Part shown: positions 1 to 64,000 of the stretch, piece after piece | How the letters are laid out: the number at the start of each line of letters is the position of its first letter | How positions within the stretch are numbered: the first letter of the stretch is position 1 | Notes under the pieces: generated by a model | What the model was told of the DNA's origin: nothing | The model's input: only the letters and a program-made list of their open reading frames with translations | Databases searched by the model: none | Origin: Planobispora longispora | GTDB lineage: Bacteria > Actinomycetota > Actinomycetes > Streptosporangiales > Streptosporangiaceae | Length of the DNA stretch: 64,000 nt | NCBI RefSeq assembly: GCF_016863135.1 | Contig: NZ_BOOH01000001.1 | Span: 1 to 64,000, forward strand | Reading direction: 5' to 3' | Made by a program: the position numbers and the translations under genes

Positions 1-202
1 GGGAAGAAGGCATTGTCCGGAGAACGCGAAGCTCCTCATTTCGCCGATGGGGCCGCTGCCGGCGTGGAGAGGACGGAATCGGCTCCTTGCCCCTCCATTC
101 GTCGGCGTGATGGAGGAAGAGCCCGGGAGTCGAGTCCATTCGGCCGGTGGCCGGCAACCGGCGGGTGCCGGTGATCCCCTCGATTTGGAGGAGACCGGCG
201 AA

Positions 203-227
203 GGAGGCGTCACCCTTGCCCGCCTCC
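203..227 (-). terminator. Possible hairpin terminator downstream of the oxidoreductase gene
   Basis: A perfect 7-bp stem (GGAGGCG at 203-209, CGCCTCC at 221-227) with an 11-nt loop lies about 45 nt beyond the stop of the minus-strand oxidoreductase gene. There is no U-run, so it could also be a chance GC-rich hairpin. The rest of positions 1-269 shows no convincing gene. Confidence 0.3.
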
Positions 228-269
228 TCTTGGAGAAGCCGGAAGCCTCCGCTTGACGGTGCGGCCCGC

Positions 270-1268
270 TCAGGGCAGCAGTGCCAGCTTGCCCACGGTG
301 GCCCGCGCCTCCAGCTCCGCGAGTGCTTTCGGCCCCTCGGCCAGCTCGTAGCCGGTGGGCCGGCCGGGGCCGAGCACTCCGGCCGCCAGGAGGCCGGACA
401 TCTCACCCATGACCTCGCCGAAGACCTGCGGTGCGGACTGGATCAGGATGCCGATGTTCAGTCCGATGACGTGGATCTGGTGCTTGTAGACCAGTTCCCA
501 GTTGGTGATCATCGCTTCGCCGCCGGCCATGCCGTAGACGACGACCCGGCCGGTGACCCGCCTGGCCGCGGCGAGGCTGGCGGCGAGGCCGGCGCCGCCG
601 ACCGATTCCAGCACCAGGTCGGCGCCCGCGCCGTCGGTCATCCGCAGGACCTCGGCGGCGAGGCCGGGGCTGCGGGAGTCGATGACGTGGTCGGCGCCCA
701 GCATCCGTACCACCTCGTGCTTGCCGGGCGAGGCTGCGGCGATCACCGTCGCGCCGTAGTGCTTGGCCATCCTCACCGCGGCCTGGCCGGTCCCGCCGGC
801 CGCGGCGTGGATCAGCACGGTCTGCCCCGCGGCGAGGCCGCCCAGCGGCTTGAGCGCCGCCAGCGCGGTCGGCCAGTTCACCGCCAGGCCCAGCGCCTGC
901 TCGTCGGCCCAGCCCGCCGGGACCGGCAGCGCGCCGGCCGCGGGCAGCGCCATGTACTCGGCGAAGGCGCCGCCTGCGATGCCGACGCCGACGACGTGGG
1001 CGCCCGGCTCCAGATCGGTCACCCCCTCACCGAGGGCGACGACTTCACCGGCGCCCTCGATGCCTGCCAGGTACGGCGGCCGCGGCCCACCCGCGAACAC
1101 GCCGCGGGCCTGCGAGATGTCGGCGAAGTTGACACCGGCGGCGGTGACCCGGATCAGGACCTCGCCCGGGCCCGGTCGCGGTACCGGCGCGTCGGTGATC
1201 AGACGCAGGTCCTGCGGGCCGTTCAGGGACGTCTGCTGCAGGGCGCGCATGGTCGCGGGAACGCTCAT
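270..1268 (-). CDS. Zinc-independent NADPH:quinone oxidoreductase-like MDR enzyme
   Basis: A 332-residue medium-chain dehydrogenase/reductase, a cytoplasmic NADPH-dependent reductase of quinones or enones by family. An N-terminal GroES-like fold (PRPGPGEVLIRV, about residues 30-41) is followed by a Rossmann domain with the quinone-reductase fingerprint HAAAGGTGQAAVRMAK near residue 145. I see no zinc-binding cysteine cluster, so the QOR branch fits better than alcohol dehydrogenase. ATG at 1268 is chosen because AAAGGAG sits 10 nt upstream; an upstream TTG lacks a ribosome site, and a second in-frame ATG at 1250 is possible. It is divergent from a TetR gene across a short region with duplicated operator-like motifs, so it is probably that regulator's target. 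Confidence 0.85.
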   Translation of the reverse strand: MSVPATMRALQQTSLNGPQDLRLITDAPVPRPGPGEVLIRVTAAGVNFADISQARGVFAGGPRPPYLAGIEGAGEVVALGEGVTDLEPGAHVVGVGIAGGAFAEYMALPAAGALPVPAGWADEQALGLAVNWPTALAALKPLGGLAAGQTVLIHAAAGGTGQAAVRMAKHYGATVIAAASPGKHEVVRMLGADHVIDSRSPGLAAEVLRMTDGAGADLVLESVGGAGLAASLAAARRVTGRVVVYGMAGGEAMITNWELVYKHQIHVIGLNIGILIQSAPQVFGEVMGEMSGLLAAGVLGPGRPTGYELAEGPKALAELEARATVGKLALLP

Positions 1269-1282
1269 GACGGTCGGGCTCC

Positions 1283-1362
1283 TTTGTTTATCGAACGACA
1301 AACAAACCGTGGCACGGCTGTACGACGCAGGTCAAGGTAAACTTGATCGAACGGTAAACAAA
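1283..1362. promoter_or_regulatory. Divergent promoter region with duplicated TetR operator motif
   Basis: TTTGTTT (1283-1289) and AAACAAA (1300-1306) form a 24-bp interrupted palindrome. The core ATCGAACG-N2-AAACAAA recurs in the same orientation at 1290-1306 and 1346-1362, flanking the intergenic region between the oxidoreductase and TetR genes. Two copies in a divergent promoter are typical of a TetR repressor controlling itself and its neighbour; that assignment is inferred. Confidence 0.6.
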
Positions 1363-1379
1363 TGGGGAGACGCATCCCG

Positions 1380-2033
1380 ATGGCTACTCGCGGCAGGCCT
1401 CGCACATTCGACCCGGACACCGCCCTGCGCCAGGCGCTGGACCTGTTCTGGGAACGGGGTTACGAGGGCACCTCGCTCAGCGACCTGGCCCAGGCCCTGG
1501 GGATCGCCTCGGCCAGCATCTACGCCTGCTTCGGCAGCAAGGAGGACCTGTTCCGCAAGGTCATGGCGCTCTACGGCACGACCTCGGGCGAGCCGCCCAG
1601 GCGCGCGCTGCGCGAACAACCGACCGCACGCGCCGCGATCCACGCCATGCTGCGCGCCACCGCCGACGAGATCACCCGCCCCGACGCCCCGCACTACTGC
1701 ATGCTCGTCCTGGCCGCGCCGACCGGCGCCGTGGAGAACCACGCGGTCCGGGAGTTCCTGGCCGGCCTCCGGCACGACCAGCTCACCGCCATCGGAGACC
1801 GGCTCGCCCGCGGCCTCGCCGACGGCGACCTCACCGCGCCGCCCGCCGGCCTCGACGCCGTCGCCCGCTACTACACGACCGTGGTGCAGGGCCTGTCCGT
1901 ACAAGCCCGCGACGGCGCCACCCGCGCCGAGCTGGAAGAGGTCATCACCTGCGCGATGGCCGCCTGGGACACGCTCACCTGCGCCCCGGCCCGACCGGTC
2001 TTCATGGAGGACTCGGCCGAGTCGCCCCGGTGA
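1380..2033 (+). CDS. TetR-family transcriptional regulator
   Basis: A 217-residue TetR-type repressor. The N-terminal helix-turn-helix covers roughly residues 28-55 (SLSDLAQALGIASASIYACF followed by GSKEDLF), and the rest is the all-helical ligand-binding domain. ATG at 1380 (MATRGRPRTF) is preferred over ATG at 1362 because GGGGAGA lies 9 nt upstream of it. The RGRPRTFD lead and YACFGSKE turn are typical of the AcrR/YcdC type that regulates neighbouring reductases. It is divergent from the quinone reductase and upstream of a drug-efflux pump, so a xenobiotic or quinone effector is likely. Confidence 0.9.
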   Translation: MATRGRPRTFDPDTALRQALDLFWERGYEGTSLSDLAQALGIASASIYACFGSKEDLFRKVMALYGTTSGEPPRRALREQPTARAAIHAMLRATADEITRPDAPHYCMLVLAAPTGAVENHAVREFLAGLRHDQLTAIGDRLARGLADGDLTAPPAGLDAVARYYTTVVQGLSVQARDGATRAELEEVITCAMAAWDTLTCAPARPVFMEDSAESPR

Positions 2034-2185
2034 AGGAGGCCTGGAGCGGGCTCTTCGGCCGGTCGGCCGGAGCCGTCACTCCCCCACCGGAACTTTCGCA
2101 TGGATTTTCGCCCGCCCCGATGTCGAGAAGCCCTCGGCCGCTCCGACCGACCGGTGAAACGCCGAGAGAGAAGAGGGCTTCGGAT

Positions 2186-3679
2186 ATGCGGATCAACCGG
2201 GCGTGGCTGGGAGCGGCCCTTCTCATGCTGCCGACATTGATCGTCGCGATGGACGTGACGGCGCTGCTCCTCGCGCTCCCACAGTTGAGCGCCGATCTGG
2301 GCGCCACCGGCGTCCAGCAGTTGTGGATCAGTGACGGCTACGGGTTCCTGGTGGCGGGCTTCGTCATCACGATGGGCACTCTCGCCGACCGGATCGGCCA
2401 CCGGCGGCTGCTGGTCACCGGCGCGGCGGCGTTCGCGGCGCTGTCGGCCGTGGCCGCCTTCGCGACCGACCCGCTGATGCTGATCGTCGCGCGGGCGCTG
2501 CTGGGCGTCGCCGGCGCGACCCTGGCGCCGTCCACCCTCGCCCTGCTCACCAACATGTTCCGCGACGAACGACAGCGCGGAAAGGCCATCGCGATCTGGG
2601 CGACCTGCCAGTTCACCGGCGGCGCGCTCGGGCCCGTACTCGCCGGACTGCTGCTGCAGCACTTCTGGTGGGGATCGGTGTTCCTGGCCGCCGTACCGGC
2701 GATGGCGTTGCTGGCGCTGGCCGGGCCGTTCCTGCTGCCGGAGTTCCGCGGCGACCGGACCGGCCGGCTGGACCCGGCCAGCGTCGGGCTGTCGCTCGCG
2801 GCGGTGCTCCTGATGGTGTACGGCATCAAGCAACTGACCGTCGAAAGCGCGCGGGCCGTGCCCACGGCGGCCCTCGTCGCCGGCGCCGTCATCGGCATGC
2901 TGTTCGTCCGCCGGCAGCTGCGGCTGGAGACGCCGCTGCTGGACCTGCGGCTGTTCCGCAGCCGGCCGTTCACCGCCGTGATCGTCGCGCTGGTCTGCGC
3001 CGGCATCGCCATGGCCGGCACGGGCCTGCTGGTGACCCAGTACCTGCAGAGCGTGCTGGGCTTCTCGCCGGTCGCGTCGGCGGTGCTGTTCGCGCCGATG
3101 GGACTGGGAGTGGCGGTCGGCACCATGGCCGCGCCGGCTCTGGCCCGGCGGACGAAGCAGACGACCGCGATCGCCGGCGGGATGGCGGCGTCGGCGCTGG
3201 GCAGCCTGCTGCTGGTCGGCGTCGACGGTGCGGGCGCCCTGCCGCTGGTGATGACCGGCATCGCCGTACTGGCGCTGGGCACCGGCCCGCTGTTCGCGCT
3301 GGGCACCGGGCTGGTCGTCGGATCCGTGCCCCCGGAGCGCGCCGGCTCGGCGGCGTCGATGTCGGAGACCGGCAACTACTTCGGCGGTTCGCTCGGCTTC
3401 GCGCTGCTCGGCGTGGTGGCCGCGGTGGTCTATCGCAGCCGGATGGACGGCAGGTCCGACTCGCTGGCCGACGCGGTCGCCGCCGGCCGGCACCTCCCCG
3501 CCGACCAGGGCGCGGAACTGCTGCACACCGCGCGGGAGGCGTTCACCACCAGTCTGCACGTCACCGGGATCATCTCCGCGGTCATCTTCACCGGACTGGC
3601 CGTACTCCTCCTGACCGTGCGCCCGGCGACCGCGACCGCCCCGGCCGCGCTCCCCGGCCACGAGACGGCCCGCTCATAG
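2186..3679 (+). CDS. MFS efflux transporter, DHA2 (QacA/SmvA-like) family
   Basis: A 497-residue integral membrane protein with the length and hydrophobic pattern of a 14-helix DHA2 drug:proton antiporter. The first helix carries MDVTALLLALPQLSADL, and loop 2-3 carries the MFS motif A (TLADRIGHRRLL). It ends in a short Ala/Pro-rich tail. ATG at 2186 (MRINRAWLG) starts directly at the first transmembrane segment and follows a purine-rich GAGAAGAGG. By family it exports cationic or amphipathic toxic compounds. It lies in the same direction as the TetR gene, about 150 nt away, and may be co-controlled. Confidence 0.88.
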   Translation: MRINRAWLGAALLMLPTLIVAMDVTALLLALPQLSADLGATGVQQLWISDGYGFLVAGFVITMGTLADRIGHRRLLVTGAAAFAALSAVAAFATDPLMLIVARALLGVAGATLAPSTLALLTNMFRDERQRGKAIAIWATCQFTGGALGPVLAGLLLQHFWWGSVFLAAVPAMALLALAGPFLLPEFRGDRTGRLDPASVGLSLAAVLLMVYGIKQLTVESARAVPTAALVAGAVIGMLFVRRQLRLETPLLDLRLFRSRPFTAVIVALVCAGIAMAGTGLLVTQYLQSVLGFSPVASAVLFAPMGLGVAVGTMAAPALARRTKQTTAIAGGMAASALGSLLLVGVDGAGALPLVMTGIAVLALGTGPLFALGTGLVVGSVPPERAGSAASMSETGNYFGGSLGFALLGVVAAVVYRSRMDGRSDSLADAVAAGRHLPADQGAELLHTAREAFTTSLHVTGIISAVIFTGLAVLLLTVRPATATAPAALPGHETARS

Positions 3680-3761
3680 AGCCCTGCCGAAGCCGACGTC
3701 GCAGTCGTCGCATCCGGGGTGGATCCGCAACGGATCTCGGCACGTCCATCGCCTGCCGACC

Positions 3762-3784
3762 GGCGAGCGCATCGCGCGCTCGCC
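3762..3784 (-). terminator. Hairpin just beyond the orphan acyl-CoA dehydrogenase 3' end
   Basis: GGCGAGCGC (3762-3770) pairs with GCGCTCGCC (3776-3784) around a 5-nt loop, about 22 nt past the stop codon of the acyl-CoA dehydrogenase remnant at 3807. This is where a terminator of the original complete gene would lie, which supports this end being the native chromosomal 3' end. No T-run follows. Confidence 0.45.
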
Positions 3785-3806
3785 GCGTCATCCGCTCCCC
3801 CATGAG

Positions 3807-3890
3807 TCAGCGGACGGGCAGGCCGGTGACGGCGCGGCCGATGATGAGGCGCTGGATCTCGGAGGTGCCCTCGAAGATGGTGTAGTTCAT
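3807..3890 (-). pseudogene. Orphan 3' end of an acyl-CoA dehydrogenase gene (candidate att-site remnant)
   Basis: Read on the minus strand, this 28-codon open piece ends TIFEGTSEIQRLIIGRAV then TGLPVR and a TGA stop. It is the C-terminal signature of an acyl-CoA dehydrogenase, with the catalytic-type Glu in FEGTS. Positions 3823-3885 are identical over 63 bp to 52228-52290, the 3' end of the complete acyl-CoA dehydrogenase gene in this window. Beyond that block the last 16 bp to the stop are similar but diverged (GLPVR versus GLQVR), and there is no similarity past the stop. The remainder of the gene is absent. It looks like the displaced native 3' end left when DNA inserted into the gene. 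Confidence 0.85.
3823..3885. repeat. Left copy of 63-bp direct repeat bounding the catabolic island (putative attL)
   Basis: Exact 63-bp match, same orientation, to 52228-52290; the copies are 48,405 bp apart. It lies in the coding 3' end of an acyl-CoA dehydrogenase gene. Site-specific elements that insert at the 3' end of a gene and rebuild it leave this signature. No integrase is visible near either copy. Confidence 0.75.
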
Positions 3891-4177
3891 CGATCCACCC
3901 CTGCTCACCTGCGACAACACAGCGATTAGCACTCTGACCAGCGTTTCCGCCTTCGATCGCCGCCCATCGATATGCAGCGTCTTTCACCCTCTGGCGGAAC
4001 AGCGACGGAATGGAAAGCAACGACGATCTCCGTTCTGGATCCACAGAGGCGGTTACGTAGCGTGATAGTCGGCTACGCTCCACGCGGATCCCCGAGACTT
4101 CAGTCTCGCCAGTCACGGTCGCCAAGGTGTTCAGCGCAACTTGAGTGCACAAGCACTATCGGTACCGCAGCTCTCTC
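3891..4177. other. Gene-free junction segment inside the left island end
   Basis: No gene is recognised here. The base composition is visibly less G/C-biased than the surroundings, and no frame shows the usual G/C-ending codon pattern. It contains a 14-bp palindrome (GAGACT-TC-AGTCTC, 4094-4107) and an AGCGT/ACGCT inverted repeat near 4059-4078. It may be recombination debris or sites for a lost integrase. Confidence 0.4.
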
Positions 4178-4225
4178 AACTTTCGCGCACAAGTGCTTGC
4201 ACGCGAAAGTTAGTTCGCCTACGGT
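4178..4225 (+). promoter_or_regulatory. LacI-type operator over the promoter of the crotonase/CoA-transferase/amidohydrolase operon
   Basis: A 34-bp palindrome at 4178-4211 has perfect 10-bp outer arms (AACTTTCGCG / CGCGAAAGTT) and an inner CAAG/CTTG pair. The right half contains a -35 box TTGCAC (4197-4202). Exactly 17 bp on is a -10 TACGGT (4220-4225). The same layout recurs at 11715-11761 and 24596-24643. The operator would block RNA polymerase at the -35 box. Confidence 0.8.
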
Positions 4226-4284
4226 TGGAGCCTCATCGCCCGTCCGCATCGACGGAACGAGCGACGCGGGAGGAGAGGGTATCT

Positions 4285-4386
4285 CTGATCATCTGGACCC
4301 CAAAGCGCCATGGCCGCGCGCGCCCGCTATGGAAGACCCTCGCCCCCGAGGTCGTCATCGGTCTGGCCCCCTTCGAATCCACCTGA
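4285..4386 (+). other. Possible small leader ORF or displaced 5' coding segment
   Basis: Between a strong ribosome-binding sequence (GGGAGGAGAG near 4268) and the crotonase ATG, the frame from a CTG at 4285 to the TGA at 4384 has strongly G/C-ending codons. It would encode about 33 residues including WTPKRHGRARPLWKTLAP. No ATG/GTG/TTG follows the predicted transcription start, so a CTG or ATC start would be needed. Alternatively it is a small regulatory peptide or a frameshifted former N-terminus. I do not recognise the peptide. Confidence 0.35.
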
Positions 4387-4391
4387 GCGGC

Positions 4392-5414
4392 ATGGCAGCC
4401 GTGCTTGCGGTGAAGGAACTCTTCGACCGGCTCAACGTCTCGCCGCTCATCACCACCGAGCCGTGGTTGGCGGTGGACCTGTCCACCGTCCCGCCTGCCG
4501 CCGTGGACGAGGCGGCGATGACACTACTGGCCGAACGCACGCAGGTGATCATTGGAGTGCTTCCCGAGGCTCCTACCGAAGCGGCGGTGTCGCTGGCACG
4601 TGCCTGCACCGTGACGCTCTCCGCCCAGCCGTTGGCCGAGCGGCAGATCGTGGCCGTTCATGACATCACCACCGCGCTCCGAGCGCTGACGACCGCAGTA
4701 CACGCAAGCCCAGTCGCAGCCATCAGCTTGAGCCGGCTCCTCCGCCTGCAATCCCGGTTACCCGTCCGGGACGCACTCGTGGCCGAGTCCGCCCTCTACT
4801 CAGTCCTGCTCGCGGGCGGAGAGTTCACCAGCTGGCTGGAGAGCAGGAGGGGCCGCCGGCCGCAGGAGACGGCCGATCCGGTCGAGGTGAAGCTCGAGAC
4901 GCGCACGCTGCGCATCACGCTTTCCCGCCCGGCCCGGCGCAACGCCTTCAACGCCGCCATGCGGGAGGCACTGTGCGATGCGCTGGCGGTAGCGGCCGGA
5001 GATCCATCGCTCCGCGTGGAGCTGCGCGGCGGCGGGCCGGACTTCTGCGCGGGCGGCGACCTGGACGAGTTCGGCACGAGCCTGGATCCCGCCTCGGCTC
5101 ATCTCCTCCGTACGGCCCGCTCGGCAGGGCTCGCGCTGCATCGAGTCGCCGATCGCACCACCGCCTACCTTCAGGGCAACTGCATCGGCGCCGGAATCGA
5201 GCTTCCCGCCTTCGCCGGGCGGGTCGTGGCCCGGCCCGATGTGCGCATCCGGCTGCCCGAACTGAGCATGGGGCTCATCCCCGGCGCTGGCGGCACCGTG
5301 AGCCTGACGCGCCGCATCGGCCCGTGGCGTACCGCCTGGCTGGCTCTGACGGGGGCAACCCTCACCGCCTCCGAAGCCCTCGGCTGGGGTCTGGTGGACG
5401 AGGTGCGGCCATGA
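4392..5414 (+). CDS. Enoyl-CoA hydratase/isomerase (crotonase) family protein with rotated domain order
   Basis: 340 residues. The crotonase core runs from about residue 164 to the end, with oxyanion-hole segments RNAFNAAM and FCAGGDLDEF (about 218-227), then GNCIGAGIELP and GLIPGAGGT. It stops right after the usual ALGWGLVDEV element, so the C-terminal helical region of a normal crotonase is missing. Residues about 85-155, before the core, instead resemble that helical tail (ALVAESALYSVLLAGGEF, then WLESRR). The order looks circularly permuted, which is an inference. By family it hydrates or isomerises an enoyl-CoA. First gene of a three-gene operon under a LacI-type operator; the next gene overlaps by ATGA. 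ATG 4392 is the best start, with ATG 4329 as an alternative. Confidence 0.75.
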   Translation: MAAVLAVKELFDRLNVSPLITTEPWLAVDLSTVPPAAVDEAAMTLLAERTQVIIGVLPEAPTEAAVSLARACTVTLSAQPLAERQIVAVHDITTALRALTTAVHASPVAAISLSRLLRLQSRLPVRDALVAESALYSVLLAGGEFTSWLESRRGRRPQETADPVEVKLETRTLRITLSRPARRNAFNAAMREALCDALAVAAGDPSLRVELRGGGPDFCAGGDLDEFGTSLDPASAHLLRTARSAGLALHRVADRTTAYLQGNCIGAGIELPAFAGRVVARPDVRIRLPELSMGLIPGAGGTVSLTRRIGPWRTAWLALTGATLTASEALGWGLVDEVRP

Positions 5415-6502
5415 CGTCCGCCTGGGTCTCGTCGGGGCTGGCCGCGCTGAGCGGGCGCGCAAGCGGCCCGCCGCTCGACCCCGGGCACCGTACGGCGGAA
5501 GCCGCCGCGGAGTGGGGAGACCTGCTGGGCGTGGACGGCACCGTCCTGCTCACCGAACGAGCAGCCCTCACCGGGCGCACGCGCGGCGGCAGGATCTCCG
5601 TCGGTGGTTCATGCCGCCTGCTGGACACCCACGACGGATGGGTGGCGCTCTCCTGCGCCCGCCCCGACGATCCCGACCTTATCACCGCCCTGATCGGCGA
5701 GCCGATGAGCTGGGACAGGCTGGCCCGGTGGTGCCGGGGCCGCGGCGCGGCCGAGGTGAGCGAGCGCGCCCGGCTGCTGGGACTCGCGGCGGCGAGTGTG
5801 GGTGAATGGTCCCGGCCCTCTGCGCCACCGGCTCGGGTGCGGGTTCCCGACCTGCGTCACGTGCTCGTCGTCGACTTCAGCGCGCTGTGGGCCGGGCCGC
5901 TCTGCGCCCACCTGCTGGGCCTGGCGGGGGCACGGGTCGTGAAGGTCGAGACCCCGGGACGGCCGGACGGCGCACGATCCGGCCATCGGGGCTTCTTCGA
6001 TCTGCTCCACGCCGGGCACCGGTCCGTCGTGCTGGAGCCGCACGACCCCGCCCTGCACGCGCTGGTCGAGGCGGCCGACGTCGTCATCGAGGCTTCCCGT
6101 CCCCGGGCGCTGGCCCGGTGGGGCCTGGACGCCGAGGTCGCGGCGGCGTCGGGGACCGTGTGGCTGTCCATCACCGCCTATGGCCGCGATCACGACCGGG
6201 TGGGTTTCGGTGACGATGTGGCCGCCGCGGCAGGCCTGGTGGCCTGGGATGGTGACACCGGAGAGCCGCTGTTCTGCGGTGACGCCATCGCCGATCCGCT
6301 CACCGGCCTGTACGCCGCCTGCCGCGTGGTGGCGAGCCTGGAAGCAAGCGGCGGTGAGCTGCTGGACGTCGCCATGGCGGCGGTCGCGGCGAGCACGGTC
6401 TCCGGGCGGTCTCCGGCCAAGCCGGTCCAGCACGCTCCGGGCCCCCGATCCCGGGTGGTTCCCACCGCCGCCGGATCGGGACACGGCGGCAATGCGGGCT
6501 GA
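5411..6502 (+). CDS. CaiB/BaiF-type (family III) CoA-transferase, atypical architecture
   Basis: 363 residues. From about residue 148 the N-terminal Rossmann part of a family III CoA-transferase is clear (LVVDFSALWAGPLCAHLLGL, then ARVVKVETP). It continues through ADVVIEASRPRAL to DAIADPLTGLYAA near residue 295, where I place the candidate catalytic aspartate region. Residues 60-135 (GGSCRLLDTHDGWVALSCAR onward) resemble the small domain that normally comes last, so the order again appears rotated, as in the upstream gene. It would move CoA between acyl-CoA and free acid. The start overlaps the crotonase stop (ATGA), indicating translational coupling. Family membership is secure; substrate unknown. 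Confidence 0.8.
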   Translation: MTSAWVSSGLAALSGRASGPPLDPGHRTAEAAAEWGDLLGVDGTVLLTERAALTGRTRGGRISVGGSCRLLDTHDGWVALSCARPDDPDLITALIGEPMSWDRLARWCRGRGAAEVSERARLLGLAAASVGEWSRPSAPPARVRVPDLRHVLVVDFSALWAGPLCAHLLGLAGARVVKVETPGRPDGARSGHRGFFDLLHAGHRSVVLEPHDPALHALVEAADVVIEASRPRALARWGLDAEVAAASGTVWLSITAYGRDHDRVGFGDDVAAAAGLVAWDGDTGEPLFCGDAIADPLTGLYAACRVVASLEASGGELLDVAMAAVAASTVSGRSPAKPVQHAPGPRSRVVPTAAGSGHGGNAG

Positions 6503-6510
6503 CCTGGACC

Positions 6511-7782
6511 ATGCTGATCCGTGACGTCGAGGTCCGCGGGCGACGGACCGATGTACGGCTGGCCGCCGGACGAGTCGGCGAGATCGGCTCGCTGAGCCCT
6601 CGTCTCCGGGAGGAAGTGCTGGACGGAGGTGGCGGCGTCCTGCTGCCCGGCCTGACCGATCACCACGTCCACCTGCATGCCTGGGCGGCGGCCATGAGCT
6701 CGGTGACATGCGGTCCGCCTGCCGTACGGAACGAACAAGACCTGCGCGAGGTGCTGGCACGGGCGGTGCCTGATGCGGCGGGATGGATCCGGGGCGTCGG
6801 CTGCACGTGGTCGCTGGACGCTGGGGCGCTGGACCAGCTGCATCCTCATCGCCCAGTACGGCTGCAGCATCGCGGTGGCTCCCTGTGGATGCTCAACACA
6901 GTCGCGATCAAGCTGCTGGGGCTGGATCACCAGGATGACCCGAGCATCGAGAAAGCAGCGGACGGCTCCCCCACCGGACGGCTCTGGCGAGGCGACCACC
7001 TGCTCGGCAGGCTCCGGCGTCCGCCCGACCTGAGCCCTGTCGCCGCCATGCTGGCACGCTGGGGCATCACGGCCGTCACCGACGCGACCCCCGGACTGGA
7101 CGAGGTCAGCGTCCTTCAGCGAGTCCTGCTCTTGGGCTCCTCCCGAGGAAGCGCGCCCAGGAAGATCGTCATCCGCGACGACGCGCTCCCCAGTCTCGGT
7201 GATCTCATCGCGGACATCGCCGCCGCCCACGCCAACCGGCGGCCCGTCGCCATGCACTGCCTGACCACGGAGGCGCTGCTGCTGGCCCTGGCCGCGCTCG
7301 ACGAGGCCGGCTCGCTCGACGGTGATCGGCTGGAACACGCCGCCGTCGTGCCCGCCTGGGGCATCGAACGCATCCACGCGCACGGGTTGCGCGTGGTGAC
7401 CCAGCCGGGTTTCCTGGCCGATCGCGGCGAGGAGATGGCCCGCGACACGGCACCCGGTGACCTGTACCGCTATGGCAGCCTGCTCAAGGCAGGAGTGATG
7501 ACCGTGCCGTCCAGCGACGCCCCGTACGGACCGGCCGATCCGTGGCAGGTGATGGCCGCCGCCCGCGACCGGGTCATCGGCCGCCGGGAGCGGGTGAGCG
7601 TCCGGGTTGCGCTGGACGGCTATCTCACCCCCGGACACCTGCCCCGATCAGGGCCGGCGGAGGTACGGCCCGGCGCGGCCGGTGATCTGGTGCTCCTGGA
7701 GGATTCTCTGCGGGACCTCCTTGAGGAGCCGGACGCCGGGCGGGTCCGCAACACGATCATCGGTGGCCGGATCGTCTACTGA
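6511..7782 (+). CDS. Metal-dependent amidohydrolase, YtcJ-like
   Basis: 423 residues of the amidohydrolase superfamily (cytoplasmic TIM barrel, hydrolysing C-N or C-O bonds). The metal-binding HxH motif is in GLTDHHVHLH near residue 50. Later ligands are likely in AMHCLTTEA, DRLEHAAVV and the C-terminal aspartate of SSDAPYGPADPW. C-terminal strands (AGDLVLLE, then IIGGRIVY) rebuild the usual beta-sandwich. It is the last gene of the LacI-operator operon, 8 nt after the CoA-transferase. Its final codons overlap by 7 nt with the oppositely oriented rhamnosidase gene, with no terminator between them. It may open a lactone, lactam or cyclic intermediate of aglycone breakdown. Confidence 0.82.
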   Translation: MLIRDVEVRGRRTDVRLAAGRVGEIGSLSPRLREEVLDGGGGVLLPGLTDHHVHLHAWAAAMSSVTCGPPAVRNEQDLREVLARAVPDAAGWIRGVGCTWSLDAGALDQLHPHRPVRLQHRGGSLWMLNTVAIKLLGLDHQDDPSIEKAADGSPTGRLWRGDHLLGRLRRPPDLSPVAAMLARWGITAVTDATPGLDEVSVLQRVLLLGSSRGSAPRKIVIRDDALPSLGDLIADIAAAHANRRPVAMHCLTTEALLLALAALDEAGSLDGDRLEHAAVVPAWGIERIHAHGLRVVTQPGFLADRGEEMARDTAPGDLYRYGSLLKAGVMTVPSSDAPYGPADPWQVMAAARDRVIGRRERVSVRVALDGYLTPGHLPRSGPAEVRPGAAGDLVLLEDSLRDLLEEPDAGRVRNTIIGGRIVY

Positions 7783-10187
7783 CTCGCCGACAGTGCGCTC
7801 TCCAGGTCGCTCTTCAGTTCCTCCGACGAGCCTGGGATCAGGTCGACGATCAGGTTGAGGGTGTACGTGGCCGCCTCGGGGGCGGTGCCGTCGAGGGGAA
7901 TGCCGGGGAAGTGCTTGGCGAACACCTCCGTCAGTGCCCGCCACACCGTCAGGTCGCTGGCGAGCGTCTTCAGCGGAGTGTCCATCGTGTACGGCTCGCG
8001 CGAGCCGTACACGGGAGGCAGTGCACACGTGTAGGAGTGGCTGCCGCCGCCCACTTCGGCGCTCTGGCCGTCGGGCAGTTCGACCAGGGCGCAAGTGCCA
8101 TCGGGGATGGTCACATCGAGGGTGAACCGGTCGGTGATGCGCCAGTTGATGCGAACCTCCCCGTGGACGGTCGAGCGGGTGAGGGTGGCGTGGGTGAGGC
8201 CGCCACCGGGCTCGGGGGCGATGCGCATGCGCCGGTAGCCGGGTTCGAGGGAGGTCAGGCCGCCGACGGTCTTGTGCAGCCAGTCGCAGACCGCGCCCAG
8301 AGCGTAGTGGTTGAGCGAGGTCATGCCGGTGGAGTTAAGCGTGCCGTCGGGACGGACGGCGTCCCAGCGTTCCCAGATCGTGGTGGCGCCCATGGTGATC
8401 GGGTACAGGAAGGAGGGACAGCCGGTCTCCAGAAGCAGGAGATACGCCTCCTCCAGGTGACCGGTCCTGCTGAGCGCCGGCAGGATGAGCGGGGTTCCCG
8501 CGAAGCCGGTCGAGATATTGAATCCGGCCCTGGCGACCAGCGCGGCCAGGCGCTGGCCGGCGTGCACCTCTTGCCCGGGGTCCAGCAGATCGAAGCAGAT
8601 GGCCAGCGCGTAGGCGGTGGCGGTCTCTCCTGCGACCCGCCCGTTGTTGGTCACATATTCGGCCCGGAAGGCTTCTCGCACCTTATCGGCCAACGCCCGG
8701 AAATGGTCGGATTCATGGCCGAGGATGTGGGCGGTGTCAGCCATCTCGCGGGTGGTCTTGGCCAGGTAGGCGGTGGCCACCAGATGCCGGTCGGTCTTAC
8801 CGCCTCCGGCGTTGTCCGGAGGCGCGTCGGGGTCGAGCCAGTCGCCGAACTGGAAGCCGCTGCTCCACAGCCCGTCCTCGTCGAGCCGGGTCTCGACGTC
8901 GCGGATGAAGGCGGCCATGGAGTCGTAACAGCGCCTGAGGATCTCCTCGTCGCCGTATTCCTGGTACAGGAGCCACGGCAGGCTGACCGCCACGTCACTC
9001 CAGAGCGCGGTGGGGGCAGAGGGGGTGGACAGGATGTCCGGCACCACCCAGGGGACGTAGCCCTTCTCGCGCTGCTCGGCGGCGAGGTCTTCCAGCCAGG
9101 AGCCGAGAATGCCGCGCACGTCGTACAGGAAGGCGGCGGTGGGGGCGAAGGCGTTGAGGTCGCCGGTCCAGCCCAGGCGCTCGTCGCGTTGCGGGCAGTC
9201 GGTGGGCACGCCGACGAAGTTGCCGCGCATCGACCAGACGGTGTTCGCATGCAGGCGGTTGAGCAGGTCGTGAGAGGTGTCGAACCAGCCGGTGCGGCGC
9301 ATGTCGCTGTGCACCACCACCGCTCTGACCTCGTCGAAGGGGCCGTCGATCTCGGCGTAGCGGAAGCCGTGGACGGTGAAGCGCGGCTCCCAGACCTCCT
9401 GGCCGCCGCCGCGCAGGGTGTAGCGATCGGTGGAGCGGGCTGTGCGCAGGGTCTCGGTGTCGAGTGCGCCGTCCCGCAGGATCTCCGCGTGCCGGATCCT
9501 CACGCTCTGCCCGGCCTCGCCGGTGACGGCGAGCCGTACCCAGCCGGAGATGTTCTGCCCGAAGTCGACGATCGTCTTGCCGCCCTCGACGACGGTCGCC
9601 ACCGGGGTCAGCTCTTCGATCCGGCGGATCGGGGTGTCCATCGTGGGCACCAAGGTCCGCAGATCCCAGTCCAAGGGCTCCACCGGCGACCAGACACCGG
9701 TGAAACCGGGCAGATTCCAGCCGTCCGGCTCGAGCCGCGCGTCGTAGGTCTCGCCGTCGTACAGGCCCGCGGCCAGCACGGCACCGGTGCCCGCCGTCCA
9801 CTGTTCGTCGGTGACGACGATCTCGCTTTGCTCTCCGTACGTGAGCTCCAGCCGCATGTACAAGGCGGGCCGCCGGGTGTAGTGGTGCCGCTTGCCCTCG
9901 TAGCCCAGGCGCCCGGCTGCCCAGCCCTCGCCGACGATCGCGCCCAGGGCGTTGGCGCCCGAGCGAATCAGATGGGTGACGTCATACGTGCTGACCTGAA
10001 TCCGATGCCGATAGGAGGTCCATCCAGGCGCCAGCACCTCATCGCCCACCCGGGCGCCGTTCAGGTACGGCTCGACGATGCCCAGGGCGGTCACCTGGAG
10101 CCGGGCACGGTCAGGCGGCGCGTCAGAGGTGAACTCGCGGCGGAAGTAGGGCGCCTCGGCAGGGAACGACGCGGTGACGAACGACAT
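7776..10187 (-). CDS. GH78 alpha-L-rhamnosidase
   Basis: 803 residues, no signal peptide, so probably cytoplasmic. Two N-terminal beta-sandwich domains (FRREFTSDAPPDRARLQVTA, then LNGARVGDE) precede an (alpha/alpha)6 barrel. The barrel has the GH78 general-acid motif DCPQRDERLGWTGD near residue 330 and the general-base motif TIWERWD near 615. It removes terminal alpha-L-rhamnose from plant glycosides. After the C-terminal beta domain is an extra helical tail of about 65 residues that I do not recognise. ATG 10187 has GAGGAGC upstream. It is 13 nt downstream of the GH43 gene in one operon driven from the operator at 11730. Confidence 0.95.
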   Translation of the reverse strand: MSFVTASFPAEAPYFRREFTSDAPPDRARLQVTALGIVEPYLNGARVGDEVLAPGWTSYRHRIQVSTYDVTHLIRSGANALGAIVGEGWAAGRLGYEGKRHHYTRRPALYMRLELTYGEQSEIVVTDEQWTAGTGAVLAAGLYDGETYDARLEPDGWNLPGFTGVWSPVEPLDWDLRTLVPTMDTPIRRIEELTPVATVVEGGKTIVDFGQNISGWVRLAVTGEAGQSVRIRHAEILRDGALDTETLRTARSTDRYTLRGGGQEVWEPRFTVHGFRYAEIDGPFDEVRAVVVHSDMRRTGWFDTSHDLLNRLHANTVWSMRGNFVGVPTDCPQRDERLGWTGDLNAFAPTAAFLYDVRGILGSWLEDLAAEQREKGYVPWVVPDILSTPSAPTALWSDVAVSLPWLLYQEYGDEEILRRCYDSMAAFIRDVETRLDEDGLWSSGFQFGDWLDPDAPPDNAGGGKTDRHLVATAYLAKTTREMADTAHILGHESDHFRALADKVREAFRAEYVTNNGRVAGETATAYALAICFDLLDPGQEVHAGQRLAALVARAGFNISTGFAGTPLILPALSRTGHLEEAYLLLLETGCPSFLYPITMGATTIWERWDAVRPDGTLNSTGMTSLNHYALGAVCDWLHKTVGGLTSLEPGYRRMRIAPEPGGGLTHATLTRSTVHGEVRINWRITDRFTLDVTIPDGTCALVELPDGQSAEVGGGSHSYTCALPPVYGSREPYTMDTPLKTLASDLTVWRALTEVFAKHFPGIPLDGTAPEAATYTLNLIVDLIPGSSEELKSDLESALSASQ

Positions 10188-10200
10188 GAAGGCAAGCTCC

Positions 10201-11676
10201 TCAGCGGGCAGGGTGGGTGCGGTAGGAGACCTGGCGAACCACGGCTTCGCCGGCGATCGGCTCGACGCCGAACGTGCGGCCGGTGAAGCCGCCGGCCACC
10301 TCCGTCGACAGATAGCGTCCGTCGAACGCGCCGAGAACCTGGGGCGCGCCGTCGGCGGCGAGGACGGCCAGTTCCACGATGTCGGGCTCCGGCGGCGGCA
10401 TGGGACCGGACGCGACAGGCTCTCGAACCGAGATGCGCAGCCTCACACCGTCGCCCGGCGGAATCGGCACCCGCGCGGCGATCGTGCTCGCAGGTCCGAT
10501 GACCACAGTCGCCTCCACTGTCTCGGCGTCGGCCGTCAGCCCGTACCAGTGGGAACCGTCGAGCCGGACGAGGAAGCACCCGGTCCCCCCGGTGGTGTCG
10601 AGCTCGACCTCCGCCGTCCACTCGAGGTCTCGTGCCCGCGTTGACAACACATGCCTCGGCTCGCCCAGGGCGGGTGCTGTCAGCACCAGGCGGCCGGGCG
10701 CCCCACGCCTGGCGAACGTGTGCGGGAACACGTTGGGCGACATCCAGCGCGGGTCGAGGTCCAGGGAGTCGAACCGATCGACGAACGAGTGGTCCGGCGG
10801 GCTGGGGGCGAAGCGTTCCTCATCGACCACAGGCCAGTCGTCGACCCAGTCGACGCCCGCGATGAACGTCTCACGGCCGTTGACATGGAACATCGGGCTC
10901 TGGCCACGGGGACGCACCCCGAGATACACCATCGCCCAGGAGCCGTCGGCCAGCTGGACCAGGTCGGCATGGCCGGTGTTCTGCACGCGATGGCTTGAGC
11001 TGCGATGAGTGAAGATCGGATTGGTGGGCGCCGCCTCGAAAGGCCCGTGAAATGAGCGGGAACGCGCGATGGTGACCGCGTGCCCCCGCTCCGTGCCGCC
11101 TTCCGCGAGCATGAGGTACCACCAGCCGTCGCGCCGGTAAAGGTGAGGGCCCTCCGGAAAGGCCAGCCCCGTCCCGTTCCAGAGCAACCGTGGCGGAGCG
11201 AGCATCTTGCCCGTCGCGGGATCGATCGGTGCGCTGGCGATGCCGGTCAGCTCGGGCGCGGCCGACACCCAGGTGAGGTGGCACGTCCCGTCCTCGTCCC
11301 AGACCAGGTCGGGATCGATCCCGATAGCGCCGTCCACATGGACCGCCTCGGACCATGGGCCCGCGGGGTCGTCGGCCGAGACGATCAGCTGACCACGATG
11401 GAACTCCACCACGTTCGTCGTGACAAGCCAGAACTTCTCCCCGTGGTAGCGGAGCGTCGGTGCGTACACCCCCGTGCTCTCCGGGGCGGCATGGACGTCC
11501 AGCTGGTCGGGACGTTGCAGCGCGTTGGTCACCAACGTCCAGGTCACCAGGTCAGTGCTGCGGTGGATCGGCACCCCTGGCGCGAACTCGAAGCTGGAGT
11601 TGGCGATGTAGTAGATGTCTCCCACCCGGCAGATGGTCGGGTCGGGGTGGAACCCGGCGATGATGGGTGTCGTCAT
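10201..11676 (-). CDS. GH43 beta-xylosidase / alpha-L-arabinofuranosidase
   Basis: 491 residues, cytoplasmic. The five-bladed GH43 propeller has its base aspartate in AGFHPDPTIC (about residue 12), the pKa-modulating aspartate in GIDPDLVWD (about 120) and the acid glutamate in AFPEGPHLY (about 183). A C-terminal beta-sandwich (from about 300, DRFDSLDLDPRWMSPN) is typical of the GH43 subfamily that removes xylose or arabinose from oligosaccharides and glycosides. First gene of a two-gene operon with the GH78 rhamnosidase. GAGGAG lies 8 nt before ATG 11676. Specificity between xylose and arabinose cannot be fixed from sequence. Confidence 0.92.
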   Translation of the reverse strand: MTTPIIAGFHPDPTICRVGDIYYIANSSFEFAPGVPIHRSTDLVTWTLVTNALQRPDQLDVHAAPESTGVYAPTLRYHGEKFWLVTTNVVEFHRGQLIVSADDPAGPWSEAVHVDGAIGIDPDLVWDEDGTCHLTWVSAAPELTGIASAPIDPATGKMLAPPRLLWNGTGLAFPEGPHLYRRDGWWYLMLAEGGTERGHAVTIARSRSFHGPFEAAPTNPIFTHRSSSHRVQNTGHADLVQLADGSWAMVYLGVRPRGQSPMFHVNGRETFIAGVDWVDDWPVVDEERFAPSPPDHSFVDRFDSLDLDPRWMSPNVFPHTFARRGAPGRLVLTAPALGEPRHVLSTRARDLEWTAEVELDTTGGTGCFLVRLDGSHWYGLTADAETVEATVVIGPASTIAARVPIPPGDGVRLRISVREPVASGPMPPPEPDIVELAVLAADGAPQVLGAFDGRYLSTEVAGGFTGRTFGVEPIAGEAVVRQVSYRTHPAR

Positions 11677-11714
11677 GCTGCAGCTCCTCTGCTGGCCCTC
11701 AGCCGCGAGGTCCG

Positions 11715-11761
11715 ACTGTAGACACCATCACTTTCGCGCGCAAGTACTTGTGCGCGAAAGT
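11715..11761 (-). promoter_or_regulatory. LacI-type operator and promoter of the GH43-GH78 operon
   Basis: A 32-bp near-perfect palindrome (11730-11761, one mismatched pair) is built from CTTTCGCGCGCAAG and its inverse copy. On the minus strand -35 TTGCGC (11738-11743), 17 bp, and -10 TACAGT (11715-11720) give the same geometry as the sites at 4178 and 24596. Transcription would start about 30 nt upstream of the GH43 start codon. The stretch 11762-11939 holds no gene. Confidence 0.85.
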
Positions 11762-11939
11762 TCCGGAAGCTGCGATAACGGCAAGTTTGTAGTCGGAAGT
11801 GACGAATCCCCTGGAGCGGCCAGGATGACCTGTCCAAGCCACAGCCAGCCGGCGGCGTCGGCGAGGCCGGCGGCCTGCGCCGCCGTACCCGCCCCTACAC
11901 GCCGTACTCAGCGGCTGGAAGGTGCCGCGATTCTCCGAC

Positions 11940-13106
11940 TCAGATCTTGTTGGCCTTCGCGACGGCGCCGAGCCAGCTCAGGCTGGGCTTGGGTTGGCGT
12001 GCGAAGGTCTGGTGATCGACGGCTACGAGCCCGAAGGTGGGTTCCCAGCGGCCCCATTCATAGTTGTCGAGAAGACTCCAGTGCAGGTATCCGCGGACGT
12101 CGATGCCCTCCTCGATGGCATCTCGGAGGTGACCGAGAGCCGCTCGGGTGTAAGCGATTCGGCGTTCGTCATCGTCGGTGGCGAGGCCGTTCTCGGTGAT
12201 GAGGATGGGCACGTCGCCCACGACCTCGCGGGTGTGGCGTACGGCGATGCCGATGGCGTCAGGCCGGTACGCCCACCCCATCAGGGTGTTGTCGGGATGG
12301 TCAGGATGCGGCCGGATTCCGTGCTCGTCGACGACCTGGCTCGTGTAGGTCTGGACGCCGACGAAGTCGTCATGACGGGCGGGTTCGAGGTACATGTCCT
12401 CCCAGATCCACTGCACCTCGGCCAGCTTGGCCTCGCCGCCCGGGGCCGCCTGGAACGCCTGGTTGCCGATCGTCCAGCCGACCTTGGCCCCTACCCGGTC
12501 ACGGATCAGCGGCGCGACTGTCTTGTGTGCGCCGACCAGGGCGGCGCCGATCTCCTCGTCGGGCAACATGCCAGGGGGGAACTCCTGGCCCGCGCCGACT
12601 CGCCGGGCGCCGTGCATGAGCGCCACGACGTTGGGCTCGTTGAAGGTGCAGACCCACTCCACACCGTCGAGAATTGAACAGACCTGTTCGGCATAGCGCG
12701 CGAACAGATCGGTCGCGTCGGCGGCTAGCCAACCTCCTGCTTCGCCGAACCAGGCCGGGTGCGTGAAGTGATGCAGCGTGACGATCGGTGTCAGGCCCAA
12801 CCCGCGAGCGGTGTCGATCATCCGCCGATAGTGGGCGAGCAGAGCCCGGGAGAAGTGTCCGCGCGCGGGTTCGATCCTGGCCCACTCGATGCCGAACCGG
12901 TAGGCGTTGAACCCGGCCTGCGCGAGCAGGCGCATGTCTTCCTCGAAGCGGTGGTAGCTGTCGAGCGCGTCGCCGCTGGGTTGCATGCCGGGCCGGGAGT
13001 GTTCGAGCTGCCACCAGTCGCTGTTGACGTTGTTTCCCTCGATCTGGTGGGCTGCGGTCGAGGCTCCCCACAGGAAATCGGCTGGGAACGGACGCGGCGT
13101 GTGCAT
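11940..13106 (-). CDS. GH1 beta-glucosidase (first paralogue)
   Basis: 388 residues, cytoplasmic TIM barrel, short for GH1 (usually about 450). The N-terminal FLWGASTAAHQIEG signature, acid/base glutamate in CTFNEPN (about residue 160) and nucleophile in LITENGLA (about 300) are all present, with YLHWSLLDNYEWGRW near the end. It hydrolyses beta-glucosides or related glycosides. It ends the operon that begins with the sugar-binding lipoprotein at 16320, 47 nt after the last permease, with a small inverted repeat between. It closely resembles the second GH1 at 18632-19804, pointing to duplication within the island. Confidence 0.95.
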   Translation of the reverse strand: MHTPRPFPADFLWGASTAAHQIEGNNVNSDWWQLEHSRPGMQPSGDALDSYHRFEEDMRLLAQAGFNAYRFGIEWARIEPARGHFSRALLAHYRRMIDTARGLGLTPIVTLHHFTHPAWFGEAGGWLAADATDLFARYAEQVCSILDGVEWVCTFNEPNVVALMHGARRVGAGQEFPPGMLPDEEIGAALVGAHKTVAPLIRDRVGAKVGWTIGNQAFQAAPGGEAKLAEVQWIWEDMYLEPARHDDFVGVQTYTSQVVDEHGIRPHPDHPDNTLMGWAYRPDAIGIAVRHTREVVGDVPILITENGLATDDDERRIAYTRAALGHLRDAIEEGIDVRGYLHWSLLDNYEWGRWEPTFGLVAVDHQTFARQPKPSLSWLGAVAKANKI

Positions 13107-13128
13107 AGGTGTCTCATTCTTTGTCGGC

Positions 13129-13145
13129 GGAGTTCACGGAACTCC
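13129..13145. repeat. Small hairpin between permease and GH1 genes
   Basis: GGAGTTC-ACG-GAACTCC is a perfect 7-bp inverted repeat with a 3-nt loop, in the gap between the permease stop (13154) and the GH1 start (13106). It could stabilise upstream mRNA or attenuate expression of the last gene. Confidence 0.4.
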
Positions 13146-13153
13146 TGATGCGG

Positions 13154-14047
13154 TCAGCCCTTGACGCCGGACGCGACGACGCTCCGGACGAAGTAGCGCT
13201 GGGCGAACAGGAAGATCAGCATTACGGGAACGACGTAGAGGGCGGCGGCCGCCGCCTGCACGGTCGGCAGGGGGTTGCCGCGGGGGTCCTGGTACCAGGC
13301 GGTGATGGCGACGGACAGCGTCGTGTGGTCGACGTCGAGGAGCAGGGCCGGTGCGATGTAGTCGCCCCAGCTCCAGGTGAAGGAGAGCAGGAACGCTGTG
13401 ATCAGCACCGGGCGGGACAGCGGCAGGAAGATCCCGACGAAGATCCGTCCCCAGCCACAGCCGTCGATGATCGCGGCGTCCTCCAATTCGCGCGGGATCG
13501 CCGCGAAGAACTGCCGGAACAGGAACACCAGGAAGGGTGAGGCGGCCAGTCCCCACAGGACCCACGGCCAGTAGGTGTTGACAAGCCCGAGCCGGGCGAA
13601 CAGTACATACGTCGGCAGGAGCGTCAGCACCTGCGGCAGCATCATCGTCGAGAGCAGCACGAGGAACATGGCCCGTTTGCCGGGGGCTCGCAGCCGCGCG
13701 AAGCCGAACCCGACCATCGCACTGGAGATGGTGATGAGCACCGCGTAGACGGTGGCCAGGAACAGCGAGTTCATCGCGTAGGCGGGGAAGTTGATGTCGG
13801 TGAGCGCGTGAACGAAGTTGCTCCACTGCGCCTGCTCAGGCAGGACCTTGGTGGGCACCGCCACCCACTCCTCGCGGGTTTTGAGCGCCGCCAGCAGCAG
13901 CCAGAGAATCGGGCCGACGAAGACCACGGCCAGCGTCAGGAGGAGGACGTAGACCCCGCCGGCGCTTCGGCGTTTGCGCTTTGACCTGCTGCGATGCGGG
14001 TGGGCGCGGTCGGCGTGAGCGGGACGGCGCCTAACGGTCTGCGTCAC
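13154..14047 (-). CDS. ABC sugar transporter permease, MalG-like
   Basis: 297-residue inner-membrane permease with about six hydrophobic segments, the first at roughly residues 30-52 after a very basic N-terminus. The cytoplasmic EAA loop (ELEDAAIIDGCGWGRIFVGI) that contacts the ATPase is clear. CUT1 carbohydrate-import family. GTG 14047 overlaps the preceding permease stop by 17 nt, so the pair is translationally coupled. No ATPase gene is in the operon; like many actinobacterial CUT1 systems it probably borrows a shared MsiK-type ATPase encoded elsewhere. Confidence 0.92.
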   Translation of the reverse strand: MTQTVRRRPAHADRAHPHRSRSKRKRRSAGGVYVLLLTLAVVFVGPILWLLLAALKTREEWVAVPTKVLPEQAQWSNFVHALTDINFPAYAMNSLFLATVYAVLITISSAMVGFGFARLRAPGKRAMFLVLLSTMMLPQVLTLLPTYVLFARLGLVNTYWPWVLWGLAASPFLVFLFRQFFAAIPRELEDAAIIDGCGWGRIFVGIFLPLSRPVLITAFLLSFTWSWGDYIAPALLLDVDHTTLSVAITAWYQDPRGNPLPTVQAAAAALYVVPVMLIFLFAQRYFVRSVVASGVKG

Positions 14048-14954
14048 TGTTCACCTCGTAGTGGACCCACCAGCGGCTAGACCGCTGGACCAGCAGCGTG
14101 AAGGCGAGAATGATGACGAAGAAGACCCACAACATCGCCGAGCCGTACCCGAAGCGGTTGCCGAGGAAGAACTCCTCCCACACCTGCACCATGTACAGGT
14201 GCGTGCTCTGTGGCACTCCGGCGACGCCCGAGATGCTGTTGGTCTCGGTCAGCAGCATCGGCTGGACGACGATCTGCAGCGTCGCGATGATGCCGGTGAC
14301 CACCTGGAAGTACAGGACCGGTGAGATCATGGGGATCGTCACGTGGCGGAAGGCCTTCCAGCGGCCGGCGCCGTCCACCCGGGCCGCGTCCTCCAACTCC
14401 TTGGGGACTCCCTGGAGCGCGGCGAGCATGATGACCATGCCGCCACCGAGACCCCACAGGGTCAGGATGATGAGCGCGTAGAAGGCCATCGGGTCGATCA
14501 GCCAGGCGATCGCGTCCACGCCGAAAGGTTCGAGGATGGTGTTGAGGATCCCGGCGTCACGGTTGAGGACGAGCTTCCACATGATGGCCGTCGCTACGAC
14601 CGGCACGACTGATGGCAGGTAGAAGACGGTGCGCCAGAGACCCACCGCCTTCAGCCGGCGATTGAGGAGCACGGCCAGACCGAGCGCGCCGGCGACGCTG
14701 AGCGGCACCACGATCGCGGTGTAGCCGATCGTCCTGAACAGGGCCGCCCAGGCGTATTCGTCGCCGAGCAGTTCGGTGTAATTGCGGAAGCCGACCCAGC
14801 GCCAGCGTGGCGAACTGCCGTCGAAGTTGGTCAGGCTCATGGCGAACGCGTACACCAGCGGTGCGGCGGTCAGGAGCAGGAAGCCCGCTACCCACGGGCC
14901 CACGAACAGATAGAAGGTTCTCCTGGGGTAGCGGGACCAGGTGCGTCGAGCCAT
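14031..14954 (-). CDS. ABC sugar transporter permease, MalF-like
   Basis: 307-residue inner-membrane permease of the CUT1 family. The first membrane segment (LFVGPWVAGFLLLTAAPLVY) is near residues 16-35, and the EAA loop (KELEDAARVDGAGRWKAFRH) is near 190. It pairs with the MalG-like permease immediately downstream and the lipoprotein 7 nt upstream, forming the translocation pore for an oligosaccharide or glycoside. The GTG at 14954 is the only start that retains the first membrane helix and its basic leader. Confidence 0.92.
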   Translation of the reverse strand: MARRTWSRYPRRTFYLFVGPWVAGFLLLTAAPLVYAFAMSLTNFDGSSPRWRWVGFRNYTELLGDEYAWAALFRTIGYTAIVVPLSVAGALGLAVLLNRRLKAVGLWRTVFYLPSVVPVVATAIMWKLVLNRDAGILNTILEPFGVDAIAWLIDPMAFYALIILTLWGLGGGMVIMLAALQGVPKELEDAARVDGAGRWKAFRHVTIPMISPVLYFQVVTGIIATLQIVVQPMLLTETNSISGVAGVPQSTHLYMVQVWEEFFLGNRFGYGSAMLWVFFVIILAFTLLVQRSSRWWVHYEVNSDADR

Positions 14955-14961
14955 GTCGGAC

Positions 14962-16320
14962 TCAGCCGATCCGCTCTTTGCCCTGCTTCAGCAGCTTGTT
15001 GATCTCGACGGTCACCGCCGCGCAGGCGGCGTCGACGGTCAGCTCCTTCTTGATCGCGCGCTGCAACTGCTTGTCGATCGCGGCGTTGCACGCGTCGGTC
15101 GTGATGTACGGCGATTCGGGCAGGGGTGCGGCGTACTGGAGTTCGTTCTGCGCGACGGCGTAGGCCTGCTTCTGGTAGGGCAGGTCCTGCGGCAGTTTGG
15201 AGGCCAGTGACTTCAGCCCCGGGATCCCCCACCCGCTCTTGGCTCGTCCCTCGGCGGGCGGGCCGGCCATGAAGTACTCCATCAGCTTCCAGGCGGCGTC
15301 CTTGTGCTTGGCCTCCGCCGGGATCCACGCTCCCTGGCCGCCGTAGCTGGGGCTGACCCGCTTGTCTCCCATGATCGGGGCGGGCGCCATCCGGATGTTG
15401 CCGTTCATCTTCTTGTCTTCGATGTAGTTGCCGCCGAACCAGTAGCCGTCCTGCGTGATGGCCATCCGCTGGGCGCTGAAGGTTGACATGTCGGAGCCGT
15501 CCGGCAGCGGGTTCAGCGAGGTCGGGCCGACGCCTGCCTGAGCGAAGTCGACGTACCACTGGAAGGCGCGGCGGGCGGCGGGCGAGTTGAAATCGATCTC
15601 GGTCAGGTCGGCGTTGTACACCTGGCCGCCCTGCTGGAGGATCATCGTCGCCATCGGGCCGATCAGGCTCCACGCCCACTCCAGGCCGAGGCCGAAGACC
15701 AGGGTCTTGCCGCCGTCCTTGATGGTCAGCTTCTTGGCGATGGCCAGCAACTCGTCGTAGGGCGTGGGCTCGGTGTCGCTCAGATACGGCACCTTCGCCT
15801 TGTCGAACAGGGCGGTGTTGTACCAGAGGGTCGCGTCCTGGCTGAAGTCCTTGACGATGCCGTAGTAGCCACCCTGGCCGATCTTGCTGCCATCCCAGCG
15901 GAAGCTGTCGTTGATGGGCTGCAGGTCCTCCTTCTTCAGCACCTGGCTCTTGTCCAGATACGGCGTCAGGTCGGTCGCGAGGCCGCGAGCATTGTTGTTC
16001 GAGCTGCCGACAGCCGGGCCGATCACGATGTCCGGCGGGTTGCCGGAGGCGAGCATCGCGTTGAGGCGGGCGGGGTCATTCTCCAGGAACTGGATTTTGA
16101 TGCCGGGATTCTTCGCCTCGAAGTCGGCGATCTGCTCCTTGGTGAGGTCCTGGATCCCGAACATCATGGTGATGGTCACCGCGCCGGCAGCGGCGGTGTT
16201 TCCGCTGCTGGGGGCCTTACTGGACGGTCCCGCGTTGCACGCGCCGAGCAGGGGAACGCCCGCGACAGCTGCGGCGCCTGCGAGCAGTCGGCGCCTGCTG
16301 ATGGGTTCGGCTCTGGTCAT
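14962..16320 (-). CDS. Extracellular sugar-binding lipoprotein of a CUT1 ABC importer
   Basis: 452 residues. The N-terminus has a twin-arginine-like run (SRRRLLAG) and a lipobox ending LLGAC, so it is exported and lipid-anchored. The mature part is a family 1 solute-binding fold (NPGIKIQFLEND, GNPPDIVIG, AITQDGYWFGG). It would capture the extracellular oligosaccharide or glycoside for the two permeases downstream. ATG 16320 follows AGGAGG. First gene of the importer-GH1 operon and divergent from a TetR gene; the region between contains inverted copies of GGTGACAGTAC, likely regulator sites. It does not carry the 34-bp LacI-type palindrome. Confidence 0.93.
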   Translation of the reverse strand: MTRAEPISRRRLLAGAAAVAGVPLLGACNAGPSSKAPSSGNTAAAGAVTITMMFGIQDLTKEQIADFEAKNPGIKIQFLENDPARLNAMLASGNPPDIVIGPAVGSSNNNARGLATDLTPYLDKSQVLKKEDLQPINDSFRWDGSKIGQGGYYGIVKDFSQDATLWYNTALFDKAKVPYLSDTEPTPYDELLAIAKKLTIKDGGKTLVFGLGLEWAWSLIGPMATMILQQGGQVYNADLTEIDFNSPAARRAFQWYVDFAQAGVGPTSLNPLPDGSDMSTFSAQRMAITQDGYWFGGNYIEDKKMNGNIRMAPAPIMGDKRVSPSYGGQGAWIPAEAKHKDAAWKLMEYFMAGPPAEGRAKSGWGIPGLKSLASKLPQDLPYQKQAYAVAQNELQYAAPLPESPYITTDACNAAIDKQLQRAIKKELTVDAACAAVTVEINKLLKQGKERIG

Positions 16321-16379
16321 ATCGACCTCCTGGCCACGCTGTGATTTGACCCTGCCGAAGGGTCTGGGGGGTGGATTGA

Positions 16380-16524
16380 GGTGACAGTACAACCAAACCC
16401 GTACACATGCTACATTTTGCGTCGCGCCAGTTTCCTTGAGATCAACTCGACGTAACCAGGCGGCCACCCCCACGGAGGACCCGATGACAAGACCGGCAGC
16501 CGCGCTATGGTCTGTACTGTGACC
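16380..16524. promoter_or_regulatory. Divergent control region between sugar importer and TetR gene
   Basis: GGTGACAGTAC (16380-16390) recurs in inverted orientation as GTACTGTGACC (16514-16524), the latter overlapping the TetR start codon. A GTAC-N10-GTAC element (16387-16404) adjoins the first copy. Such paired sites suggest the TetR protein represses itself and the importer, by binding or looping. Confidence 0.45.
16484..16522 (+). CDS. Possible 12-residue leader peptide coupled to the TetR gene
   Basis: GGAGG sits 5 nt before an ATG at 16484 that opens a 12-codon frame, MTRPAAALWSVL. Its TGA (16520-16522) overlaps a GTG (16519) in frame with the TetR gene. Neither TetR start candidate has its own ribosome site at normal spacing, so coupling through this leader is plausible. 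Alternatively the TetR mRNA is leaderless. Confidence 0.35.
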   Translation: MTRPAAALWSVL

Positions 16525-17163
16525 ACGGCGAAACCCGTCCGAGTTCGAGGCCCCTATGCGAAGTCGGCACAACGCTGGACGGAGATCCTCGAAGCGGCCA
16601 CAACCGTGTTCGCGACCCACGGGTACCGCGGCGGGTCGTTGCGAGACATCTCGCGGCAGCTCAATCTGAGCTTGACCAGCATCGTTCATCACTTCGGGAC
16701 CAAGTACGAGCTGCTCGAAGCGGTGCTGGAGCGGGCCGACAAGACCGTCGGCACGGGCTTCGCCGCCTTCGACTTCGAGGCGGACTGCGCCGAGCGCGGG
16801 GTGGCCGTCGCGACCATGGAGAGGGTACGGACCAACCTCGAACGACCAGAGCTCCTCAGGCTCCTGGCGATTCTGGCCGCCGAGTCCTCCGCCCCGGAAC
16901 ATCCCGCCCACGGGTGGTTCGTCAACAGATACCGGAGCAAGAGAGCGGCGCTCGCCGAGGCGTTCGCCTTCGACCAGGCGAAAGGCCGCATCGATGCTGT
17001 ACGCGACCCCGAGCTGCTGAGCGGGTCGCTCATCGCCACCTGGGACGGACTCCAGCTGCAGTGGCTCATCGATCCGTCCACGGACATGGAGCGCGGCATG
17101 CGCGCGTTCTTCGAGTGGGCGATTCCGGAGGCACTGCCGCGTGGCGACGAGGCCACGAGCTGA
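16519..17163 (+). CDS. TetR-family regulator, probable controller of the sugar importer
   Basis: 214 residues from GTG 16519 (218 from ATG 16507). The N-terminal helix-turn-helix is GGSLRDISRQLNLSLTSIVH followed by HFGTKYELLEAV, about residues 32-65. The C-terminal domain contains conserved WDGLQLQWL and FFEW elements, as in carbohydrate-linked TetR proteins. It is divergent from the ABC importer operon and next to the GH10 gene, so sugar or glycoside sensing is likely. Start uncertain: neither codon has a good ribosome site; see the leader at 16484. Confidence 0.88.
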   Translation: MTTAKPVRVRGPYAKSAQRWTEILEAATTVFATHGYRGGSLRDISRQLNLSLTSIVHHFGTKYELLEAVLERADKTVGTGFAAFDFEADCAERGVAVATMERVRTNLERPELLRLLAILAAESSAPEHPAHGWFVNRYRSKRAALAEAFAFDQAKGRIDAVRDPELLSGSLIATWDGLQLQWLIDPSTDMERGMRAFFEWAIPEALPRGDEATS

Positions 17164-17219
17164 CTTCGGATTTCGCCGGACCTGCTTTGCGCGTCACTTC
17201 GGCATGCAAATTTTGGGAA

Positions 17220-17280
17220 GAATATACATATTCGCAAATCTCCTTGCGGCGTTGACAGCACGGAATGCCCGTGTTTCGAT
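17220..17280 (+). promoter_or_regulatory. Operator-like palindrome and -35 box upstream of GH10 gene
   Basis: A 14-bp perfect palindrome GAATAT-AC-ATATTC (17220-17233) lies in an unusually A/T-rich patch. A consensus -35 TTGACA (17252-17257) follows, with a weak -10 candidate TTCGAT 17 bp on (17275-17280). It differs from the LacI-type sites, so GH10 seems to be under separate control. Confidence 0.4.
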
Positions 17281-17327
17281 GTGCGACTACATCGGGGATT
17301 TCACCTCTCAGGACTGGAGAAAATCCG

Positions 17328-18566
17328 TTGGAGCGCCATCGCTTACGAAACATCAGGCAGTTCAGAGCGTTTACGGCGACAGCCGTTCTCACCCTCGTCG
17401 CCAGCGTTCTCATTCCGGCTACGGCGGCCGACGCGTCGGTTCTCAGCCTGCGGCAGAAAGCCGCGGAAGCGGGAATTCTCATCGGTTCCGGAGCGGTCAA
17501 CCCCGCGTATCTCGATGATCCGAAGTTCGCACAGATTCTCCCGCAACAATTCAACAGCCTGTCGCCGGAGAACGAACTCAAGTGGTCCTTCGTGCAGCCG
17601 GAGCAGGGCGTCTTCGACTTCACGAAGCTCGACCGGCTCGTCGACTTCGCGGAAGATCACGACATGGCCGTGAAGGGCCACGGCCTCATCTCCGGCTGCT
17701 GCAATCCGGCCTGGCTGGAACAGATCGTGGACCCGAACCAGCTGCGCGCCGCGATGACCACCCACTTCACCACGGTCATGTCCCGCTACGCGGGAAAGAT
17801 GGACCGGTGGGACGTCGCCACAGAGGTGTTCTCCACCTTCGGCGGCACCGGGCTCGCGCCGAACTATTTCTACCGGGTCCTCGGCCCGGACTATCTCGCC
17901 GAGGTGTTCCGCATCGCGCACGCGGCGGACCCCGACGCCAAGCTGTTCATCAACGAATCGCTGGTCGAATATTACCCGGCGAAGCGCCAGGAGCTCTACG
18001 ACCTCGTTTCCGACCTGGTCTCCAGAGGTGTACCCATCCACGGTGTGGGGCTCGAAACGCACCTGACCCTCTCCCCGCCCGACGCCGGCGTCATCACCGA
18101 AATCGTGAATTCGTACAAGGCGCTCGGGCTGGAAGTCGCCATCACCGAGATGGACGTTCACCTGAACCCCGATGCGAACCACGACACGACCCAGGCGCAG
18201 ATCTACTGGAACGTCGTCTCCGAGGCGCTGGCAGCCGGAATCCGGGACATCAGTTTCTGGGGCTTCACCGATAAGTACTCCTATACGTGGATCCCAGGCG
18301 CCAGACCGCTCATGTTCGACGCGAACTACAACCCGAAGCCGGCCTTCTTCGCCACCTGGGCCGCGCTGGCGCTTCACACATGCGTCTCGCGCCGGGGAGG
18401 TTCGGCCGGGGACGTCGCGCACGCGCTCGTCACCACCGGTGCCGTCGGCACCGGAGACGCTCCCAAGCTGAGGAACATGCTCACGTCCGCCGCGAACGAC
18501 CTGGGCACGGGCAACGCCAAGAGCGCCGTCACCAGGGTCCAGTGGAACCAGATCCGACAGCGGTGA
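17328..18566 (+). CDS. Secreted GH10 endo-beta-xylanase-like protein, atypical acid/base context
   Basis: 412 residues from TTG 17328, with GGAG 8 nt upstream. A Sec signal peptide covers about residues 1-36 (hydrophobic TATAVLTLVASVLIP, cleavage near ADA). The GH10 barrel shows FNSLSPENELKW, VKGHGL and the nucleophile in VAITEMDVHL. The usual acid/base WDVVNE is WDVATEVF here, so the asparagine preceding the catalytic glutamate is threonine. A C-terminal tail of about 65 residues (LVTTGAVGTGDAPKLRNML) resembles FIMAH-type helical modules. It is the only clearly secreted hydrolase here, and may cut xylan or act on a glycosidic side chain outside the cell. Confidence 0.85.
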   Translation: MERHRLRNIRQFRAFTATAVLTLVASVLIPATAADASVLSLRQKAAEAGILIGSGAVNPAYLDDPKFAQILPQQFNSLSPENELKWSFVQPEQGVFDFTKLDRLVDFAEDHDMAVKGHGLISGCCNPAWLEQIVDPNQLRAAMTTHFTTVMSRYAGKMDRWDVATEVFSTFGGTGLAPNYFYRVLGPDYLAEVFRIAHAADPDAKLFINESLVEYYPAKRQELYDLVSDLVSRGVPIHGVGLETHLTLSPPDAGVITEIVNSYKALGLEVAITEMDVHLNPDANHDTTQAQIYWNVVSEALAAGIRDISFWGFTDKYSYTWIPGARPLMFDANYNPKPAFFATWAALALHTCVSRRGGSAGDVAHALVTTGAVGTGDAPKLRNMLTSAANDLGTGNAKSAVTRVQWNQIRQR

Positions 18567-18583
18567 TCCGTCACAGCTGATCA

Positions 18584-18616
18584 GAGCCACCGGATCGAGG
18601 GACGATCCGGTGGCTC
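18584..18616. terminator. Bidirectional terminator between GH10 and GH1 genes
   Basis: A perfect 14-bp stem (GAGCCACCGGATCG / CGATCCGGTGGCTC) with a 5-nt loop lies between the convergent GH10 and GH1 genes and would terminate both. No long T-run, as is usual in high-GC actinomycetes. Confidence 0.85.
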
Positions 18617-18631
18617 CGCCCATGGCGTCTG

Positions 18632-19804
18632 TCAGATGGCGTTGGCGCGGGCGATGCCGCCGAGCCACGCGAGGCTCGGCTTGGGCCGGCGTTCGAAGGT
18701 CTCCCGGTCCACGGCGATGAGGCCGAAGGTGGGCTCCCACCGCCCCCACTCGAAGTTGTCCAGCAGGCTCCAGTGCAGGTAGCCGCGGACGTCGATGCCG
18801 TCGTCCATCGCATCCCGCAGGTGCCTCAGGGCTTCCTCGGTGTAGGCGATGCGCCGCCGGTCGTCAGGGGTGGCGATGCCGTTCTCGGTGACGACGATCG
18901 GCACGTTCCCCACGACCTCGCGGGTATGGCGTACGGCGATGCCGAGCGCGTCCGGGCGGTAGGCCCATCCCATCAGTGTGTTGTCGGGGTGGGGCGGATG
19001 CGGGACGACGCCCTTCTCGTCGATGGGCTGGCTGGTGTAGGACTGCACGCCGACGAAGTCGTCGTCTCGGGCCGCTTCGAGATACATGTCCTCCCAGATG
19101 TGCTGCACCTCGGCATACTTCTCCTCCGCACCAGGCGTCATGACAAACGCTTGATTGGCGACGGTCCAGCCCACCTTCGCCCCCGTGGCCCCTCGCACGA
19201 GCGGAGCAGCCGCACGATGCGCCGCGATCAACGACTCTCCGATCTCGGCATCGGGCAGCGCCCCCACCAACTGGTACTCCTCGCCACGGGCGACGCGGCG
19301 GAGCTGACCGTGGTTGACCGCGACGACGTTCGGTTCGTTGATGGTGCACACCCACTCGACGCCGTCGAGGATCGTGCAGGCCTGCTCCACGTAGCGCGCA
19401 AAAGCCTCGACCGCGCCTTCGCCGAGCCAGGCCCCCTTGTCGCCGAACCAGATCGGGTGCGTGAAGTGGTGCAGAGTGACCACCGGGGTGACGCCCAGAC
19501 CCAGTGCGGTGTCGATCATGCGGCGGTAGTGGGCGAGTTCCGCTCGCGAGAACTTGCCGGGACTGGGCTCGATGCGGGACCACTCCAGGCTGAAGCGGTA
19601 GGCGGTGAGGCCCGCTCCGGCCAGCAGCCGCATGTCCTCCTCGTAGCGGTGGTAGCTGTCCAGGGCATCGCCGCTGAACTGCACGCCGTGGTCGGCGGCG
19701 ACGTGTTCGAGCTGCCACCAGTCGTTGTTGAGGTTGTTGCCCTCGACCTGGTGCGCGGCGGTGGCGGCGCCCCACAGGAAGCCGTCGGGGAAGGGGCGGG
19801 TCAT
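18632..19804 (-). CDS. GH1 beta-glucosidase (second paralogue)
   Basis: 390 residues, cytoplasmic, closely similar throughout to the GH1 at 11940-13106. It has FLWGAATAAHQVEG at the start, the acid/base glutamate in CTINEPN (about 162), the nucleophile in VVTENGIA (about 302) and LHWSLLDNFEWGRW. Last gene of the MFS-SDR-GH3-GH1 operon; ATG 19804 overlaps the GH3 stop (ATGA), so the two are made together. Retaining two paralogues in separately controlled operons suggests different inducers or substrates. Confidence 0.95.
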   Translation of the reverse strand: MTRPFPDGFLWGAATAAHQVEGNNLNNDWWQLEHVAADHGVQFSGDALDSYHRYEEDMRLLAGAGLTAYRFSLEWSRIEPSPGKFSRAELAHYRRMIDTALGLGVTPVVTLHHFTHPIWFGDKGAWLGEGAVEAFARYVEQACTILDGVEWVCTINEPNVVAVNHGQLRRVARGEEYQLVGALPDAEIGESLIAAHRAAAPLVRGATGAKVGWTVANQAFVMTPGAEEKYAEVQHIWEDMYLEAARDDDFVGVQSYTSQPIDEKGVVPHPPHPDNTLMGWAYRPDALGIAVRHTREVVGNVPIVVTENGIATPDDRRRIAYTEEALRHLRDAMDDGIDVRGYLHWSLLDNFEWGRWEPTFGLIAVDRETFERRPKPSLAWLGGIARANAI

Positions 19805-22410
19805 GAGTGATCTCCGATCTTCGTCAGCAGGTCGTCAAGCAGCGACTGCGGGAACTGCCCGCCGCTGTAGGCGACCAGCTGTCTCAAGGTGAGGTCCAAG
19901 GCCGGGGCGAGCACGTCCTCGTCCAGGCCGCCGAGTGCTTCGCGGAACAGCCCTCCGCCGACGGGGTGGTCCAGCCATTCACGAACCGTGTTGTCTTGCG
20001 TGACCGGCGGCGCCGAGGGACGAACCGCCTGTGGCACCGGCGCGGCAGAGGCTGCGGCCCCGGCGGTGACGGTGACGGTGCTGGTCAGCGCTCGGTCCGG
20101 GCCGGGGAAGTGGTCCGTGCCCGTGAGGGTGGCCTCACCGCGTAGCTTGGTGGCGGCCGAGGAGCCGCCGACGAAGAACTTGATCACGCCGGGCTCCACC
20201 ACCCAGCCTTCGTCGACGTCCCAGAGCGCGAACATGTCGGCCGGAACGTCGGCCGTGACTCGCGCCGCCGTACCGGGCTCGAGGTGAACGCGGTGGAAGG
20301 CGACCAGCGTGCGCGCGCGCCTTGCCGTACGCCCGATGACGTCGCGTCCGTATACCTGGACGACCTCGTCTCCCGCCCGGTCGCCGACGTTGGCCACGGT
20401 GAACGACAGCCGCACCACGCCGTCCGTCGGCGCCTCCGCGGAGATCTCCAGGTCGCGGTAGTCGAAGCTGGTGTAGCTGAGCCCGTGGCCGAAGGGGAAG
20501 ACCGCGCCGATCGAGCCGTCCACGTACGTCGGGTGCTGGAGGGTCCGCCAGTACGGCAGCGGCGCCGCGCCGGCTGAGCGCAGCATCGCGATGGGCAGGC
20601 GCCCAGCGGGGTTGACGTCGCCGAACAGCACGGACGCGACGGCGTTTCCGGCCTCCTCACCCCCGAAGAACGAGCTCACGATCGCGGGAACCGAATCGGC
20701 CATCCACCCGAGGACGTAGGGGCGGCCGTGGCTGAGGACCACGACGGTCGGCGTCCCGGTCGCCACGACGGCCTCGACCAGTTCGCGCTGCACGCCGGGG
20801 AGCGCGCACTCGGTGCTGTCCAGGCCCTCGCCGACCGTGCCGTACCCGTTGATCCCCGACTGGTCGCCGACGACGATCACGGCCACCTCCGCGGCGCTCG
20901 CCGCGCGCACCGCGGCCTCGAAGCCGGACCGGTCTTCGGTGGCGACCGGGCAGCCGGGCTCGTGCAGCACGCTCACGCCGTCTCCGGCACGTCGCCGGAC
21001 ACCCTCCAGGAAGGTCACGACCGGCACCGATTCGACCAGCAGCCGCGCATCGTCCGGGCTGCCCTTGCCTGCGAGGTCCTCGATGTCCTCGGGGCGCGCC
21101 TGCGGGTCGGCGGCGAGGTGGAAGCGCGTGGTCATGCTGTCGAGAACCTGGTAGCTGTAGTTCCCGAGCTGGCCCAGCGGGCGATCCGCGTTCGGGCCGA
21201 TCACGGCGATGGTCCGCAGCGAAGGGCTCAGGGGAAGCAGCGGCGCGTCGCCGACCGCTTCGTTGCGCAGGAGGATGACGGACTTTTCCGCGATCTTTCG
21301 CGCGAGCGCCCGCTCCCGGTCCGAGTCGAACGTCTCGGGCACCCGCTCCGCGTCGGCGTAGGGGTTCTCGAACAGCCCGAGGCGGAACTTGGCGAGCAGC
21401 ACGCTGGACACGGCCCGGTCGAGGTCGGCCTCGTCCAGGACACCCGACCGGACGGCTTCGACGACCTGGTCTGCCGTGGCCTTGTTGTCGAGGTTCAGAT
21501 CGACCCCGGCGCGCAGGGCCTGTGCGAGCGCGTGGGCGTCGTCCTCGGCGACGCCGTGCTTGGTGTGCAGCTGTCCCACCGCGGCGAGGTCGGAGATCAC
21601 CAGTCCGTCGAAGCCGAACTCCTCACGCAGCAGGCCGGTCAGGTACGCCTTCGACCCGGAGACCGGCACGCCGTCGATGGCGTTGTACGAGGGCATCACG
21701 CCACGCGCGCCACCGAGCCGGATCGCCATTTCGAAGGGCACGCCGTGGATCTCTCGCAGCTCTCGCGGGCCGAGCTGCGCCGGTTCGGTGTTGCGGCCGC
21801 CGTCGCTCGCGCTGTAGCCGAGGAAATGCTTCAGCGTGGCGATGACGGGGACATCGGCGTCGGCGTTCTGGAGCCCGCGCACGAAGGCGGTCGCCATCGA
21901 GCCGACCAGGTACGGCTCCTCACCGTACGTCTCCTCGACGCGACCCCACCTGGGGTCGCGGGCGACGTCGGCGAGCGGAGACAGTGCCTGGCGCACCCCG
22001 AGCCGGGCCATCTGCGTGCCGATCGCCTCGGCCATCTCCTCGATCAGCTCCGGATCCCAGGTGGCCGCCTGGGCGATCGCGTCCGGGAAGGTGGTGGCGT
22101 CACGGATCTTGAAGCCGATCAGTGCCTCCTCCGAGAGCAGGACGGGGATGCCCAGCCGGGTCTCTTCGACGTGCTTGCGCTGCAGTTCGTTCGCCTTGTG
22201 CACCGCCTCGCGGGGCGGCAGCCCGAGCGTGGACAGGCCCGCCGTCGCGTTGCCCCACCCGGCCTCGGGCGGCGTGTGCACGTCGACGGCCGATCCGAAG
22301 GGCGCCGCCGTCTGGGCGGCCTTCTCTTCGAGCGTCATCCTGCTCAGGAGGTCGCGCACCCGCTCCTCCGCGGGGAGGGACGGGTCGCGATATGCCTCAG
22401 GGGATTCCAT
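19801..22410 (-). CDS. GH3 beta-glucosidase/beta-xylosidase with C-terminal extension
   Basis: 869 residues, no signal peptide. The N-terminal TIM barrel includes KHFLGYSASDGGRN and the nucleophile aspartate in LVISDLAAVG (about residue 275). A six-stranded sandwich domain and a fibronectin-III domain (GDEVVQVYGRDVIGRTARRA) follow. The last 70 or so residues (REWLDHPVGGGLF to LDDLLTKIG) form a helical extension that also ends the other GH3 enzyme at 24716. It cleaves terminal beta-glucose or xylose from oligosaccharides and glycosides. In an operon after an SDR and an SLC45-like transporter, and before GH1. Confidence 0.94.
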   Translation of the reverse strand: MESPEAYRDPSLPAEERVRDLLSRMTLEEKAAQTAAPFGSAVDVHTPPEAGWGNATAGLSTLGLPPREAVHKANELQRKHVEETRLGIPVLLSEEALIGFKIRDATTFPDAIAQAATWDPELIEEMAEAIGTQMARLGVRQALSPLADVARDPRWGRVEETYGEEPYLVGSMATAFVRGLQNADADVPVIATLKHFLGYSASDGGRNTEPAQLGPRELREIHGVPFEMAIRLGGARGVMPSYNAIDGVPVSGSKAYLTGLLREEFGFDGLVISDLAAVGQLHTKHGVAEDDAHALAQALRAGVDLNLDNKATADQVVEAVRSGVLDEADLDRAVSSVLLAKFRLGLFENPYADAERVPETFDSDRERALARKIAEKSVILLRNEAVGDAPLLPLSPSLRTIAVIGPNADRPLGQLGNYSYQVLDSMTTRFHLAADPQARPEDIEDLAGKGSPDDARLLVESVPVVTFLEGVRRRAGDGVSVLHEPGCPVATEDRSGFEAAVRAASAAEVAVIVVGDQSGINGYGTVGEGLDSTECALPGVQRELVEAVVATGTPTVVVLSHGRPYVLGWMADSVPAIVSSFFGGEEAGNAVASVLFGDVNPAGRLPIAMLRSAGAAPLPYWRTLQHPTYVDGSIGAVFPFGHGLSYTSFDYRDLEISAEAPTDGVVRLSFTVANVGDRAGDEVVQVYGRDVIGRTARRARTLVAFHRVHLEPGTAARVTADVPADMFALWDVDEGWVVEPGVIKFFVGGSSAATKLRGEATLTGTDHFPGPDRALTSTVTVTAGAAASAAPVPQAVRPSAPPVTQDNTVREWLDHPVGGGLFREALGGLDEDVLAPALDLTLRQLVAYSGGQFPQSLLDDLLTKIGDHS

Positions 22411-22430
22411 GTGCCTTCTCTTTCGGGTTT

Positions 22431-23189
22431 CTACTGGTGAGCGCCGCCGTCGATGCGGATCTCGGTGCCGGTGATGAACGAGCCGTCATCCGAGACCACC
22501 ATCGCCACCACTCCGGCGATCTTCTCCGGACCGGGAAGCCCGCCCGGCAGGGGCGCGGTGAGCTTGCCCAGCAGCTTCCAGTCGGTGTCCTCCGGCATGA
22601 GGCGGTCGATGTTGTCGGTGATGCCGCTGCTGATGCCGCCCGGCACGATGTTCACCGCGCGCAGTCCCCGCTCGCCGTATTCCTGGGCGATGCTGTGGGT
22701 GAAGGAGGCGACGCCACCCTTGCTGGCCGCGTAGGCGGCCATGAAGGGGTGGGCGAAGAACGCGGCGGTGGAGCTGAAGTTGACCACCACTCCCCTGCCG
22801 GTCTCCAGCAGGTACGGCAGAGCGGCGCGGGTCATCAGGAAGGTGCCGGTCAGGTTGACGGCGATCATGCGGTTCCACAGCTCCAGCGAGCAGTCGTGGG
22901 TGTGCGCGCCCCGCAGGATGCCCGCCGCGTTGACCAGGGCGTCCAGCCCGCCCAGGTCCGCGGCGGCCGTCCTGACCATGGTGCCGGCCGACGCCTCGTC
23001 GGCGACGTCCACGGTGGCGATGGCGAGCCGGTCGCTGGCCGCGAGGGAGGCGGTCTCCTTCAGCCCCTCCTCGGAGACGTCGGCGGCGACCACCCGGGCG
23101 CCCTCGGCCACGAGTCGCAGGGCCGTCGCCCGGCCGATGCCGGATCCGGCACCGGTGATCACGATACGCCGGTCGGTGAGCCGTTCCAT
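22431..23189 (-). CDS. Short-chain dehydrogenase/reductase
   Basis: 252 residues. The Rossmann glycine motif TGAGSGIGRA is near residue 12, NAAG near 88, and the catalytic Tyr/Lys are in YAASKGG (about 150-156), giving a classical NAD(P)-dependent SDR. ATG 23189 (MERLTDRR) is preferred because GGAGG is 8 nt away; an ATG two codons upstream is too close to it. Embedded in a transporter/glycosidase operon, it may oxidise a released sugar or an alcohol of the glycoside. Several plant-glycoside pathways oxidise the sugar 3-OH before cleavage, but that role is a guess. Confidence 0.88.
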   Translation of the reverse strand: MERLTDRRIVITGAGSGIGRATALRLVAEGARVVAADVSEEGLKETASLAASDRLAIATVDVADEASAGTMVRTAAADLGGLDALVNAAGILRGAHTHDCSLELWNRMIAVNLTGTFLMTRAALPYLLETGRGVVVNFSSTAAFFAHPFMAAYAASKGGVASFTHSIAQEYGERGLRAVNIVPGGISSGITDNIDRLMPEDTDWKLLGKLTAPLPGGLPGPEKIAGVVAMVVSDDGSFITGTEIRIDGGAHQ

Positions 23190-23221
23190 GGACATGACCT
23201 CCAGAGATGACGAGGGCTTGG

Positions 23222-24499
23222 TTACCGGACGCCGCGGATGCGCCAGGCGGTGACGACGGCGCCGAGAGCGCACAGGGCGCCGGAAAGGAAGAGCACGGTG
23301 TAGTTGCCGCCTCCGCCGATCATGAGGATGACCGGCGCCAGGACGGGAGCGAGCGCCGACGCACCGGCGCCTGAGAGGTAGTAGATGCTCATGTACTTGC
23401 CCGCCTTCTCCTTCTCGGGCAGGACGTCGCTGCAGAGGGCGAGGTCGACGCTGCTGAACGCGCCGGTGCCGAGCATCAGGAGCACCGTGCCGAGCACGTA
23501 CGCGGGGATGGAGGGGGCGAAGGCCGCGGTGGCCAGTCCGGCGGCGATGAAGCTCGCCGACAGGTAGATGAACGGCTTACGGCGCTTCAGCCGGTCGGAG
23601 AAGAGTCCCCCGAGGACCGCGGAGCTCATCATGGAGACCAGTCCGAGGCCGCCGGCCAGGGCGAGCTGGCGGCCGGCATCCTCCGGGGTGAGCCCGAGCC
23701 GGTCGAGCATGAAGTAGAGCTGGTAGGTGGAGAAGAAGGCCGTCCCCACCGAGAGGGCGAACTTCCCGGCCACGACCAGGGAGAAGTCGACGTGGGTGCG
23801 GGGGTTGAACAGCAGGTCCTTGAAGGCGTCCCGAATCGATCCGGTCGCCGGGTCCGCTCTGGCGGGCCGGTCGGGGACAGTGAGGAGGAACAGCGGGACG
23901 GTGACCGCGAAGGCCAGGACCGGCACGAGGAACAGGAGCAGGAGGCTGCCCGTCAGCATGCTCCCCAGCAGGGTGGCTCCGACGCCGGCGAGCGCTGACG
24001 CGACTCCCCCCAGCCCGCCGATCTTGCCGCGTTGCGATTCCGGCACCCATTCCGCGATCACCGGGTTGAACCCGGCGGAGACGCAGGCGATGGCGATCTG
24101 CACGATCGCGTTCCCGACGATCGTCACCGGAACCGAGGGAGCAACGACGATCACGAGCGCCCCGGCGAAGGAGATCACCAGCCCGGCGACGAGGAACGGC
24201 CGGCGCCGGCCCCAGCGCAGGCGAGTGCGGTCGCTGAGCGTTCCGGCGACCGGCCCCGCGACGAGGCCGACCAGCGATCCGATTCCGACGATGAGCCCCA
24301 GGCTGGACTCCTTGCCCGCGGGGTCGATCAGCTGGACCTTGTAGGCGAGGCTGAACAGGGCGGGCACCATGATCGTCAGGTAGAACCCGAAGCAGGTCAG
24401 GGCGTAGACGGTGATGAACCATCCGCTGACCCGGGCGGGTTCCGGCTCGACGACCGTCGCGACGCGCTCGGCGGGGGCGTTGTCGGGGGGTGTGCTCAT
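23222..24499 (-). CDS. MFS sugar transporter, SLC45/sucrose-transporter-like
   Basis: 425-residue, 12-helix major facilitator. The loop between helices 2 and 3 reads SDRTRLRWGRRRPFLVAG; the RxGRRRPF motif is the hallmark of plant sucrose transporters and animal SLC45 proteins. A second copy (SDRLKRRKPFIYL) lies in the middle loop. It probably imports a disaccharide or glycoside with protons, feeding the cytoplasmic GH3 and GH1 encoded downstream. First gene of a four-gene operon, transcribed leftward from a bidirectional promoter/operator at 24557-24643. Substrate not determined. Confidence 0.88.
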   Translation of the reverse strand: MSTPPDNAPAERVATVVEPEPARVSGWFITVYALTCFGFYLTIMVPALFSLAYKVQLIDPAGKESSLGLIVGIGSLVGLVAGPVAGTLSDRTRLRWGRRRPFLVAGLVISFAGALVIVVAPSVPVTIVGNAIVQIAIACVSAGFNPVIAEWVPESQRGKIGGLGGVASALAGVGATLLGSMLTGSLLLLFLVPVLAFAVTVPLFLLTVPDRPARADPATGSIRDAFKDLLFNPRTHVDFSLVVAGKFALSVGTAFFSTYQLYFMLDRLGLTPEDAGRQLALAGGLGLVSMMSSAVLGGLFSDRLKRRKPFIYLSASFIAAGLATAAFAPSIPAYVLGTVLLMLGTGAFSSVDLALCSDVLPEKEKAGKYMSIYYLSGAGASALAPVLAPVILMIGGGGNYTVLFLSGALCALGAVVTAWRIRGVR

Positions 24500-24556
24500 C
24501 GCGGGGACTCTCTACTCGTCCAGGTGGGTGCGGGATCACTCCCACGCTTCGCACTG

Positions 24557-24643
24557 CTTTCGCGCGCAAGCTGTTGGACGTACGGTAGCTACGTCAACTT
24601 TCGCGCACAAGTACTTGCGCGCGAAAGTTAGTCTGCCTACAGT
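24557..24643. promoter_or_regulatory. Bidirectional promoter with shared LacI-type double operator plus a single operator
   Basis: The 34-bp palindrome at 24596-24629 (one mismatched pair) supplies a -35 to both sides. Rightward: TTGCGC (24615-24620), 17 bp, TACAGT (24638-24643), driving GH3-GH2. Leftward: TTGTGC (complement of 24605-24610), 17 bp, TACCGT (complement of 24582-24587), driving the MFS-SDR-GH3-GH1 operon. A lone 14-bp operator CTTTCGCGCGCAAG (24557-24570) lies just past the leftward start point and could act as a roadblock. One repressor could thus silence six genes. Confidence 0.85.
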
Positions 24644-24715
24644 GAGGGCCCCATCCGCCTGCCCCGTGAAGCACCTCCAGCAGGCCCGTCATCAGTTCGG
24701 AAGGATCCCTCCTCC

Positions 24716-26917
24716 ATGCCCTCGATCGATATCGGCTCCCTGTCGCTGGAGCAGAAGGCTTCCCTGTTGTCGGGGGCGGACATGTGGTCGACGCGCCCCC
24801 TGCCGGAGGCCGGGCTGCGGCCGGTCATGCTCTACGACGGGCCGCACGGGCTGCGCCACCTGGAAGACCGGTCGGACACCGCCGACATCTACGGCAGCGC
24901 TCCGGCGACGTGTTTTCCCCCGGCGGTCGCGGTCGGCGCGAGCTGGGACCCGGAGGTGGCGGCCCAGGTCGGCGCCGCGCTCGGCCGTGAGGCCAGGGCG
25001 CTGGGCGTGCATGTGGTGCTCGGGCCCGGGGTGAACATCAAGCGCTCGCCGCTGTGCGGCCGCAACTTCGAGTACTACTCGGAGGACCCGCTGCTGTCCG
25101 GCGTGCTCGGCTCCGCCCATGTACGCGGCGTGCAGGCCGAGGGTCCGGGGGCGTCGGTCAAGCACTTCGCGGCCAACAACCAGGAGACCGAGCGGACCCG
25201 GATCAGCGCCGACATCGACGAGCGGACGCTGCGGGAGATCTACCTGCCCGCCTTCGAGCGGGTCGTGACCGAGGCCCGCCCGGTGACGGTGATGGCGGCC
25301 TACAACAAGGTCAACGGCGTGTACGCGGCACAGAGTCCCTGGCTGCTCACCGAGGTGCTGCGCCAGGAGTGGGGCTTCACCGGTGCCGTGATCTCCGACT
25401 GGGGGGCGGTCCACGACCGGGTGGCCGCGCTCGCGGCGGGTCTGGACCTGGAGATGCCCGGCGGCGACGGCACGGGCGTGGCCCGGATCGTCGCCGCGGT
25501 GCGGGCGGGTGCGCTGGACGAGGCGCTGGTGGACCAGGCGGTCGCGCGGATCGTCGCGCTGGCCGAGCGGGTCGCCCCGGCGACCGGCGACCTGGACGTG
25601 GACGGCGGCCACGCCCTGGCGCGGAAGCTGGCGGCCGAGTGCGTGGTGCTGCTGAAGAATGACGCCCAGGTGCTCCCGCTGGAAGGGGTCACCCGCCTGG
25701 CAGTGATCGGTGCGTTCGCGACCGCGCCGCGTTTCCAGGGCGGCGGCAGCTCGCGGGTCAACCCCACGCGGGTCGACACCGCGCTGGACGCGATCCGGCA
25801 GCACACCGCTGAGCGCGGCCAGACGGTGACGTACGCCCAGACGGCGGAGGAAGCCGCATCTGCCGAGGTGGCTGTGGTCTTCGCCGGGCTGGGTGACCAT
25901 GAAGAGTCGGAGGGCTACGACCGGGAGAGCATCGACCTGCCCGCCGATCAGATCGCCCTGATCCGCGCCGTGGCTCAGGCCGCTCCCCGCACGGTCGTGG
26001 TGCTGTCCCACGGCGGCGTGGTGTCCCTGGAAGACTGGCACGACGACGTGGACGCCATCCTCGACGGCGGGCTGCTCGGCCAGGCAGGCGGCGGCGCGCT
26101 CGCCGACGTCCTGTTCGGGGTCGTCAACCCGTCCGGGCGGCTGGCGGAGACGATCCCGCTACGCCTGCAGGACAACCCCAGCTACCTCAACTTCCCCGGG
26201 GAAGCGGGCCACGTCCGCTACGGCGAGGGCGTCATGGTCGGATACCGCTACTACACCAGCGCGGAACGGGCGGTCCGCTACCCGTTCGGGCACGGCCTGT
26301 CCTACACCACCTTCGACACCGGCGACCTGACCGTGACGCCGACCGGCGAGGACACCGCACGCGCGGCGGTCACCGTGACCAACACCGGCACCCGGTACGG
26401 CAAGCACGTCGTGCAGGTCTACGTCGCCACCACCGCGGGCAAGGTCCGCCGCCCCGCCCGCGAGCTGCGCGCCTTCACCAAGGTCGCCCTGGAGCCCGGC
26501 GAGTCCCGCACGGTCACCTTCGACCTGGACCGCAGGGCGTTCGCCTACTACGACATCACCCGGTCCGGCTGGGTGGTCGCACCCGGCGAGTACCGCGTCC
26601 AGATCGGCGCCGACGCCCACCACGTCCTGGACGAGGCGGCGATCACCCTCACCGGCGACAAGGGCCTGATGCCGCTGACCCTGGAGTCCACCGTCGGCGA
26701 CTGGCTCGATCACCCGATCGCAGGGCCGGCGCTGGTGAAGAAGATGAACGACCGCCTGCGGGACCTGTCCCCCGAGGAGGCCGCGTTGGCCGCGCAACAC
26801 CCCGACGGCCTGCGCATGGCCGCCGCATTGCCGATGAGCAAACTCATCACCTTCACCGGCGACACCTTCCCCGCCGACTTCCTGGACAAGCTGATCCGCG
26901 AGAGCAGGGTCGTATGA
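24716..26917 (+). CDS. GH3 beta-glucosidase (second GH3)
   Basis: 733 residues, cytoplasmic. Start region MPSIDIGSLSLEQKASLLSG. The GH3 barrel has KHFAANNQETERTR and the nucleophile in AVISDWGAVHDR (about residue 225). A sandwich domain with GLGDHEESEGYDRES (family acid/base region) and a fibronectin-III domain (RYGKHVVQVYVATTAGKVRR) follow. The last 70 residues (GDWLDHPIAGPALVKKM) match the extension in the first GH3. Expressed rightward from the 24596 operator; the stop overlaps the GH2 start (ATGA). Confidence 0.95.
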   Translation: MPSIDIGSLSLEQKASLLSGADMWSTRPLPEAGLRPVMLYDGPHGLRHLEDRSDTADIYGSAPATCFPPAVAVGASWDPEVAAQVGAALGREARALGVHVVLGPGVNIKRSPLCGRNFEYYSEDPLLSGVLGSAHVRGVQAEGPGASVKHFAANNQETERTRISADIDERTLREIYLPAFERVVTEARPVTVMAAYNKVNGVYAAQSPWLLTEVLRQEWGFTGAVISDWGAVHDRVAALAAGLDLEMPGGDGTGVARIVAAVRAGALDEALVDQAVARIVALAERVAPATGDLDVDGGHALARKLAAECVVLLKNDAQVLPLEGVTRLAVIGAFATAPRFQGGGSSRVNPTRVDTALDAIRQHTAERGQTVTYAQTAEEAASAEVAVVFAGLGDHEESEGYDRESIDLPADQIALIRAVAQAAPRTVVVLSHGGVVSLEDWHDDVDAILDGGLLGQAGGGALADVLFGVVNPSGRLAETIPLRLQDNPSYLNFPGEAGHVRYGEGVMVGYRYYTSAERAVRYPFGHGLSYTTFDTGDLTVTPTGEDTARAAVTVTNTGTRYGKHVVQVYVATTAGKVRRPARELRAFTKVALEPGESRTVTFDLDRRAFAYYDITRSGWVVAPGEYRVQIGADAHHVLDEAAITLTGDKGLMPLTLESTVGDWLDHPIAGPALVKKMNDRLRDLSPEEAALAAQHPDGLRMAAALPMSKLITFTGDTFPADFLDKLIRESRVV

Positions 26918-29790
26918 ACCGCCTGCCCATGCACTCGCTGCGTCGCGCGCCCGAAGTCGACCTCGACGGCACGTGGGAGTTCCGGCTCCTGCCGTACCAG
27001 GAGGAGTGGAAGAGCGTCCAGGTGCCCGACCTGTGGACGATGCGGGAGAAGGACGACCCGCCGCACTACCTGAACGTCGCGATGCCGTTCGAGGAGGTGC
27101 CGCCCACCGTCCCCGCGCACAATCCGACCGGCCAGTACCGCCGGACCGTGGAGCTGGCAGCGCAACCGGGACGCCGGACGATCCTGCACGTCGGCGCGGC
27201 CGAGGGCCACCTGAACGTCATCGTCAACGACCAGGCCGTCGGCGACAGCACGGACTCGCATCTGGCGGCCGAGTTCGACATCACCGAGGCCGTGACCTCG
27301 GGCGTCAACACGATCGAGCTCACGGTCGCCAAGTGGTCGGCGGCCACCTACCTGGAAGACCAGGACCACTGGTGGCAATCGGGCCTGTCCCGGTCGGTGT
27401 TCCTGTACACGGTGCCGGAGGTGCGGCTGGGTGACGTGGCCGTGGTGACGGACTACGCGGACGGTCGCGGCAGCCTGAACGTGACCGTTTCCACCATCGG
27501 GCTGGATCACCTTCACGAGGTCGGATGGTCGGCGCGGATCGGCGTGCTGGGCCGTACGGAGAGCCGCCTGATCGCTCCGCGAGTCGTCGAGCCCGCTTTC
27601 CCCGACTCGACAGTCGATCGGTCCACCCGTCCGGAGCCGGTCGGCATTCCCGACGGCGTGATGAATCTGCTCAGCCTGCATGCCGCCGGCGCGCCGATCG
27701 TCGGCGAACTGCGGCCGATCGCCGACATCATGACGGTACGGCCTGGCAAGGCGGGCAGCGCGGTGTTCGCCCTCGACGTGCTCGACGTCGCCCCCTGGAC
27801 GGCGGAGACGCCGCACCTGGAGGACCTCCTGGTCGAGCTGGTCTCCCCGGAGGGCGAGGTCGCGGATGCGGCGAACTTCAGGATCGGCTTCCGGCGGGTC
27901 CGGATCGAGGGCCGGGACCTGCTGGTCAACGGCGAACGCGTGCTCATCCAGGGCGTCAACCGGCACGACGTGAACCCCCGCACCGGCCGCGTCATCACCC
28001 GCGATCAGATGCTGGCCGAGCTGTCCCTGCTCAAGAGGTTCAACGTCAACGCGATCCGCACCTCGCACTATCCCAACGATCCGGTCTTCCTCGACCTGTG
28101 CGACGAGATCGGCTTCTACGTCGTGGACGAGGCCGACATCGAGGGGCACGCCTTCACCACCACCCTCGCCCACGACCCGCGCTACCTGTCGGAGTTCGTC
28201 GAGCGGGTCTCCCGGATGGTGCTGCGGGACCGCAACCACCCCTCGGTGATCATCTGGTCGCTCGGCAACGAGACCGGCTACGGTCCCAACCACGACGCCG
28301 CCGCCGCGTGGGTGCGCCGGGTGGATCCAGGCCGTCCGCTGCACTACGAGGGCGCCATCGCGCACGACTGGCACGGCGGCCACGCGGCGAGTGACCTGGT
28401 CTGCCCGATGTACCCCTCCTTCGAGGCCCTCACCGCGTTCTCGGCCGACCCGCGCGCAGATCGGCCGGTGATCCTGTGCGAGTACGCCTACTCGCAGGGG
28501 AACTCGACGGGCGGCCTGGCTCACTACTGGGAACTGTTCGAGAGCCTGCCCGGCCTGCAGGGCGGCTTCATCTGGGAGTTCAAGGACCATGCCCTCGACC
28601 CGGACGGCGACGGCCGCTATCGCTACGGCGGCGACTTCGGCGACGAGCCCAACGACGGCACCACGCTCCTCAACGGCGTGGTCTTCACCGACCTCACGCC
28701 GAAACCGGCGCTGTACGAGGCGCGTGGCCTGTTCAGCCCGATCCGCGTGTCCATGGACGGCGGCAGGCTGCGGATCCGCAACCGGCAGAGCTTCGCCGAT
28801 CTCAGCGCCTACGACCTGAACCTGCGGGTGGAGACCGAGGCCGGGCCGGTGGGCGCTCTCACGCTCCCCGCGCCGCGGGTGGCCGCGGGCGAGGAGGTCA
28901 CAATCGACCTGCCCGGTTCCATCGTGGCGCTGCTCGGCACCGCGCTCGCGCTCACGGTGAGCCTGCGCACCCGCGAGGACGCCCTCTGGGCCCCCGCCGG
29001 AACGGAGATCGCCGCACACCAGATCACCTTCCCGCGCCCGCTGCCGCAGCTCCCCAGGGCTTCCACCGGTGGGGAAGTCCGTCATCCGCTGCTGCGGCGC
29101 GTGCCCCGGCTGTGCCTGTGGCGGGCGCTGACCGACAACGACGGCTCCTTCATGCTGGACCACCGGTTCGTCCGCTCCGGCTTCTTCCGGATCACCCCCG
29201 TGGACGTCGATGGAGCCATCACCCGCTACGCCACGGCCTACGGTGACGAGGTCGTCCACACCCGGACCGTCACCCGGGTCGGCGAGGGCGACTACGTGCT
29301 CGACGAGCACGTAGTGCTGCCTTCCGGCGAGGCTCTGCGGGTGGGCATGGAGTTCGAGCTCGCCGACGGCTTCGACCACGCCCGCTGGGTCGGGCTCGGC
29401 CCGTGGGAGAACTACCCGGACCGGCGGTCCTCCGCCCTGCTCGGCGCCTGGGAGAACCGCATCGACGACCTCTCCGTGCCGTACCTGAAACCGCAGGAGA
29501 ACGGCGGCCGCGGCGAGGTCACCGAGCTCGTGCTGTCCGGGCCCGCCGGGACGGTGCGGACGACTCACGCCACACCGCTGCACATGACCGTGAGCCGCCA
29601 CACGATCGAGGAACTGGAGACGGCGACGCACTGGTGGGAGCTTCCGCCCTCCGCCAGGACCGTCGTCCACCTCGACATCGCACAGCGCGGCGTCGGCACA
29701 GCCATGTTGGGGCCGGACACCCGGCCCGCGTATCGTCTCACCGAGCGTGAGTACGCCTGGCAGTGGCGGCTGACACTCACCAGCCCGTGA
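26914..29790 (+). CDS. GH2 beta-galactosidase-like glycosidase (LacZ type)
   Basis: 958 residues with the full LacZ layout: jelly-roll sugar-binding domain (DLDGTWEFRLLP), two Ig-like domains, TIM barrel, and C-terminal super-sandwich (LGPWENYPDRRSSA). The acid/base glutamate is in IIWSLGNETGYG (about residue 456) and the nucleophile in VILCEYAYSQGNS (about 525). The nucleophile context is CEYAYSQGN rather than the common CEYAHAMGN. It hydrolyses beta-galactosides or related beta-glycosides. ATGA overlap with GH3; followed by the lacI gene. Confidence 0.93.
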   Translation: MNRLPMHSLRRAPEVDLDGTWEFRLLPYQEEWKSVQVPDLWTMREKDDPPHYLNVAMPFEEVPPTVPAHNPTGQYRRTVELAAQPGRRTILHVGAAEGHLNVIVNDQAVGDSTDSHLAAEFDITEAVTSGVNTIELTVAKWSAATYLEDQDHWWQSGLSRSVFLYTVPEVRLGDVAVVTDYADGRGSLNVTVSTIGLDHLHEVGWSARIGVLGRTESRLIAPRVVEPAFPDSTVDRSTRPEPVGIPDGVMNLLSLHAAGAPIVGELRPIADIMTVRPGKAGSAVFALDVLDVAPWTAETPHLEDLLVELVSPEGEVADAANFRIGFRRVRIEGRDLLVNGERVLIQGVNRHDVNPRTGRVITRDQMLAELSLLKRFNVNAIRTSHYPNDPVFLDLCDEIGFYVVDEADIEGHAFTTTLAHDPRYLSEFVERVSRMVLRDRNHPSVIIWSLGNETGYGPNHDAAAAWVRRVDPGRPLHYEGAIAHDWHGGHAASDLVCPMYPSFEALTAFSADPRADRPVILCEYAYSQGNSTGGLAHYWELFESLPGLQGGFIWEFKDHALDPDGDGRYRYGGDFGDEPNDGTTLLNGVVFTDLTPKPALYEARGLFSPIRVSMDGGRLRIRNRQSFADLSAYDLNLRVETEAGPVGALTLPAPRVAAGEEVTIDLPGSIVALLGTALALTVSLRTREDALWAPAGTEIAAHQITFPRPLPQLPRASTGGEVRHPLLRRVPRLCLWRALTDNDGSFMLDHRFVRSGFFRITPVDVDGAITRYATAYGDEVVHTRTVTRVGEGDYVLDEHVVLPSGEALRVGMEFELADGFDHARWVGLGPWENYPDRRSSALLGAWENRIDDLSVPYLKPQENGGRGEVTELVLSGPAGTVRTTHATPLHMTVSRHTIEELETATHWWELPPSARTVVHLDIAQRGVGTAMLGPDTRPAYRLTEREYAWQWRLTLTSP

Positions 29791-29795
29791 GATAG

Positions 29796-29825
29796 TGGTA
29801 CGGCTTGCGCGTGCAAGCTGTACCA
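29796..29825. promoter_or_regulatory. LacI-type operator upstream of the lacI-family gene
   Basis: A 30-bp palindrome (outer TGGTAC/GTACCA, core CTTGCGCGTGCAAG at 29804-29817) lies just ahead of the regulator's ribosome site. The core matches the 14-bp element CTTTCGCGCGCAAG of the other operators at 12 of 14 positions and is centred on CG, as LacI-family sites usually are. This supports autoregulation and identifies the likely regulator of those sites. Confidence 0.75.
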
Positions 29826-29843
29826 TCCCCGGAGGGAAGCTGC

Positions 29844-30839
29844 GTGTCGGAGCGAACAAGGCGGGTCACCGCGGCGGACGTCGCCCGCTCACTCGGGGTG
29901 TCCCGCGCCACCGTGGGATACGTGCTCAACAACACCCCGGGCCAGACCATCTCCGCCGCCACGCGCGAGCGGGTGCTGGCCGAGGCCGAGCGCTTGGGCT
30001 ATCGACCGCACCGGACCGCACAGGCACTGGCCAGCGGGCGCAGCATGATCGTCATGCTGCTTCTGCCCGACTGGCCCATGGAGTACTCCCTGCGCCAGCA
30101 CCTGGAGACAGCCTCACGGGTGCTCGACGAGGCAGGCTACTCCCTGGTCACCCACACCCGGCACGGCGGCGGCCACGCCCGGCCGCTGTGGGAGCTGCTC
30201 AGCCCGGACGTGGTCATCGCCTGGACGCCTATCACGGCCGCCGAGCGCGCCTCCATGAAAGCGAGCGGCATCACCAGGATCCTGCCGCCGCCCCGGCAGA
30301 GCCGCTCCTTCCTCGCCTCCCCCACGCTCAACGCGGGCGCCCGCCTGCAGATCGACTATCTCCATGAGCTGGGTCATCGCCGGATCGGCTACGCGGCCAG
30401 CGGCGACAAGCGTCTCGCCCTCCTGTCGCGGGGCCGGGTGGCGGGTGCGCGGGAAGCAGCGGAACGGCTCGGGCTCGGCCTCCTCGACGTCCGCCCGGTC
30501 GATCACCGCGGCGGCAGCGCCGCCAAGGCCCTACGGCACTGGCGGCAGGAGGGCGTGACCGCCATCGCCGCCTTCAACGACAACCTGGCGGCGATGACCA
30601 TGGCGGCGGCCCTTCGCGCCGGTCTGGCGGTCCCCGGCGATCTGGCCGTCATCGGGCACGACGACACCCCGCTGGCGGGCATGCTCTACCCGTCCCTGTC
30701 CAGCGTGAGCATCGACAACGTCGGGCTGGGCCACTACTTCGCCGACCTCGCCCTGCGCGCCGCCCGGGACGAGCCACCGCCGGAGAAGGCGCCGGACCTG
30801 CACGCACGGGTGGTGCCCCGCGAGTCGACCATCCGGTAG
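29844..30839 (+). CDS. LacI-family transcriptional regulator of the glycoside regulon
   Basis: 331 residues. The N-terminal helix-turn-helix TAADVARSLGVSRATVGYVL (residues about 9-28) and hinge (GYRPHRTAQALASGRS) precede a periplasmic-binding-protein-like effector domain (VIGHDDTPLAGMLYPSLSSV). GTG 29844 with GGAGGGAAG upstream is chosen; the earlier in-frame start lies inside the operator. The gene follows GH2 and ends 4 nt from the convergent acyl-CoA ligase gene. It probably binds a sugar or glycoside inducer. I infer it controls the operators at 4178, 11730, 24557, 24596 and its own. Confidence 0.92.
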   Translation: MSERTRRVTAADVARSLGVSRATVGYVLNNTPGQTISAATRERVLAEAERLGYRPHRTAQALASGRSMIVMLLLPDWPMEYSLRQHLETASRVLDEAGYSLVTHTRHGGGHARPLWELLSPDVVIAWTPITAAERASMKASGITRILPPPRQSRSFLASPTLNAGARLQIDYLHELGHRRIGYAASGDKRLALLSRGRVAGAREAAERLGLGLLDVRPVDHRGGSAAKALRHWRQEGVTAIAAFNDNLAAMTMAAALRAGLAVPGDLAVIGHDDTPLAGMLYPSLSSVSIDNVGLGHYFADLALRAARDEPPPEKAPDLHARVVPRESTIR

Positions 30840-30843
30840 AGCG

Positions 30844-32295
30844 TCAGATCATGCCTTTGAGCTGCTGACGGAGCAGCTTGCCCAGGTCGTTGCGTGGCAG
30901 GGCGTCCCGGAACACGATGTGCGCGGGGACGCGGCTGGAGCGCAGCCGCTCGCCCACCCAGCTCCGCAGGTCCTCCGCGCCGGGGGCGGCACCGGGACGA
31001 AGGACGACAGCGGCTGCCACGGCCTCGCCCCACTGGTCGTCCGGGATGCCGTACACCGCCGCCTCGGCGACGTCGGGGTGGCTGATCAGCGCGTCCTCGA
31101 TCTCCCCGGGCGAGAGGTTCTCTCCGCCGCGCACGATCACGTCGTCCAGACGACCCTCGACGAACACGTAGCCGTCCTCGTCGATCCAGCCGCCGTCCCG
31201 GGTGCGGAACCAGCCGTCGGCGTCGGTCAGGGCGCCGTGCGCGTACTCCCCCGACACCTGCGGCCCGCGTACCCACAATTCGCCACGCTCCGCCTCCTTG
31301 CCGTCGGAGTCGCGCACGACGATCTCCACGGTGGGCAGCGGCCTGCCGACGGAGCCGAGGCGGCGGCGGATCGCCGGGTCCCCGGAGGTGAGCGCCTGCC
31401 GGTGGTCCTCCGGGCCGAGCACGGCGATGGAGGAGGAGGTCTCGGTCAGGCCGTAGGCGTTGACGAAGCCGACGTGCGGCAGCAGGCGCAGCGCCTGCTC
31501 GATGACCGGCGCGGGCATTCGGCCGCCGCCGTAGGACAGATGCCTCAGGTACGGCAGGCCGCCACCGGCTTCCTCCAGCACGGCGACGATGCGGGCGAGC
31601 ATGGTCGGGACCACCATGGCGTGGGTGATCCGCTGCTCGCGCGCCAGCCGTACCCACTCGGCCGCCTCGAAGTTGGGCAACTGGACGATCCGGCGGCCCG
31701 CGTAGAGAGCGGTGAGCAGGCCGGCGATCCCAGCGATGTGGTACGGCGGGACGCTGATGAGCGTGGCCTCATCGGGGCCGGCGGACAGGAAGTCGACCGA
31801 GCCGAGCACGTAAGAGGTCAGGTGCCGGTGGCGTAGCACGGCGACCTTGGGGGCGGCGGTGGTGCCGCTGGTGTGCAGCAGCACGCAGGGCAGGTCGGGA
31901 TCCTGCACGGGCTCCGGCGCTTGGCCGGTGGCGGCCAGGGCCTCATCGGGGGCGATGATCTGCAGCCCGTCGACGGTGGCGGCCACCTCGGCGGGCCGCC
32001 CCTCGGCGAGCAGCACGGCCGGAGCCTGGCCGCCAAGCAGGGCACGGAGCGGCTCGTCGGCCAGGCGGTAGCTGACCGGGACGAAGGGGCGGCCGGTCCA
32101 CGCGGCGGCGAACAGCGCCACCGGCAGGGCCGGGGTGCCCACCGCCGCGTAGGCGACGGCAGGCGGCGCTCCGGCCCACTGCCCGGCCAGCCGGGAGGTG
32201 GCCGCCAGCAGGTCGGCATAGGTGGTGCCGGTGCCCAGAGCGACCCGGCCGGGGTCGGCGGAGGCGGCCATCTCCAGGAAGGTGACGATGTTCAC
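30844..32295 (-). CDS. Acyl-CoA synthetase (AMP-forming)
   Basis: 483 residues of the ANL superfamily, cytoplasmic. AMP-binding P-loop LLHTSGTTAAPKVA (about residue 140), NAYGLTETSSSIAV, the motor-hinge WFRTRDGGWID and GRLDDVIVRGGENLSP are present. The C-terminal lysine region is NDLGKLLRQQL. It activates a carboxylic acid with ATP and CoA, the entry step for aglycone acid degradation. GTG 32295 starts 3 nt after the small upstream gene. Last gene of the nine-gene minus-strand operon 40928-30844, whose other members all suit acyl-CoA or terpenoid-type oxidation. Confidence 0.93.
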   Translation of the reverse strand: MNIVTFLEMAASADPGRVALGTGTTYADLLAATSRLAGQWAGAPPAVAYAAVGTPALPVALFAAAWTGRPFVPVSYRLADEPLRALLGGQAPAVLLAEGRPAEVAATVDGLQIIAPDEALAATGQAPEPVQDPDLPCVLLHTSGTTAAPKVAVLRHRHLTSYVLGSVDFLSAGPDEATLISVPPYHIAGIAGLLTALYAGRRIVQLPNFEAAEWVRLAREQRITHAMVVPTMLARIVAVLEEAGGGLPYLRHLSYGGGRMPAPVIEQALRLLPHVGFVNAYGLTETSSSIAVLGPEDHRQALTSGDPAIRRRLGSVGRPLPTVEIVVRDSDGKEAERGELWVRGPQVSGEYAHGALTDADGWFRTRDGGWIDEDGYVFVEGRLDDVIVRGGENLSPGEIEDALISHPDVAEAAVYGIPDDQWGEAVAAAVVLRPGAAPGAEDLRSWVGERLRSSRVPAHIVFRDALPRNDLGKLLRQQLKGMI

Positions 32296-32298
32296 GGG

Positions 32299-32595
32299 TC
32301 AGTCCGAGGAGGGCAGGGCCTTGGCGGCCTTGATGGTCAGGGCCTGCCCGCCGAGCGTCAGCTGCCCGGTGCCCGCCTTGGTGACCAGCACCTCCAGGTC
32401 GCCGGAGGCGTCGCTGTAGCGCTTGCCGATGAGCAGGTCGTGCCCGTCCCCCGGGCCGGGGGTGGCGAGCTGGTCGTGGGGGATCATCGGGACGCCGCCG
32501 CAGCGCAGGTCCACCTCGTCGCCCGGCGCGCGGATGACGATGATCTCCGCTTCGGAGACGGCGCTGCGCAGCCGTATACCCGGATGCAGTTTCAC
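32299..32595 (-). CDS. Conserved small protein associated with acyl-CoA ligase genes
   Basis: 98 residues, no membrane segment. It contains RLRSAVSEAEIIVIRAP, DLRCGGVPM and, near the end, GKRYSDASGDLEVLVTKAG. I recall similar short proteins of unknown function beside acyl-CoA synthetase or crotonase genes in mycobacteria and streptomycetes, which I cannot verify here. GTG 32595 overlaps the hydratase stop (GTGA), so it is an integral member of the operon. One conserved Cys-Gly-Gly is a candidate functional site. No function assigned. Confidence 0.75.
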   Translation of the reverse strand: MKLHPGIRLRSAVSEAEIIVIRAPGDEVDLRCGGVPMIPHDQLATPGPGDGHDLLIGKRYSDASGDLEVLVTKAGTGQLTLGGQALTIKAAKALPSSD

Positions 32596-33659
32596 GGATA
32601 ACCTCCTGACCGGTGATCGGCCACCTCGGGGAAGGACGGGCCGAGCGAGGCGCCCCGCGCGGGCAGCCGTACGGTGGCCAGGCCGGTCGCGGTGACCGAC
32701 CCGGCCTGGTTGACGTTCTCGAGCTCGATCTGGATCTCGTCGCCGTCGATCCTGGTGACCGAACCCCTCACGGTGTTGGTGTCGCCGACCAGGTTGGGAC
32801 GGCGGAGCCTGGCGTCCAGCCGCAGCAGGGTGCCGTGGTCGCCCATCCAGTCGGTGACGGCCTGGATGAGCCAGCAGATGCGCTGCGGACCGTAGTCGAA
32901 GCTGGCGGCCTGGGCGCGGTTGCTCCGCGCGTACTCGGGGTCGGCCCGGCCGCCAGCGCCCAGGTCGATCGCCCCGTCCTCGACGTGGCGCGAGCGGTGC
33001 GGGCTGAGCGCGGCGTGAGCGAACAGGTAGAGCTCGGTGGTCGTGTAGGTGCCCCTGGGCAATTCGGGGATGGGCTCGCCCACGCGCACGTCCTCGTGGT
33101 AGCGGGGCTCGGGACCGCGGCGCACCCGCTCCCATACGAGCGGGTCGGGGGCGATGCGCGGACCGGGCTCGCGAGTGGAGCCGACTCCTCGCCCGGGGTT
33201 GGCGAAGCGCAGCATGTCGGTGCGCATGGTGGCGACCAGTTCCTCGCGGGAGTTCCAGTACTCGGTGCGGCCGGTGCACACGCATGCCTCGCCGATCTGC
33301 GGCATGGTCACCCGTTTGATCGACTCCGGCGTCTCGACACCGCGCACCCGGTCGCCGATCCAGATCCGCCGGTGCCACTCGATGCGAGAGCCCAGGTAGA
33401 GCATGGTGAGGTCGCGGGTGGCGATGTCCTCGTGCGGGATGTGCCCCCAGATGGCGGCGTTGGCCCCGAACTCGATCGAGAATAGGAACGCCGGGGAGGC
33501 CACGACCTCACGAAAGCGCGGGTTGTAATCGCCCGCCCCTTCACTGAAGCGCCAGAGCCATTCGTCGGTGACGGTCCGCCAGGATCTGCCGGGAATCGGG
33601 GTGCCGAGCCCTTCCTGGTAGGCATTCTCGAACTCGTCCAGTGTCGTGATCTTCACCAT
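32592..33659 (-). CDS. Double hot-dog (MaoC/FAS1-like) enoyl-CoA hydratase
   Basis: 355 residues arranged as two hot-dog halves. The N-terminal half (to about 160) has the FAS1-type dehydratase element TLDEFENAYQEGLG and a long WRFSEGAGDYNPRF segment. The C-terminal half has TTTELYLFAHAALSPHR and SNRAQAASFDYGPQRICWL. MaoC-like R-hydratases hydrate bulky enoyl-CoAs, including steroid side-chain CoAs. The start overlaps the P450 stop by 7 nt, implying tight coupling. The substrate is inferred only from the neighbours (P450, SDR, acyl-CoA dehydrogenase pair). Confidence 0.8.
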   Translation of the reverse strand: MVKITTLDEFENAYQEGLGTPIPGRSWRTVTDEWLWRFSEGAGDYNPRFREVVASPAFLFSIEFGANAAIWGHIPHEDIATRDLTMLYLGSRIEWHRRIWIGDRVRGVETPESIKRVTMPQIGEACVCTGRTEYWNSREELVATMRTDMLRFANPGRGVGSTREPGPRIAPDPLVWERVRRGPEPRYHEDVRVGEPIPELPRGTYTTTELYLFAHAALSPHRSRHVEDGAIDLGAGGRADPEYARSNRAQAASFDYGPQRICWLIQAVTDWMGDHGTLLRLDARLRRPNLVGDTNTVRGSVTRIDGDEIQIELENVNQAGSVTATGLATVRLPARGASLGPSFPEVADHRSGGYP

Positions 33660-34858
33660 GTGACCGGCAACTCCGTCATGCCGCCGGTGAGCACGCCTTC
33701 CAGGTACACCGGATCACCGGCGAGGGCGAGGCCGGGCAGCCGCTTGAGCAGAACACCGATGCCCACCTGCAGCTCCATGGTCGCCAGCGCGGCGCCGATG
33801 CAGCGGTGCAGGCCGTGGCTGAAGGTCAGATGCGGGTTGTGCTTGCGGGCCAGGTCGAACCGGCCGGGGTCGTCGAAGGCACGGTCGTCGTGGTTGGCGG
33901 AGCCGAGATCGACCATGACGGCCTCGCCCTGCTTGATCATGACTCCGGCGAGCTCGACGTCCTCGGCGGCGGCGAACGGCACCAGCCCGACCCTGCCCTC
34001 GACCTCCTTGCCCATCTCCATGCCCGCGTGCCGGAGGATCTCCTCCACCGCCGGGCCGATCCTGGCCTCGACGTCCTCGGCGAGGTAGGCCCGGTGCTCC
34101 GGATTGAGCAGCAACGACATCACTCCCTGCTCCATGAAGTTGGCGGTGTTGTCGAAACCGCCGAGCACGAGCAGCATCGCGATCTCGACGATCTCCCCGT
34201 CGGTGAGCCGGTCGTCGGCTTCCTGCGCCGCAGCCAGAGCACTGAGCAGGTCGTCCTGCGGCTGGCTCCGCCTGGCCGTGATCAGCTCAGACAGGTACAT
34301 GAACAAGGACGCCGCGTGCTCGATCACGGTCTCCTCGGCCATCCCCGAGGTCGAGAGCAGGGCGTGGCTCCACTTCACGAAGTCCGTCCGCCCTTCGGGG
34401 GGAACGCCGAGCAGGTCGCCGATGACCTGGATCGGCAGCGGCAAGGCATAGGCCTCGACCAGGTTCGCGCTGGCACGCCCGGCCGTCATCTCGTCGATGA
34501 GCCGGTGGGCCAGTGCCTCAGTCGAGGGGCGCAGCTTCTCCACACGCCGCATGGTGAACGCCTTGGCCACCAGCCTGCGCAGCCGGGTGTGGTCGGGTGG
34601 GTCCATGAACTGCAGGGTCTTGGTGAGGAACTCGGGGAACTCGATGGCGTACGGCACGACCCGCCCGTCGTGGAAGGGTTTGCGGACGAAGCGCCGGTCC
34701 TCCAGCATCTGACGGCACGCCTCGTAGCCGTGGATGACCCAGGCGTCGCCGCCGTACTCGAAGCTCACCCTGGTCATCGGCCGGTCGGCGTGCAGGGCTC
34801 GGATGATCTCCATTCCCTCCGCCGCGGAGACCGGCCCGAAGGGGAAGGTGGCGGTCAC
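33653..34858 (-). CDS. Cytochrome P450 monooxygenase
   Basis: 401 residues, soluble bacterial class. The heme-thiolate loop FSHGLHRCIGAALA (cysteine near residue 348), the K-helix ExxR in EEILRH and the I-helix LVLGGFDNTANF are all visible. In the I-helix the usual acid-Thr pair reads Asp-Asn-Thr. MDPPDHTRLRRLV marks the C-helix region. It hydroxylates a hydrophobic substrate, using ferredoxin supplied from elsewhere; no redox partner gene is nearby. GTG 34858 overlaps the SDR stop. A hydroxylation early in terpenoid or steroid breakdown is the likely job. Confidence 0.94.
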   Translation of the reverse strand: MTATFPFGPVSAAEGMEIIRALHADRPMTRVSFEYGGDAWVIHGYEACRQMLEDRRFVRKPFHDGRVVPYAIEFPEFLTKTLQFMDPPDHTRLRRLVAKAFTMRRVEKLRPSTEALAHRLIDEMTAGRASANLVEAYALPLPIQVIGDLLGVPPEGRTDFVKWSHALLSTSGMAEETVIEHAASLFMYLSELITARRSQPQDDLLSALAAAQEADDRLTDGEIVEIAMLLVLGGFDNTANFMEQGVMSLLLNPEHRAYLAEDVEARIGPAVEEILRHAGMEMGKEVEGRVGLVPFAAAEDVELAGVMIKQGEAVMVDLGSANHDDRAFDDPGRFDLARKHNPHLTFSHGLHRCIGAALATMELQVGIGVLLKRLPGLALAGDPVYLEGVLTGGMTELPVTW

Positions 34859-35709
34859 GGCTTGGCTCCTGTCAGGTCGGTGATCTCGGCCAGCCGCTCG
34901 GCCACCGTCTCGGGGGTCAGCTTGGGATCGTGGATGCCCGGCGTGTTGACCACGACCATGCGCGAGACGTAGCCTCCGGCGGCGTTGAGCACCTCGCCGG
35001 TGATGGCGCAGTCCGGATGCGCCAGGTACGCGGCGACCGGCGCGACCAGGTCGGGCGGCATGTGCTCGTGCATGAACTCGGCCGTGCCGGGCGGCAGTGC
35101 CGGACCGGCCAGGTCCATCAGGCGGGTTCCGGCGCCAGGTGAGACGGCATTGACCTTGATGCCGTGCTCCTCGCCCGCGATGGCCAGGTTCCGGGTCAGC
35201 CCGTAGACGGCCCCCTTGGCCGCGCCGTAGTGGACCATCTGCGGCTGACCGGTCATCGCACCGGAGATCGTGTTGACGATCCGGCCGCTGCCCGAGGCGA
35301 CCAGGTACGGCCACGCCGTACGGCTGAGCATGAGGCTGCCCAAGTAGTGCACGTCCAGGAAGTCCTGGTAGACCGCCGGGTCCAGCTCGCGGAAATCGCC
35401 GAGACGATAGGTGCCGGCATTGTTGACGACGGCGTCGAGGCGGCCGAACGTCTCGACAGCAAGCGAGACGATGGCCTCGGCTCCGTCGGTGACGGAGTCC
35501 GCGCTCGCCACCGCCGTACCACCGTCGGCTTTGATCTCGGCGACGACGGCTTCGGCGACCTCGCTGGAGGGACCCTTGCCCTCGGGGTCGCCGCCCAGGT
35601 CGTTGACGACGACGTGGGCACCGCGCGCGGCGAGCAGTTTGGCATACGCGCGGCCTATACCGCGCCCCGCGCCCGTCACGATGACGACGCGGCCGGTGAA
35701 GTCCAGCAT
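34855..35709 (-). CDS. SDR, 3-hydroxyacyl-CoA dehydrogenase-like
   Basis: 284 residues. TGAGRGIGRAYAKLLA opens the Rossmann fold, followed by VVVNDLGGD, NNAG and the catalytic YGAAKGAV. The N-terminal FTGRVVIVTGAGRGIGRAYA with VNDLGG is the pattern of the dehydrogenase part of 17-beta-HSD4/MFE-2-type enzymes, which oxidise 3-hydroxyacyl-CoAs. The partner hydratase is encoded two genes downstream. The C-terminus is longer than in simple SDRs (PKLTPETVAERLAEITDLTG). GTGA overlap with the P450. Confidence 0.88.
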   Translation of the reverse strand: MLDFTGRVVIVTGAGRGIGRAYAKLLAARGAHVVVNDLGGDPEGKGPSSEVAEAVVAEIKADGGTAVASADSVTDGAEAIVSLAVETFGRLDAVVNNAGTYRLGDFRELDPAVYQDFLDVHYLGSLMLSRTAWPYLVASGSGRIVNTISGAMTGQPQMVHYGAAKGAVYGLTRNLAIAGEEHGIKVNAVSPGAGTRLMDLAGPALPPGTAEFMHEHMPPDLVAPVAAYLAHPDCAITGEVLNAAGGYVSRMVVVNTPGIHDPKLTPETVAERLAEITDLTGAKP

Positions 35710-35754
35710 GGTGGTCTCCTCAGTGGGTGGTCGGCACTTGGATCCCGGCGGGCT

Positions 35755-36642
35755 TCATGGGCGTGCCTCCCCTCCGGACACGTCGACCTCGGCGACCCAG
35801 ATCGAGCCCCGGCCCTCCTGGCGGGACTTCTCGTGGTCGAAGACCTCGAAGCCACAGGCCAGGTAGAGGGTGCGGCGGCCGGGTCCGCCCAGGCCGCAGG
35901 CGGTGCTGATGCCTGCCTCCGCCTGTGGCACGGCGATCTCGGCGAGGATCTCGCCGCCCTCCGCGACGCGGATCGCCCGACCGGTGATGACCATGGCCAC
36001 CCAGGCGGCGCCCTCGGCGTCCAGGCACATGCCGTCGGGCATGTCGCCGAGGTCGGCGAAGACGCGGTGGCCGGACAGGTCGCCGGAGACCTCGACGTCG
36101 AAGGCGGCCAGCCGGTTGGCGAAGGCCTCCGCGGTGACCAGCATGCCGCCGTCCGCGGACAGGGCGATGCCGTTGGCACCCATCAGGTGCTCGGAGCCCT
36201 TGGCGACCCTGGCGGAGCCGTCCGGCTCGACGATGATGATGGGCGAGGGGACGGGCTGCTCCCCCGCCCACAGGTCGAAGCCGAGCTGGGTGACGTAGGC
36301 GCGGCCGGTCGCGTCGACGACCATGTCGTTGATCGGGCCGATGGCCAGCTCGCGCAGGTCGGCGTGGAGGCTCGCGATGCCGTCCTCAACGACGAGCACG
36401 ACCTTCTCGAACATCGAGTTGACCAGCATCCGGGCATCGGGCAGGAAGCCGGTGCCGACCGGGACGATCTCGGCGCCGTCCAGGGCTCGGCGGCCGTTCA
36501 GATCGAGGAGCGTTTCGGCGTTGCCGCTCTCGTCCAGGGCGGTGATGCGGCGGTTGTACATGTCGGTGAAGTGGAAGCGGCCCTCGTGCCAGCGGGGGCA
36601 TTCGGTCCAGCTGAAGCCGGTGGCCAGCCTGGTGACGTTCAT
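35755..36642 (-). CDS. SMP-30/gluconolactonase-like hydrolase
   Basis: 295 residues of the SMP-30/LRE six-bladed propeller. It has TGFSWTECPRWHEGRFHFTD at the start (first metal-binding glutamate), INDMVVDATGRAYV (Asn ligand), GANGIALSADGG and the aspartate in DMPDGMCLDAEG. A divalent-metal lactonase by family. It sits between the fused CoA-transferase and the SDR. It could open a lactone from Baeyer-Villiger-type oxidation or a sugar lactone. Same-strand gap of 45 nt to the next gene. Confidence 0.85.
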   Translation of the reverse strand: MNVTRLATGFSWTECPRWHEGRFHFTDMYNRRITALDESGNAETLLDLNGRRALDGAEIVPVGTGFLPDARMLVNSMFEKVVLVVEDGIASLHADLRELAIGPINDMVVDATGRAYVTQLGFDLWAGEQPVPSPIIIVEPDGSARVAKGSEHLMGANGIALSADGGMLVTAEAFANRLAAFDVEVSGDLSGHRVFADLGDMPDGMCLDAEGAAWVAMVITGRAIRVAEGGEILAEIAVPQAEAGISTACGLGGPGRRTLYLACGFEVFDHEKSRQEGRGSIWVAEVDVSGGEARP

Positions 36643-36649
36643 GGGGTCC

Positions 36650-38749
36650 TCACAGGTGGGCGGGGCGGGTGCCGATGACGCCGCGGGTGGCGAGGGCTTC
36701 GACCTGGTCGGGCGTGAGGTCGAGCACCTCGGCGTTGTGCTGGCCGAGGGTGGGTGGCGGCAGGTACGACCACCGCTCGATGCCCGAGTAGCGGTACGGC
36801 ACGACGGGGAGGCGGATCGGGCCGGTGACCGGGTGGTCGACCTCTTCGAACAGGCGCGTCAGGCTCTCGTGGATGAACCGGGGATCGGCGAGCTCGGCGG
36901 CCGGGATGTCGCGCTCCCGCAGCGCGGCGACCAGCTCGCCCGCGTCCTGACCGGCTGTCCACTCGGCCAGTTCTCGATCCATCAGGTCGTGCTGGGCTTC
37001 GCGGCCCGCGAGGCGGTCCAGGTCGGAATCGGTGAGCCAGCGGGGCAGCTTGGCGAGGTCACGCAGCGAGGCCCACTGGTCATCGGTCATCACGGAGATC
37101 GCCACCCAGCTCTCGGTGCCCGCGCAGGGGTAGGCGCCCTGAGGGGCGATGCCCGGGGTGCGATTTCCGATTCTCCCCTCCACCGAGCTCTCCGCCGAGC
37201 CGGTGGCCATGGTGATCGCCGCCTCGACCAGCGGCGCCTCCACCAGGACCCCCCTTCCCAGGCGGAGCGCGGCCAGCAGGGCGAAGACCGCGTTCGCGCC
37301 GCCCATGGGATCAGAGGGGCCGCTGGGGTTGGTGGGCGGCCCGCCGGGATAGCCGGTCGTCCAGCACAGGCCGGAGTACTGCTCGACGGTCTGGGCGTAG
37401 CCGACCCGCTCACGCAGCGGACCTGTCAGCCCGAAGGCGGGCATCCGCAGCATGACCAGCGCGGGGTTGAGGGCGTGCACGCCCTCCCAGTCCAGGCCGA
37501 GATTGTCCAGCACGCGGGGCGCGAAGTTCTCCAGCAGCACGTCGGACTCGGCGATCAGCCGCTTGAGCAGGCTGAGCCCTTCCGGGTCTGTGAGGTCGAG
37601 CGTGATGCCCTTCTTGTTGTGGTTGGCGCCCAGGTAGAACGGGCCGCGTTCCCACCACAGCTCCTGGCGCGGATCGCCGTTGAGCAGCCGCGCGCCGTCC
37701 ACCCGCCGCGTCGATTCGACCTTCAGGACATCCGCGCCGAGCGAGCCGAGCAGGGTGGCGGCGAACGAGCCCGCCCACCAGGTGCCGAGGTCGAGCACGC
37801 GCAGTCCGGACAGAGGCCGCTGCCCTGTCTTCGTCTCACGGTGCCGAAGGGGCGGGCCGCCGGGGCGCGGCCGCCGGCCGTCGATGAGGAAGGGCACGTC
37901 GGGGCGGCCCTCGCGGAAGAATCCGCGCTCGATCATGTGCGGGTCGTTCACCACTGTCGTGGCGCTGTGCACGGGCGAACAAGGGATCCGCAGCAGCGCG
38001 GCCTGCTCCAGGATGTGGGCGGTGGTGTGGCGCCTGGTCCAGCTCTGGACGATCTCGTTCCACTCCTCGGCGCGCCGGTAACGGCCGTAGTGAGTGGTCA
38101 GTTCCTCATCGGCGAGCAGGTCGGGCCGCTCAATGAGGATCATGAAGTCCTGGAGGTTCTGCGCGGAGGCGAGGTTGAAGCCCACCCAGCCGTCGAGCGT
38201 GGGCTCCACTGACGGGCTGAGTCGGTGCCGCAGGATCGCCGGTTCCCGCGAATCGCCGCGCAGGGCGGCCGCGGCGTCCACGAACAGGTTCGTCACGTAG
38301 GCGTGCACGTCCAGCAACGCCACGTCCACGTGCGCCGACTGGCCGCCGAGAACCGCGGCCAGCGCGCCGCCCGCCGCCAGCGCCCCGGCCACCCACTCCG
38401 CCGGACGGCCCCCCGCCATCAGCGGATAGGAGTCCGGCAGGCCGCGCAGGCGCAGCGACCCGCTCTCCGCCTGCAGGGTGAAGTCCGTCCATGGACGCCG
38501 GGGTCCTCCTCGCCCATAGGGCGAGATGTCCACCGTGATCGGCGCGTCCGCGGGTTCGTCGGTCTCCCTGATGAGCACGTCGGCGGGCGGAAGGCTGCTC
38601 ACCACGCGCTTGCCGTACGACAGGAAGCCATCCAGCCTGCCGGTGGTGAAGACCTCCGCGCCGCAGTCGGCGAACAGCTTGCCCGCGTAGGCGCCCGCGA
38701 TGGTCCGCGAGTCCTCCGCGACGCGCAGTCCCGCCAACGGGGCGCTCAT
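36650..38749 (-). CDS. Tandem two-domain CaiB/BaiF-type CoA-transferase
   Basis: 699 residues, about twice the usual family III length. A first, degenerate copy starts MSAPLAGLRVAEDSRTIAGA with DCGAEVFTTGRL. A second, better-conserved copy starts near residue 310 (LSGLRVLDLGTWWAGSFAAT, then GADVLKVES) and continues to the small domain and a GTRPAHL tail. Family III enzymes form interlinked dimers, so a fused pair may act as a built-in heterodimer with one working site. Start ATG 38749 overlaps the dehydrogenase stop (ATGA). Similar in layout to the gene at 45222-47165. Confidence 0.9.
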   Translation of the reverse strand: MSAPLAGLRVAEDSRTIAGAYAGKLFADCGAEVFTTGRLDGFLSYGKRVVSSLPPADVLIRETDEPADAPITVDISPYGRGGPRRPWTDFTLQAESGSLRLRGLPDSYPLMAGGRPAEWVAGALAAGGALAAVLGGQSAHVDVALLDVHAYVTNLFVDAAAALRGDSREPAILRHRLSPSVEPTLDGWVGFNLASAQNLQDFMILIERPDLLADEELTTHYGRYRRAEEWNEIVQSWTRRHTTAHILEQAALLRIPCSPVHSATTVVNDPHMIERGFFREGRPDVPFLIDGRRPRPGGPPLRHRETKTGQRPLSGLRVLDLGTWWAGSFAATLLGSLGADVLKVESTRRVDGARLLNGDPRQELWWERGPFYLGANHNKKGITLDLTDPEGLSLLKRLIAESDVLLENFAPRVLDNLGLDWEGVHALNPALVMLRMPAFGLTGPLRERVGYAQTVEQYSGLCWTTGYPGGPPTNPSGPSDPMGGANAVFALLAALRLGRGVLVEAPLVEAAITMATGSAESSVEGRIGNRTPGIAPQGAYPCAGTESWVAISVMTDDQWASLRDLAKLPRWLTDSDLDRLAGREAQHDLMDRELAEWTAGQDAGELVAALRERDIPAAELADPRFIHESLTRLFEEVDHPVTGPIRLPVVPYRYSGIERWSYLPPPTLGQHNAEVLDLTPDQVEALATRGVIGTRPAHL

Positions 38750-39753
38750 GATCGGCTCACCGCGAGCAGCTCGCCCAGCCCCAGCAGCCGGGCCGAGGCG
38801 CCGCCGAGGATGAGCTCGGTGCGCTTGCCCTCCAGGAAGTAGCGGTGCAGCGGATAGTCCAGGTCGGTTCCCAGTCCCCCGTGCAGGTGCTGGGCGGTGT
38901 GCAGGACCCGGGGACCGGCGTCGCAGGCCCACCAGGCGGCGATCTCCACCTCCTCGGCGGCGTCCCGCCCTTCGGTCAGCCGCCACGCCGCCTGCCAGGC
39001 GGTCAGCCGCATGCCTTCCACGTCGATGTAGGCGTCGGCGATGCGCTGGCGGGCGGCCTGGAAGGCGCCGAGCGGACGGCCGAACTGCTCACGGGTGCGG
39101 AGATGTTCGGCGGTCAGGTCCAGCGCCGCCGCGGCGCATCCCGCCTGCTGGACGCAGTACGCGGCGGTGATGCGAGGCAGCAGCCACTCCAGCACCTGGG
39201 CGCTCTCGCCCGGAGGGCGTAGCACGTCGGCGACGGTGATCACGGCGTCGTCCAGGCGCAGCGCGAACTCCGGCTCGCCGGTCAGGGTGTCCTGACGCCG
39301 GAGCTCCACCCCATGGCCGGCGGGATCGACCAGGAACAGGCCGTCGTCCGCGGCCACGAGGATGCGCTGGGCACGGTCGGCCTGTGGGACGAAGAGATGC
39401 TCGCCGCTCAGTCGCCACCCGTCCTTGTCCGGTACGGCTTGCGCACGGCCCGGTTCGAGTGCCGCGGGAAGTGCGCTGTCCCCCGCGCAGACCGGCGGGA
39501 TCAGGCGTGCTCGCTGCTCGCGCGTCCCGAACTCGGCGACCAGCAGGACGCGTTCGATCAGCGGAACTCCGGCCTCGACCAGCAGGCAGAACTCCGTGAA
39601 GGAGGCGCCGGAGCCGCCCAGCTCCTCGGGCAGGGCGATGCCGATGAGGCCGGTCTCGGCGAGAGCGGGCCACAGACGCTCCCGCGGCCCGGAGAGGATG
39701 TCGTTGGCCAGCTGCCGCACGCTCAGCTGATCCTCGTCGAAGGTGAAGTCCAT
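38746..39753 (-). CDS. Acyl-CoA dehydrogenase, partner subunit (short, diverged)
   Basis: 335 residues, shorter than the usual 380-400, beginning MDFTFDEDQLSVRQLANDIL. It keeps the helical C-terminal domain (REQFGRPLGAFQAARQRIAD and LHGGLGTDLDYPLHRYF), but the middle beta domain is weakly conserved. The C-terminus lacks the standard FEGTSEIQR motif. Short diverged subunits paired with an adjacent full-length one are the pattern of heteromeric steroid or bile-acid side-chain dehydrogenases (ChsE1/ChsE2-type). AGGAG lies 5 nt before ATG 39753. Transcribed directly after the other subunit. Confidence 0.86.
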   Translation of the reverse strand: MDFTFDEDQLSVRQLANDILSGPRERLWPALAETGLIGIALPEELGGSGASFTEFCLLVEAGVPLIERVLLVAEFGTREQRARLIPPVCAGDSALPAALEPGRAQAVPDKDGWRLSGEHLFVPQADRAQRILVAADDGLFLVDPAGHGVELRRQDTLTGEPEFALRLDDAVITVADVLRPPGESAQVLEWLLPRITAAYCVQQAGCAAAALDLTAEHLRTREQFGRPLGAFQAARQRIADAYIDVEGMRLTAWQAAWRLTEGRDAAEEVEIAAWWACDAGPRVLHTAQHLHGGLGTDLDYPLHRYFLEGKRTELILGGASARLLGLGELLAVSRS

Positions 39754-39761
39754 GGTGGCTC

Positions 39762-40928
39762 CTAGCGCTTGGCGCGTGGCATGCCCAGACCGAGCTGGGC
39801 GATGAGGTCGCGCTGGATCTCGTTGGCTCCCCCGATGAAGGTCATGACGTGGACGGACCGGTACGACTTGGGCAGCGAACCGTCCAGGACCGCGCCGGGC
39901 GACTCGCGGGTCAGGTAGCCGCGCCGTCCGGCCAGTTCCATGAGCACCTCGGTCAGCTCGACGTGGAGCTGGCTGCCGAAGACCTTGGCGGCCGAGGCGT
40001 CGGCGGCGGCCAGCCGCCCGGCATCGACAGCGGCGGCGGCCTTGGCGTTGAGCAGCCGCAAGAATTCGATCTTGGCGTGCATCCTGGCCAGGTGCATCCG
40101 CGTGTGCGGCTGGTCCAGCAAGCCTTCCCGGGCAGCCCAGCGAACGGCCCGCTCCAGTTGCGCGGCCAGACCCGCCGAGGGCGCGAGCGCGATCCGCTCG
40201 AAGTTGAGCTGGCCGGTCACCAGTGGCCAACCCTTGTTCTCTCCCCCGATACAGGCGTCGATCGGTACCCGGACCTCGTCGAAGCCGACGGAGGCGACCG
40301 AGTGGTCGCCCATGGTGCGCAGCCGGGTGGAGCTGATGCCATCCGCGTGGCGGGGCACCAGGAAGACCGAGATGCCCCTGTGTTTGGGCGCTTCGGGGTC
40401 GGTCCTGGCGGCGAGCCAGATGTAGTCGGCGGCCTCCATCATCCCGGTCCACAACTTCTGCCCGGTGATGACATAGGAGTCGCCGTCCTTGACGGCGCGG
40501 GTGCATAGTGAGGCGAGGTCGGTGCCCGCCTCGGGCTCGGAGTAGCCGATGGCGAAGTGGATCTCACCTGCGAAGATGCCGGGCAGCAGGGTGGCCCTTT
40601 GCTCGTCTGTGCCGTGGGCGGCGATGGCCGGTCCCACGCTGTTGATCGTCAGCAGCGGGGTGGGCACGCTGTAGCGCGCCGCCTCCTCGGCGAAGATGGC
40701 CTGCTCCATCATCGTCCTGCCCTGCCCGCCCAGCTCGCGTGGCCAGCCGATGCCCAGCCAGCCGTCCCGTCCAAGCTGCCGGATCACCGCCCGGTAGGTG
40801 GGGGTGGCCTCCGGCGCCGAGGTGCCATTGCGTAATTCATGGCGGATCTCGGGGGTCATCAGGCGTTCGAAGTAGGCCCGCAGTTCGTCGCGGAGGGCAA
40901 GCTGGTCAGCGGTGTAGTCGAGATACAT
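39762..40928 (-). CDS. Acyl-CoA dehydrogenase, main subunit
   Basis: 388 residues with the three-domain acyl-CoA dehydrogenase fold: YLDYTADQLALRDELRAYF, WPRELGGQG, and FAIGYSEPEAGTDLASL with YVITGQKLWTG in the beta domain. Near the C-terminus FIGGANEIQRDLIA replaces the canonical YEGTSEIQR, so the MCAD-type catalytic Glu position is Ile here; the base may come from another position or the partner subunit. First gene of the nine-gene operon 40928-30844. It is 8 nt from the shorter dehydrogenase, supporting a heteromer. Confidence 0.9.
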   Translation of the reverse strand: MYLDYTADQLALRDELRAYFERLMTPEIRHELRNGTSAPEATPTYRAVIRQLGRDGWLGIGWPRELGGQGRTMMEQAIFAEEAARYSVPTPLLTINSVGPAIAAHGTDEQRATLLPGIFAGEIHFAIGYSEPEAGTDLASLCTRAVKDGDSYVITGQKLWTGMMEAADYIWLAARTDPEAPKHRGISVFLVPRHADGISSTRLRTMGDHSVASVGFDEVRVPIDACIGGENKGWPLVTGQLNFERIALAPSAGLAAQLERAVRWAAREGLLDQPHTRMHLARMHAKIEFLRLLNAKAAAAVDAGRLAAADASAAKVFGSQLHVELTEVLMELAGRRGYLTRESPGAVLDGSLPKSYRSVHVMTFIGGANEIQRDLIAQLGLGMPRAKR

Positions 40929-40950
40929 TCAGACGTCCGTCCGCCGGCGA

Positions 40951-40990
40951 TATACTGTCGCTTGGAAACAATGTCGTAGAGACAGCGTAA
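40951..40990. promoter_or_regulatory. Divergent control region between dehydrogenase operon and MarR gene
   Basis: CTGTC (40955-40959) and GACAG (40981-40985) flank TTG-GAAA-CAA (40962-40971), nested inverted repeats of MarR-operator size. I cannot define a confident promoter in either direction. Confidence 0.35.
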
Positions 40991-41026
40991 TCTCGTCGGC
41001 CTGTCGAGGGAAGAGCTCCAGCGAAC

Positions 41027-41485
41027 ATGACTTCAGACCCGAGCCTCACCCGCGTCCTCGACGCGTTCGGCATGATCGTCGGCCGGTGGACCGCGGTGGG
41101 GATGCAGGACCTCATCCTGGAGAGGGCCGGCGTCGAAGCGGACGCCGCCTCGATGACGCTGCTGTGGGAGCTGGCACGGGCGGGGGGTACGGCACGGCCG
41201 TCGTACCTGGCGCAGATCACCCACACCAGCGCCTCGAACATCAGCAAGGTCCTGGCCAGGATGACGGCCTGGGGACTGGTCGAGCGGACGACCGAGCCGG
41301 GTGACCTGCGCGCGGTCGCCATCACGTTGACGCCTGCCGGGCAACGGGCTGTGGAGGCGATCAACCGGGCCAGTGTGGACATGCTCGGCGAGGTCATGAA
41401 GGACTGGCCGGAGCAGGACATCGACCAGTTCGGCGACCTGCTGAACCGTTTCGCCCAGTCGGTCCGGGCGTCCTTCCTCGGGTGA
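41027..41485 (+). CDS. MarR-family transcriptional regulator
   Basis: 152 residues, winged-helix MarR type. MTLLWELARAGGTARPSYLA and SNISKVLARMTAWGLVERTT (recognition helix about residues 65-80) are followed by the wing EPGDLRAVAITLT, and a C-terminal dimer helix ends at FLG. It is divergent from the nine-gene acyl-CoA operon and probably represses it until an aromatic, acyl-CoA or terpenoid ligand appears. Convergent, 5 nt, with the DegT-like gene. Confidence 0.92.
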   Translation: MTSDPSLTRVLDAFGMIVGRWTAVGMQDLILERAGVEADAASMTLLWELARAGGTARPSYLAQITHTSASNISKVLARMTAWGLVERTTEPGDLRAVAITLTPAGQRAVEAINRASVDMLGEVMKDWPEQDIDQFGDLLNRFAQSVRASFLG

Positions 41486-41490
41486 GGCTC

Positions 41491-42699
41491 TCATGACCGG
41501 AGGGCTGCGAACGCGTCGATCTGCTCGCCGACATAGGCGATCTGGTCGTCGCTCAGCCCGTGGCTGCAGGAGATGAGGACGCCGCGCTCCAGCACCGCGT
41601 CCGCGCCCGGCAGCCCCGCCGCGGGCTGACGGAACCTCGCGTTCTTCATGAACGGCTGGCGGGCCGCGTTGCCGGTCCAGACGGTACGGGTGTCGACGCC
41701 GCGCGGCTCCAGGAAGGCCTGAAGGTCCGAGCGGTCGAAACCCGCGCCGGGATGGATGAGGAAGCAGTAGCAGAGCCAGGCGGTGTCCAGGCCTTCGGTC
41801 TGGCGGGGCGGGATGAAGCAGTCCGGGTGACGGGCGAGGATCTCGGTGTATCGGGCGAAGATCTCCTGGCGGCGCGCGATGTTCCCGGGCAGCTTGCGAA
41901 GCTGTTCCACGCCGAAGGCCGCGCAGAGCTCGGTGGGCAGGAAGTTCCAGCCCGCCTCGTCGAAGATGAACATGTCGTCGTAGCGCACGCCGTCCAGATC
42001 GGCTCGCAGGTTGCGCTCCCCGCCTCGGCGTGAGCCGTACAGCTGGATCTCCGAACGCCTGCCCCAGCCGCGCAGGGTCAGGCAGCGGTCGATCCACTCG
42101 GGGTCGTCGAGCAGGACCATGCCCCCCTGACCGGCCGCGGTGACGATGTGCGACAGCGAGAAGCTGGTGACGGAGATGTCCGCGCGCAGGCCGGTCGGGG
42201 TGCCGCGCAGCGTGGCGCCCAGGGCGTCGCAGGAGTCCTCGATCAGCTTCAGGCCGTGCCGGTCGGCGATGCGCCGGAGCCCGTCCCAGTCGGGGGCGTT
42301 GCCTGCGAGGTTCGGGATCAGCATCGCCCCGGTGTCCGGGCCGATCATCTCCTCCACCTTGGTGACGTCGATCTGGAAGGTGTCGGGCTCCACATCGGCG
42401 AAGACGGGCACCAGCCCGGCGCGCAGCAGCGCCGTCAGGTCGGTGGAGAAGGTCAGCGGGCTGGTGACGACCTCGGCGCCCGGCGGCAGGTCCAGCAGTT
42501 CCACGGCGAGCGTCAGCGCGGTCGAGCCGGAGCTGACCATCACCCCGCGCCGTTTGCCGAACAGCTCCGCCACGAGGCGCTCCATCTCCTCGACGTGCGG
42601 ACCGATGCGTAACGCGTTCTGGCCCTGGGCCAGGACTCCGGCGACGGCGTCGATCTCACTCTGGTCGTACACGGCGGCGGAGTAGGTCACCCGTTGCAT
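41491..42699 (-). CDS. DegT/DnrJ/EryC1-family PLP enzyme with His replacing the catalytic Lys
   Basis: 402 residues of the fold-type I PLP sugar aminotransferase family. VSSGSTALTLAVELL (phosphate cup) and LIEDSCDALGATLRG (PLP-pyridine aspartate) are typical. The Schiff-base lysine normally found in SFxxxKxxxxxGxxG is histidine here (SFSLSHIVTAAGQGG). That substitution defines the ColD/RfbH-type 3-dehydratases, which remove a sugar 3-OH instead of transaminating. So this is probably a dehydratase of a keto-sugar or similar ring, unexpected in a catabolic locus. ATG 42699; divergent from the monooxygenase operon across a perfect TetR-type palindrome. Confidence 0.82.
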   Translation of the reverse strand: MQRVTYSAAVYDQSEIDAVAGVLAQGQNALRIGPHVEEMERLVAELFGKRRGVMVSSGSTALTLAVELLDLPPGAEVVTSPLTFSTDLTALLRAGLVPVFADVEPDTFQIDVTKVEEMIGPDTGAMLIPNLAGNAPDWDGLRRIADRHGLKLIEDSCDALGATLRGTPTGLRADISVTSFSLSHIVTAAGQGGMVLLDDPEWIDRCLTLRGWGRRSEIQLYGSRRGGERNLRADLDGVRYDDMFIFDEAGWNFLPTELCAAFGVEQLRKLPGNIARRQEIFARYTEILARHPDCFIPPRQTEGLDTAWLCYCFLIHPGAGFDRSDLQAFLEPRGVDTRTVWTGNAARQPFMKNARFRQPAAGLPGADAVLERGVLISCSHGLSDDQIAYVGEQIDAFAALRS

Positions 42700-42721
42700 C
42701 GCACCGGCCTTCCGTCAAGGA

Positions 42722-42752
42722 CTTGCTTATAGCCTATAAGCAAGAGTAAATA
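42722..42752. promoter_or_regulatory. TetR-type operator and promoter in the DegT/monooxygenase divergent region
   Basis: CTTGCTTATAG-C-CTATAAGCAAG (42722-42744) is a perfect 23-bp palindrome. A -35-like TTGCTT (42723-42728) and -10-like TAAATA (42747-42752), 18 bp apart, point right toward the monooxygenase operon and are covered by it. The same motif occurs at 51400 and 52039 beside a TetR gene. Confidence 0.75.
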
Positions 42753-42795
42753 TCACCTAGGTTAAGGACGAACAAGCCTTAAGAGATGAGGCGCC

Positions 42796-44046
42796 ATGAA
42801 GTTCGCCGTCTTCTTGAACCCCCAGATTCCCGGCTCCGGCTACGCCGCCGAGGCCAACGCCCTGGCCAAGCGCCCGATCGGCCGCGACACCGACTCCTAC
42901 CAGGCACTGCTGCACGAGGTGCGGGAGATCGCCGTGCACGCCGATCGGACCGGCTTCGATGCGCTGATGATGACCGAGCACCATTTCCACTCGGAGGGCA
43001 TGGAGTTCTCGGTCAACCCGCTGATGTTCCTGACGGACCTGGCGGCGCGGACCGAGCGGATCCTGCTGGCGCCGCTGGGCCTGGTGCTGCCCGCGTGGGA
43101 TCCGATCCGGGCGGCCGAGGACGTGGCGCTGCTCGACCAGTTCTCCAAGGGGCGGCTGCGCCTCGGCGTGGCGCGCGGCTACCAGAACCGGTGGATGAAC
43201 GTGCTGGGCCAGCGCTGGCACGCCGCCGCGGCCCGCTCGGACGGCTCGTCCGCGGACAACCGCAACTTCGACGTCTTCGGCGAGGTGCTGAAGATCATGA
43301 AGATGGCGTGGACGTCCGAAACGCTGCATTACAAATCCGATGTCCTGGACTATGAGGTGCCTTATCCGCACGAGGGCATCGAGGGCTGGCCCGCCGTCGA
43401 GTGGACGCGGACCTTCGGCGCGCCGGGCGAGCTCGACGAGGACGGGAAGGTCCAGGCGGTCTCGGTCTGCCCGCGACCGTACCAGAACCCGCATCCGGAG
43501 CTCTGGCAGCCGTTCACCGTCTCCGACCGGTCAGTCATCCGAGCCGCGCAGGAGGACATCCTGCCGTGGATGTTCACCCCCAACCCCGACGAGCACGCGG
43601 CCAAGGCGCGGTTGTACCAGGAGGAGTCGGCCAAGCACGGACGGCGATACAAGCTGGGCGAGCACACCGGCATCCTCAAAGTGGTCGGCATCGCCGACAC
43701 CCGGGAAGAGGCGATGGCCCGCTACGGCGGGGGCGTGCCCAAGGACTTCGCCGCCTTCTTCGGTCCGTTCGGCTACCTGGAGGTGCTCCGCACCAAGGAG
43801 GACCCCTCCCACGTGCCGATCTCCCCCGACAAGGGCGACATCAAGCGCATGCACCAGGTCGAGATGGCGCTGTTCGGCTCCCCCGACGACGTCAAGCGGG
43901 GCATCCAGCGCATGCTCGACCGCATGCCGGACCTGGAGTGGTTCGGCCTGTACCTGCAAGGCCAGCAGGGCGTACTCCCGCTCGACACGGTCAAGCGCAA
44001 CCTGGAGCTGTTCGCCACCAAGGTCATCCCCGAGTTCGGCGGCTGA
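42796..44046 (+). CDS. Luciferase-like flavin-dependent monooxygenase
   Basis: 416 residues, LLM TIM-barrel family using FMNH2 (or F420). MKFAVFLNPQIPGSG opens strand 1. HADRTGFDALMMTEHHFHSE (about 46-65) and GRLRLGVARGYQNRW (about 117-131) are the conserved blocks, and the C-terminus has FGLYLQGQQGVLPLDTVKR. It could perform a Baeyer-Villiger or ring-hydroxylating step on the aglycone. GAGG precedes ATG 42796. First of six closely spaced or overlapping plus-strand genes (42796-49592) under the TetR-type operator. Confidence 0.9.
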   Translation: MKFAVFLNPQIPGSGYAAEANALAKRPIGRDTDSYQALLHEVREIAVHADRTGFDALMMTEHHFHSEGMEFSVNPLMFLTDLAARTERILLAPLGLVLPAWDPIRAAEDVALLDQFSKGRLRLGVARGYQNRWMNVLGQRWHAAAARSDGSSADNRNFDVFGEVLKIMKMAWTSETLHYKSDVLDYEVPYPHEGIEGWPAVEWTRTFGAPGELDEDGKVQAVSVCPRPYQNPHPELWQPFTVSDRSVIRAAQEDILPWMFTPNPDEHAAKARLYQEESAKHGRRYKLGEHTGILKVVGIADTREEAMARYGGGVPKDFAAFFGPFGYLEVLRTKEDPSHVPISPDKGDIKRMHQVEMALFGSPDDVKRGIQRMLDRMPDLEWFGLYLQGQQGVLPLDTVKRNLELFATKVIPEFGG

Positions 44047-44052
44047 GGAGAC

Positions 44053-45225
44053 ATGGACGCTGCACTGAACGGTCTGCGCGTCGTGGACGCCGACACGCAC
44101 ATCACCGAACCGCACGACCTGTGGACCTCCCGCGCGCCGAAGGACTACCGGGATCGGGTCCCCCGCGTCCTCGAGGTCGACGGCGGCCCCAAGTGGGTCG
44201 TCGACGGCGCCGTTCTCGGCCGGGCCGGCGCGTCGGGCGTCGTCACCCGGGACGGCGAGCGCATCCGGGGCACCGAGTTCATCGGCTGGACGTTCGACGA
44301 TGTCACCCCGGCCGCCTACCAGGTGGAGGCCCGCCTGGAGCTGATGGACCGGCTCGGTGTGTGGGCGCACATCATCTACCCCAACACCGCGGGATTCGGC
44401 GGCCAGCGCTTCGGCGACATCAAGGACCCCGTGCTGAAGCTGCTGTGCGCGACCCTCTACAACGACGCCATGGCCGAGATGCAGGAGGCCTCCGGCAGGA
44501 GGCTCTTCCCCATGGGGCTGATCCCGTGGTGGGACATCGACGCCTCGGTGGCCGAAGTGCGGCGGATGAACAGCCTGGGGTTGCGCGGCGTGAACACCAC
44601 CAGCGACCCCCAGCAGGCCGGGCTGCCCGACTTCGCCGACCGCGCCTGGGATCCGCTGTGGGAGGTGTGCGCCGACCTCGGCATGCCGGTCAACTTCCAC
44701 ATCGGAGCCGCGCACGACAGTCTCAGCTGGTTCGGCTCCTCCCCCTGGCCGGGCCTGGGTCCCGAGCAGAAGCTCGCGGTGGGCTCGGCCATGATGTACC
44801 TGACCAACGCGCGGGTGCTGGCCAATTTCATCTACTCGGGTGTGCTGGAACGCCATCCCCGGCTGAAGATCGTCTCGGTGGAGAGCGGCATCGGCTGGAT
44901 CCCGTTCTTCCTGGAGGCTCTGGAGCACCAGCTGGGTGAGACGGCTCCGGGCAGCATGGACTACCTCAGCCTGTCGCCGCGCGAGTACTTCCGGCGGCAG
45001 ATCCACGCCTGCTTCTGGTTCGAGAGCGACGACATCTCCCACACAATCGACCGCGTGGGGCCGGACAACGTGCTGTTCGAGACCGATTTCCCGCATCCGA
45101 CCTGCCTGTACCCCGACAGCCTGGACATCGTCGGCCCGGCCGTGGCCCAGCTGCGTCCCGAGGTGGTGCGCCGGGTGATGCAGGACAACGCCGCCCGCCT
45201 CTACAACCTGCCGCTGCCGTCGTGA
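44053..45225 (+). CDS. Amidohydrolase 2 (ACMSD-like) family protein
   Basis: 390 residues. The N-terminal metal motif DADTHITEP (about 15-23), NFHIGAAHD in the middle and the C-terminal catalytic aspartate in FETDFPHPT are those of the ACMSD/amidohydrolase-2 family, which decarboxylates or hydrolyses cyclic or beta-keto acids. Relatives are common in steroid and aromatic catabolic clusters beside monooxygenases. It starts 6 nt after the luciferase-like gene and overlaps the next (GTGA), so it acts in the same pathway. Confidence 0.88.
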   Translation: MDAALNGLRVVDADTHITEPHDLWTSRAPKDYRDRVPRVLEVDGGPKWVVDGAVLGRAGASGVVTRDGERIRGTEFIGWTFDDVTPAAYQVEARLELMDRLGVWAHIIYPNTAGFGGQRFGDIKDPVLKLLCATLYNDAMAEMQEASGRRLFPMGLIPWWDIDASVAEVRRMNSLGLRGVNTTSDPQQAGLPDFADRAWDPLWEVCADLGMPVNFHIGAAHDSLSWFGSSPWPGLGPEQKLAVGSAMMYLTNARVLANFIYSGVLERHPRLKIVSVESGIGWIPFFLEALEHQLGETAPGSMDYLSLSPREYFRRQIHACFWFESDDISHTIDRVGPDNVLFETDFPHPTCLYPDSLDIVGPAVAQLRPEVVRRVMQDNAARLYNLPLPS

Positions 45226-47165
45226 GCCTGCGCGTCATGGAGGTCACCCGCACGGTCGCGGGCGGCTACTGCGGCAAGCTGCTGCGCGATGCGGGCGCCG
45301 AGGTCACCAGGACCTCCCAGGACGAGGAACGCTCGCCCTTCTGGCACTACCTGCACTCCGGTAAGGCGACCGGCCGCGCCGCCGAGGCGGACGTGCTCAT
45401 CGAGGACGTCGGGATGGATCTGGACACCGTGGAGGCCGGTGTGACGGTGGTCTCCCTGTCTGCCTTCGGCCGCACCGGGCCGTGGGCGGGACGGCCCGCC
45501 GACGAATTCACCCTGCAGGCATGGTGCGGCTCGATGGGCTCGCGCGGGTTGGACGCGCCCGTATGCGCAGGCGGCAGGCTGGGCGAGTACGCGGCCGGGG
45601 CCTACGCGGCGATCGCCGCTCTCACGTCGGGGCCCTGCGCTCGCGTGGATGTCTCGATGCTGGAGGCGATGCTGCTCACGCAGAACACCTTCGGCTACCT
45701 GTTTCCCCAGCTGGGCGCGCCGGGGCCGTCCAGATCGGTGGAGCTGCCGTCGGTCGAGCCCGCCAAAGATGGATATATCGGCTTCTGTACGGTCACCGCG
45801 CAGCAGTTCCAGAGCTTCCTGCTCATGATCGGACGACCCGACTGGATGGACGACGCCGAGCTGGCCACCGCTGCGGGCAGGCGGCGCCGCCGTACCGAAT
45901 TTCTTCAGGCGGTTCACGCGTGGACCACCCAAAGGACGGTCGCGGAGATCCTTGAGCTGGCCGAGGCCCTGCGCATTCCCGCCGCCCCGGTGACGTCACC
46001 CGCGTCCGTGCTGGAGGTCGAGCATTTCCGGGACTGCTTCGTTCCGGGTCATAACGGAATCCGCTGGCCCCGCATGCCGTACCGGCCTACGGGAAAGGCC
46101 GGATTCGTCGACGTACGGGGCGTCCGGGTCGTGGACATGACCGCGTTCTGGGCGGGCCCGTCGGCGACCCACCTGCTCGCCGCGCTCGGCGCCGACGTCA
46201 TCAAGGTCGAGTCTCCCAGCCGTCCCGACCCCATGCGCTTCACCACCGCCCGGCCGGGCGCCGAGAACTGGTGGGAGTTTGGGCCGATCTTCCATGGCAC
46301 GAATACCGGCAAGCGCGGCATCGCCCTGGATCTGCCCGCCGGGCGTGACCTGCTGCGCCGGTTGGTCGAGGTCAGCGATGTGCTGGTCGAGAACTTCACG
46401 CCGCGGGTGCTTGAGCAGCTGGATCTCACGCCGGGCCGGCTGCTCGCCTGGAATCCCGACCTGATCATCGTCCGTATGCCGGCCTTCGGCCTGAACGGAC
46501 CGTGGCGTGACAAGCCCGGCTTCGCGCAGACGATGGAGCAGGTCTCCAGCCTGGCCTGGATCACCGGCGAGCCGGACCTGCCGCCCATGACGCCGAAGGC
46601 GAGCGACCCGATCGCGGGCCTGCACGCCGCCTTCGCCACCCTGGTCGCGCTCAACGGGCCGAAAGGCGTCGTGGTCGAAGCGCCGATGATCGAGGCGATC
46701 CTGAACGTCGCCGCCGAAGCCATCATCGACACCGCGGCCACCGGCGTGGTCCGCTCCCGCACTTCGCAAGGCATCTACCCGTGCGCGGGCACGGATCAGT
46801 GGCTGGCGGTCAGCGCGCAATCCGAAGAGCAGCTCGTAGGTCTCGGGCTCGGTGATCGCCCCGACCGGGACACCACGGTCGAGAGGTTGCTCGCGCACGG
46901 CATCCCGGCGGCGCCCGTGCTCACCCCAGCCGAGGCCGCCCGCAACCCGCAGCTGGAGCACCGTCGTTTCCTGCAGCGCCTCACGCACCCGATCGCCGGC
47001 CCGCTCGACCTGCCCGGCCTGCCGTACCCGCGAGGCCGGCCCTGGCTCAGCCGTCCGGCGCCGACCCTCGGACAGCACAACGACGAGATCCTCTGCGATC
47101 TCCTCGGCCAGGACCTCACCGAGCCACGCGCCCGCGGCCTGATCGGCGAAAGGCCACGGTCATGA
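45222..47165 (+). CDS. Tandem two-domain CaiB/BaiF-type CoA-transferase (second fused copy)
   Basis: 647 residues. A shortened first copy (LRVMEVTRTVAGGYCGKLLR, then AGAEVTRT) is joined near residue 293 to a complete second copy (VRVVDMTAFWAGPSATHLLA, then GADVIKVESPSRPD; LVENFTPRVLEQLDL; IIVRMPAFGLNGPW). The layout matches the 699-residue protein at 36650-38749. The first copy again retains only part of the fold, suggesting a structural partner domain. GTG 45222 overlaps the amidohydrolase stop. Confidence 0.9.
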   Translation: MSLRVMEVTRTVAGGYCGKLLRDAGAEVTRTSQDEERSPFWHYLHSGKATGRAAEADVLIEDVGMDLDTVEAGVTVVSLSAFGRTGPWAGRPADEFTLQAWCGSMGSRGLDAPVCAGGRLGEYAAGAYAAIAALTSGPCARVDVSMLEAMLLTQNTFGYLFPQLGAPGPSRSVELPSVEPAKDGYIGFCTVTAQQFQSFLLMIGRPDWMDDAELATAAGRRRRRTEFLQAVHAWTTQRTVAEILELAEALRIPAAPVTSPASVLEVEHFRDCFVPGHNGIRWPRMPYRPTGKAGFVDVRGVRVVDMTAFWAGPSATHLLAALGADVIKVESPSRPDPMRFTTARPGAENWWEFGPIFHGTNTGKRGIALDLPAGRDLLRRLVEVSDVLVENFTPRVLEQLDLTPGRLLAWNPDLIIVRMPAFGLNGPWRDKPGFAQTMEQVSSLAWITGEPDLPPMTPKASDPIAGLHAAFATLVALNGPKGVVVEAPMIEAILNVAAEAIIDTAATGVVRSRTSQGIYPCAGTDQWLAVSAQSEEQLVGLGLGDRPDRDTTVERLLAHGIPAAPVLTPAEAARNPQLEHRRFLQRLTHPIAGPLDLPGLPYPRGRPWLSRPAPTLGQHNDEILCDLLGQDLTEPRARGLIGERPRS

Positions 47166-48334
47166 CCTGGGGCCACAGCGAACCCCTCGGCGACCTGGCG
47201 ACCGGCGTCGCGATCGCCGGGATCGGAGAGGCGCCGCACACTCGCGCCTCCGGGCGCACCGCCGCCGAGATGGCCGCCGAGGCCGTGGCCGCCGCCATCG
47301 CGGACGCCGGGCTCACCCCCGCCGACATCGACGGCCTCATGTGGCATCCCGCCTTCGTCGGCCAGCTGGACGCCGACGCCTTCAGACGGCACTACCGGCA
47401 CGACGGCCCCCTGTGGACCTCGGCCCAGGGCGGCGGGATGGTGTGGGCGGGAACCGCGCCGCACACGGCCGCACGCGCGCTCGCCGACGGCTCGGCCCGC
47501 CACATCGTCAACTCCTTCGCCGTCGCCTGGGCCACCCAGCGCTCCGCGATGGAGGGCGGCCCCGGCCAGAGTCACGCCCAGAAGGTCACCAAGCGACAGC
47601 TCGAGGTCCCCTTCGGCTGGTTTCCCCAGCCGGTCTACTTCGCCACCATCGCCCGCAGGCACATGCACGAGTACGGCACCACCGTCGAGCAGCTCGGACA
47701 CGTGGCCGTCACCACCCGCCACCACGCCACCCTCACCCCCGGCGCGGTGATGCGCGATCGGCCGCTCACCCTCGACGCCTATCTCGCCTCGCCGCCGGTC
47801 GCCGAGCCGTTCCGCAAGGAGGACTGCTCGCTCATCTCCGACGGCGCGGGCGCCTACGTGATGACCACGGTCGAACGCGCACGAGACCTCCGGCGGCCCG
47901 TCGTCGAGGTCGCCGGAGTCGGGCTCGGCACCAGTCACACCGGCAGCCACTGGGCCCAGCAGCCCGCCTTCACCAGCACTCCGCAGGTCTTCGCCGGACC
48001 GGACGCCTTCGCGATGGCGGGGATCACCCCGTCCGAGGTCGATGTCCTGGAGCTCTACGACCCGTTCACGATCGTGACGCTCATGCAGCTGGAAGACCTC
48101 GGCTTCTGCGCGAAGGGCGAGGCCGGTCCCCTCGCGGAGAGCGGAGCGCTGAGGATCGGCGCGCGCCTGCCGACCAACACCCATGGCGGGCTGCTGTCCC
48201 ACTCCTACGTTCTGGGGATCGCCCACGTCACCGAGCTGGTCCGCCGACTACGCGGGCCGGGCGCCGAGATCGGCCTCTACGGCGGCTACACCGGCGCCCA
48301 GGCCAGCACCCTCATTCTGCGGAGAGCACGATGA
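47162..48334 (+). CDS. Thiolase-fold protein, Ltp2-like side-chain aldolase
   Basis: 390 residues of the SCP-x/thiolase superfamily (GIGEAPHTRASGRTAAEMAA near the N-terminus, ITPSEVDVLELYDPF, NTHGGLLSHSYVLGIAHV). At the position of the nucleophilic cysteine I see SAQGGGMVWAG instead, so it is not a classical thiolase. Together with the DUF35 protein encoded next (ATGA overlap), this is the arrangement of Ltp2-type retro-aldolases that cleave branched beta-hydroxyacyl-CoA side chains of steroids. The tyrosine in SHSYVLG is a candidate catalytic residue. Confidence 0.85.
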   Translation: MTWGHSEPLGDLATGVAIAGIGEAPHTRASGRTAAEMAAEAVAAAIADAGLTPADIDGLMWHPAFVGQLDADAFRRHYRHDGPLWTSAQGGGMVWAGTAPHTAARALADGSARHIVNSFAVAWATQRSAMEGGPGQSHAQKVTKRQLEVPFGWFPQPVYFATIARRHMHEYGTTVEQLGHVAVTTRHHATLTPGAVMRDRPLTLDAYLASPPVAEPFRKEDCSLISDGAGAYVMTTVERARDLRRPVVEVAGVGLGTSHTGSHWAQQPAFTSTPQVFAGPDAFAMAGITPSEVDVLELYDPFTIVTLMQLEDLGFCAKGEAGPLAESGALRIGARLPTNTHGGLLSHSYVLGIAHVTELVRRLRGPGAEIGLYGGYTGAQASTLILRRAR

Positions 48335-48741
48335 TCTTTCCTCTGCCCGATCTCGACGAGCCCCTGACCGGCGGCTTCTGGCACGCCGCCGCGCGAGACC
48401 TTCTTGCCTTCCCTCAGTGCGCGTCATGTGAGCGCTTCTGCTGGTATCCCGAGCCGCGCTGTCCTGCCTGCGGCGGGCCCGATCTGCCGTGGACCGAGGT
48501 ACGGCCGGCCGGAACGCTGTACTCCTGGAGCGTCGTGCACCATGCGTTCCTGCCCGCCTTCGCCGCCCAGGTCCCCTTCGTCGCCGCGGTCGCCGCCATC
48601 GACTCCGCGCCCGGTGTCCGCCTGGTCAGCCGCCTGCTCGGTGGCGATCCGGCGATGGACGCCCCGGTGCGGGTGGAGTTCGGCTGGCTCCGGCTCGGCG
48701 AGGACCGGGTCCGCGCTCCCTTCCTCAGGCGGGTGCCGTGA
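48331..48741 (+). CDS. DUF35 OB-fold protein with zinc ribbon, partner of the Ltp2-like aldolase
   Basis: 136 residues. Four cysteines form a rubredoxin-like zinc ribbon (CASCERFCWYPEPRCPACGG, about residues 31-50), followed by an OB fold (GTLYSWSVVHHAF, VRVEFGWLRLGEDRV). Such DUF35/ChsH2-like domains bind acyl-CoA and are obligate partners of Ltp2-type thiolase-fold enzymes. It overlaps the thiolase stop by ATGA and the next SDR by GTGA. A GGAGAG precedes the start. Confidence 0.93.
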   Translation: MIFPLPDLDEPLTGGFWHAAARDLLAFPQCASCERFCWYPEPRCPACGGPDLPWTEVRPAGTLYSWSVVHHAFLPAFAAQVPFVAAVAAIDSAPGVRLVSRLLGGDPAMDAPVRVEFGWLRLGEDRVRAPFLRRVP

Positions 48742-49592
48742 CGCTTCCCTGCTCGGGCAGGCTCGCGCTGATCACCGGCGCCAGCCGCGGCATCGGCCAG
48801 GCTCTCGCGGTACGACTGGCCGCCGAGGGAGCCTTCGTGGCCGCCGTCGGCCGTACCGCGCGCCCTGGCGACGGCGCCTATCCCGGCTCACTGACGGAGA
48901 CCGTCCAGCTGATCGGCGACTCCGCTCTGGCTGTCGTGGCCGACATCGCCACCGCGGAGGGCCGCAGGCGCGCGGTCGCGGAGGCGGAGCGGCACTTCGG
49001 GTTGCCCGTGACGCTCCTGGTCAACAACGCCGCCGCACCTCGCGCCTTCGACCTGCCGTTCCACCAGATGACCGAAGCCGCGTTCCGCACGGCCATGGAG
49101 GTCAACGTGTGGGCCGCATGGGACCTCGCGCGCCTGGTCATCCCGGCCATGATCTCCGGTGGTGCAGGGTGGATCCTCAACATCACCTCGGCGCAGGCCC
49201 GTCACCGCGCCGGCCCGCCGTACCGGATCACCAGATCGGGCGGCGCGTGCCTGTACGGCGGGACCAAGGCGATGGTGGATCGGCTGACCACCGGCGCGGC
49301 GATGGACCTGTACGGCAGCGGCATCGCGATCAACGCCCTGGCCCCCGAGGGAGCGGTGCTCACCGATCACGCGGCGGCGGTCGCCGATCTGCCTCCGCAC
49401 CGGACCGAGCCCGTCGAAGCCTTCGTCGAGGCGGCTCTTGCCCTGCTCACCGGTCGGCTGACCGGGCGGGTCACCACGAGCCTGTCGTTGATCGTGGAGC
49501 TCGGCCTGGCCGTGCGCTCCCTCGACGGGAGCGCGCTGGTGGCCGGGTGGCAGCCGAACGAGATCGACCCGGTGCGGCTCAACGGCTCGTGA
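48738..49592 (+). CDS. Short-chain dehydrogenase/reductase
   Basis: 284 residues. Cofactor motif TGASRGIGQALA, NNAAAP (NNAG variant), INALAPEGAV and catalytic YGGTKAMV are present. The extra loop before the catalytic tyrosine (ARHRAGPPYRITRSGGACLY) is longer than usual. Last gene of the plus-strand operon 42796-49592; GTG 48738 overlaps the DUF35 stop. Position after the aldolase suggests it oxidises a released hydroxy compound or reduces the keto/aldehyde product. It converges with the amidohydrolase gene after only 9 nt and no hairpin. Confidence 0.88.
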   Translation: MTLPCSGRLALITGASRGIGQALAVRLAAEGAFVAAVGRTARPGDGAYPGSLTETVQLIGDSALAVVADIATAEGRRRAVAEAERHFGLPVTLLVNNAAAPRAFDLPFHQMTEAAFRTAMEVNVWAAWDLARLVIPAMISGGAGWILNITSAQARHRAGPPYRITRSGGACLYGGTKAMVDRLTTGAAMDLYGSGIAINALAPEGAVLTDHAAAVADLPPHRTEPVEAFVEAALALLTGRLTGRVTTSLSLIVELGLAVRSLDGSALVAGWQPNEIDPVRLNGS

Positions 49593-49601
49593 GGTCACGG
49601 C

Positions 49602-50567
49602 TCAGCGGCTCGTGAGTCTCCGGAAGTTCTTCGCGGCCACCGCGGCCAGTTCCTCCTCGGTCAGGGGCAGTCGGAGGAACGCCCGCAGAGAGCTCTCCGT
49701 GCGCGCGAGCTGGGGACGCTCCGCCTCGGCGACCGGCTGGAGCAGCTCGGCGAGGACGAAGTTGCTGCCGTAGAGCACACGATCCACGCCGATGCGTCGG
49801 ATGTGCGCCGCCATCCGCTCCGGATCCACCGTGCCGTCGGCCACCTCCAGCAGGCGCAGCGACAGGTCGGCGTGCACGTTCTCGAACCGGCCCGCCAGCT
49901 CGACCACCTCGGCGTCGGCTCCTTCGCCGAACACCGGGCTGTGCCCGCAGTGCGCGAAGACCAGCTTCAGCGTGGGGAACTCGGTCAGCGGCTTCTCGAA
50001 CCCGGCCGGGCGGCCGAACGCCGCGCCGTGACCGGAGGACTCGGTGAGGACGGGCACGCCTCGGCTGGCGCACCAGTCGAACAGCGGGCGCAACCGGGGA
50101 TCGTCGCCCCGGATCCGCATGTCCCTGGGCACGATCTTCACTCCGCTCGCGCCGTCGGCTATCCGGGACTCCACCTCCGCCAGCATGGTCTCCTCATCCA
50201 TGAGGACCGCGTCGACGCCGCAGAAGTACGTGAGGTCTTTGTGCGCGGCCGCCCAGGCGTTGTTGTCGCGAATCCGGTCCACGATGCGCCGCCGCAGCTC
50301 CTCCGCCGCGCTCGCCCGCCGTACTCCATCGTCGGGCAGCGTGAACTGGCCGTCGCGCCAGTACTGGCCTGACCAGGTGAACATGAGGATGTTCGCGCCG
50401 GAGACGCCGTTGCGCGTCATCATCCGCCGCAGCTCCTCGACGGTGCCGTAGGCCACCGGCTCTGCGGGATGACCGGATCTGGGGTTGCGGCTCAGGAAGT
50501 AGCCGAAGGCCTCCCGGCCGTGCTCGCGGGAGCGGAAGACGTGGGTGTGCGCGTCGATGATCTCCAT
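49602..50567 (-). CDS. Amidohydrolase 2 (TatD/ACMSD-like) family protein
   Basis: 321 residues. The metal motif DAHTHVF is at residues 5-11. GVKIVPRDMR contains the usual mid-barrel lysine, LVFAHCGHSPVFG a metal histidine, and VDRVLYGSNFVLAELL occupies the site of the catalytic aspartate (Ser-Asn instead of Ser-Asp). Asn in place of Asp may change or weaken metal chemistry. ATG 50567 overlaps the upstream SDR stop by 1 nt; the two form an operon under the TetR-type site at 51400. Confidence 0.8.
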   Translation of the reverse strand: MEIIDAHTHVFRSREHGREAFGYFLSRNPRSGHPAEPVAYGTVEELRRMMTRNGVSGANILMFTWSGQYWRDGQFTLPDDGVRRASAAEELRRRIVDRIRDNNAWAAAHKDLTYFCGVDAVLMDEETMLAEVESRIADGASGVKIVPRDMRIRGDDPRLRPLFDWCASRGVPVLTESSGHGAAFGRPAGFEKPLTEFPTLKLVFAHCGHSPVFGEGADAEVVELAGRFENVHADLSLRLLEVADGTVDPERMAAHIRRIGVDRVLYGSNFVLAELLQPVAEAERPQLARTESSLRAFLRLPLTEEELAAVAAKNFRRLTSR

Positions 50568-51394
50568 CAGAGCCGCTTCACCGCCTCGGCCTCGCGGTCC
50601 ATGCCGACCGGCGGCCGGGCCGTGGTGTGCACGACCCCGCCGTCGGAGACCACAGTGTGGCCGGTCATGTAGCTCGACAGGTCCGAGGCCAGGAACAAGG
50701 CGACGCCGGCCGTCTCCCGCGCCTCGCCCAGCCTGCGCAACACCGGCGCCTCGGCGGCGCGGCGCCGGAACTCGGCGATCCTCTCGTCGGCGGGCGGCCG
50801 TTGGGCCGGGTTGACGTGGGTGCCCGGCACCACGCAGTTCACCCGGATGCCGTACCTGGCCAGCTCCATCGAGGCTGACGTGGTGAAGTGCGCGACCGCC
50901 GCCTTGGCCGCGCCGTACCCGCTGATGTTGGGCGCTCCGACCATGCCGCTGGAGGAGCCGAAGTTGACGATCGCCCCGGACACGCCGTCCTCGATCATCG
51001 CCAGCGCTTCGGTCTGGCAGCAGAGGAAGGCGGTCAGGAAGTTCAGCTCCCACCGGTCCCGCACGTCCTGCTCGGTCATGTCGAGGAAGGGCTTCACTCC
51101 GGCCGCGCCGCCGGGATTGCCCACCACGTTGACCGCCACGTGCAGCGGCCTCGCGACTCGCACCGCCGCATCGACCTCGGCCTTCTGGCGCGCGTCCGCC
51201 GGCACGTAGACGGCCTCGCCGCCGCGTTCCCGCAGCTCAGCGACGAGCTTCTCGCCTGCGTCATGCGCGACGTCGGCCACGGTGACGCGGCATCCCGCCT
51301 CGGCCAGCCGCTCCGTCACCGCCGCACCCAGCCCCGCTGCCCCTCCGACCACGAGGGCACTCTTACCACTGAGGCCTAATAAGTCCCTATCCAC
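50567..51394 (-). CDS. Short-chain dehydrogenase/reductase
   Basis: 275 residues. The cofactor motif is VVGGAAGLGAAVTERL, an AAGLG variant of TGxxxGIG, and the catalytic tyrosine/lysine are in YGAAKAAV. The C-terminus (ASDLSSYMTGHTVVSDGGVV) is that of classical SDRs, and there is a short Arg/Pro tail. GTG 51394 begins immediately downstream of a TetR-type palindrome (51400-51414) and is translationally coupled to the amidohydrolase. It probably oxidises a secondary alcohol in the aglycone pathway. Confidence 0.88.
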   Translation of the reverse strand: MDRDLLGLSGKSALVVGGAAGLGAAVTERLAEAGCRVTVADVAHDAGEKLVAELRERGGEAVYVPADARQKAEVDAAVRVARPLHVAVNVVGNPGGAAGVKPFLDMTEQDVRDRWELNFLTAFLCCQTEALAMIEDGVSGAIVNFGSSSGMVGAPNISGYGAAKAAVAHFTTSASMELARYGIRVNCVVPGTHVNPAQRPPADERIAEFRRRAAEAPVLRRLGEARETAGVALFLASDLSSYMTGHTVVSDGGVVHTTARPPVGMDREAEAVKRL

Positions 51395-51399
51395 AACTA

Positions 51400-51414
51400 C
51401 TTAATAGCTATAAG
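51400..51414 (-). promoter_or_regulatory. TetR-type operator upstream of the SDR-amidohydrolase operon
   Basis: CTTAATAGCTATAAG is an imperfect palindrome 5 nt before the SDR start codon, matching the GCTTATAG/CTATAAGC half-sites at 42722 and 52039. A further related half-site (CCTAATAAG) lies just inside the gene near 51375. Binding here would block translation initiation or a very short leader. Confidence 0.6.
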
Positions 51415-51432
51415 CAGAGGCGCACACAAGTC

Positions 51433-52014
51433 CTACTTCGCCCTCCGCCTCAGCATCTCCGCGAAGTTCTCCAGGAAGTACTCGAAGCCAGCGTCCGCGC
51501 TGCCGTCCACGTCCAGGGCGACGAAGCCGGAGATCGCCGCGCGGAAGAACTGGTGCGCGGCGGGCACCTCCGCCTCGGGAAGCCCGAAGGAACGCAACAC
51601 GGCCCGGACCGCCTCCGCCGCCCGCTCCCCCACCTCGTGGTACTCCTCGGTTCGCGGCGCCCGCTGCTGCAGCGTGTAGCGGTGCGGATGGCGGCGGACG
51701 TAGTCGCGATAGGCCTCGGCGAGTGCCCGGAGGGCCGAGTCGCCCGACCGGCCCAGCACCGCGGTGCGCAACTCCTCGCTCATCTGGCGCATGCCGTACA
51801 GGCCGACTGCCCGCTGAACGGCTGCCAGGTTGTCCACGTGGGCGTACAGGGCGGGCTGGGTCACGCCCAATCGGCGAGCGAGATGAGTCATGGTCAGCGC
51901 CTCGACACCCTCGGCATCGACGAGCTCAACCGCAGCCTTGGCGACCGTCTCCGCGTCCAAGCCCACTCTGCGGCGCCTGCGCGTCGAGCCCGGGACGACT
52001 TTGGACGCCTCCAC
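51433..52014 (-). CDS. TetR-family regulator of the aglycone genes
   Basis: 193 residues with basic N-terminus (STRRRRRVG), helix-turn-helix LTMTHLARRLGVTQPALYAH (about 38-57) and a TetR_C-like ligand domain (FRAAISGFVALDVDGSADAG). GTG 52014 has GGAGGAGAGGAG upstream. The gene is preceded by an operator-like palindrome at 52039, and the same motif stands before two catabolic operons. It is most likely a repressor relieved by a pathway intermediate. Confidence 0.92.
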   Translation of the reverse strand: MEASKVVPGSTRRRRRVGLDAETVAKAAVELVDAEGVEALTMTHLARRLGVTQPALYAHVDNLAAVQRAVGLYGMRQMSEELRTAVLGRSGDSALRALAEAYRDYVRRHPHRYTLQQRAPRTEEYHEVGERAAEAVRAVLRSFGLPEAEVPAAHQFFRAAISGFVALDVDGSADAGFEYFLENFAEMLRRRAK

Positions 52015-52038
52015 GGCAGCTCCTCTCCTCCACCTGGA

Positions 52039-52055
52039 GCTTAGAGCCTATAAGC
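52039..52055 (-). promoter_or_regulatory. TetR-type operator upstream of its regulator gene
   Basis: GCTTAGAG-C-CTATAAGC, a 17-bp palindrome with one mismatched pair, lies 25 nt before the TetR start codon. It shares the GCTTATAG-S-CTATAAGC consensus with the perfect site at 42722. Autoregulation is inferred. The stretch 52056-52211 up to the dehydrogenase gene holds no recognisable gene and no clear terminator. Confidence 0.65.
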
Positions 52056-52211
52056 ACGACTCGCATGACAGTAGGCGAGCGCGTCATTCTCTGTAGCCAT
52101 TCGATGCAGAGGCTGGATTACCGGGTCAACACTTCGAGCGTTTCTCACGGACCAGCCACGGACCAGAGATCAGATAGACCGTCGAGGACACCTTCCCAGA
52201 ATCGGACATCA

Positions 52212-53432
52212 TCAGCGAACCTGCAGCCCGGTGACGGCGCGGCCGATGATGAGGCGCTGGATCTCGGAGGTGCCCTCGAAGATGGTGTAGATCTTGGCGT
52301 CGCGGTGGAAGCGCTCGACCGGGTGTTCGCGTGTGTAGCCGGCGCCGCCCAGGATCTGGATCGCCTGCTCGGTCACCCACACCGCGGTCTCCCCCGCCAC
52401 CAGCTTGCACATCGAGCCCTCGGCCTGGTTGAAGGACTTGCCGTTGCGGGCCATCCAGGCCGCGCGCCAGGTCATCAGGCGGGCGACGTCGACGCGGGTC
52501 GCCATGTCGGCCAGGAGGAAGGCGATGGCCTGGTTCTGGCCGATCTTGCGGCCGAACTGCTCGCGCTCGCGGGCGTAGTCGCGGGCGTACTCGAAGCCGG
52601 CGCGGGCGATGCCGACGGCCATGGCGGCGACCGAGGGGCGCGTCGTCTCGAAGGTGCGCATGGCCGCCTGCTCTCCGGAGCGGCCGCCCTCGCGCACCCG
52701 GGCCAGGCGGGCGTCGAGTTTCTCCTTGCCGCCGAGCAGGCACGAGCCGGGCAGGCGGACGTCGTCGAGGACGACCTCGGCGGTGTGGGAGGCCCGGATG
52801 CCGTGCTTCTTGAACTTCTGGCCCATCGACAGGCCGGGCGTGCCCGGGGGGACGACGAAGGTGGCCTGGCCCCGGGTGCCGAGCGAGGGGTCGACCGAGG
52901 CCACGACGACGTGCACGTTGGCGATGCCGCCGTTGGTGGCCCAGGTCTTCACGCCGTTGAGGATCCAGTCGCCGGAGGCCTCGTCGTAGACGGCCCGGGT
53001 GCGGATGGCGCCCACGTCGGACCCGGCGTCGGGCTCGGAGGCGCAGAACGCGCCGACCTTGATGTCGTCGGGGGTGCCGAACATCTGCGGCAGCCACTCC
53101 CCCATCTGCTCGGGGGTGCCGCTGGCGGACAGGGCCGCGGCGGCCAGACCGGTGCCGACGATGGACAGGCCGATCCCGGCGTCGCCCCAGAAGAGCTCCT
53201 CGAACGCCACGATCAGGCCCAGGCCGCTGGGCTCGAACCACTGCTGGGCGAAGAAGTCGAGCGAGTACAGGCCGATCTTGGCGGCCTCCTGGATGACCGG
53301 CCAGGGAGTCTCCTCCCGCTCGTCCCACTCGGCACCGGCGGGACGGACCACCGTCGCGGCGAACTCGTGCACCCAGTCGCGCACTTCACGCACGTCGGCG
53401 CTCAGCTCCGGGCAGAAGCCGGTCTCGCTCAT
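52212..53432 (-). CDS. Acyl-CoA dehydrogenase (complete copy at the island edge)
   Basis: 406 residues, standard FadE length. FCASEPDAGSDVGAIRTRAV and TWATNGGIANVHVVVASVD mark the FAD/substrate beta domain, REREQFGRKIGQNQAIAF the C-terminal helices, and ILGGAGYTREHP and TIFEGTSEIQRLIIGRAV the end, with the MCAD-type catalytic Glu in FEGTS. ATG 53432 has GGAGGAG about 7 nt upstream. Its last 63 shared bases (52228-52290) are duplicated at 3823-3885. I infer the island inserted here and supplied a substitute 3' end, keeping the gene intact. A 15-bp palindrome lies in its promoter. Confidence 0.95.
   Translation of the reverse strand: MSETGFCPELSADVREVRDWVHEFAATVVRPAGAEWDEREETPWPVIQEAAKIGLYSLDFFAQQWFEPSGLGLIVAFEELFWGDAGIGLSIVGTGLAAAALSASGTPEQMGEWLPQMFGTPDDIKVGAFCASEPDAGSDVGAIRTRAVYDEASGDWILNGVKTWATNGGIANVHVVVASVDPSLGTRGQATFVVPPGTPGLSMGQKFKKHGIRASHTAEVVLDDVRLPGSCLLGGKEKLDARLARVREGGRSGEQAAMRTFETTRPSVAAMAVGIARAGFEYARDYAREREQFGRKIGQNQAIAFLLADMATRVDVARLMTWRAAWMARNGKSFNQAEGSMCKLVAGETAVWVTEQAIQILGGAGYTREHPVERFHRDAKIYTIFEGTSEIQRLIIGRAVTGLQVR
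52228..52290. repeat. Right copy of 63-bp direct repeat (putative attR)
   Basis: Identical to 3823-3885 and in the same orientation, within the 3' coding end of the complete acyl-CoA dehydrogenase gene. Downstream of it the sequence differs from the left copy. No hairpin follows this stop codon, whereas one follows the left remnant, as expected if the native terminator was displaced. Confidence 0.75.
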
Positions 53433-53454
53433 TCTTTCACTCCTCCAGAAGCGG

Positions 53455-53469
53455 GTTACCAAGGGTAAC
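53455..53469 (-). promoter_or_regulatory. Palindromic operator candidate upstream of the acyl-CoA dehydrogenase gene
   Basis: GTTACC-AAG-GGTAAC, perfect 6-bp arms with a 3-nt spacer, 23 nt before the ATG. Suits a TetR/FadR-type fatty-acid regulator not encoded here. Confidence 0.45.
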
Positions 53470-53540
53470 ACCCCCACCCTACCGGCCGGTACGGCAGGCC
53501 GCGCAACCCGGACCCCGGCTCCCCGCGCCTCCCGCGGTCC

Positions 53541-54728
53541 CTATCTGCCCCGGGACGAGGCGAGGATTCCGGCGGCGCCCACCGCGAGCAGTGCGGCGAG
53601 GCCGTACAGCAGGGTACGGAAGTCGCCGAGGAGGGTGGCGATCTGCGGGCCGACGCTGCCGCCCAGGAAGAGGGCGAAGGTGAACAGGGCCAGGGCCGTA
53701 CCGCGCGACTCCCCCGCGAGCCGGGCCACCGACTCGTTCAGCGCGGGCCCGCCCGCGCTGATGCCGGCCACGTAGACGGCGAGCAGCAGGGCCAGGCCGG
53801 TCGCCCCGGGCGTGGTCACGCCGACGGCGACGAGGGTGAGGGCGCACAGGATCAGGGCGCCCGCCGCACGGGGCAGCGCCGGGATCTTGACCAGCCAGGG
53901 CGTGAGCAGCGGAACAAGGATCATCGAGGGCAGCCCGCCGGCCCGCAGCGCCAGCAGCGCTTCCGGGGTGCCGGCGGCGCCGGTGACCTGCAGGCCGGTG
54001 TAGACCGCGACGAAGCTCGCGAGCACGGTGACGGTCGCGGCGTAGCGCAGCAGCAGGGCGGGCCTGCCGAGCAGGGCGGGCACGGCCCGGTAGGCCGACA
54101 GGAAGGAGCCCGTGATCTCGCGCGCGGGATCGGGCAGCATGACGGCCCGCACGGCCGCCGCCGCTACCGCGAAGGCGAGCGCCGAGGCCAGGAACATCCC
54201 CCGCCAGCCCAGCACGCCTCCGAGGACCTGCGCCGCGACCTGGAGCAGGACGGCCGCCGCGAGGAAACCGCTGGTCACCGAGGTGATCGCGACCATCCTG
54301 CGGCGGGGCTCGACCCGCTCGGCGAGGTAGGCCATCGCGGCCGGGGGGAACGTCGCGACGGCCACGCCCTGGACCGCCCGCAGCGCGATCGCCGTCCCGA
54401 GGTCCGGGCTCGCCGCGACGAGGGCGGTGGCGGCCGCCGCGATCGGCAGGCCGTAGGAGAGCAGGCGCCTGCGGCCGTAGCGGTCGGAGAGCGGGCCGAA
54501 GAGCAGGAACCCCGCCGCGTAGCCGGCGCCGAAGGCGGTGACGAGCCAGGTCAGCCCGTCGGCGGGAACGCCCCAGCCGGCGGCCATGGCGTCGAGGAGG
54601 GGGATCACCATGTAGAGCTGGCCGCTGGCGAGCACGGCGGTGAGCACGAAGACGGAGACCGTACGGCCCAGCGGGGCGAGGGCCGCGGCGGGCGGGGAGA
54701 CGGAGGCCGGGGAGAGAGTTTGCGCCAT
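53541..54728 (-). CDS. MFS transporter (12-helix, YnfM/arabinose-efflux-like)
   Basis: 395 residues with about 12 hydrophobic segments and motif A in loop 2-3 (GPLSDRYGRRRLLSYGLP). Pairs of Ala/Leu-rich helices and a central basic loop fit DHA1-type exporters. ATG 54728 (MAQTLSP) is chosen over an upstream TTG at 54746 that overlaps an operator; no clear ribosome site is seen for either. It is divergent from a TetR gene across two CCAAC..GTTGG palindromes, the usual arrangement for a repressor-controlled efflux pump. Confidence 0.88.
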   Translation of the reverse strand: MAQTLSPASVSPPAAALAPLGRTVSVFVLTAVLASGQLYMVIPLLDAMAAGWGVPADGLTWLVTAFGAGYAAGFLLFGPLSDRYGRRRLLSYGLPIAAAATALVAASPDLGTAIALRAVQGVAVATFPPAAMAYLAERVEPRRRMVAITSVTSGFLAAAVLLQVAAQVLGGVLGWRGMFLASALAFAVAAAAVRAVMLPDPAREITGSFLSAYRAVPALLGRPALLLRYAATVTVLASFVAVYTGLQVTGAAGTPEALLALRAGGLPSMILVPLLTPWLVKIPALPRAAGALILCALTLVAVGVTTPGATGLALLLAVYVAGISAGGPALNESVARLAGESRGTALALFTFALFLGGSVGPQIATLLGDFRTLLYGLAALLAVGAAGILASSRGR

Positions 54729-54746
54729 GGCGAGGACGGTAGCCAA

Positions 54747-54812
54747 CCAACTAGTTGGAAGTCAACCAAATAGTTGGTTAGAGTGACTCGAAGAGACCAA
54801 CCGGTCGGTGGT
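54747..54812. promoter_or_regulatory. Array of TetR operators between MFS and TetR genes
   Basis: Two palindromes, CCAACTAGTTGG (54747-54758, perfect) and AACCAAATAGTTGGTT (54764-54779, one mismatched pair), are spaced 19 bp apart centre to centre. A weaker relative centred on ACCGGT lies at 54796-54812. Repeated sites suggest cooperative binding of the adjacent TetR protein. Confidence 0.75.
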
Positions 54813-54824
54813 TAAAATCGGTCC

Positions 54825-55397
54825 ATGTCGAAGGAAGCCACCAAGGACGCCCTGCTCGCCGCCGCCCGCACCGAGTTCGCCGCGTACGGCATCGCGGGGG
54901 CCCGCGTCGACCGCATCGCCGAGCGCGCCGGGGTCAACAAGGAGCGCATCTACGGCTACTTCGGCAGCAAGGAGAAGCTGTTCGACCAGGTCGTCGCCAC
55001 CGCCCTGGACGAGGTGGTCGAAGCGGTGGCGATGATGCCCGGCGACGACCCCGCCGAATACGTCGGCAAGCTCCACGACTTCCACATCGCGCACCCGGAT
55101 CTGACCCGGCTGCTGATGTGGGAGTCGCTGCACTACCGCGACGGCGACCTGGAGGGTCAGGAGGGGCGTGTCGCCTCCTGGACCAAGAAGGCCGACTCCC
55201 TGGCCGCCGGTCTGGGCACCGAGTCGTCACGCGAGACGGCGCGCACGATGCTGACGCTCGTCGGCCTGGCGGTGTGGCCGACGGCCATGCCCCGGCTCGG
55301 CCGGCTCGCCCTCGGCGAGGAGGCGACGACCGAGGAGGGCAGGGCGGCGATGCGCGAGCACCTCATCGCGTTCACGCGGGCGGCGCTCGGCCGGTGA
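54825..55397 (+). CDS. TetR-family regulator
   Basis: 190 residues. MSKEATKDALLAAARTEFAA leads into the helix-turn-helix VDRIAERAGVNKERIYGYFG (about 28-47) and a TetR_C domain with conserved LLMWESLHYRDGD. ATG 54825 lies only 12 nt after the operator array. It probably represses the divergent MFS gene and itself. Its last codons begin the 44-bp tandem repeat. Confidence 0.9.
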   Translation: MSKEATKDALLAAARTEFAAYGIAGARVDRIAERAGVNKERIYGYFGSKEKLFDQVVATALDEVVEAVAMMPGDDPAEYVGKLHDFHIAHPDLTRLLMWESLHYRDGDLEGQEGRVASWTKKADSLAAGLGTESSRETARTMLTLVGLAVWPTAMPRLGRLALGEEATTEEGRAAMREHLIAFTRAALGR

Positions 55398-55560
55398 CCT
55401 CGCCATGGCGTTCACACGCGCGGCGCCCGGCCGGTGACCTCGCCGGATCAGCCTCCCGTACGGGCGATGCCCGGCCGGTGACCTCGCCGGATCAGCCTCC
55501 CGTACGGGCGATGCCCGGCCGGTGACCTCGGCGGGTCAGCCTCCGGCAGGGGCGGCGTAG
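55389..55560. repeat. Four-copy tandem repeat spanning two convergent gene ends
   Basis: Units begin with GGCCGGTGACCTCG at 55389, 55429, 55473 and 55517. The second and third units are 44 bp and essentially identical; the first (40 bp) and last are diverged. Each carries the GGTGA context of the TetR stop, and the later ones also the stop context of the opposite gene. The whole gap between the convergent genes appears to be copies of one end-to-end segment. Confidence 0.85.
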
Positions 55561-56507
55561 CCGGGGACCGTGATCATGGGCGGGCGTTCGGCCACGGCCA
55601 CGTCCCGCACCGTCACCTGGTGCCCGTCCGCCCCCCTGCGGAACTGGGCCAGCCGGGGAGACGGATCGTGCAGGGGGATCATCTTGTCCTGGCGTTCCAG
55701 CCTGGACCACGCGGTCTGCAGGATCTGCGCGGCCATGCCGCCCAGGGCGTCGGTCGACTGGTGGGAGTGGACGCGGCGGCCCAGGTCCACCTGGGCGAGC
55801 GCGTCCAGGCCGTGGAGCTCCAGCAGGTCGATCAGGAGCCCGAGCTCCACCCCGTAGCCGGTGACGAACGGGACCCGCTCCAGCGCCGAGCGACGCCCGG
55901 CGTACTCCCCGGCGAGGGGCTGGACGAACCCGGCCAGCAGCGGCCAGTGCAGGTTCAGCAGGGGGCGCGCGACCAGCTCGGTGACCCGGCCGCCGCCGTT
56001 GCCGACGCCGCGCAGCGGCCGGTCGTAACAGCCCTTGACGTAGACGACGCCGGGGTCGCCGAACAGCGGGCCGAGCAGTCCCGTCACGAACGACGTGCGG
56101 AACTCGCGCAGGTCGGCGTCGATGAAGACCAGCACGTCACCGGAGGTCGCGGCGAGGGACTTCCACAGCGCCTCCCCCTTGCCGTCCAGGGGTTTCAGGT
56201 CCGGCAGGACCTCGTCCTGCGCGACCACCCGCGCCCCGGCCGCCGCGGCGCGGGCGGCGGTGTCGTCGGTCGAGCGGGAGTCGATGACCACCAGCTCGTC
56301 GACGAGCGGCGCCGCGTCCATCAGCTCACGCCGGATCGCGGAGACTATCTCTCCGACGGTCTGGCCCTCGTCGCGGGCCGGGAGCACCACGCTGACTCTC
56401 GTGTCCGCCTTGGCCTCCAGCAGCCGGGGCAGGGGCCAGTCCTCCGACGATGATGTACGGCCGCGCAGCCATGCCTCCGTCTCAGGCAGCACAGCCCATC
56501 CTTCCAT
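55536..56507 (-). CDS. gpgS: Glucosyl-3-phosphoglycerate synthase
   Basis: 323 residues, GT-A fold, retaining GT81. VSVVLPARDEGQTVGEIVSA (UDP site), DSRSTDDTAARAAAAGARVV, LDGKGEALWKSL, and the metal motif VFIDADLREF are followed by GGGRVTELVARPLLN and the acceptor-side GYGVELGLLIDLLELHGLDA. It makes glucosyl-3-phosphoglycerate, the precursor of glucosylglycerate and methylglucose lipopolysaccharides in actinobacteria. ATG 56507 (MEGWAVLPE) fits best; in-frame starts up to 56546 exist, one (GTG 56522) directly after a TAGGGT -10-like box that would give a leaderless mRNA. Confidence 0.9.
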   Translation of the reverse strand: MEGWAVLPETEAWLRGRTSSSEDWPLPRLLEAKADTRVSVVLPARDEGQTVGEIVSAIRRELMDAAPLVDELVVIDSRSTDDTAARAAAAGARVVAQDEVLPDLKPLDGKGEALWKSLAATSGDVLVFIDADLREFRTSFVTGLLGPLFGDPGVVYVKGCYDRPLRGVGNGGGRVTELVARPLLNLHWPLLAGFVQPLAGEYAGRRSALERVPFVTGYGVELGLLIDLLELHGLDALAQVDLGRRVHSHQSTDALGGMAAQILQTAWSRLERQDKMIPLHDPSPRLAQFRRGADGHQVTVRDVAVAERPPMITVPGYAAPAGG

Positions 56508-56622
56508 CACCTCGGAATCCACAGATATCACCCTATGGTGCATCAATTCACGCTCGGTCCCGGCTCCCCTCCCCGTCCCGCGAGTGGGAAGATCAGTTCA
56601 GACCCGAGCGGGAGGAGACGGT

Positions 56623-58752
56623 ATGGACCCGGTGGCCGTACTGCGGGCCGCACGGATCGTCAGCGCCGAGCTCGACGGGTTGCTGGGCGAGGCGGCGGAC
56701 ACGCTGCGCGGCACGCTCGACCCGCTGCTCGCCGAGGAGGGGAGCCGGGACCCCGAGGGACTGGCGAACACCGTCGTGATGGTGCTCGCGCAGTACGGTC
56801 CCGCCTGGGACCGGCTCGCCACGCTCCTGCACCTCGACGGGCAGACCCCGTTTCCGGCTCCCGCCTCCACGGCCGCTCCGGCCACCGGGGACTGGGCCCC
56901 CGCCCCGGCGCAGGCCCCGGTGCAGCCCTCGGTGCAGGCTCCGGTCCCGGCTCCGGTCCCGGCTCCCGCGCGGCGGAAGGGACCTTCGGTGCTGAACCGG
57001 CTGACCGGGGCCTTCCGGAGGCGGCGCGGCGAGCGGGCGGAGCCCGTGTCCTGGGAGGCGTTCCCGCTGATCGAGACGGTCGGCGAGACCGTGGCGGGCT
57101 GGAGGACGGAGATCAGGGTCGGGCTCGCGGCCGGGGTGACCGGAACGGCTGAGGCGGCGGGGAGAGCGGAGGCGGCGGGACGGGCCGGGGAGTCCGCCGG
57201 CACTCCGGCGGCCGCGGCCCCGCCCGAGCCGTTCGACCTGGACGTGCAGATCGTCGCCGAGGGATTCGAGGCGCCGGCCGGATGGCGGGTACGGCTCCGC
57301 GTGGACGAGGCGTCGCCGTACCCCACCGCGATCATGAGCCTGGTCGCCCTCCCGCCGGACGGGCCGGAGCGGCGGGAGGAGCCGCGTCCCCGGGACGCCT
57401 CCCGGCCGCAGAGTCTCGCGGCATCCCGGATCGCGGGGCCCCAGGACGTGACGGAGCCCCAGGGCATGGCGAGACCCCGGGAGGAGCCGGGCCTCCGGGA
57501 GGAGCCGGGGCCGCGGAACGAACCGGGACCGCGGAACGAACCGGGACGACACGCCAAGCCGGAACGGCAGGAGGGACCGGGCCCTCAGGACGGACCGGGA
57601 CGGGGGGACGTGCGGCCGGTCGCCCGGCGGATCCAGGCGATCTGCACCGTGCGCGGTCAGGTGGTCGGCTACGGCGTGGGAGCCGTCACCGTCCTCGGCT
57701 CTCCCGAACTGCTCAGCCGGGACACCACCCCGGCCTCGGTCGCGGGAACCCGGATCGGCCCGCCCGTGTCCGGCCCGTACGGCGGCTCCGGCCCGCACGG
57801 CGCGCCTTCGAGGCCCGGCCCGCACGGCGCACCCGGTCTTCACGGCACGACCGGTCCGTACGGCGGTTCCGGCGAGCCCCCGGACGTGACCGCCGTCATC
57901 TCCCACGGCGACCGTCCGGGGCGGCTGTGGTGGACCTACCTGTCGCCGCACTTCGTCACCCCCGACCGGGCAGAACCCTGCGAGCTGGGCACGCGCGTCC
58001 CGGGGTTCGCCCGCTCCCTGGTGGAGCAGGTCGCCGGCCGGGCCGGCCGCTCGGACCTCTCCCTCTACCTGCGCGGCGTCGGACGGCAGGTCGCCCTGCG
58101 GATCCCGCCCGGGTTCTGGGAGCTGCTGGAGGCGGTGGCGGCGCGGATCGCGCCGCGCCCGCCGCGCATCCTCTTCCTCTCCCAGGAGCCGTACGTCCCG
58201 TGGGAGCTGGCGGCCCTGGAGCGCCCGCTCGACCCGTCGCTCCCGGTCTTCCTGAACTGCCAGGCGGCGGTCGGCCGCTGGGCCCTGGGCGGGCGGCGTC
58301 CCGGGCTGCCGCCGCCGACGGCCGCCGCGGCGGATGCCGGCGGTCTCCGGCACGCCCTGGCGGCGCTCGGCGGGCCGCCGGAGATGATCGGCCCGGCCCT
58401 GTCCGACGGGGCCGGGGTCGTGCTGGCGGGCGGCCCCGCGCTCGTGCCGCGCACGGTCGCCGGGTGCCGGGTGGGCGGCGCGCCGTTCGTCTTCCTGACC
58501 GGGGAGCACGATCCGGACGCCGCCCAGGCGCTGCTGGTGGCGGGGGCGGGCGGGGTGGCCGCCCCGCTCTGGCCGGTCGCCGGGGAGGCGGCGCGGGAGC
58601 TGGCGGCGGAGTTCCACCGGCGCTGCCTGTCCGGGGAGGCGCCCGCCGAGGTCCTGCGCTCCCTGCGCTGCGCGGGCTCGGCGGCGGCGCTGGCCTACCG
58701 GCTCTTCGGGCATCCCTCGGCGGCCCTCACCCGGCCTCAGCCTCCCGCGTGA
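56623..58752 (+). CDS. CHAT-like protein with disordered linkers, catalytic dyad apparently lost
   Basis: 709 residues. A helical N-terminus (1-75) is followed by Pro/Ala-rich linkers, a central beta region (DLDVQIVAEGFEAPAGWRVR) and a charged repeat tract (REEPG/RNEPG units, about residues 250-320). The C-terminal domain has the CHAT landmarks ILFLSQEPYVPWELAALE and AGAGGVAAPLWPVAGEAARE. CHAT proteases carry a His and Cys in HG and NAC-type motifs; the aligned places here read VVLAGGPAL and FVFLTGEHD, so I infer a pseudoprotease. GGGAGGAG precedes ATG 56623. The last 16 nt overlap the convergent regulator gene. Confidence 0.7.
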   Translation: MDPVAVLRAARIVSAELDGLLGEAADTLRGTLDPLLAEEGSRDPEGLANTVVMVLAQYGPAWDRLATLLHLDGQTPFPAPASTAAPATGDWAPAPAQAPVQPSVQAPVPAPVPAPARRKGPSVLNRLTGAFRRRRGERAEPVSWEAFPLIETVGETVAGWRTEIRVGLAAGVTGTAEAAGRAEAAGRAGESAGTPAAAAPPEPFDLDVQIVAEGFEAPAGWRVRLRVDEASPYPTAIMSLVALPPDGPERREEPRPRDASRPQSLAASRIAGPQDVTEPQGMARPREEPGLREEPGPRNEPGPRNEPGRHAKPERQEGPGPQDGPGRGDVRPVARRIQAICTVRGQVVGYGVGAVTVLGSPELLSRDTTPASVAGTRIGPPVSGPYGGSGPHGAPSRPGPHGAPGLHGTTGPYGGSGEPPDVTAVISHGDRPGRLWWTYLSPHFVTPDRAEPCELGTRVPGFARSLVEQVAGRAGRSDLSLYLRGVGRQVALRIPPGFWELLEAVAARIAPRPPRILFLSQEPYVPWELAALERPLDPSLPVFLNCQAAVGRWALGGRRPGLPPPTAAAADAGGLRHALAALGGPPEMIGPALSDGAGVVLAGGPALVPRTVAGCRVGGAPFVFLTGEHDPDAAQALLVAGAGGVAAPLWPVAGEAARELAAEFHRRCLSGEAPAEVLRSLRCAGSAAALAYRLFGHPSAALTRPQPPA

Positions 58753-60206
58753 CGCTCCAGGAAGGTGTAGACGTCGGCCTCGTCCACACCGGGGAAGGAG
58801 CCGGGCGGGAGCGCGGCCAGGACGTGGGAGTTGGCGCGGGCCGAGGGCCAGGCGTACCCCTCCCAGCGCTGGGTCAGCTCCGTGGGCGGGCGGCGGCAGC
58901 AGTCACCGGTGGGGCAGTTGGACTTGGTGCGGTTGGTGGTCTCCCGGCCGCGGAACCAGCGTGACTCGCGGTACGGCACGCCGAGGGTGATGGCGAAGTC
59001 CCGCTCGCGGCTCGGGTCCACGTGGGCGACGCAGAAGTAGGTGCCGGTGGGCGAGTCGGAGTACTGGTAGAAGACGGAGAAGCGGTCGGGCGAGGCGAAG
59101 ACCTGGCGGCCCGACCACTGCAGGCACATCCGCTGGCCCTCGATCGCGCCCTGCTCGTCGGCCGGGAAGACGATGCCGTCGTTCTCGTAGGCCTTGTAGA
59201 TGATCCCGCCGGCGTCGTTGCGGACGAAGTGGCAGACCAGGTCGAGGAAGTGGGTGGCCAGGTTGGTGAAGCGGTGCGCGGCCATCTCGTAGGAGACGGC
59301 GAACACGTCGCGCAGGTCCTCCACGCTGAGCGCCCGGTCCTGCTTGGCCTCCCGCAGGTACGGCACGGCGGCGGCCTCGGGCACGAGCACCGCGGCGGCG
59401 AAGTAGTTGGCCTCGGTCCGCTGCCGCAGGAAGTCGGCGAAGTCGCGGGGCTTGTGGTGGCCCAGGGCCAGGTGGCCGATGGTCTGCAGCAGGATCGTGC
59501 GGGGGGTGTGCATGCCGAGCTGCTCGTGTTTGACGTAGATGCGGCGGTTGCGCAGGTCGGTGATCGAGCGGACCGTGCGGGGCAGGTCCTGGACGGTCTG
59601 CACGGTGTAGCCGAAGTGCGTGACCAGAGCCTGGACGGTGCTCTGCGACAGCGCCCCGCTCCGGTAGCCGACCGCGGCGAGCGCCTCGGCCGCCGCCTTC
59701 TCGATCTCGGGGAAGTAGTTGCCCTGCTCGCGCTGCTTGCGGCGGAGCTCGGCGTTGGCGACCCGGGCCTCCTCGGGGGTCGCGGTGCCCTTGGCCTCGC
59801 GTGAGCGCAGCTCGCCGTACAGGCCGAGGATGTGTTCGAGCACGTCGTTGGGCACGCGCGCGGAGACCTTCAGCCGGGCCAGGCCGAGCCTGGCGTAGAG
59901 CGGGTCGCGCTGGGCCTCCTCCAGGGCCATCTCCAGCTGGGCCCGGCGGTTGGGCGCCTGGCGGCGCAGCAGCTCCTCCACCGGCACGTTCAGCGCGGCG
60001 GCCAGGCTTTTGAGCAGGGAGAGCTTCGGCTCGCGCTTGCCGTTCTCCAGCAGGGAGAGCTGGCTCGGCGCCCGGCTGACCCGTTCGCCCAGGTCGGAAA
60101 GGGTGAGCCCGCGCTGCTTGCGCAGGTGCCGCAGCCGCTGACCGAAGGCGATGAGATCAAGCTCCTGCGTCAAAGACAGCGGTTCTTCCCCCACCAAGGA
60201 TCCCAT
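58737..60206 (-). CDS. ramB: RamB/ScfR-type regulator of the glyoxylate bypass
   Basis: 489 residues. An Xre-type helix-turn-helix (LRKQRGLTLSDLGERVSRAP, about residues 28-47) is followed by a long helical region and an ImmA/IrrE-like domain (LQTIGHLALGHHKP and ANYFAAAVLVPEAAA). The C-terminal short-chain-acyl domain has cysteines in KSNCPTGDCCRR. This is the RamB layout known to control acetate and glyoxylate genes in actinobacteria, and the gene is divergent from isocitrate lyase. ATG 60206 lies 6 nt after a TAGGAT -10-like box, so the mRNA may be leaderless. ACTTTGAAA just upstream resembles the RamB motif. Confidence 0.88.
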   Translation of the reverse strand: MGSLVGEEPLSLTQELDLIAFGQRLRHLRKQRGLTLSDLGERVSRAPSQLSLLENGKREPKLSLLKSLAAALNVPVEELLRRQAPNRRAQLEMALEEAQRDPLYARLGLARLKVSARVPNDVLEHILGLYGELRSREAKGTATPEEARVANAELRRKQREQGNYFPEIEKAAAEALAAVGYRSGALSQSTVQALVTHFGYTVQTVQDLPRTVRSITDLRNRRIYVKHEQLGMHTPRTILLQTIGHLALGHHKPRDFADFLRQRTEANYFAAAVLVPEAAAVPYLREAKQDRALSVEDLRDVFAVSYEMAAHRFTNLATHFLDLVCHFVRNDAGGIIYKAYENDGIVFPADEQGAIEGQRMCLQWSGRQVFASPDRFSVFYQYSDSPTGTYFCVAHVDPSRERDFAITLGVPYRESRWFRGRETTNRTKSNCPTGDCCRRPPTELTQRWEGYAWPSARANSHVLAALPPGSFPGVDEADVYTFLERHAGG

Positions 60207-60577
60207 GCTCTGATCCTATGGGAAATTTCAAAGTATTTTCTACCCTGCCGACCGCCACCGGGTCCCGCGGCAGGTGGCGGAACCCGCCCTGAACCGGCCC
60301 CCCACCCACCCCGACTCACCCCACCCCGACCCCGCTCGGCTCGGCTCGGCCCGACTCGGCTCGGTCCGAAGTGACGTCCGGCGGCGCCGCGCGCATGACG
60401 GCGCCGTCCTCGGATAGAGGACACATCGGGCGAGAACCTCCGCCGCCCCCGCCGGCCCGGCATCGGCCGCATGCCGTCCCACCAGGGGGTCGGCGGTCTT
60501 CGGCAGCCACTCCAGTGGCCTGGACCACACACCCGATTGGTCTAGTCCATACCGAAAACTCTGAACTTCTTCTCTTC

Positions 60578-60597
60578 CGAATACCGACCGGTATTCG
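60578..60597. promoter_or_regulatory. 20-bp perfect palindrome upstream of isocitrate lyase
   Basis: CGAATACCG-AC-CGGTATTCG, with a further ATACCGA half-site near 60549 and TACCGA at 60599. It stands 110 nt before the aceA start codon and is a strong operator candidate; the binder is unknown (RamB or another regulator). The rest of 60240-60577 is G/C-rich with no gene seen. Confidence 0.6.
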
Positions 60598-60706
60598 TCT
60601 ACCGAGAAAAAACGTCGTTCTTTCCGCAAAAACAGCCTTGTTTGCCCGTTTCGTCGGGGAACAGACTTCTCAACAAGGCACCCAGGGGACGACAAGGAGT
60701 GAAAAA

Positions 60707-61996
<1,290 letters not shown>

Positions 61997-62142
61997 TCCC
62001 GAGGACGCTCCGGAAGCAGGGATTTCGACGCCGGACCGGGCCGGGCCACGCTCTCAGGGCATGCGGAGCCGCCTGACCCCGTCCGTCCCGTCCTCAAGCA
62101 AGATCCCTGCTCCCGGGTCCGCCCTCGGACTCGGACACCCCG

Positions 62143-62194
62143 ACCAGGAAGAAGACCCCGCCTCTCACCCCCCAGGGAGGCGGGGTTTCCTGGT
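62143..62194 (+). terminator. Strong hairpin terminator after aceA
   Basis: Inner arms ACCCCGCCTC (62155-62164) and GAGGCGGGGT (62177-62186), extended across a 4-nt bulge by ACCAGGAA (62143-62150) and TTCCTGGT (62187-62194). It lies about 150 nt past the aceA stop; 61997-62142 has no gene. Confidence 0.85.
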
Positions 62195-62201
62195 TCCGAC
62201 C

Positions 62202-62279
62202 TATGCCCAGATCACATGACTCATCGCCCAATTCAGGACTTGGTGGAGTTACCTCTATTCCATTGGGATATGCCCAGAT
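62202..62279. repeat. Two copies of TATGCCCAGAT upstream of a small gene
   Basis: An 11-bp direct repeat at 62202-62212 and 62269-62279 in a relatively A/T-rich 100-nt stretch before the ATG at 62321. Possible regulator sites for the small gene. Confidence 0.35.
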
Positions 62280-62320
62280 AGTTACCCCATCCTTACCCTG
62301 TCCTCCGTAGCCTCGACCCC

Positions 62321-62518
62321 ATGGGGATCTGGCGAGGGCCGGACGGCATCGAGGTAGAGGCGATCATGCGGGACGACCAGCCCTGCCTGCGCGTCACCCG
62401 TACGGTCGGCCATGAGCGGGTGCTGATCGCGTACTGCGCGGACGTCCGCGAAGTGAACCGGTACGTGGACCTGGCGGACCTGGTCCCGGTGGAGGTCTCC
62501 GGCCACGCCCGCGCCTGA
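62321..62518 (+). CDS. Small hypothetical protein (65 residues)
   Basis: Beginning MGIWRGPDGIEVEAIMRDDQ, it reads as a short all-beta protein with strongly G/C-ending codons, no signal peptide and no membrane segment. No ribosome site precedes ATG 62321, so translation may be leaderless. A single Cys sits in each of QPCLRVT and IAYCADV. I do not recognise a family. It lies alone between the aceA terminator and another tiny gene. Confidence 0.6.
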   Translation: MGIWRGPDGIEVEAIMRDDQPCLRVTRTVGHERVLIAYCADVREVNRYVDLADLVPVEVSGHARA

Positions 62519-62651
62519 CCCGCGGACGGCGCCCGCGCCCGCCTCGCGGGCATCCGGGCACACCCGATCCGCGAACATCCGGCCATAGGCGATCCTGCGA
62601 GAACGTGAACCTCGGCGGCGGGTGCGGCGTCGCTGTAGGCAGGGAGGCCCG

Positions 62652-62762
62652 ATGGAAGTCCTGGACGGCCTCGCCGACGAAGACCTCCACCTGGAGCTCG
62701 TCCTCGTCGAGGCCCTGCACTGGGAGGCGGAGCGGCTGACCGCGCAGCTCCGACGCCCCTGA
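62652..62762 (+). CDS. Very small acidic protein (36 residues)
   Basis: ATG 62652 follows GGGAGG. The 36-residue product (MEVLDGLADEDLHLELVLVE, then ALHWEAERLTAQLRRP) is acidic and predicted helical, and nearly every third codon position is G or C, which argues for real coding. No known family recognised. It could be a regulatory microprotein, or chance coding-like sequence in high-GC DNA. Confidence 0.45.
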   Translation: MEVLDGLADEDLHLELVLVEALHWEAERLTAQLRRP

Positions 62763-62900
62763 TCCGTTACGGAAAGCGAAGGAACCGGAACGGAGAGCGC
62801 ACGCATGCCCGTCGTCTCACCCGGGACGGCGGGCACTGTTCTGCCCGCCGGGACTTCCCCGTAATGTTGGCTCTCCCGGGCACATGCGAGGAATCAGAGC

Positions 62901-63188
62901 ATGAACAAGCGCGAGCTGATCGAGAAGGCCGCCGCGGAGGCCGGCCTCACCCGACGGCAGACCGCCGCGGCGCTGGACGCGATTCTGGACACCATCCAGC
63001 ACGCCGTGGCGAGCGAGGACAAGGTCGCGATTCCCGGCTTCGGCTCCTTCGAGATCGTCCACAAACCCGCGCGCACCGGGCGCAATCCGCAGACCGGCGA
63101 GCCACTGGAGATCGCCGAGACCTGGACGGCGAAGTTCAAGCCGAGCCCCGGGTTCATGGGGCTGATCCGCCAGCGCAAGAAGGACTGA
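62901..63188 (+). CDS. HU-family DNA-binding protein
   Basis: 95 residues: MNKRELIEKAAAEAGLTRRQ, then the dimer helices and the beta-arm KPARTGRNPQTGEPLEIAET that wraps the DNA minor groove. It is the short HU form, without the lysine/alanine-rich tail of actinobacterial HupS-type proteins. Nucleoid architecture. The ATG at 62901 is the natural start for this family; a weak GAGGAA-like sequence precedes it. Confidence 0.95.
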   Translation: MNKRELIEKAAAEAGLTRRQTAAALDAILDTIQHAVASEDKVAIPGFGSFEIVHKPARTGRNPQTGEPLEIAETWTAKFKPSPGFMGLIRQRKKD

Positions 63189-63242
63189 CGACGGCCCGGC
63201 CCCGGACGCGGCCGACGGCTCTCGGGATCCGGCGATCCGGGG

Positions 63243-64000
63243 TCAGCGGTCGCGCACGGCCCGGGCGGACCAGCGGCCGTCCAGGCGGTCGATCCGGAGC
63301 GGGCGGCCGAAGCACTCCGACAGGGTGCCGCTCGTGAGGACCTCCTCCACCGGCCCCGACGCCAGAACCCGGGTGTCCCGCATCAGCAGGGCGTGCGTCG
63401 TGGTGGCCGGGACCTCCTCCAGGTGGTGCGTGACGGTGACCGTGGTCAGCGCCGGGCGGGTCGCGGCCAGCTCCTCCACCGCGGTGATCAGGTCCTCCCT
63501 GGCGGGCAGGTCGAGTCCGGCGAACGGCTCGTCCAGCAGCAGGACCACCGGCTCGGCCATCAACGCCCTGGCGACCCGGATCCGGGCCCGCTCCCCCTGG
63601 GAGCAGACGCGGAACAGCCGCTCGCCCAGGTCCTTGCAGCCCAGGTCGGCCAGGAGCCGGTGCGCGCGCTCGTGTTCGGCCGGGCCGTACCGGTCCCAGA
63701 GCGGGGCGCTGGTCCCGGTGTGACCGGTGAGGACGACGGTGTGCGCGGTGGTGCCCTCCTCCTCCAGCAGTTCCTCGTCGACGAGCCGCTGGCTGGCCGC
63801 GACCAGGCCGATGCGCCGGCGCAGCTCGCGCAGGTCGACGCGGCCCAGCCGCTGGCCGAGCACGGTGGCCGTGCCCTGGCTGGGGTGCCGTACGGCCGCC
63901 GCCAGCGACAGCAGCGTCGTCTTGCCCGCCCCGTTGGGCCCGAGGACCACCCAGTGCTGGCCGTACTCCACCCGCCAGTCGATGTCCGCCAGAAGCGTCC
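63243..64000 (-). CDS. ABC transporter ATPase (5' end outside the window)
   Basis: Partial: at least 252 residues, running off the right edge. Walker A VVLGPNGAGKTTLL, Q-loop GLVAASQRL, signature CSQGERARIRVARAL (C-S-Q-G in place of LSGGQ) and Walker B VVLLLDEPFAGLD with HHLEEV are present. It resembles YlmA/ModF-type cytoplasmic ATPases acting with iron or molybdate systems or alone. The upstream part still reads in frame (LLADIDWRVEYGQHWV) to the window edge. Confidence 0.88.
   Translation of the reverse strand, partial: TLLADIDWRVEYGQHWVVLGPNGAGKTTLLSLAAAVRHPSQGTATVLGQRLGRVDLRELRRRIGLVAASQRLVDEELLEEEGTTAHTVVLTGHTGTSAPLWDRYGPAEHERAHRLLADLGCKDLGERLFRVCSQGERARIRVARALMAEPVVLLLDEPFAGLDLPAREDLITAVEELAATRPALTTVTVTHHLEEVPATTTHALLMRDTRVLASGPVEEVLTSGTLSECFGRPLRIDRLDGRWSARAVRDR

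Follow-up and report, generated by a model that had tools for sequence, protein, structure and literature searches.

The operon at 4392–7782 of the window (the whole stretch of 64,000 nucleotides of Planobispora longispora DNA that was analysed) encodes a crotonase-family protein, a CoA-transferase and an amidohydrolase, here called the trio. It is probably a catabolic arm that was brought by promoter capture into a LacI-type glycosidase regulon, in which its expression would start together with deglycosylation. In the proposed mechanism, the trio would form one arm of a CoA pathway whose other arm lies at ~30.8–54 kb. A rearrangement, which left a lacI fragment upstream, probably put the trio behind a divergent promoter of the glycosidase type. 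The LacI protein encoded at 29805 would block this promoter by sitting on a 34-bp site that overlaps the −35 box, sugar set free by the glycosidases would relieve the repression, and deglycosylation and part of aglycone breakdown would then begin together. New here are the assignment of the LacI regulator, the remnant of a lacI gene and the finding that the glycosidase core recurs with different CoA genes; no description of the regulon was found in a search of literature titles and abstract beginnings, the coverage of which leaves most subscription journals outside.

Double operators and promoters

Pattern searches of the window located the 34-bp palindrome AACTTTCGCG-N14-CGCGAAAGTT at 4178–4211 and 24596–24629 and, with one end mismatch, at 11729–11762. 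The site at 4178–4211 (forward strand) is a predicted double LacI-type operator made up of two near-palindromic 16-mers. The second predicted double operator (11729–11762, reverse strand) has its promoter toward GH43-GH78, and the third (24596–24629, forward strand) carries TACxGT −10 boxes both ways, toward GH3 and toward a divergent transporter (MFS) gene. A half-site search added a single 16-mer operator half at 24556–24571, upstream of the divergent MFS gene. The operator 10-mer, with at most one mismatch allowed, matched the window eight times against 2.05 expected, and none of 100 shuffles reached eight. Over the whole genome (8,843,645 bases, 120 contigs), the pattern ACTTTCGCG-N10..14-CGCGAAAGT occurred at these three sites only (4178, 11729 and 24596), and the reversed-pattern control gave 0 matches. 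A 15-mer half-site with at most two mismatches was found 10 times on each of the forward and reverse strands of the genome (3 and 7 times in the controls). With at most one mismatch, eight half-sites remained genome-wide, seven of them inside the window and the eighth at C1:131090.

In all three double sites a TTGCAC or TTGCGC box inside the palindrome is followed, after 17 bp, by TACGGT or TACAGT. The promoter of the trio (4197–4225, forward strand) has its −35 box TTGCAC at 4197–4202 and its −10 box TACGGT at 4220–4225. The resulting promoters point from 4178 to the crotonase gene, from 11729 to GH43-GH78 and from 24596 to GH3-GH2-LacI. The initial annotation had claimed that these three operons share an operator-promoter module, and this was borne out, the palindrome and the −35/N17/−10 layout preceding each of them. 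In the reverse direction, the −10 box reads TGCGGT at 4178 and TGCGAT at 11729 (TG for TA), with no annotated facing gene; at 24596 it reads TACCGT, and the divergent MFS gene lies on that side. The 4178 operator differs from the 24596 copy at 2 of 34 positions and its flanks differ at 12 of 42 (Fisher p 0.016). Because constraint on the operator exceeds that on the flanks, the comparison suggests that the 4178 site is still in use.

A LacI-family regulator accompanies the double operators

The candidate regulator is encoded by the last gene of the GH3-GH2 operon (29805–30839, forward strand), and a profile scan of its product found both PF00356 (helix-turn-helix) and PF13377 (ligand-binding domain). 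From its domains and its co-occurrence with the sites, it is proposed to act at the three double operators, presumably as a repressor rather than an activator. LacI-family sugar regulons combine a regulator with LacI and Peripla_BP_3 domains, a glycosidase operon and a palindromic site overlapping the promoter. The regulator domains, the glycosidase operon and the palindrome over the promoter are the same here, and the palindromic promoter site co-occurs with the regulator across genomes; the differences are that the 34-bp site is double and that a CoA operon is one of the predicted targets.

The window LacI was compared with 341 family genomes, six candidates being scored per genome, as also in the dehydratase survey described below. 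Matches with an E-value no higher than 1e-70 came from thirteen genomes. Identity was at least 70% in six (the window's own genome, G319, G374, G031, G247 and G278) and 68% in G019. The double-operator pattern, with at most three mismatches, was present in seven of the 341, namely the same six LacI holders and G368, whose match is weak (3 mismatches). Fisher's test for this co-occurrence gave p 3.4e-12, or 1.6e-10 without the window's own genome, values for which the 70% line was drawn post hoc and the genomes are related and non-independent. Because the six genomes with a LacI of at least 70% identity also carry double operators, LacI 29805 is very probably the regulator of the three predicted operators and would bind them. 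With the exception of 4178, all double sites in the six genomes lie within glycosidase, transporter or LacI regions. Relatives have six double sites, four of which carry a TACxGT box at a spacing of 17 bp in each direction; in G319 the spacing is 17 bp in one direction and 18 bp in the opposite one, and at G031:C33:55063 no such box stands at 17 bp. Near the glycosidases of G019 are two single-type half-sites that score 14/16.

A lacI remnant behind the trio promoter

Between the 4178 operator and the crotonase gene, one frame has the sequence SLIIWTPKRHGRARPLWKTLAPEVVIGLAP and continues to the TGA stop at 4384–4386; the lacI remnant in it was identified by tblastn and by a DNA match and spans about 4282–4371 (forward strand). 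When the window LacI was searched against the window by tblastn, the remnant ranked second to LacI itself with E 7e-6, ahead of a match at 0.009; its score was 74, and shuffles reached no more than 43. A DNA comparison with lacI from G150 gave 77% identity across 65 bp (E 1.9e-6). Five other LacIs outscored the window LacI on the remnant (L125, 98; L072, 95; L127, 92; L128, 90; L126, 89); because of these scores, the remnant is assigned to a lacI subgroup other than that of the window LacI, and simple duplication of the window gene is not favoured as its source. The promoter region itself (4160–4242) shares 79–82% identity over 81–84 bp with the GH2 promoters of G031, G374, G247 and G278. We infer that a lacI gene formerly lay downstream of the 4178 promoter. 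From the lacI remnant, the likeness to GH2 promoters and the FadD-crotonase arrangement of G319, which is without the operator, the trio appears to have gained its operator by capture of a glycosidase promoter through a rearrangement. Farther upstream, at 3807–3888, lies a shard of the 3′ end of an acyl-CoA dehydrogenase gene, 94% identical to 52212–52293. The initial annotation had missed the lacI fragment, this shard and the larger extent of the CoA cluster.

The glycosidase core recurs with CoA-dependent genes

Profile scans placed a GH78 α-L-rhamnosidase at 7776–10187 and GH43 at 10201–11676 (both reverse strand), and GH3 and GH2 genes at 24716–29790 (forward strand); the glycosidases of the window are GH78, GH43, GH1 (two), GH10, GH3 (two) and GH2. 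The CoA-dependent catabolic cluster recognized by the scans at 30844–49592, which reaches from LacI to about 54 kb, encodes an AMP-binding ligase, a dehydratase-like protein, a P450, an SMP-30 protein and acyl-CoA dehydrogenases, as well as two large CoA-transferases, a luciferase-like oxygenase, an amidohydrolase, a thiolase-like protein and an SDR.

Relatives of these genes lie beside the core in another genus. In G031, the FadD, dehydratase, P450, SMP-30, acyl-CoA dehydrogenase and CoA-transferase genes (53–69% identical) adjoin a GH78/GH43/LacI/GH2 core that is 75–86% identical to that of the window. Contig C33 of this genome shares with the window the arrangement of GH78, GH43, LacI, GH2 and GH3 side by side with FadD-dehydratase-P450-SMP-30-CoA-transferase; it differs in that the crotonase trio is on another contig, where the operator was not found. 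G319, again of another genus, has the glycosidase core and orthologous CoA genes on two separate contigs. Its CoA contig ends with sugar ABC genes whose counterparts in the window lie inside the glycosidase region, so linkage of core and CoA genes is likely there too. The dehydratase was found in 5 of the 341 family genomes, three of which have a LacI of at least 68% identity, an overlap with a hypergeometric probability of 5e-5 (0.0015 without the window's own genome).

In three further genomes (G247, G278 and G374), the same core has a different CoA-transferase within about 4–12 kb, 88–97% identical among the three and about 31% identical to the large ones of the window. Short-chain and flavin oxidoreductases are also near the core in these genomes, and G247 and G278 additionally have a crotonase and an SMP-30 protein there. 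The SMP-30 protein is 49% identical to that of the window, so the two CoA sets would not be wholly unrelated. In G019, family-III CoA-transferase matches come no closer to LacI than about 94 kb. The probability that a family-III CoA-transferase match falls by chance within 25 kb of the core is about 0.05–0.18 per genome, an estimate affected by relatedness among the genomes and by the double counting of some double-domain proteins.

This recurrence supports a glycoside with a consumed aglycone better than the shared operator does. A broader reading, to which we give somewhat less than even credence, is that the LacI-glycosidase core may serve as a portable front end, joined at least two times in the family to largely different CoA-dependent aglycone pathways, and that here CoA genes may have been wired into the sugar regulon by promoter capture, the sugar gating the breakdown of the non-sugar part. 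Glycosidase genes are usually read as signs of sugar scavenging. A regulator that also drives CoA genes, together with the scar of their recruitment, would make it possible to examine the growth of catabolic regulons and easier to recognize bacteria that use plant glycosides in their entirety. For direct assays of binding and induction, the analysis specifies one regulator, its site and a list of targets.

Distribution of the trio and the possibility of a neutral capture

A crotonase profile built from 13 relatives was run over the named genome collection, and the best 80 of 446 confirmed loci were examined with up to 10 kb of neighbourhood per side, some contigs being shorter. Among these best 80, a CoA-transferase homologue was present at 61, an amidohydrolase homologue at 55 and a FadD homologue at 35, and the complete trio occurred together at 52. 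Homologues of the window's GH78, GH43, GH1, GH10, GH3 and GH2 were found at none of the best 80 of 446 loci, nor was an operator half of at least 14/16 within up to 10 kb per side; 16 loci of further relatives likewise had none of the window glycosidase homologues. The hosts of the best 80 include numerous actinobacteria, along with some metagenome genomes of proteobacteria and myxococci. On these homology counts, the trio is a widespread module and not glycoside-specific in itself.

Relatives of the CoA genes were found in G149, G341 and Nocardia cerradoensis, G149 and G341 being without LacI at the threshold used. In N. cerradoensis (L178), relatives of the P450, the dehydratase and the trio lie together. 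The loci of G319 and G341 were compared by protein matches of at least 40% identity only. G319 is the closest relative found; its P450, dehydratase, FadD and crotonase genes follow one another in this order and precede sugar ABC transporter genes, and the 57-kb CoA contig has no operator half of at least 13/16. The G341 trio has the order of the window (crotonase, CoA-transferase, amidohydrolase), is ~22–25 kb from the dehydratase and has one operator half of 13/16, 6.4 kb upstream of the crotonase gene.

No operator half of at least 14/16 was found at any other trio locus among those examined, so the regulation of the trio here could be an accident. The trio would then be LacI-regulated but, having come to lie behind the operator by chance, would act on a compound unrelated to any glycoside. 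The survey fits this account in its 52 of 80 complete trios and its 0 of 80 crotonase loci with window glycosidases or an operator half (best 80 of 446), as do the lacI remnant and the acyl-CoA dehydrogenase shard, both marks of a rearranged junction, and the position of one in nine double operators before a CoA operon (the G368 match left out). Against it, the 4178 operator is more conserved than its flanks, two other genera have FadD-containing CoA genes next to or along with their glycosidase core, and other CoA genes are near the core in the three further genomes. On balance, we regard such a neutral capture as unlikely, and recruitment of the trio as a catabolic arm of the glycosidase regulon remains the preferred reading.

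Integrity of the trio genes

A profile scan bore out the gene identities given in the initial annotation, matching ECH_1, CoA_transf_3 and Amidohydro_3. The crotonase-family protein (4392–5414, forward strand) has 340 amino acids, including an N-terminal extension of ~150. The ECH_1 scan was run from 3972, and a start at 4392 is plausible; by eye, homology to the crotonase of G319, its best relative, begins at about GTG 4401, and no good ribosome-binding site was seen before 4392. The protein covers positions 7–175 of the 251 of ECH_1, short of full length, and its relatives stop at the same place in the profile. An alignment of the window protein with 12 relatives, from which L016 and some other relatives were left out, shows E270 and E290 unchanged in all 13 rows; we take these two residues to be the catalytic glutamates. 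Structural comparison matched 4jyl_D with Z 23.1 and an rmsd of 2.1 over 178 residues, in an alignment that spans residues 157–340 at most.

The CoA-transferase (5411–6502, forward strand) is a short-form family III member that covers positions 1–210 of 366 of CoA_transf_3, likewise short of full length; the relatives in G319, G031 and G019 cover positions 1–204, 3–215 and 1–204, respectively. Its D295, invariant in 16 of 16 rows, aligns with the catalytic Asp of Frc, D169, by hand count on the alignment. The third gene (6511–7782, forward strand) encodes an Amidohydro_3 metal-dependent hydrolase. Fresh truncation of the trio genes was considered and rejected, relatives having the same short forms. 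All three reading frames are open, and GC3 is 0.83–0.86, at the lower end for genes of the window. Compared with G319, dN/dS is 0.28 for the crotonase, near the 0.27 of FadD, so there appears to be no sign of crotonase decay. Ten proteins were also compared with NCBIfam, and none reached a curated cut-off among the matches listed (for the crotonase, the best 25 of 69).

The possibility that the 4178 operator is a relic, its promoter serving only the dead lacI while the trio is expressed from elsewhere or silent, would suit the ~160-nt leader with its lacI fragment, the want of a clear ribosome-binding site by eye before 4392, the degenerate −10 box of the opposite direction and the low GC3 of the trio, but it is improbable, given a forward promoter layout that matches the other two promoters, the constraint on the operator relative to its flanks, a crotonase dN/dS equal to that of FadD, three open frames and the retention, in crotonase and CoA-transferase, of the residues presumed to be catalytic.

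The N-terminal extension of the crotonase was also analysed for circular permutation. Between the N-terminal part of the 13-row profile and the C-terminal part of two crotonase structures there were weak matches (i-Evalues 13 and 83). Of 13 N-terminal pieces, three passed the inclusion threshold of an ordinary-crotonase profile, one of the three through a different region of that profile, and profile-profile comparison gave a probability of 0.5 on a scale of 0–100. The N-terminal profile alone matched no crotonase and gave only chance-like matches, such as keratin.

The substrate

From the shared operator, the initial annotation had concluded that the true substrate is a glycoside whose non-sugar part is also consumed. 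What stands in favour of this is the shared operator-promoter module, the LacI gene in the neighbourhood and the core that recurs beside CoA genes. The part that did not hold is the weight placed on the trio, which is not glycoside-specific and is accompanied by homologues of the window glycosidases at 0 of 80 loci (best 80 of 446) and at none of the 16 further ones; for this reason, and because the promoter appears to be a captured one with a lacI remnant, the shared operator taken by itself says little about a glycoside substrate. The data would be consistent with consumption of the sugar and the non-sugar part of one plant-type glycoside. A saponin-like (terpenoid or steroid) glycoside would fit as a candidate substrate. 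A comparable case is Sphingobium sp. RC1, in which glycosidases including GH3 and GH78 are clustered and the aglycone is also degraded, with one steroid dehydrogenase gene near the glycosidase genes (PMC10653915). RC1 is reported to use orthologues of known steroid-ring enzymes, and the available part of that report names no LacI operator or trio (PMC10653915). The ginsenosidase families given by Nakayasu and co-workers (PMC10653915) are GH1, 2, 3, 10, 39, 42, 51 and 78, of which GH1, 2, 3, 10 and 78 are also found in the window.

Domain layout of the crotonase and CoA-transferase

The C-terminal helices that are missing from the window crotonase have a by-eye likeness in its N-terminal extension (window 4605-4877, residues about 72-162). 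The sequence signal for this likeness was weak, and when a profile of the N-terminal part was searched alone, no crotonase was matched. Such an arrangement would amount to a circular permutation in this crotonase family. The C-terminus of the CoA-transferase (window 5411-6502) is short too, as in the crotonase, and by eye its residues 60-135 resemble the small domain that this family has at the C-terminus, moved to the front.

Genomic surroundings and relatives

In G247, a relative's genome with the glycosidase/LacI core, GH78 is followed on the same strand by a frame of 154 aa together with a gene for an SDR (L146:14405-15647, G247:C16), so that transcription from the LacI-type promoter of GH2-LacI-GH43-GH78 might also extend into oxidoreductase genes. 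In G031, which likewise carries the core, the G031 crotonase has, about 31 kb away, a paralogue of lacI that belongs to the type more similar to the lacI remnant upstream of the window crotonase (G031:C17, 173648 and 204615). Beyond the window, the P. longispora genome itself has an isolated half-site of the operator that carries a single mismatch (G000:C1:131090-131104).

Within the window, positions 3807-3888 hold a fragment, 82 bp long, from the 3' end of an acyl-CoA dehydrogenase gene; it is 94% identical to 52212-52293 and 98% identical to a stretch of the same-genus genome G002. The two GH1 genes (11940-13094 and 18632-19798) share about 75% DNA identity, and the CoA catabolic cluster downstream of LacI includes a DegT/DnrJ/EryC1-type aminotransferase (41491-42699).
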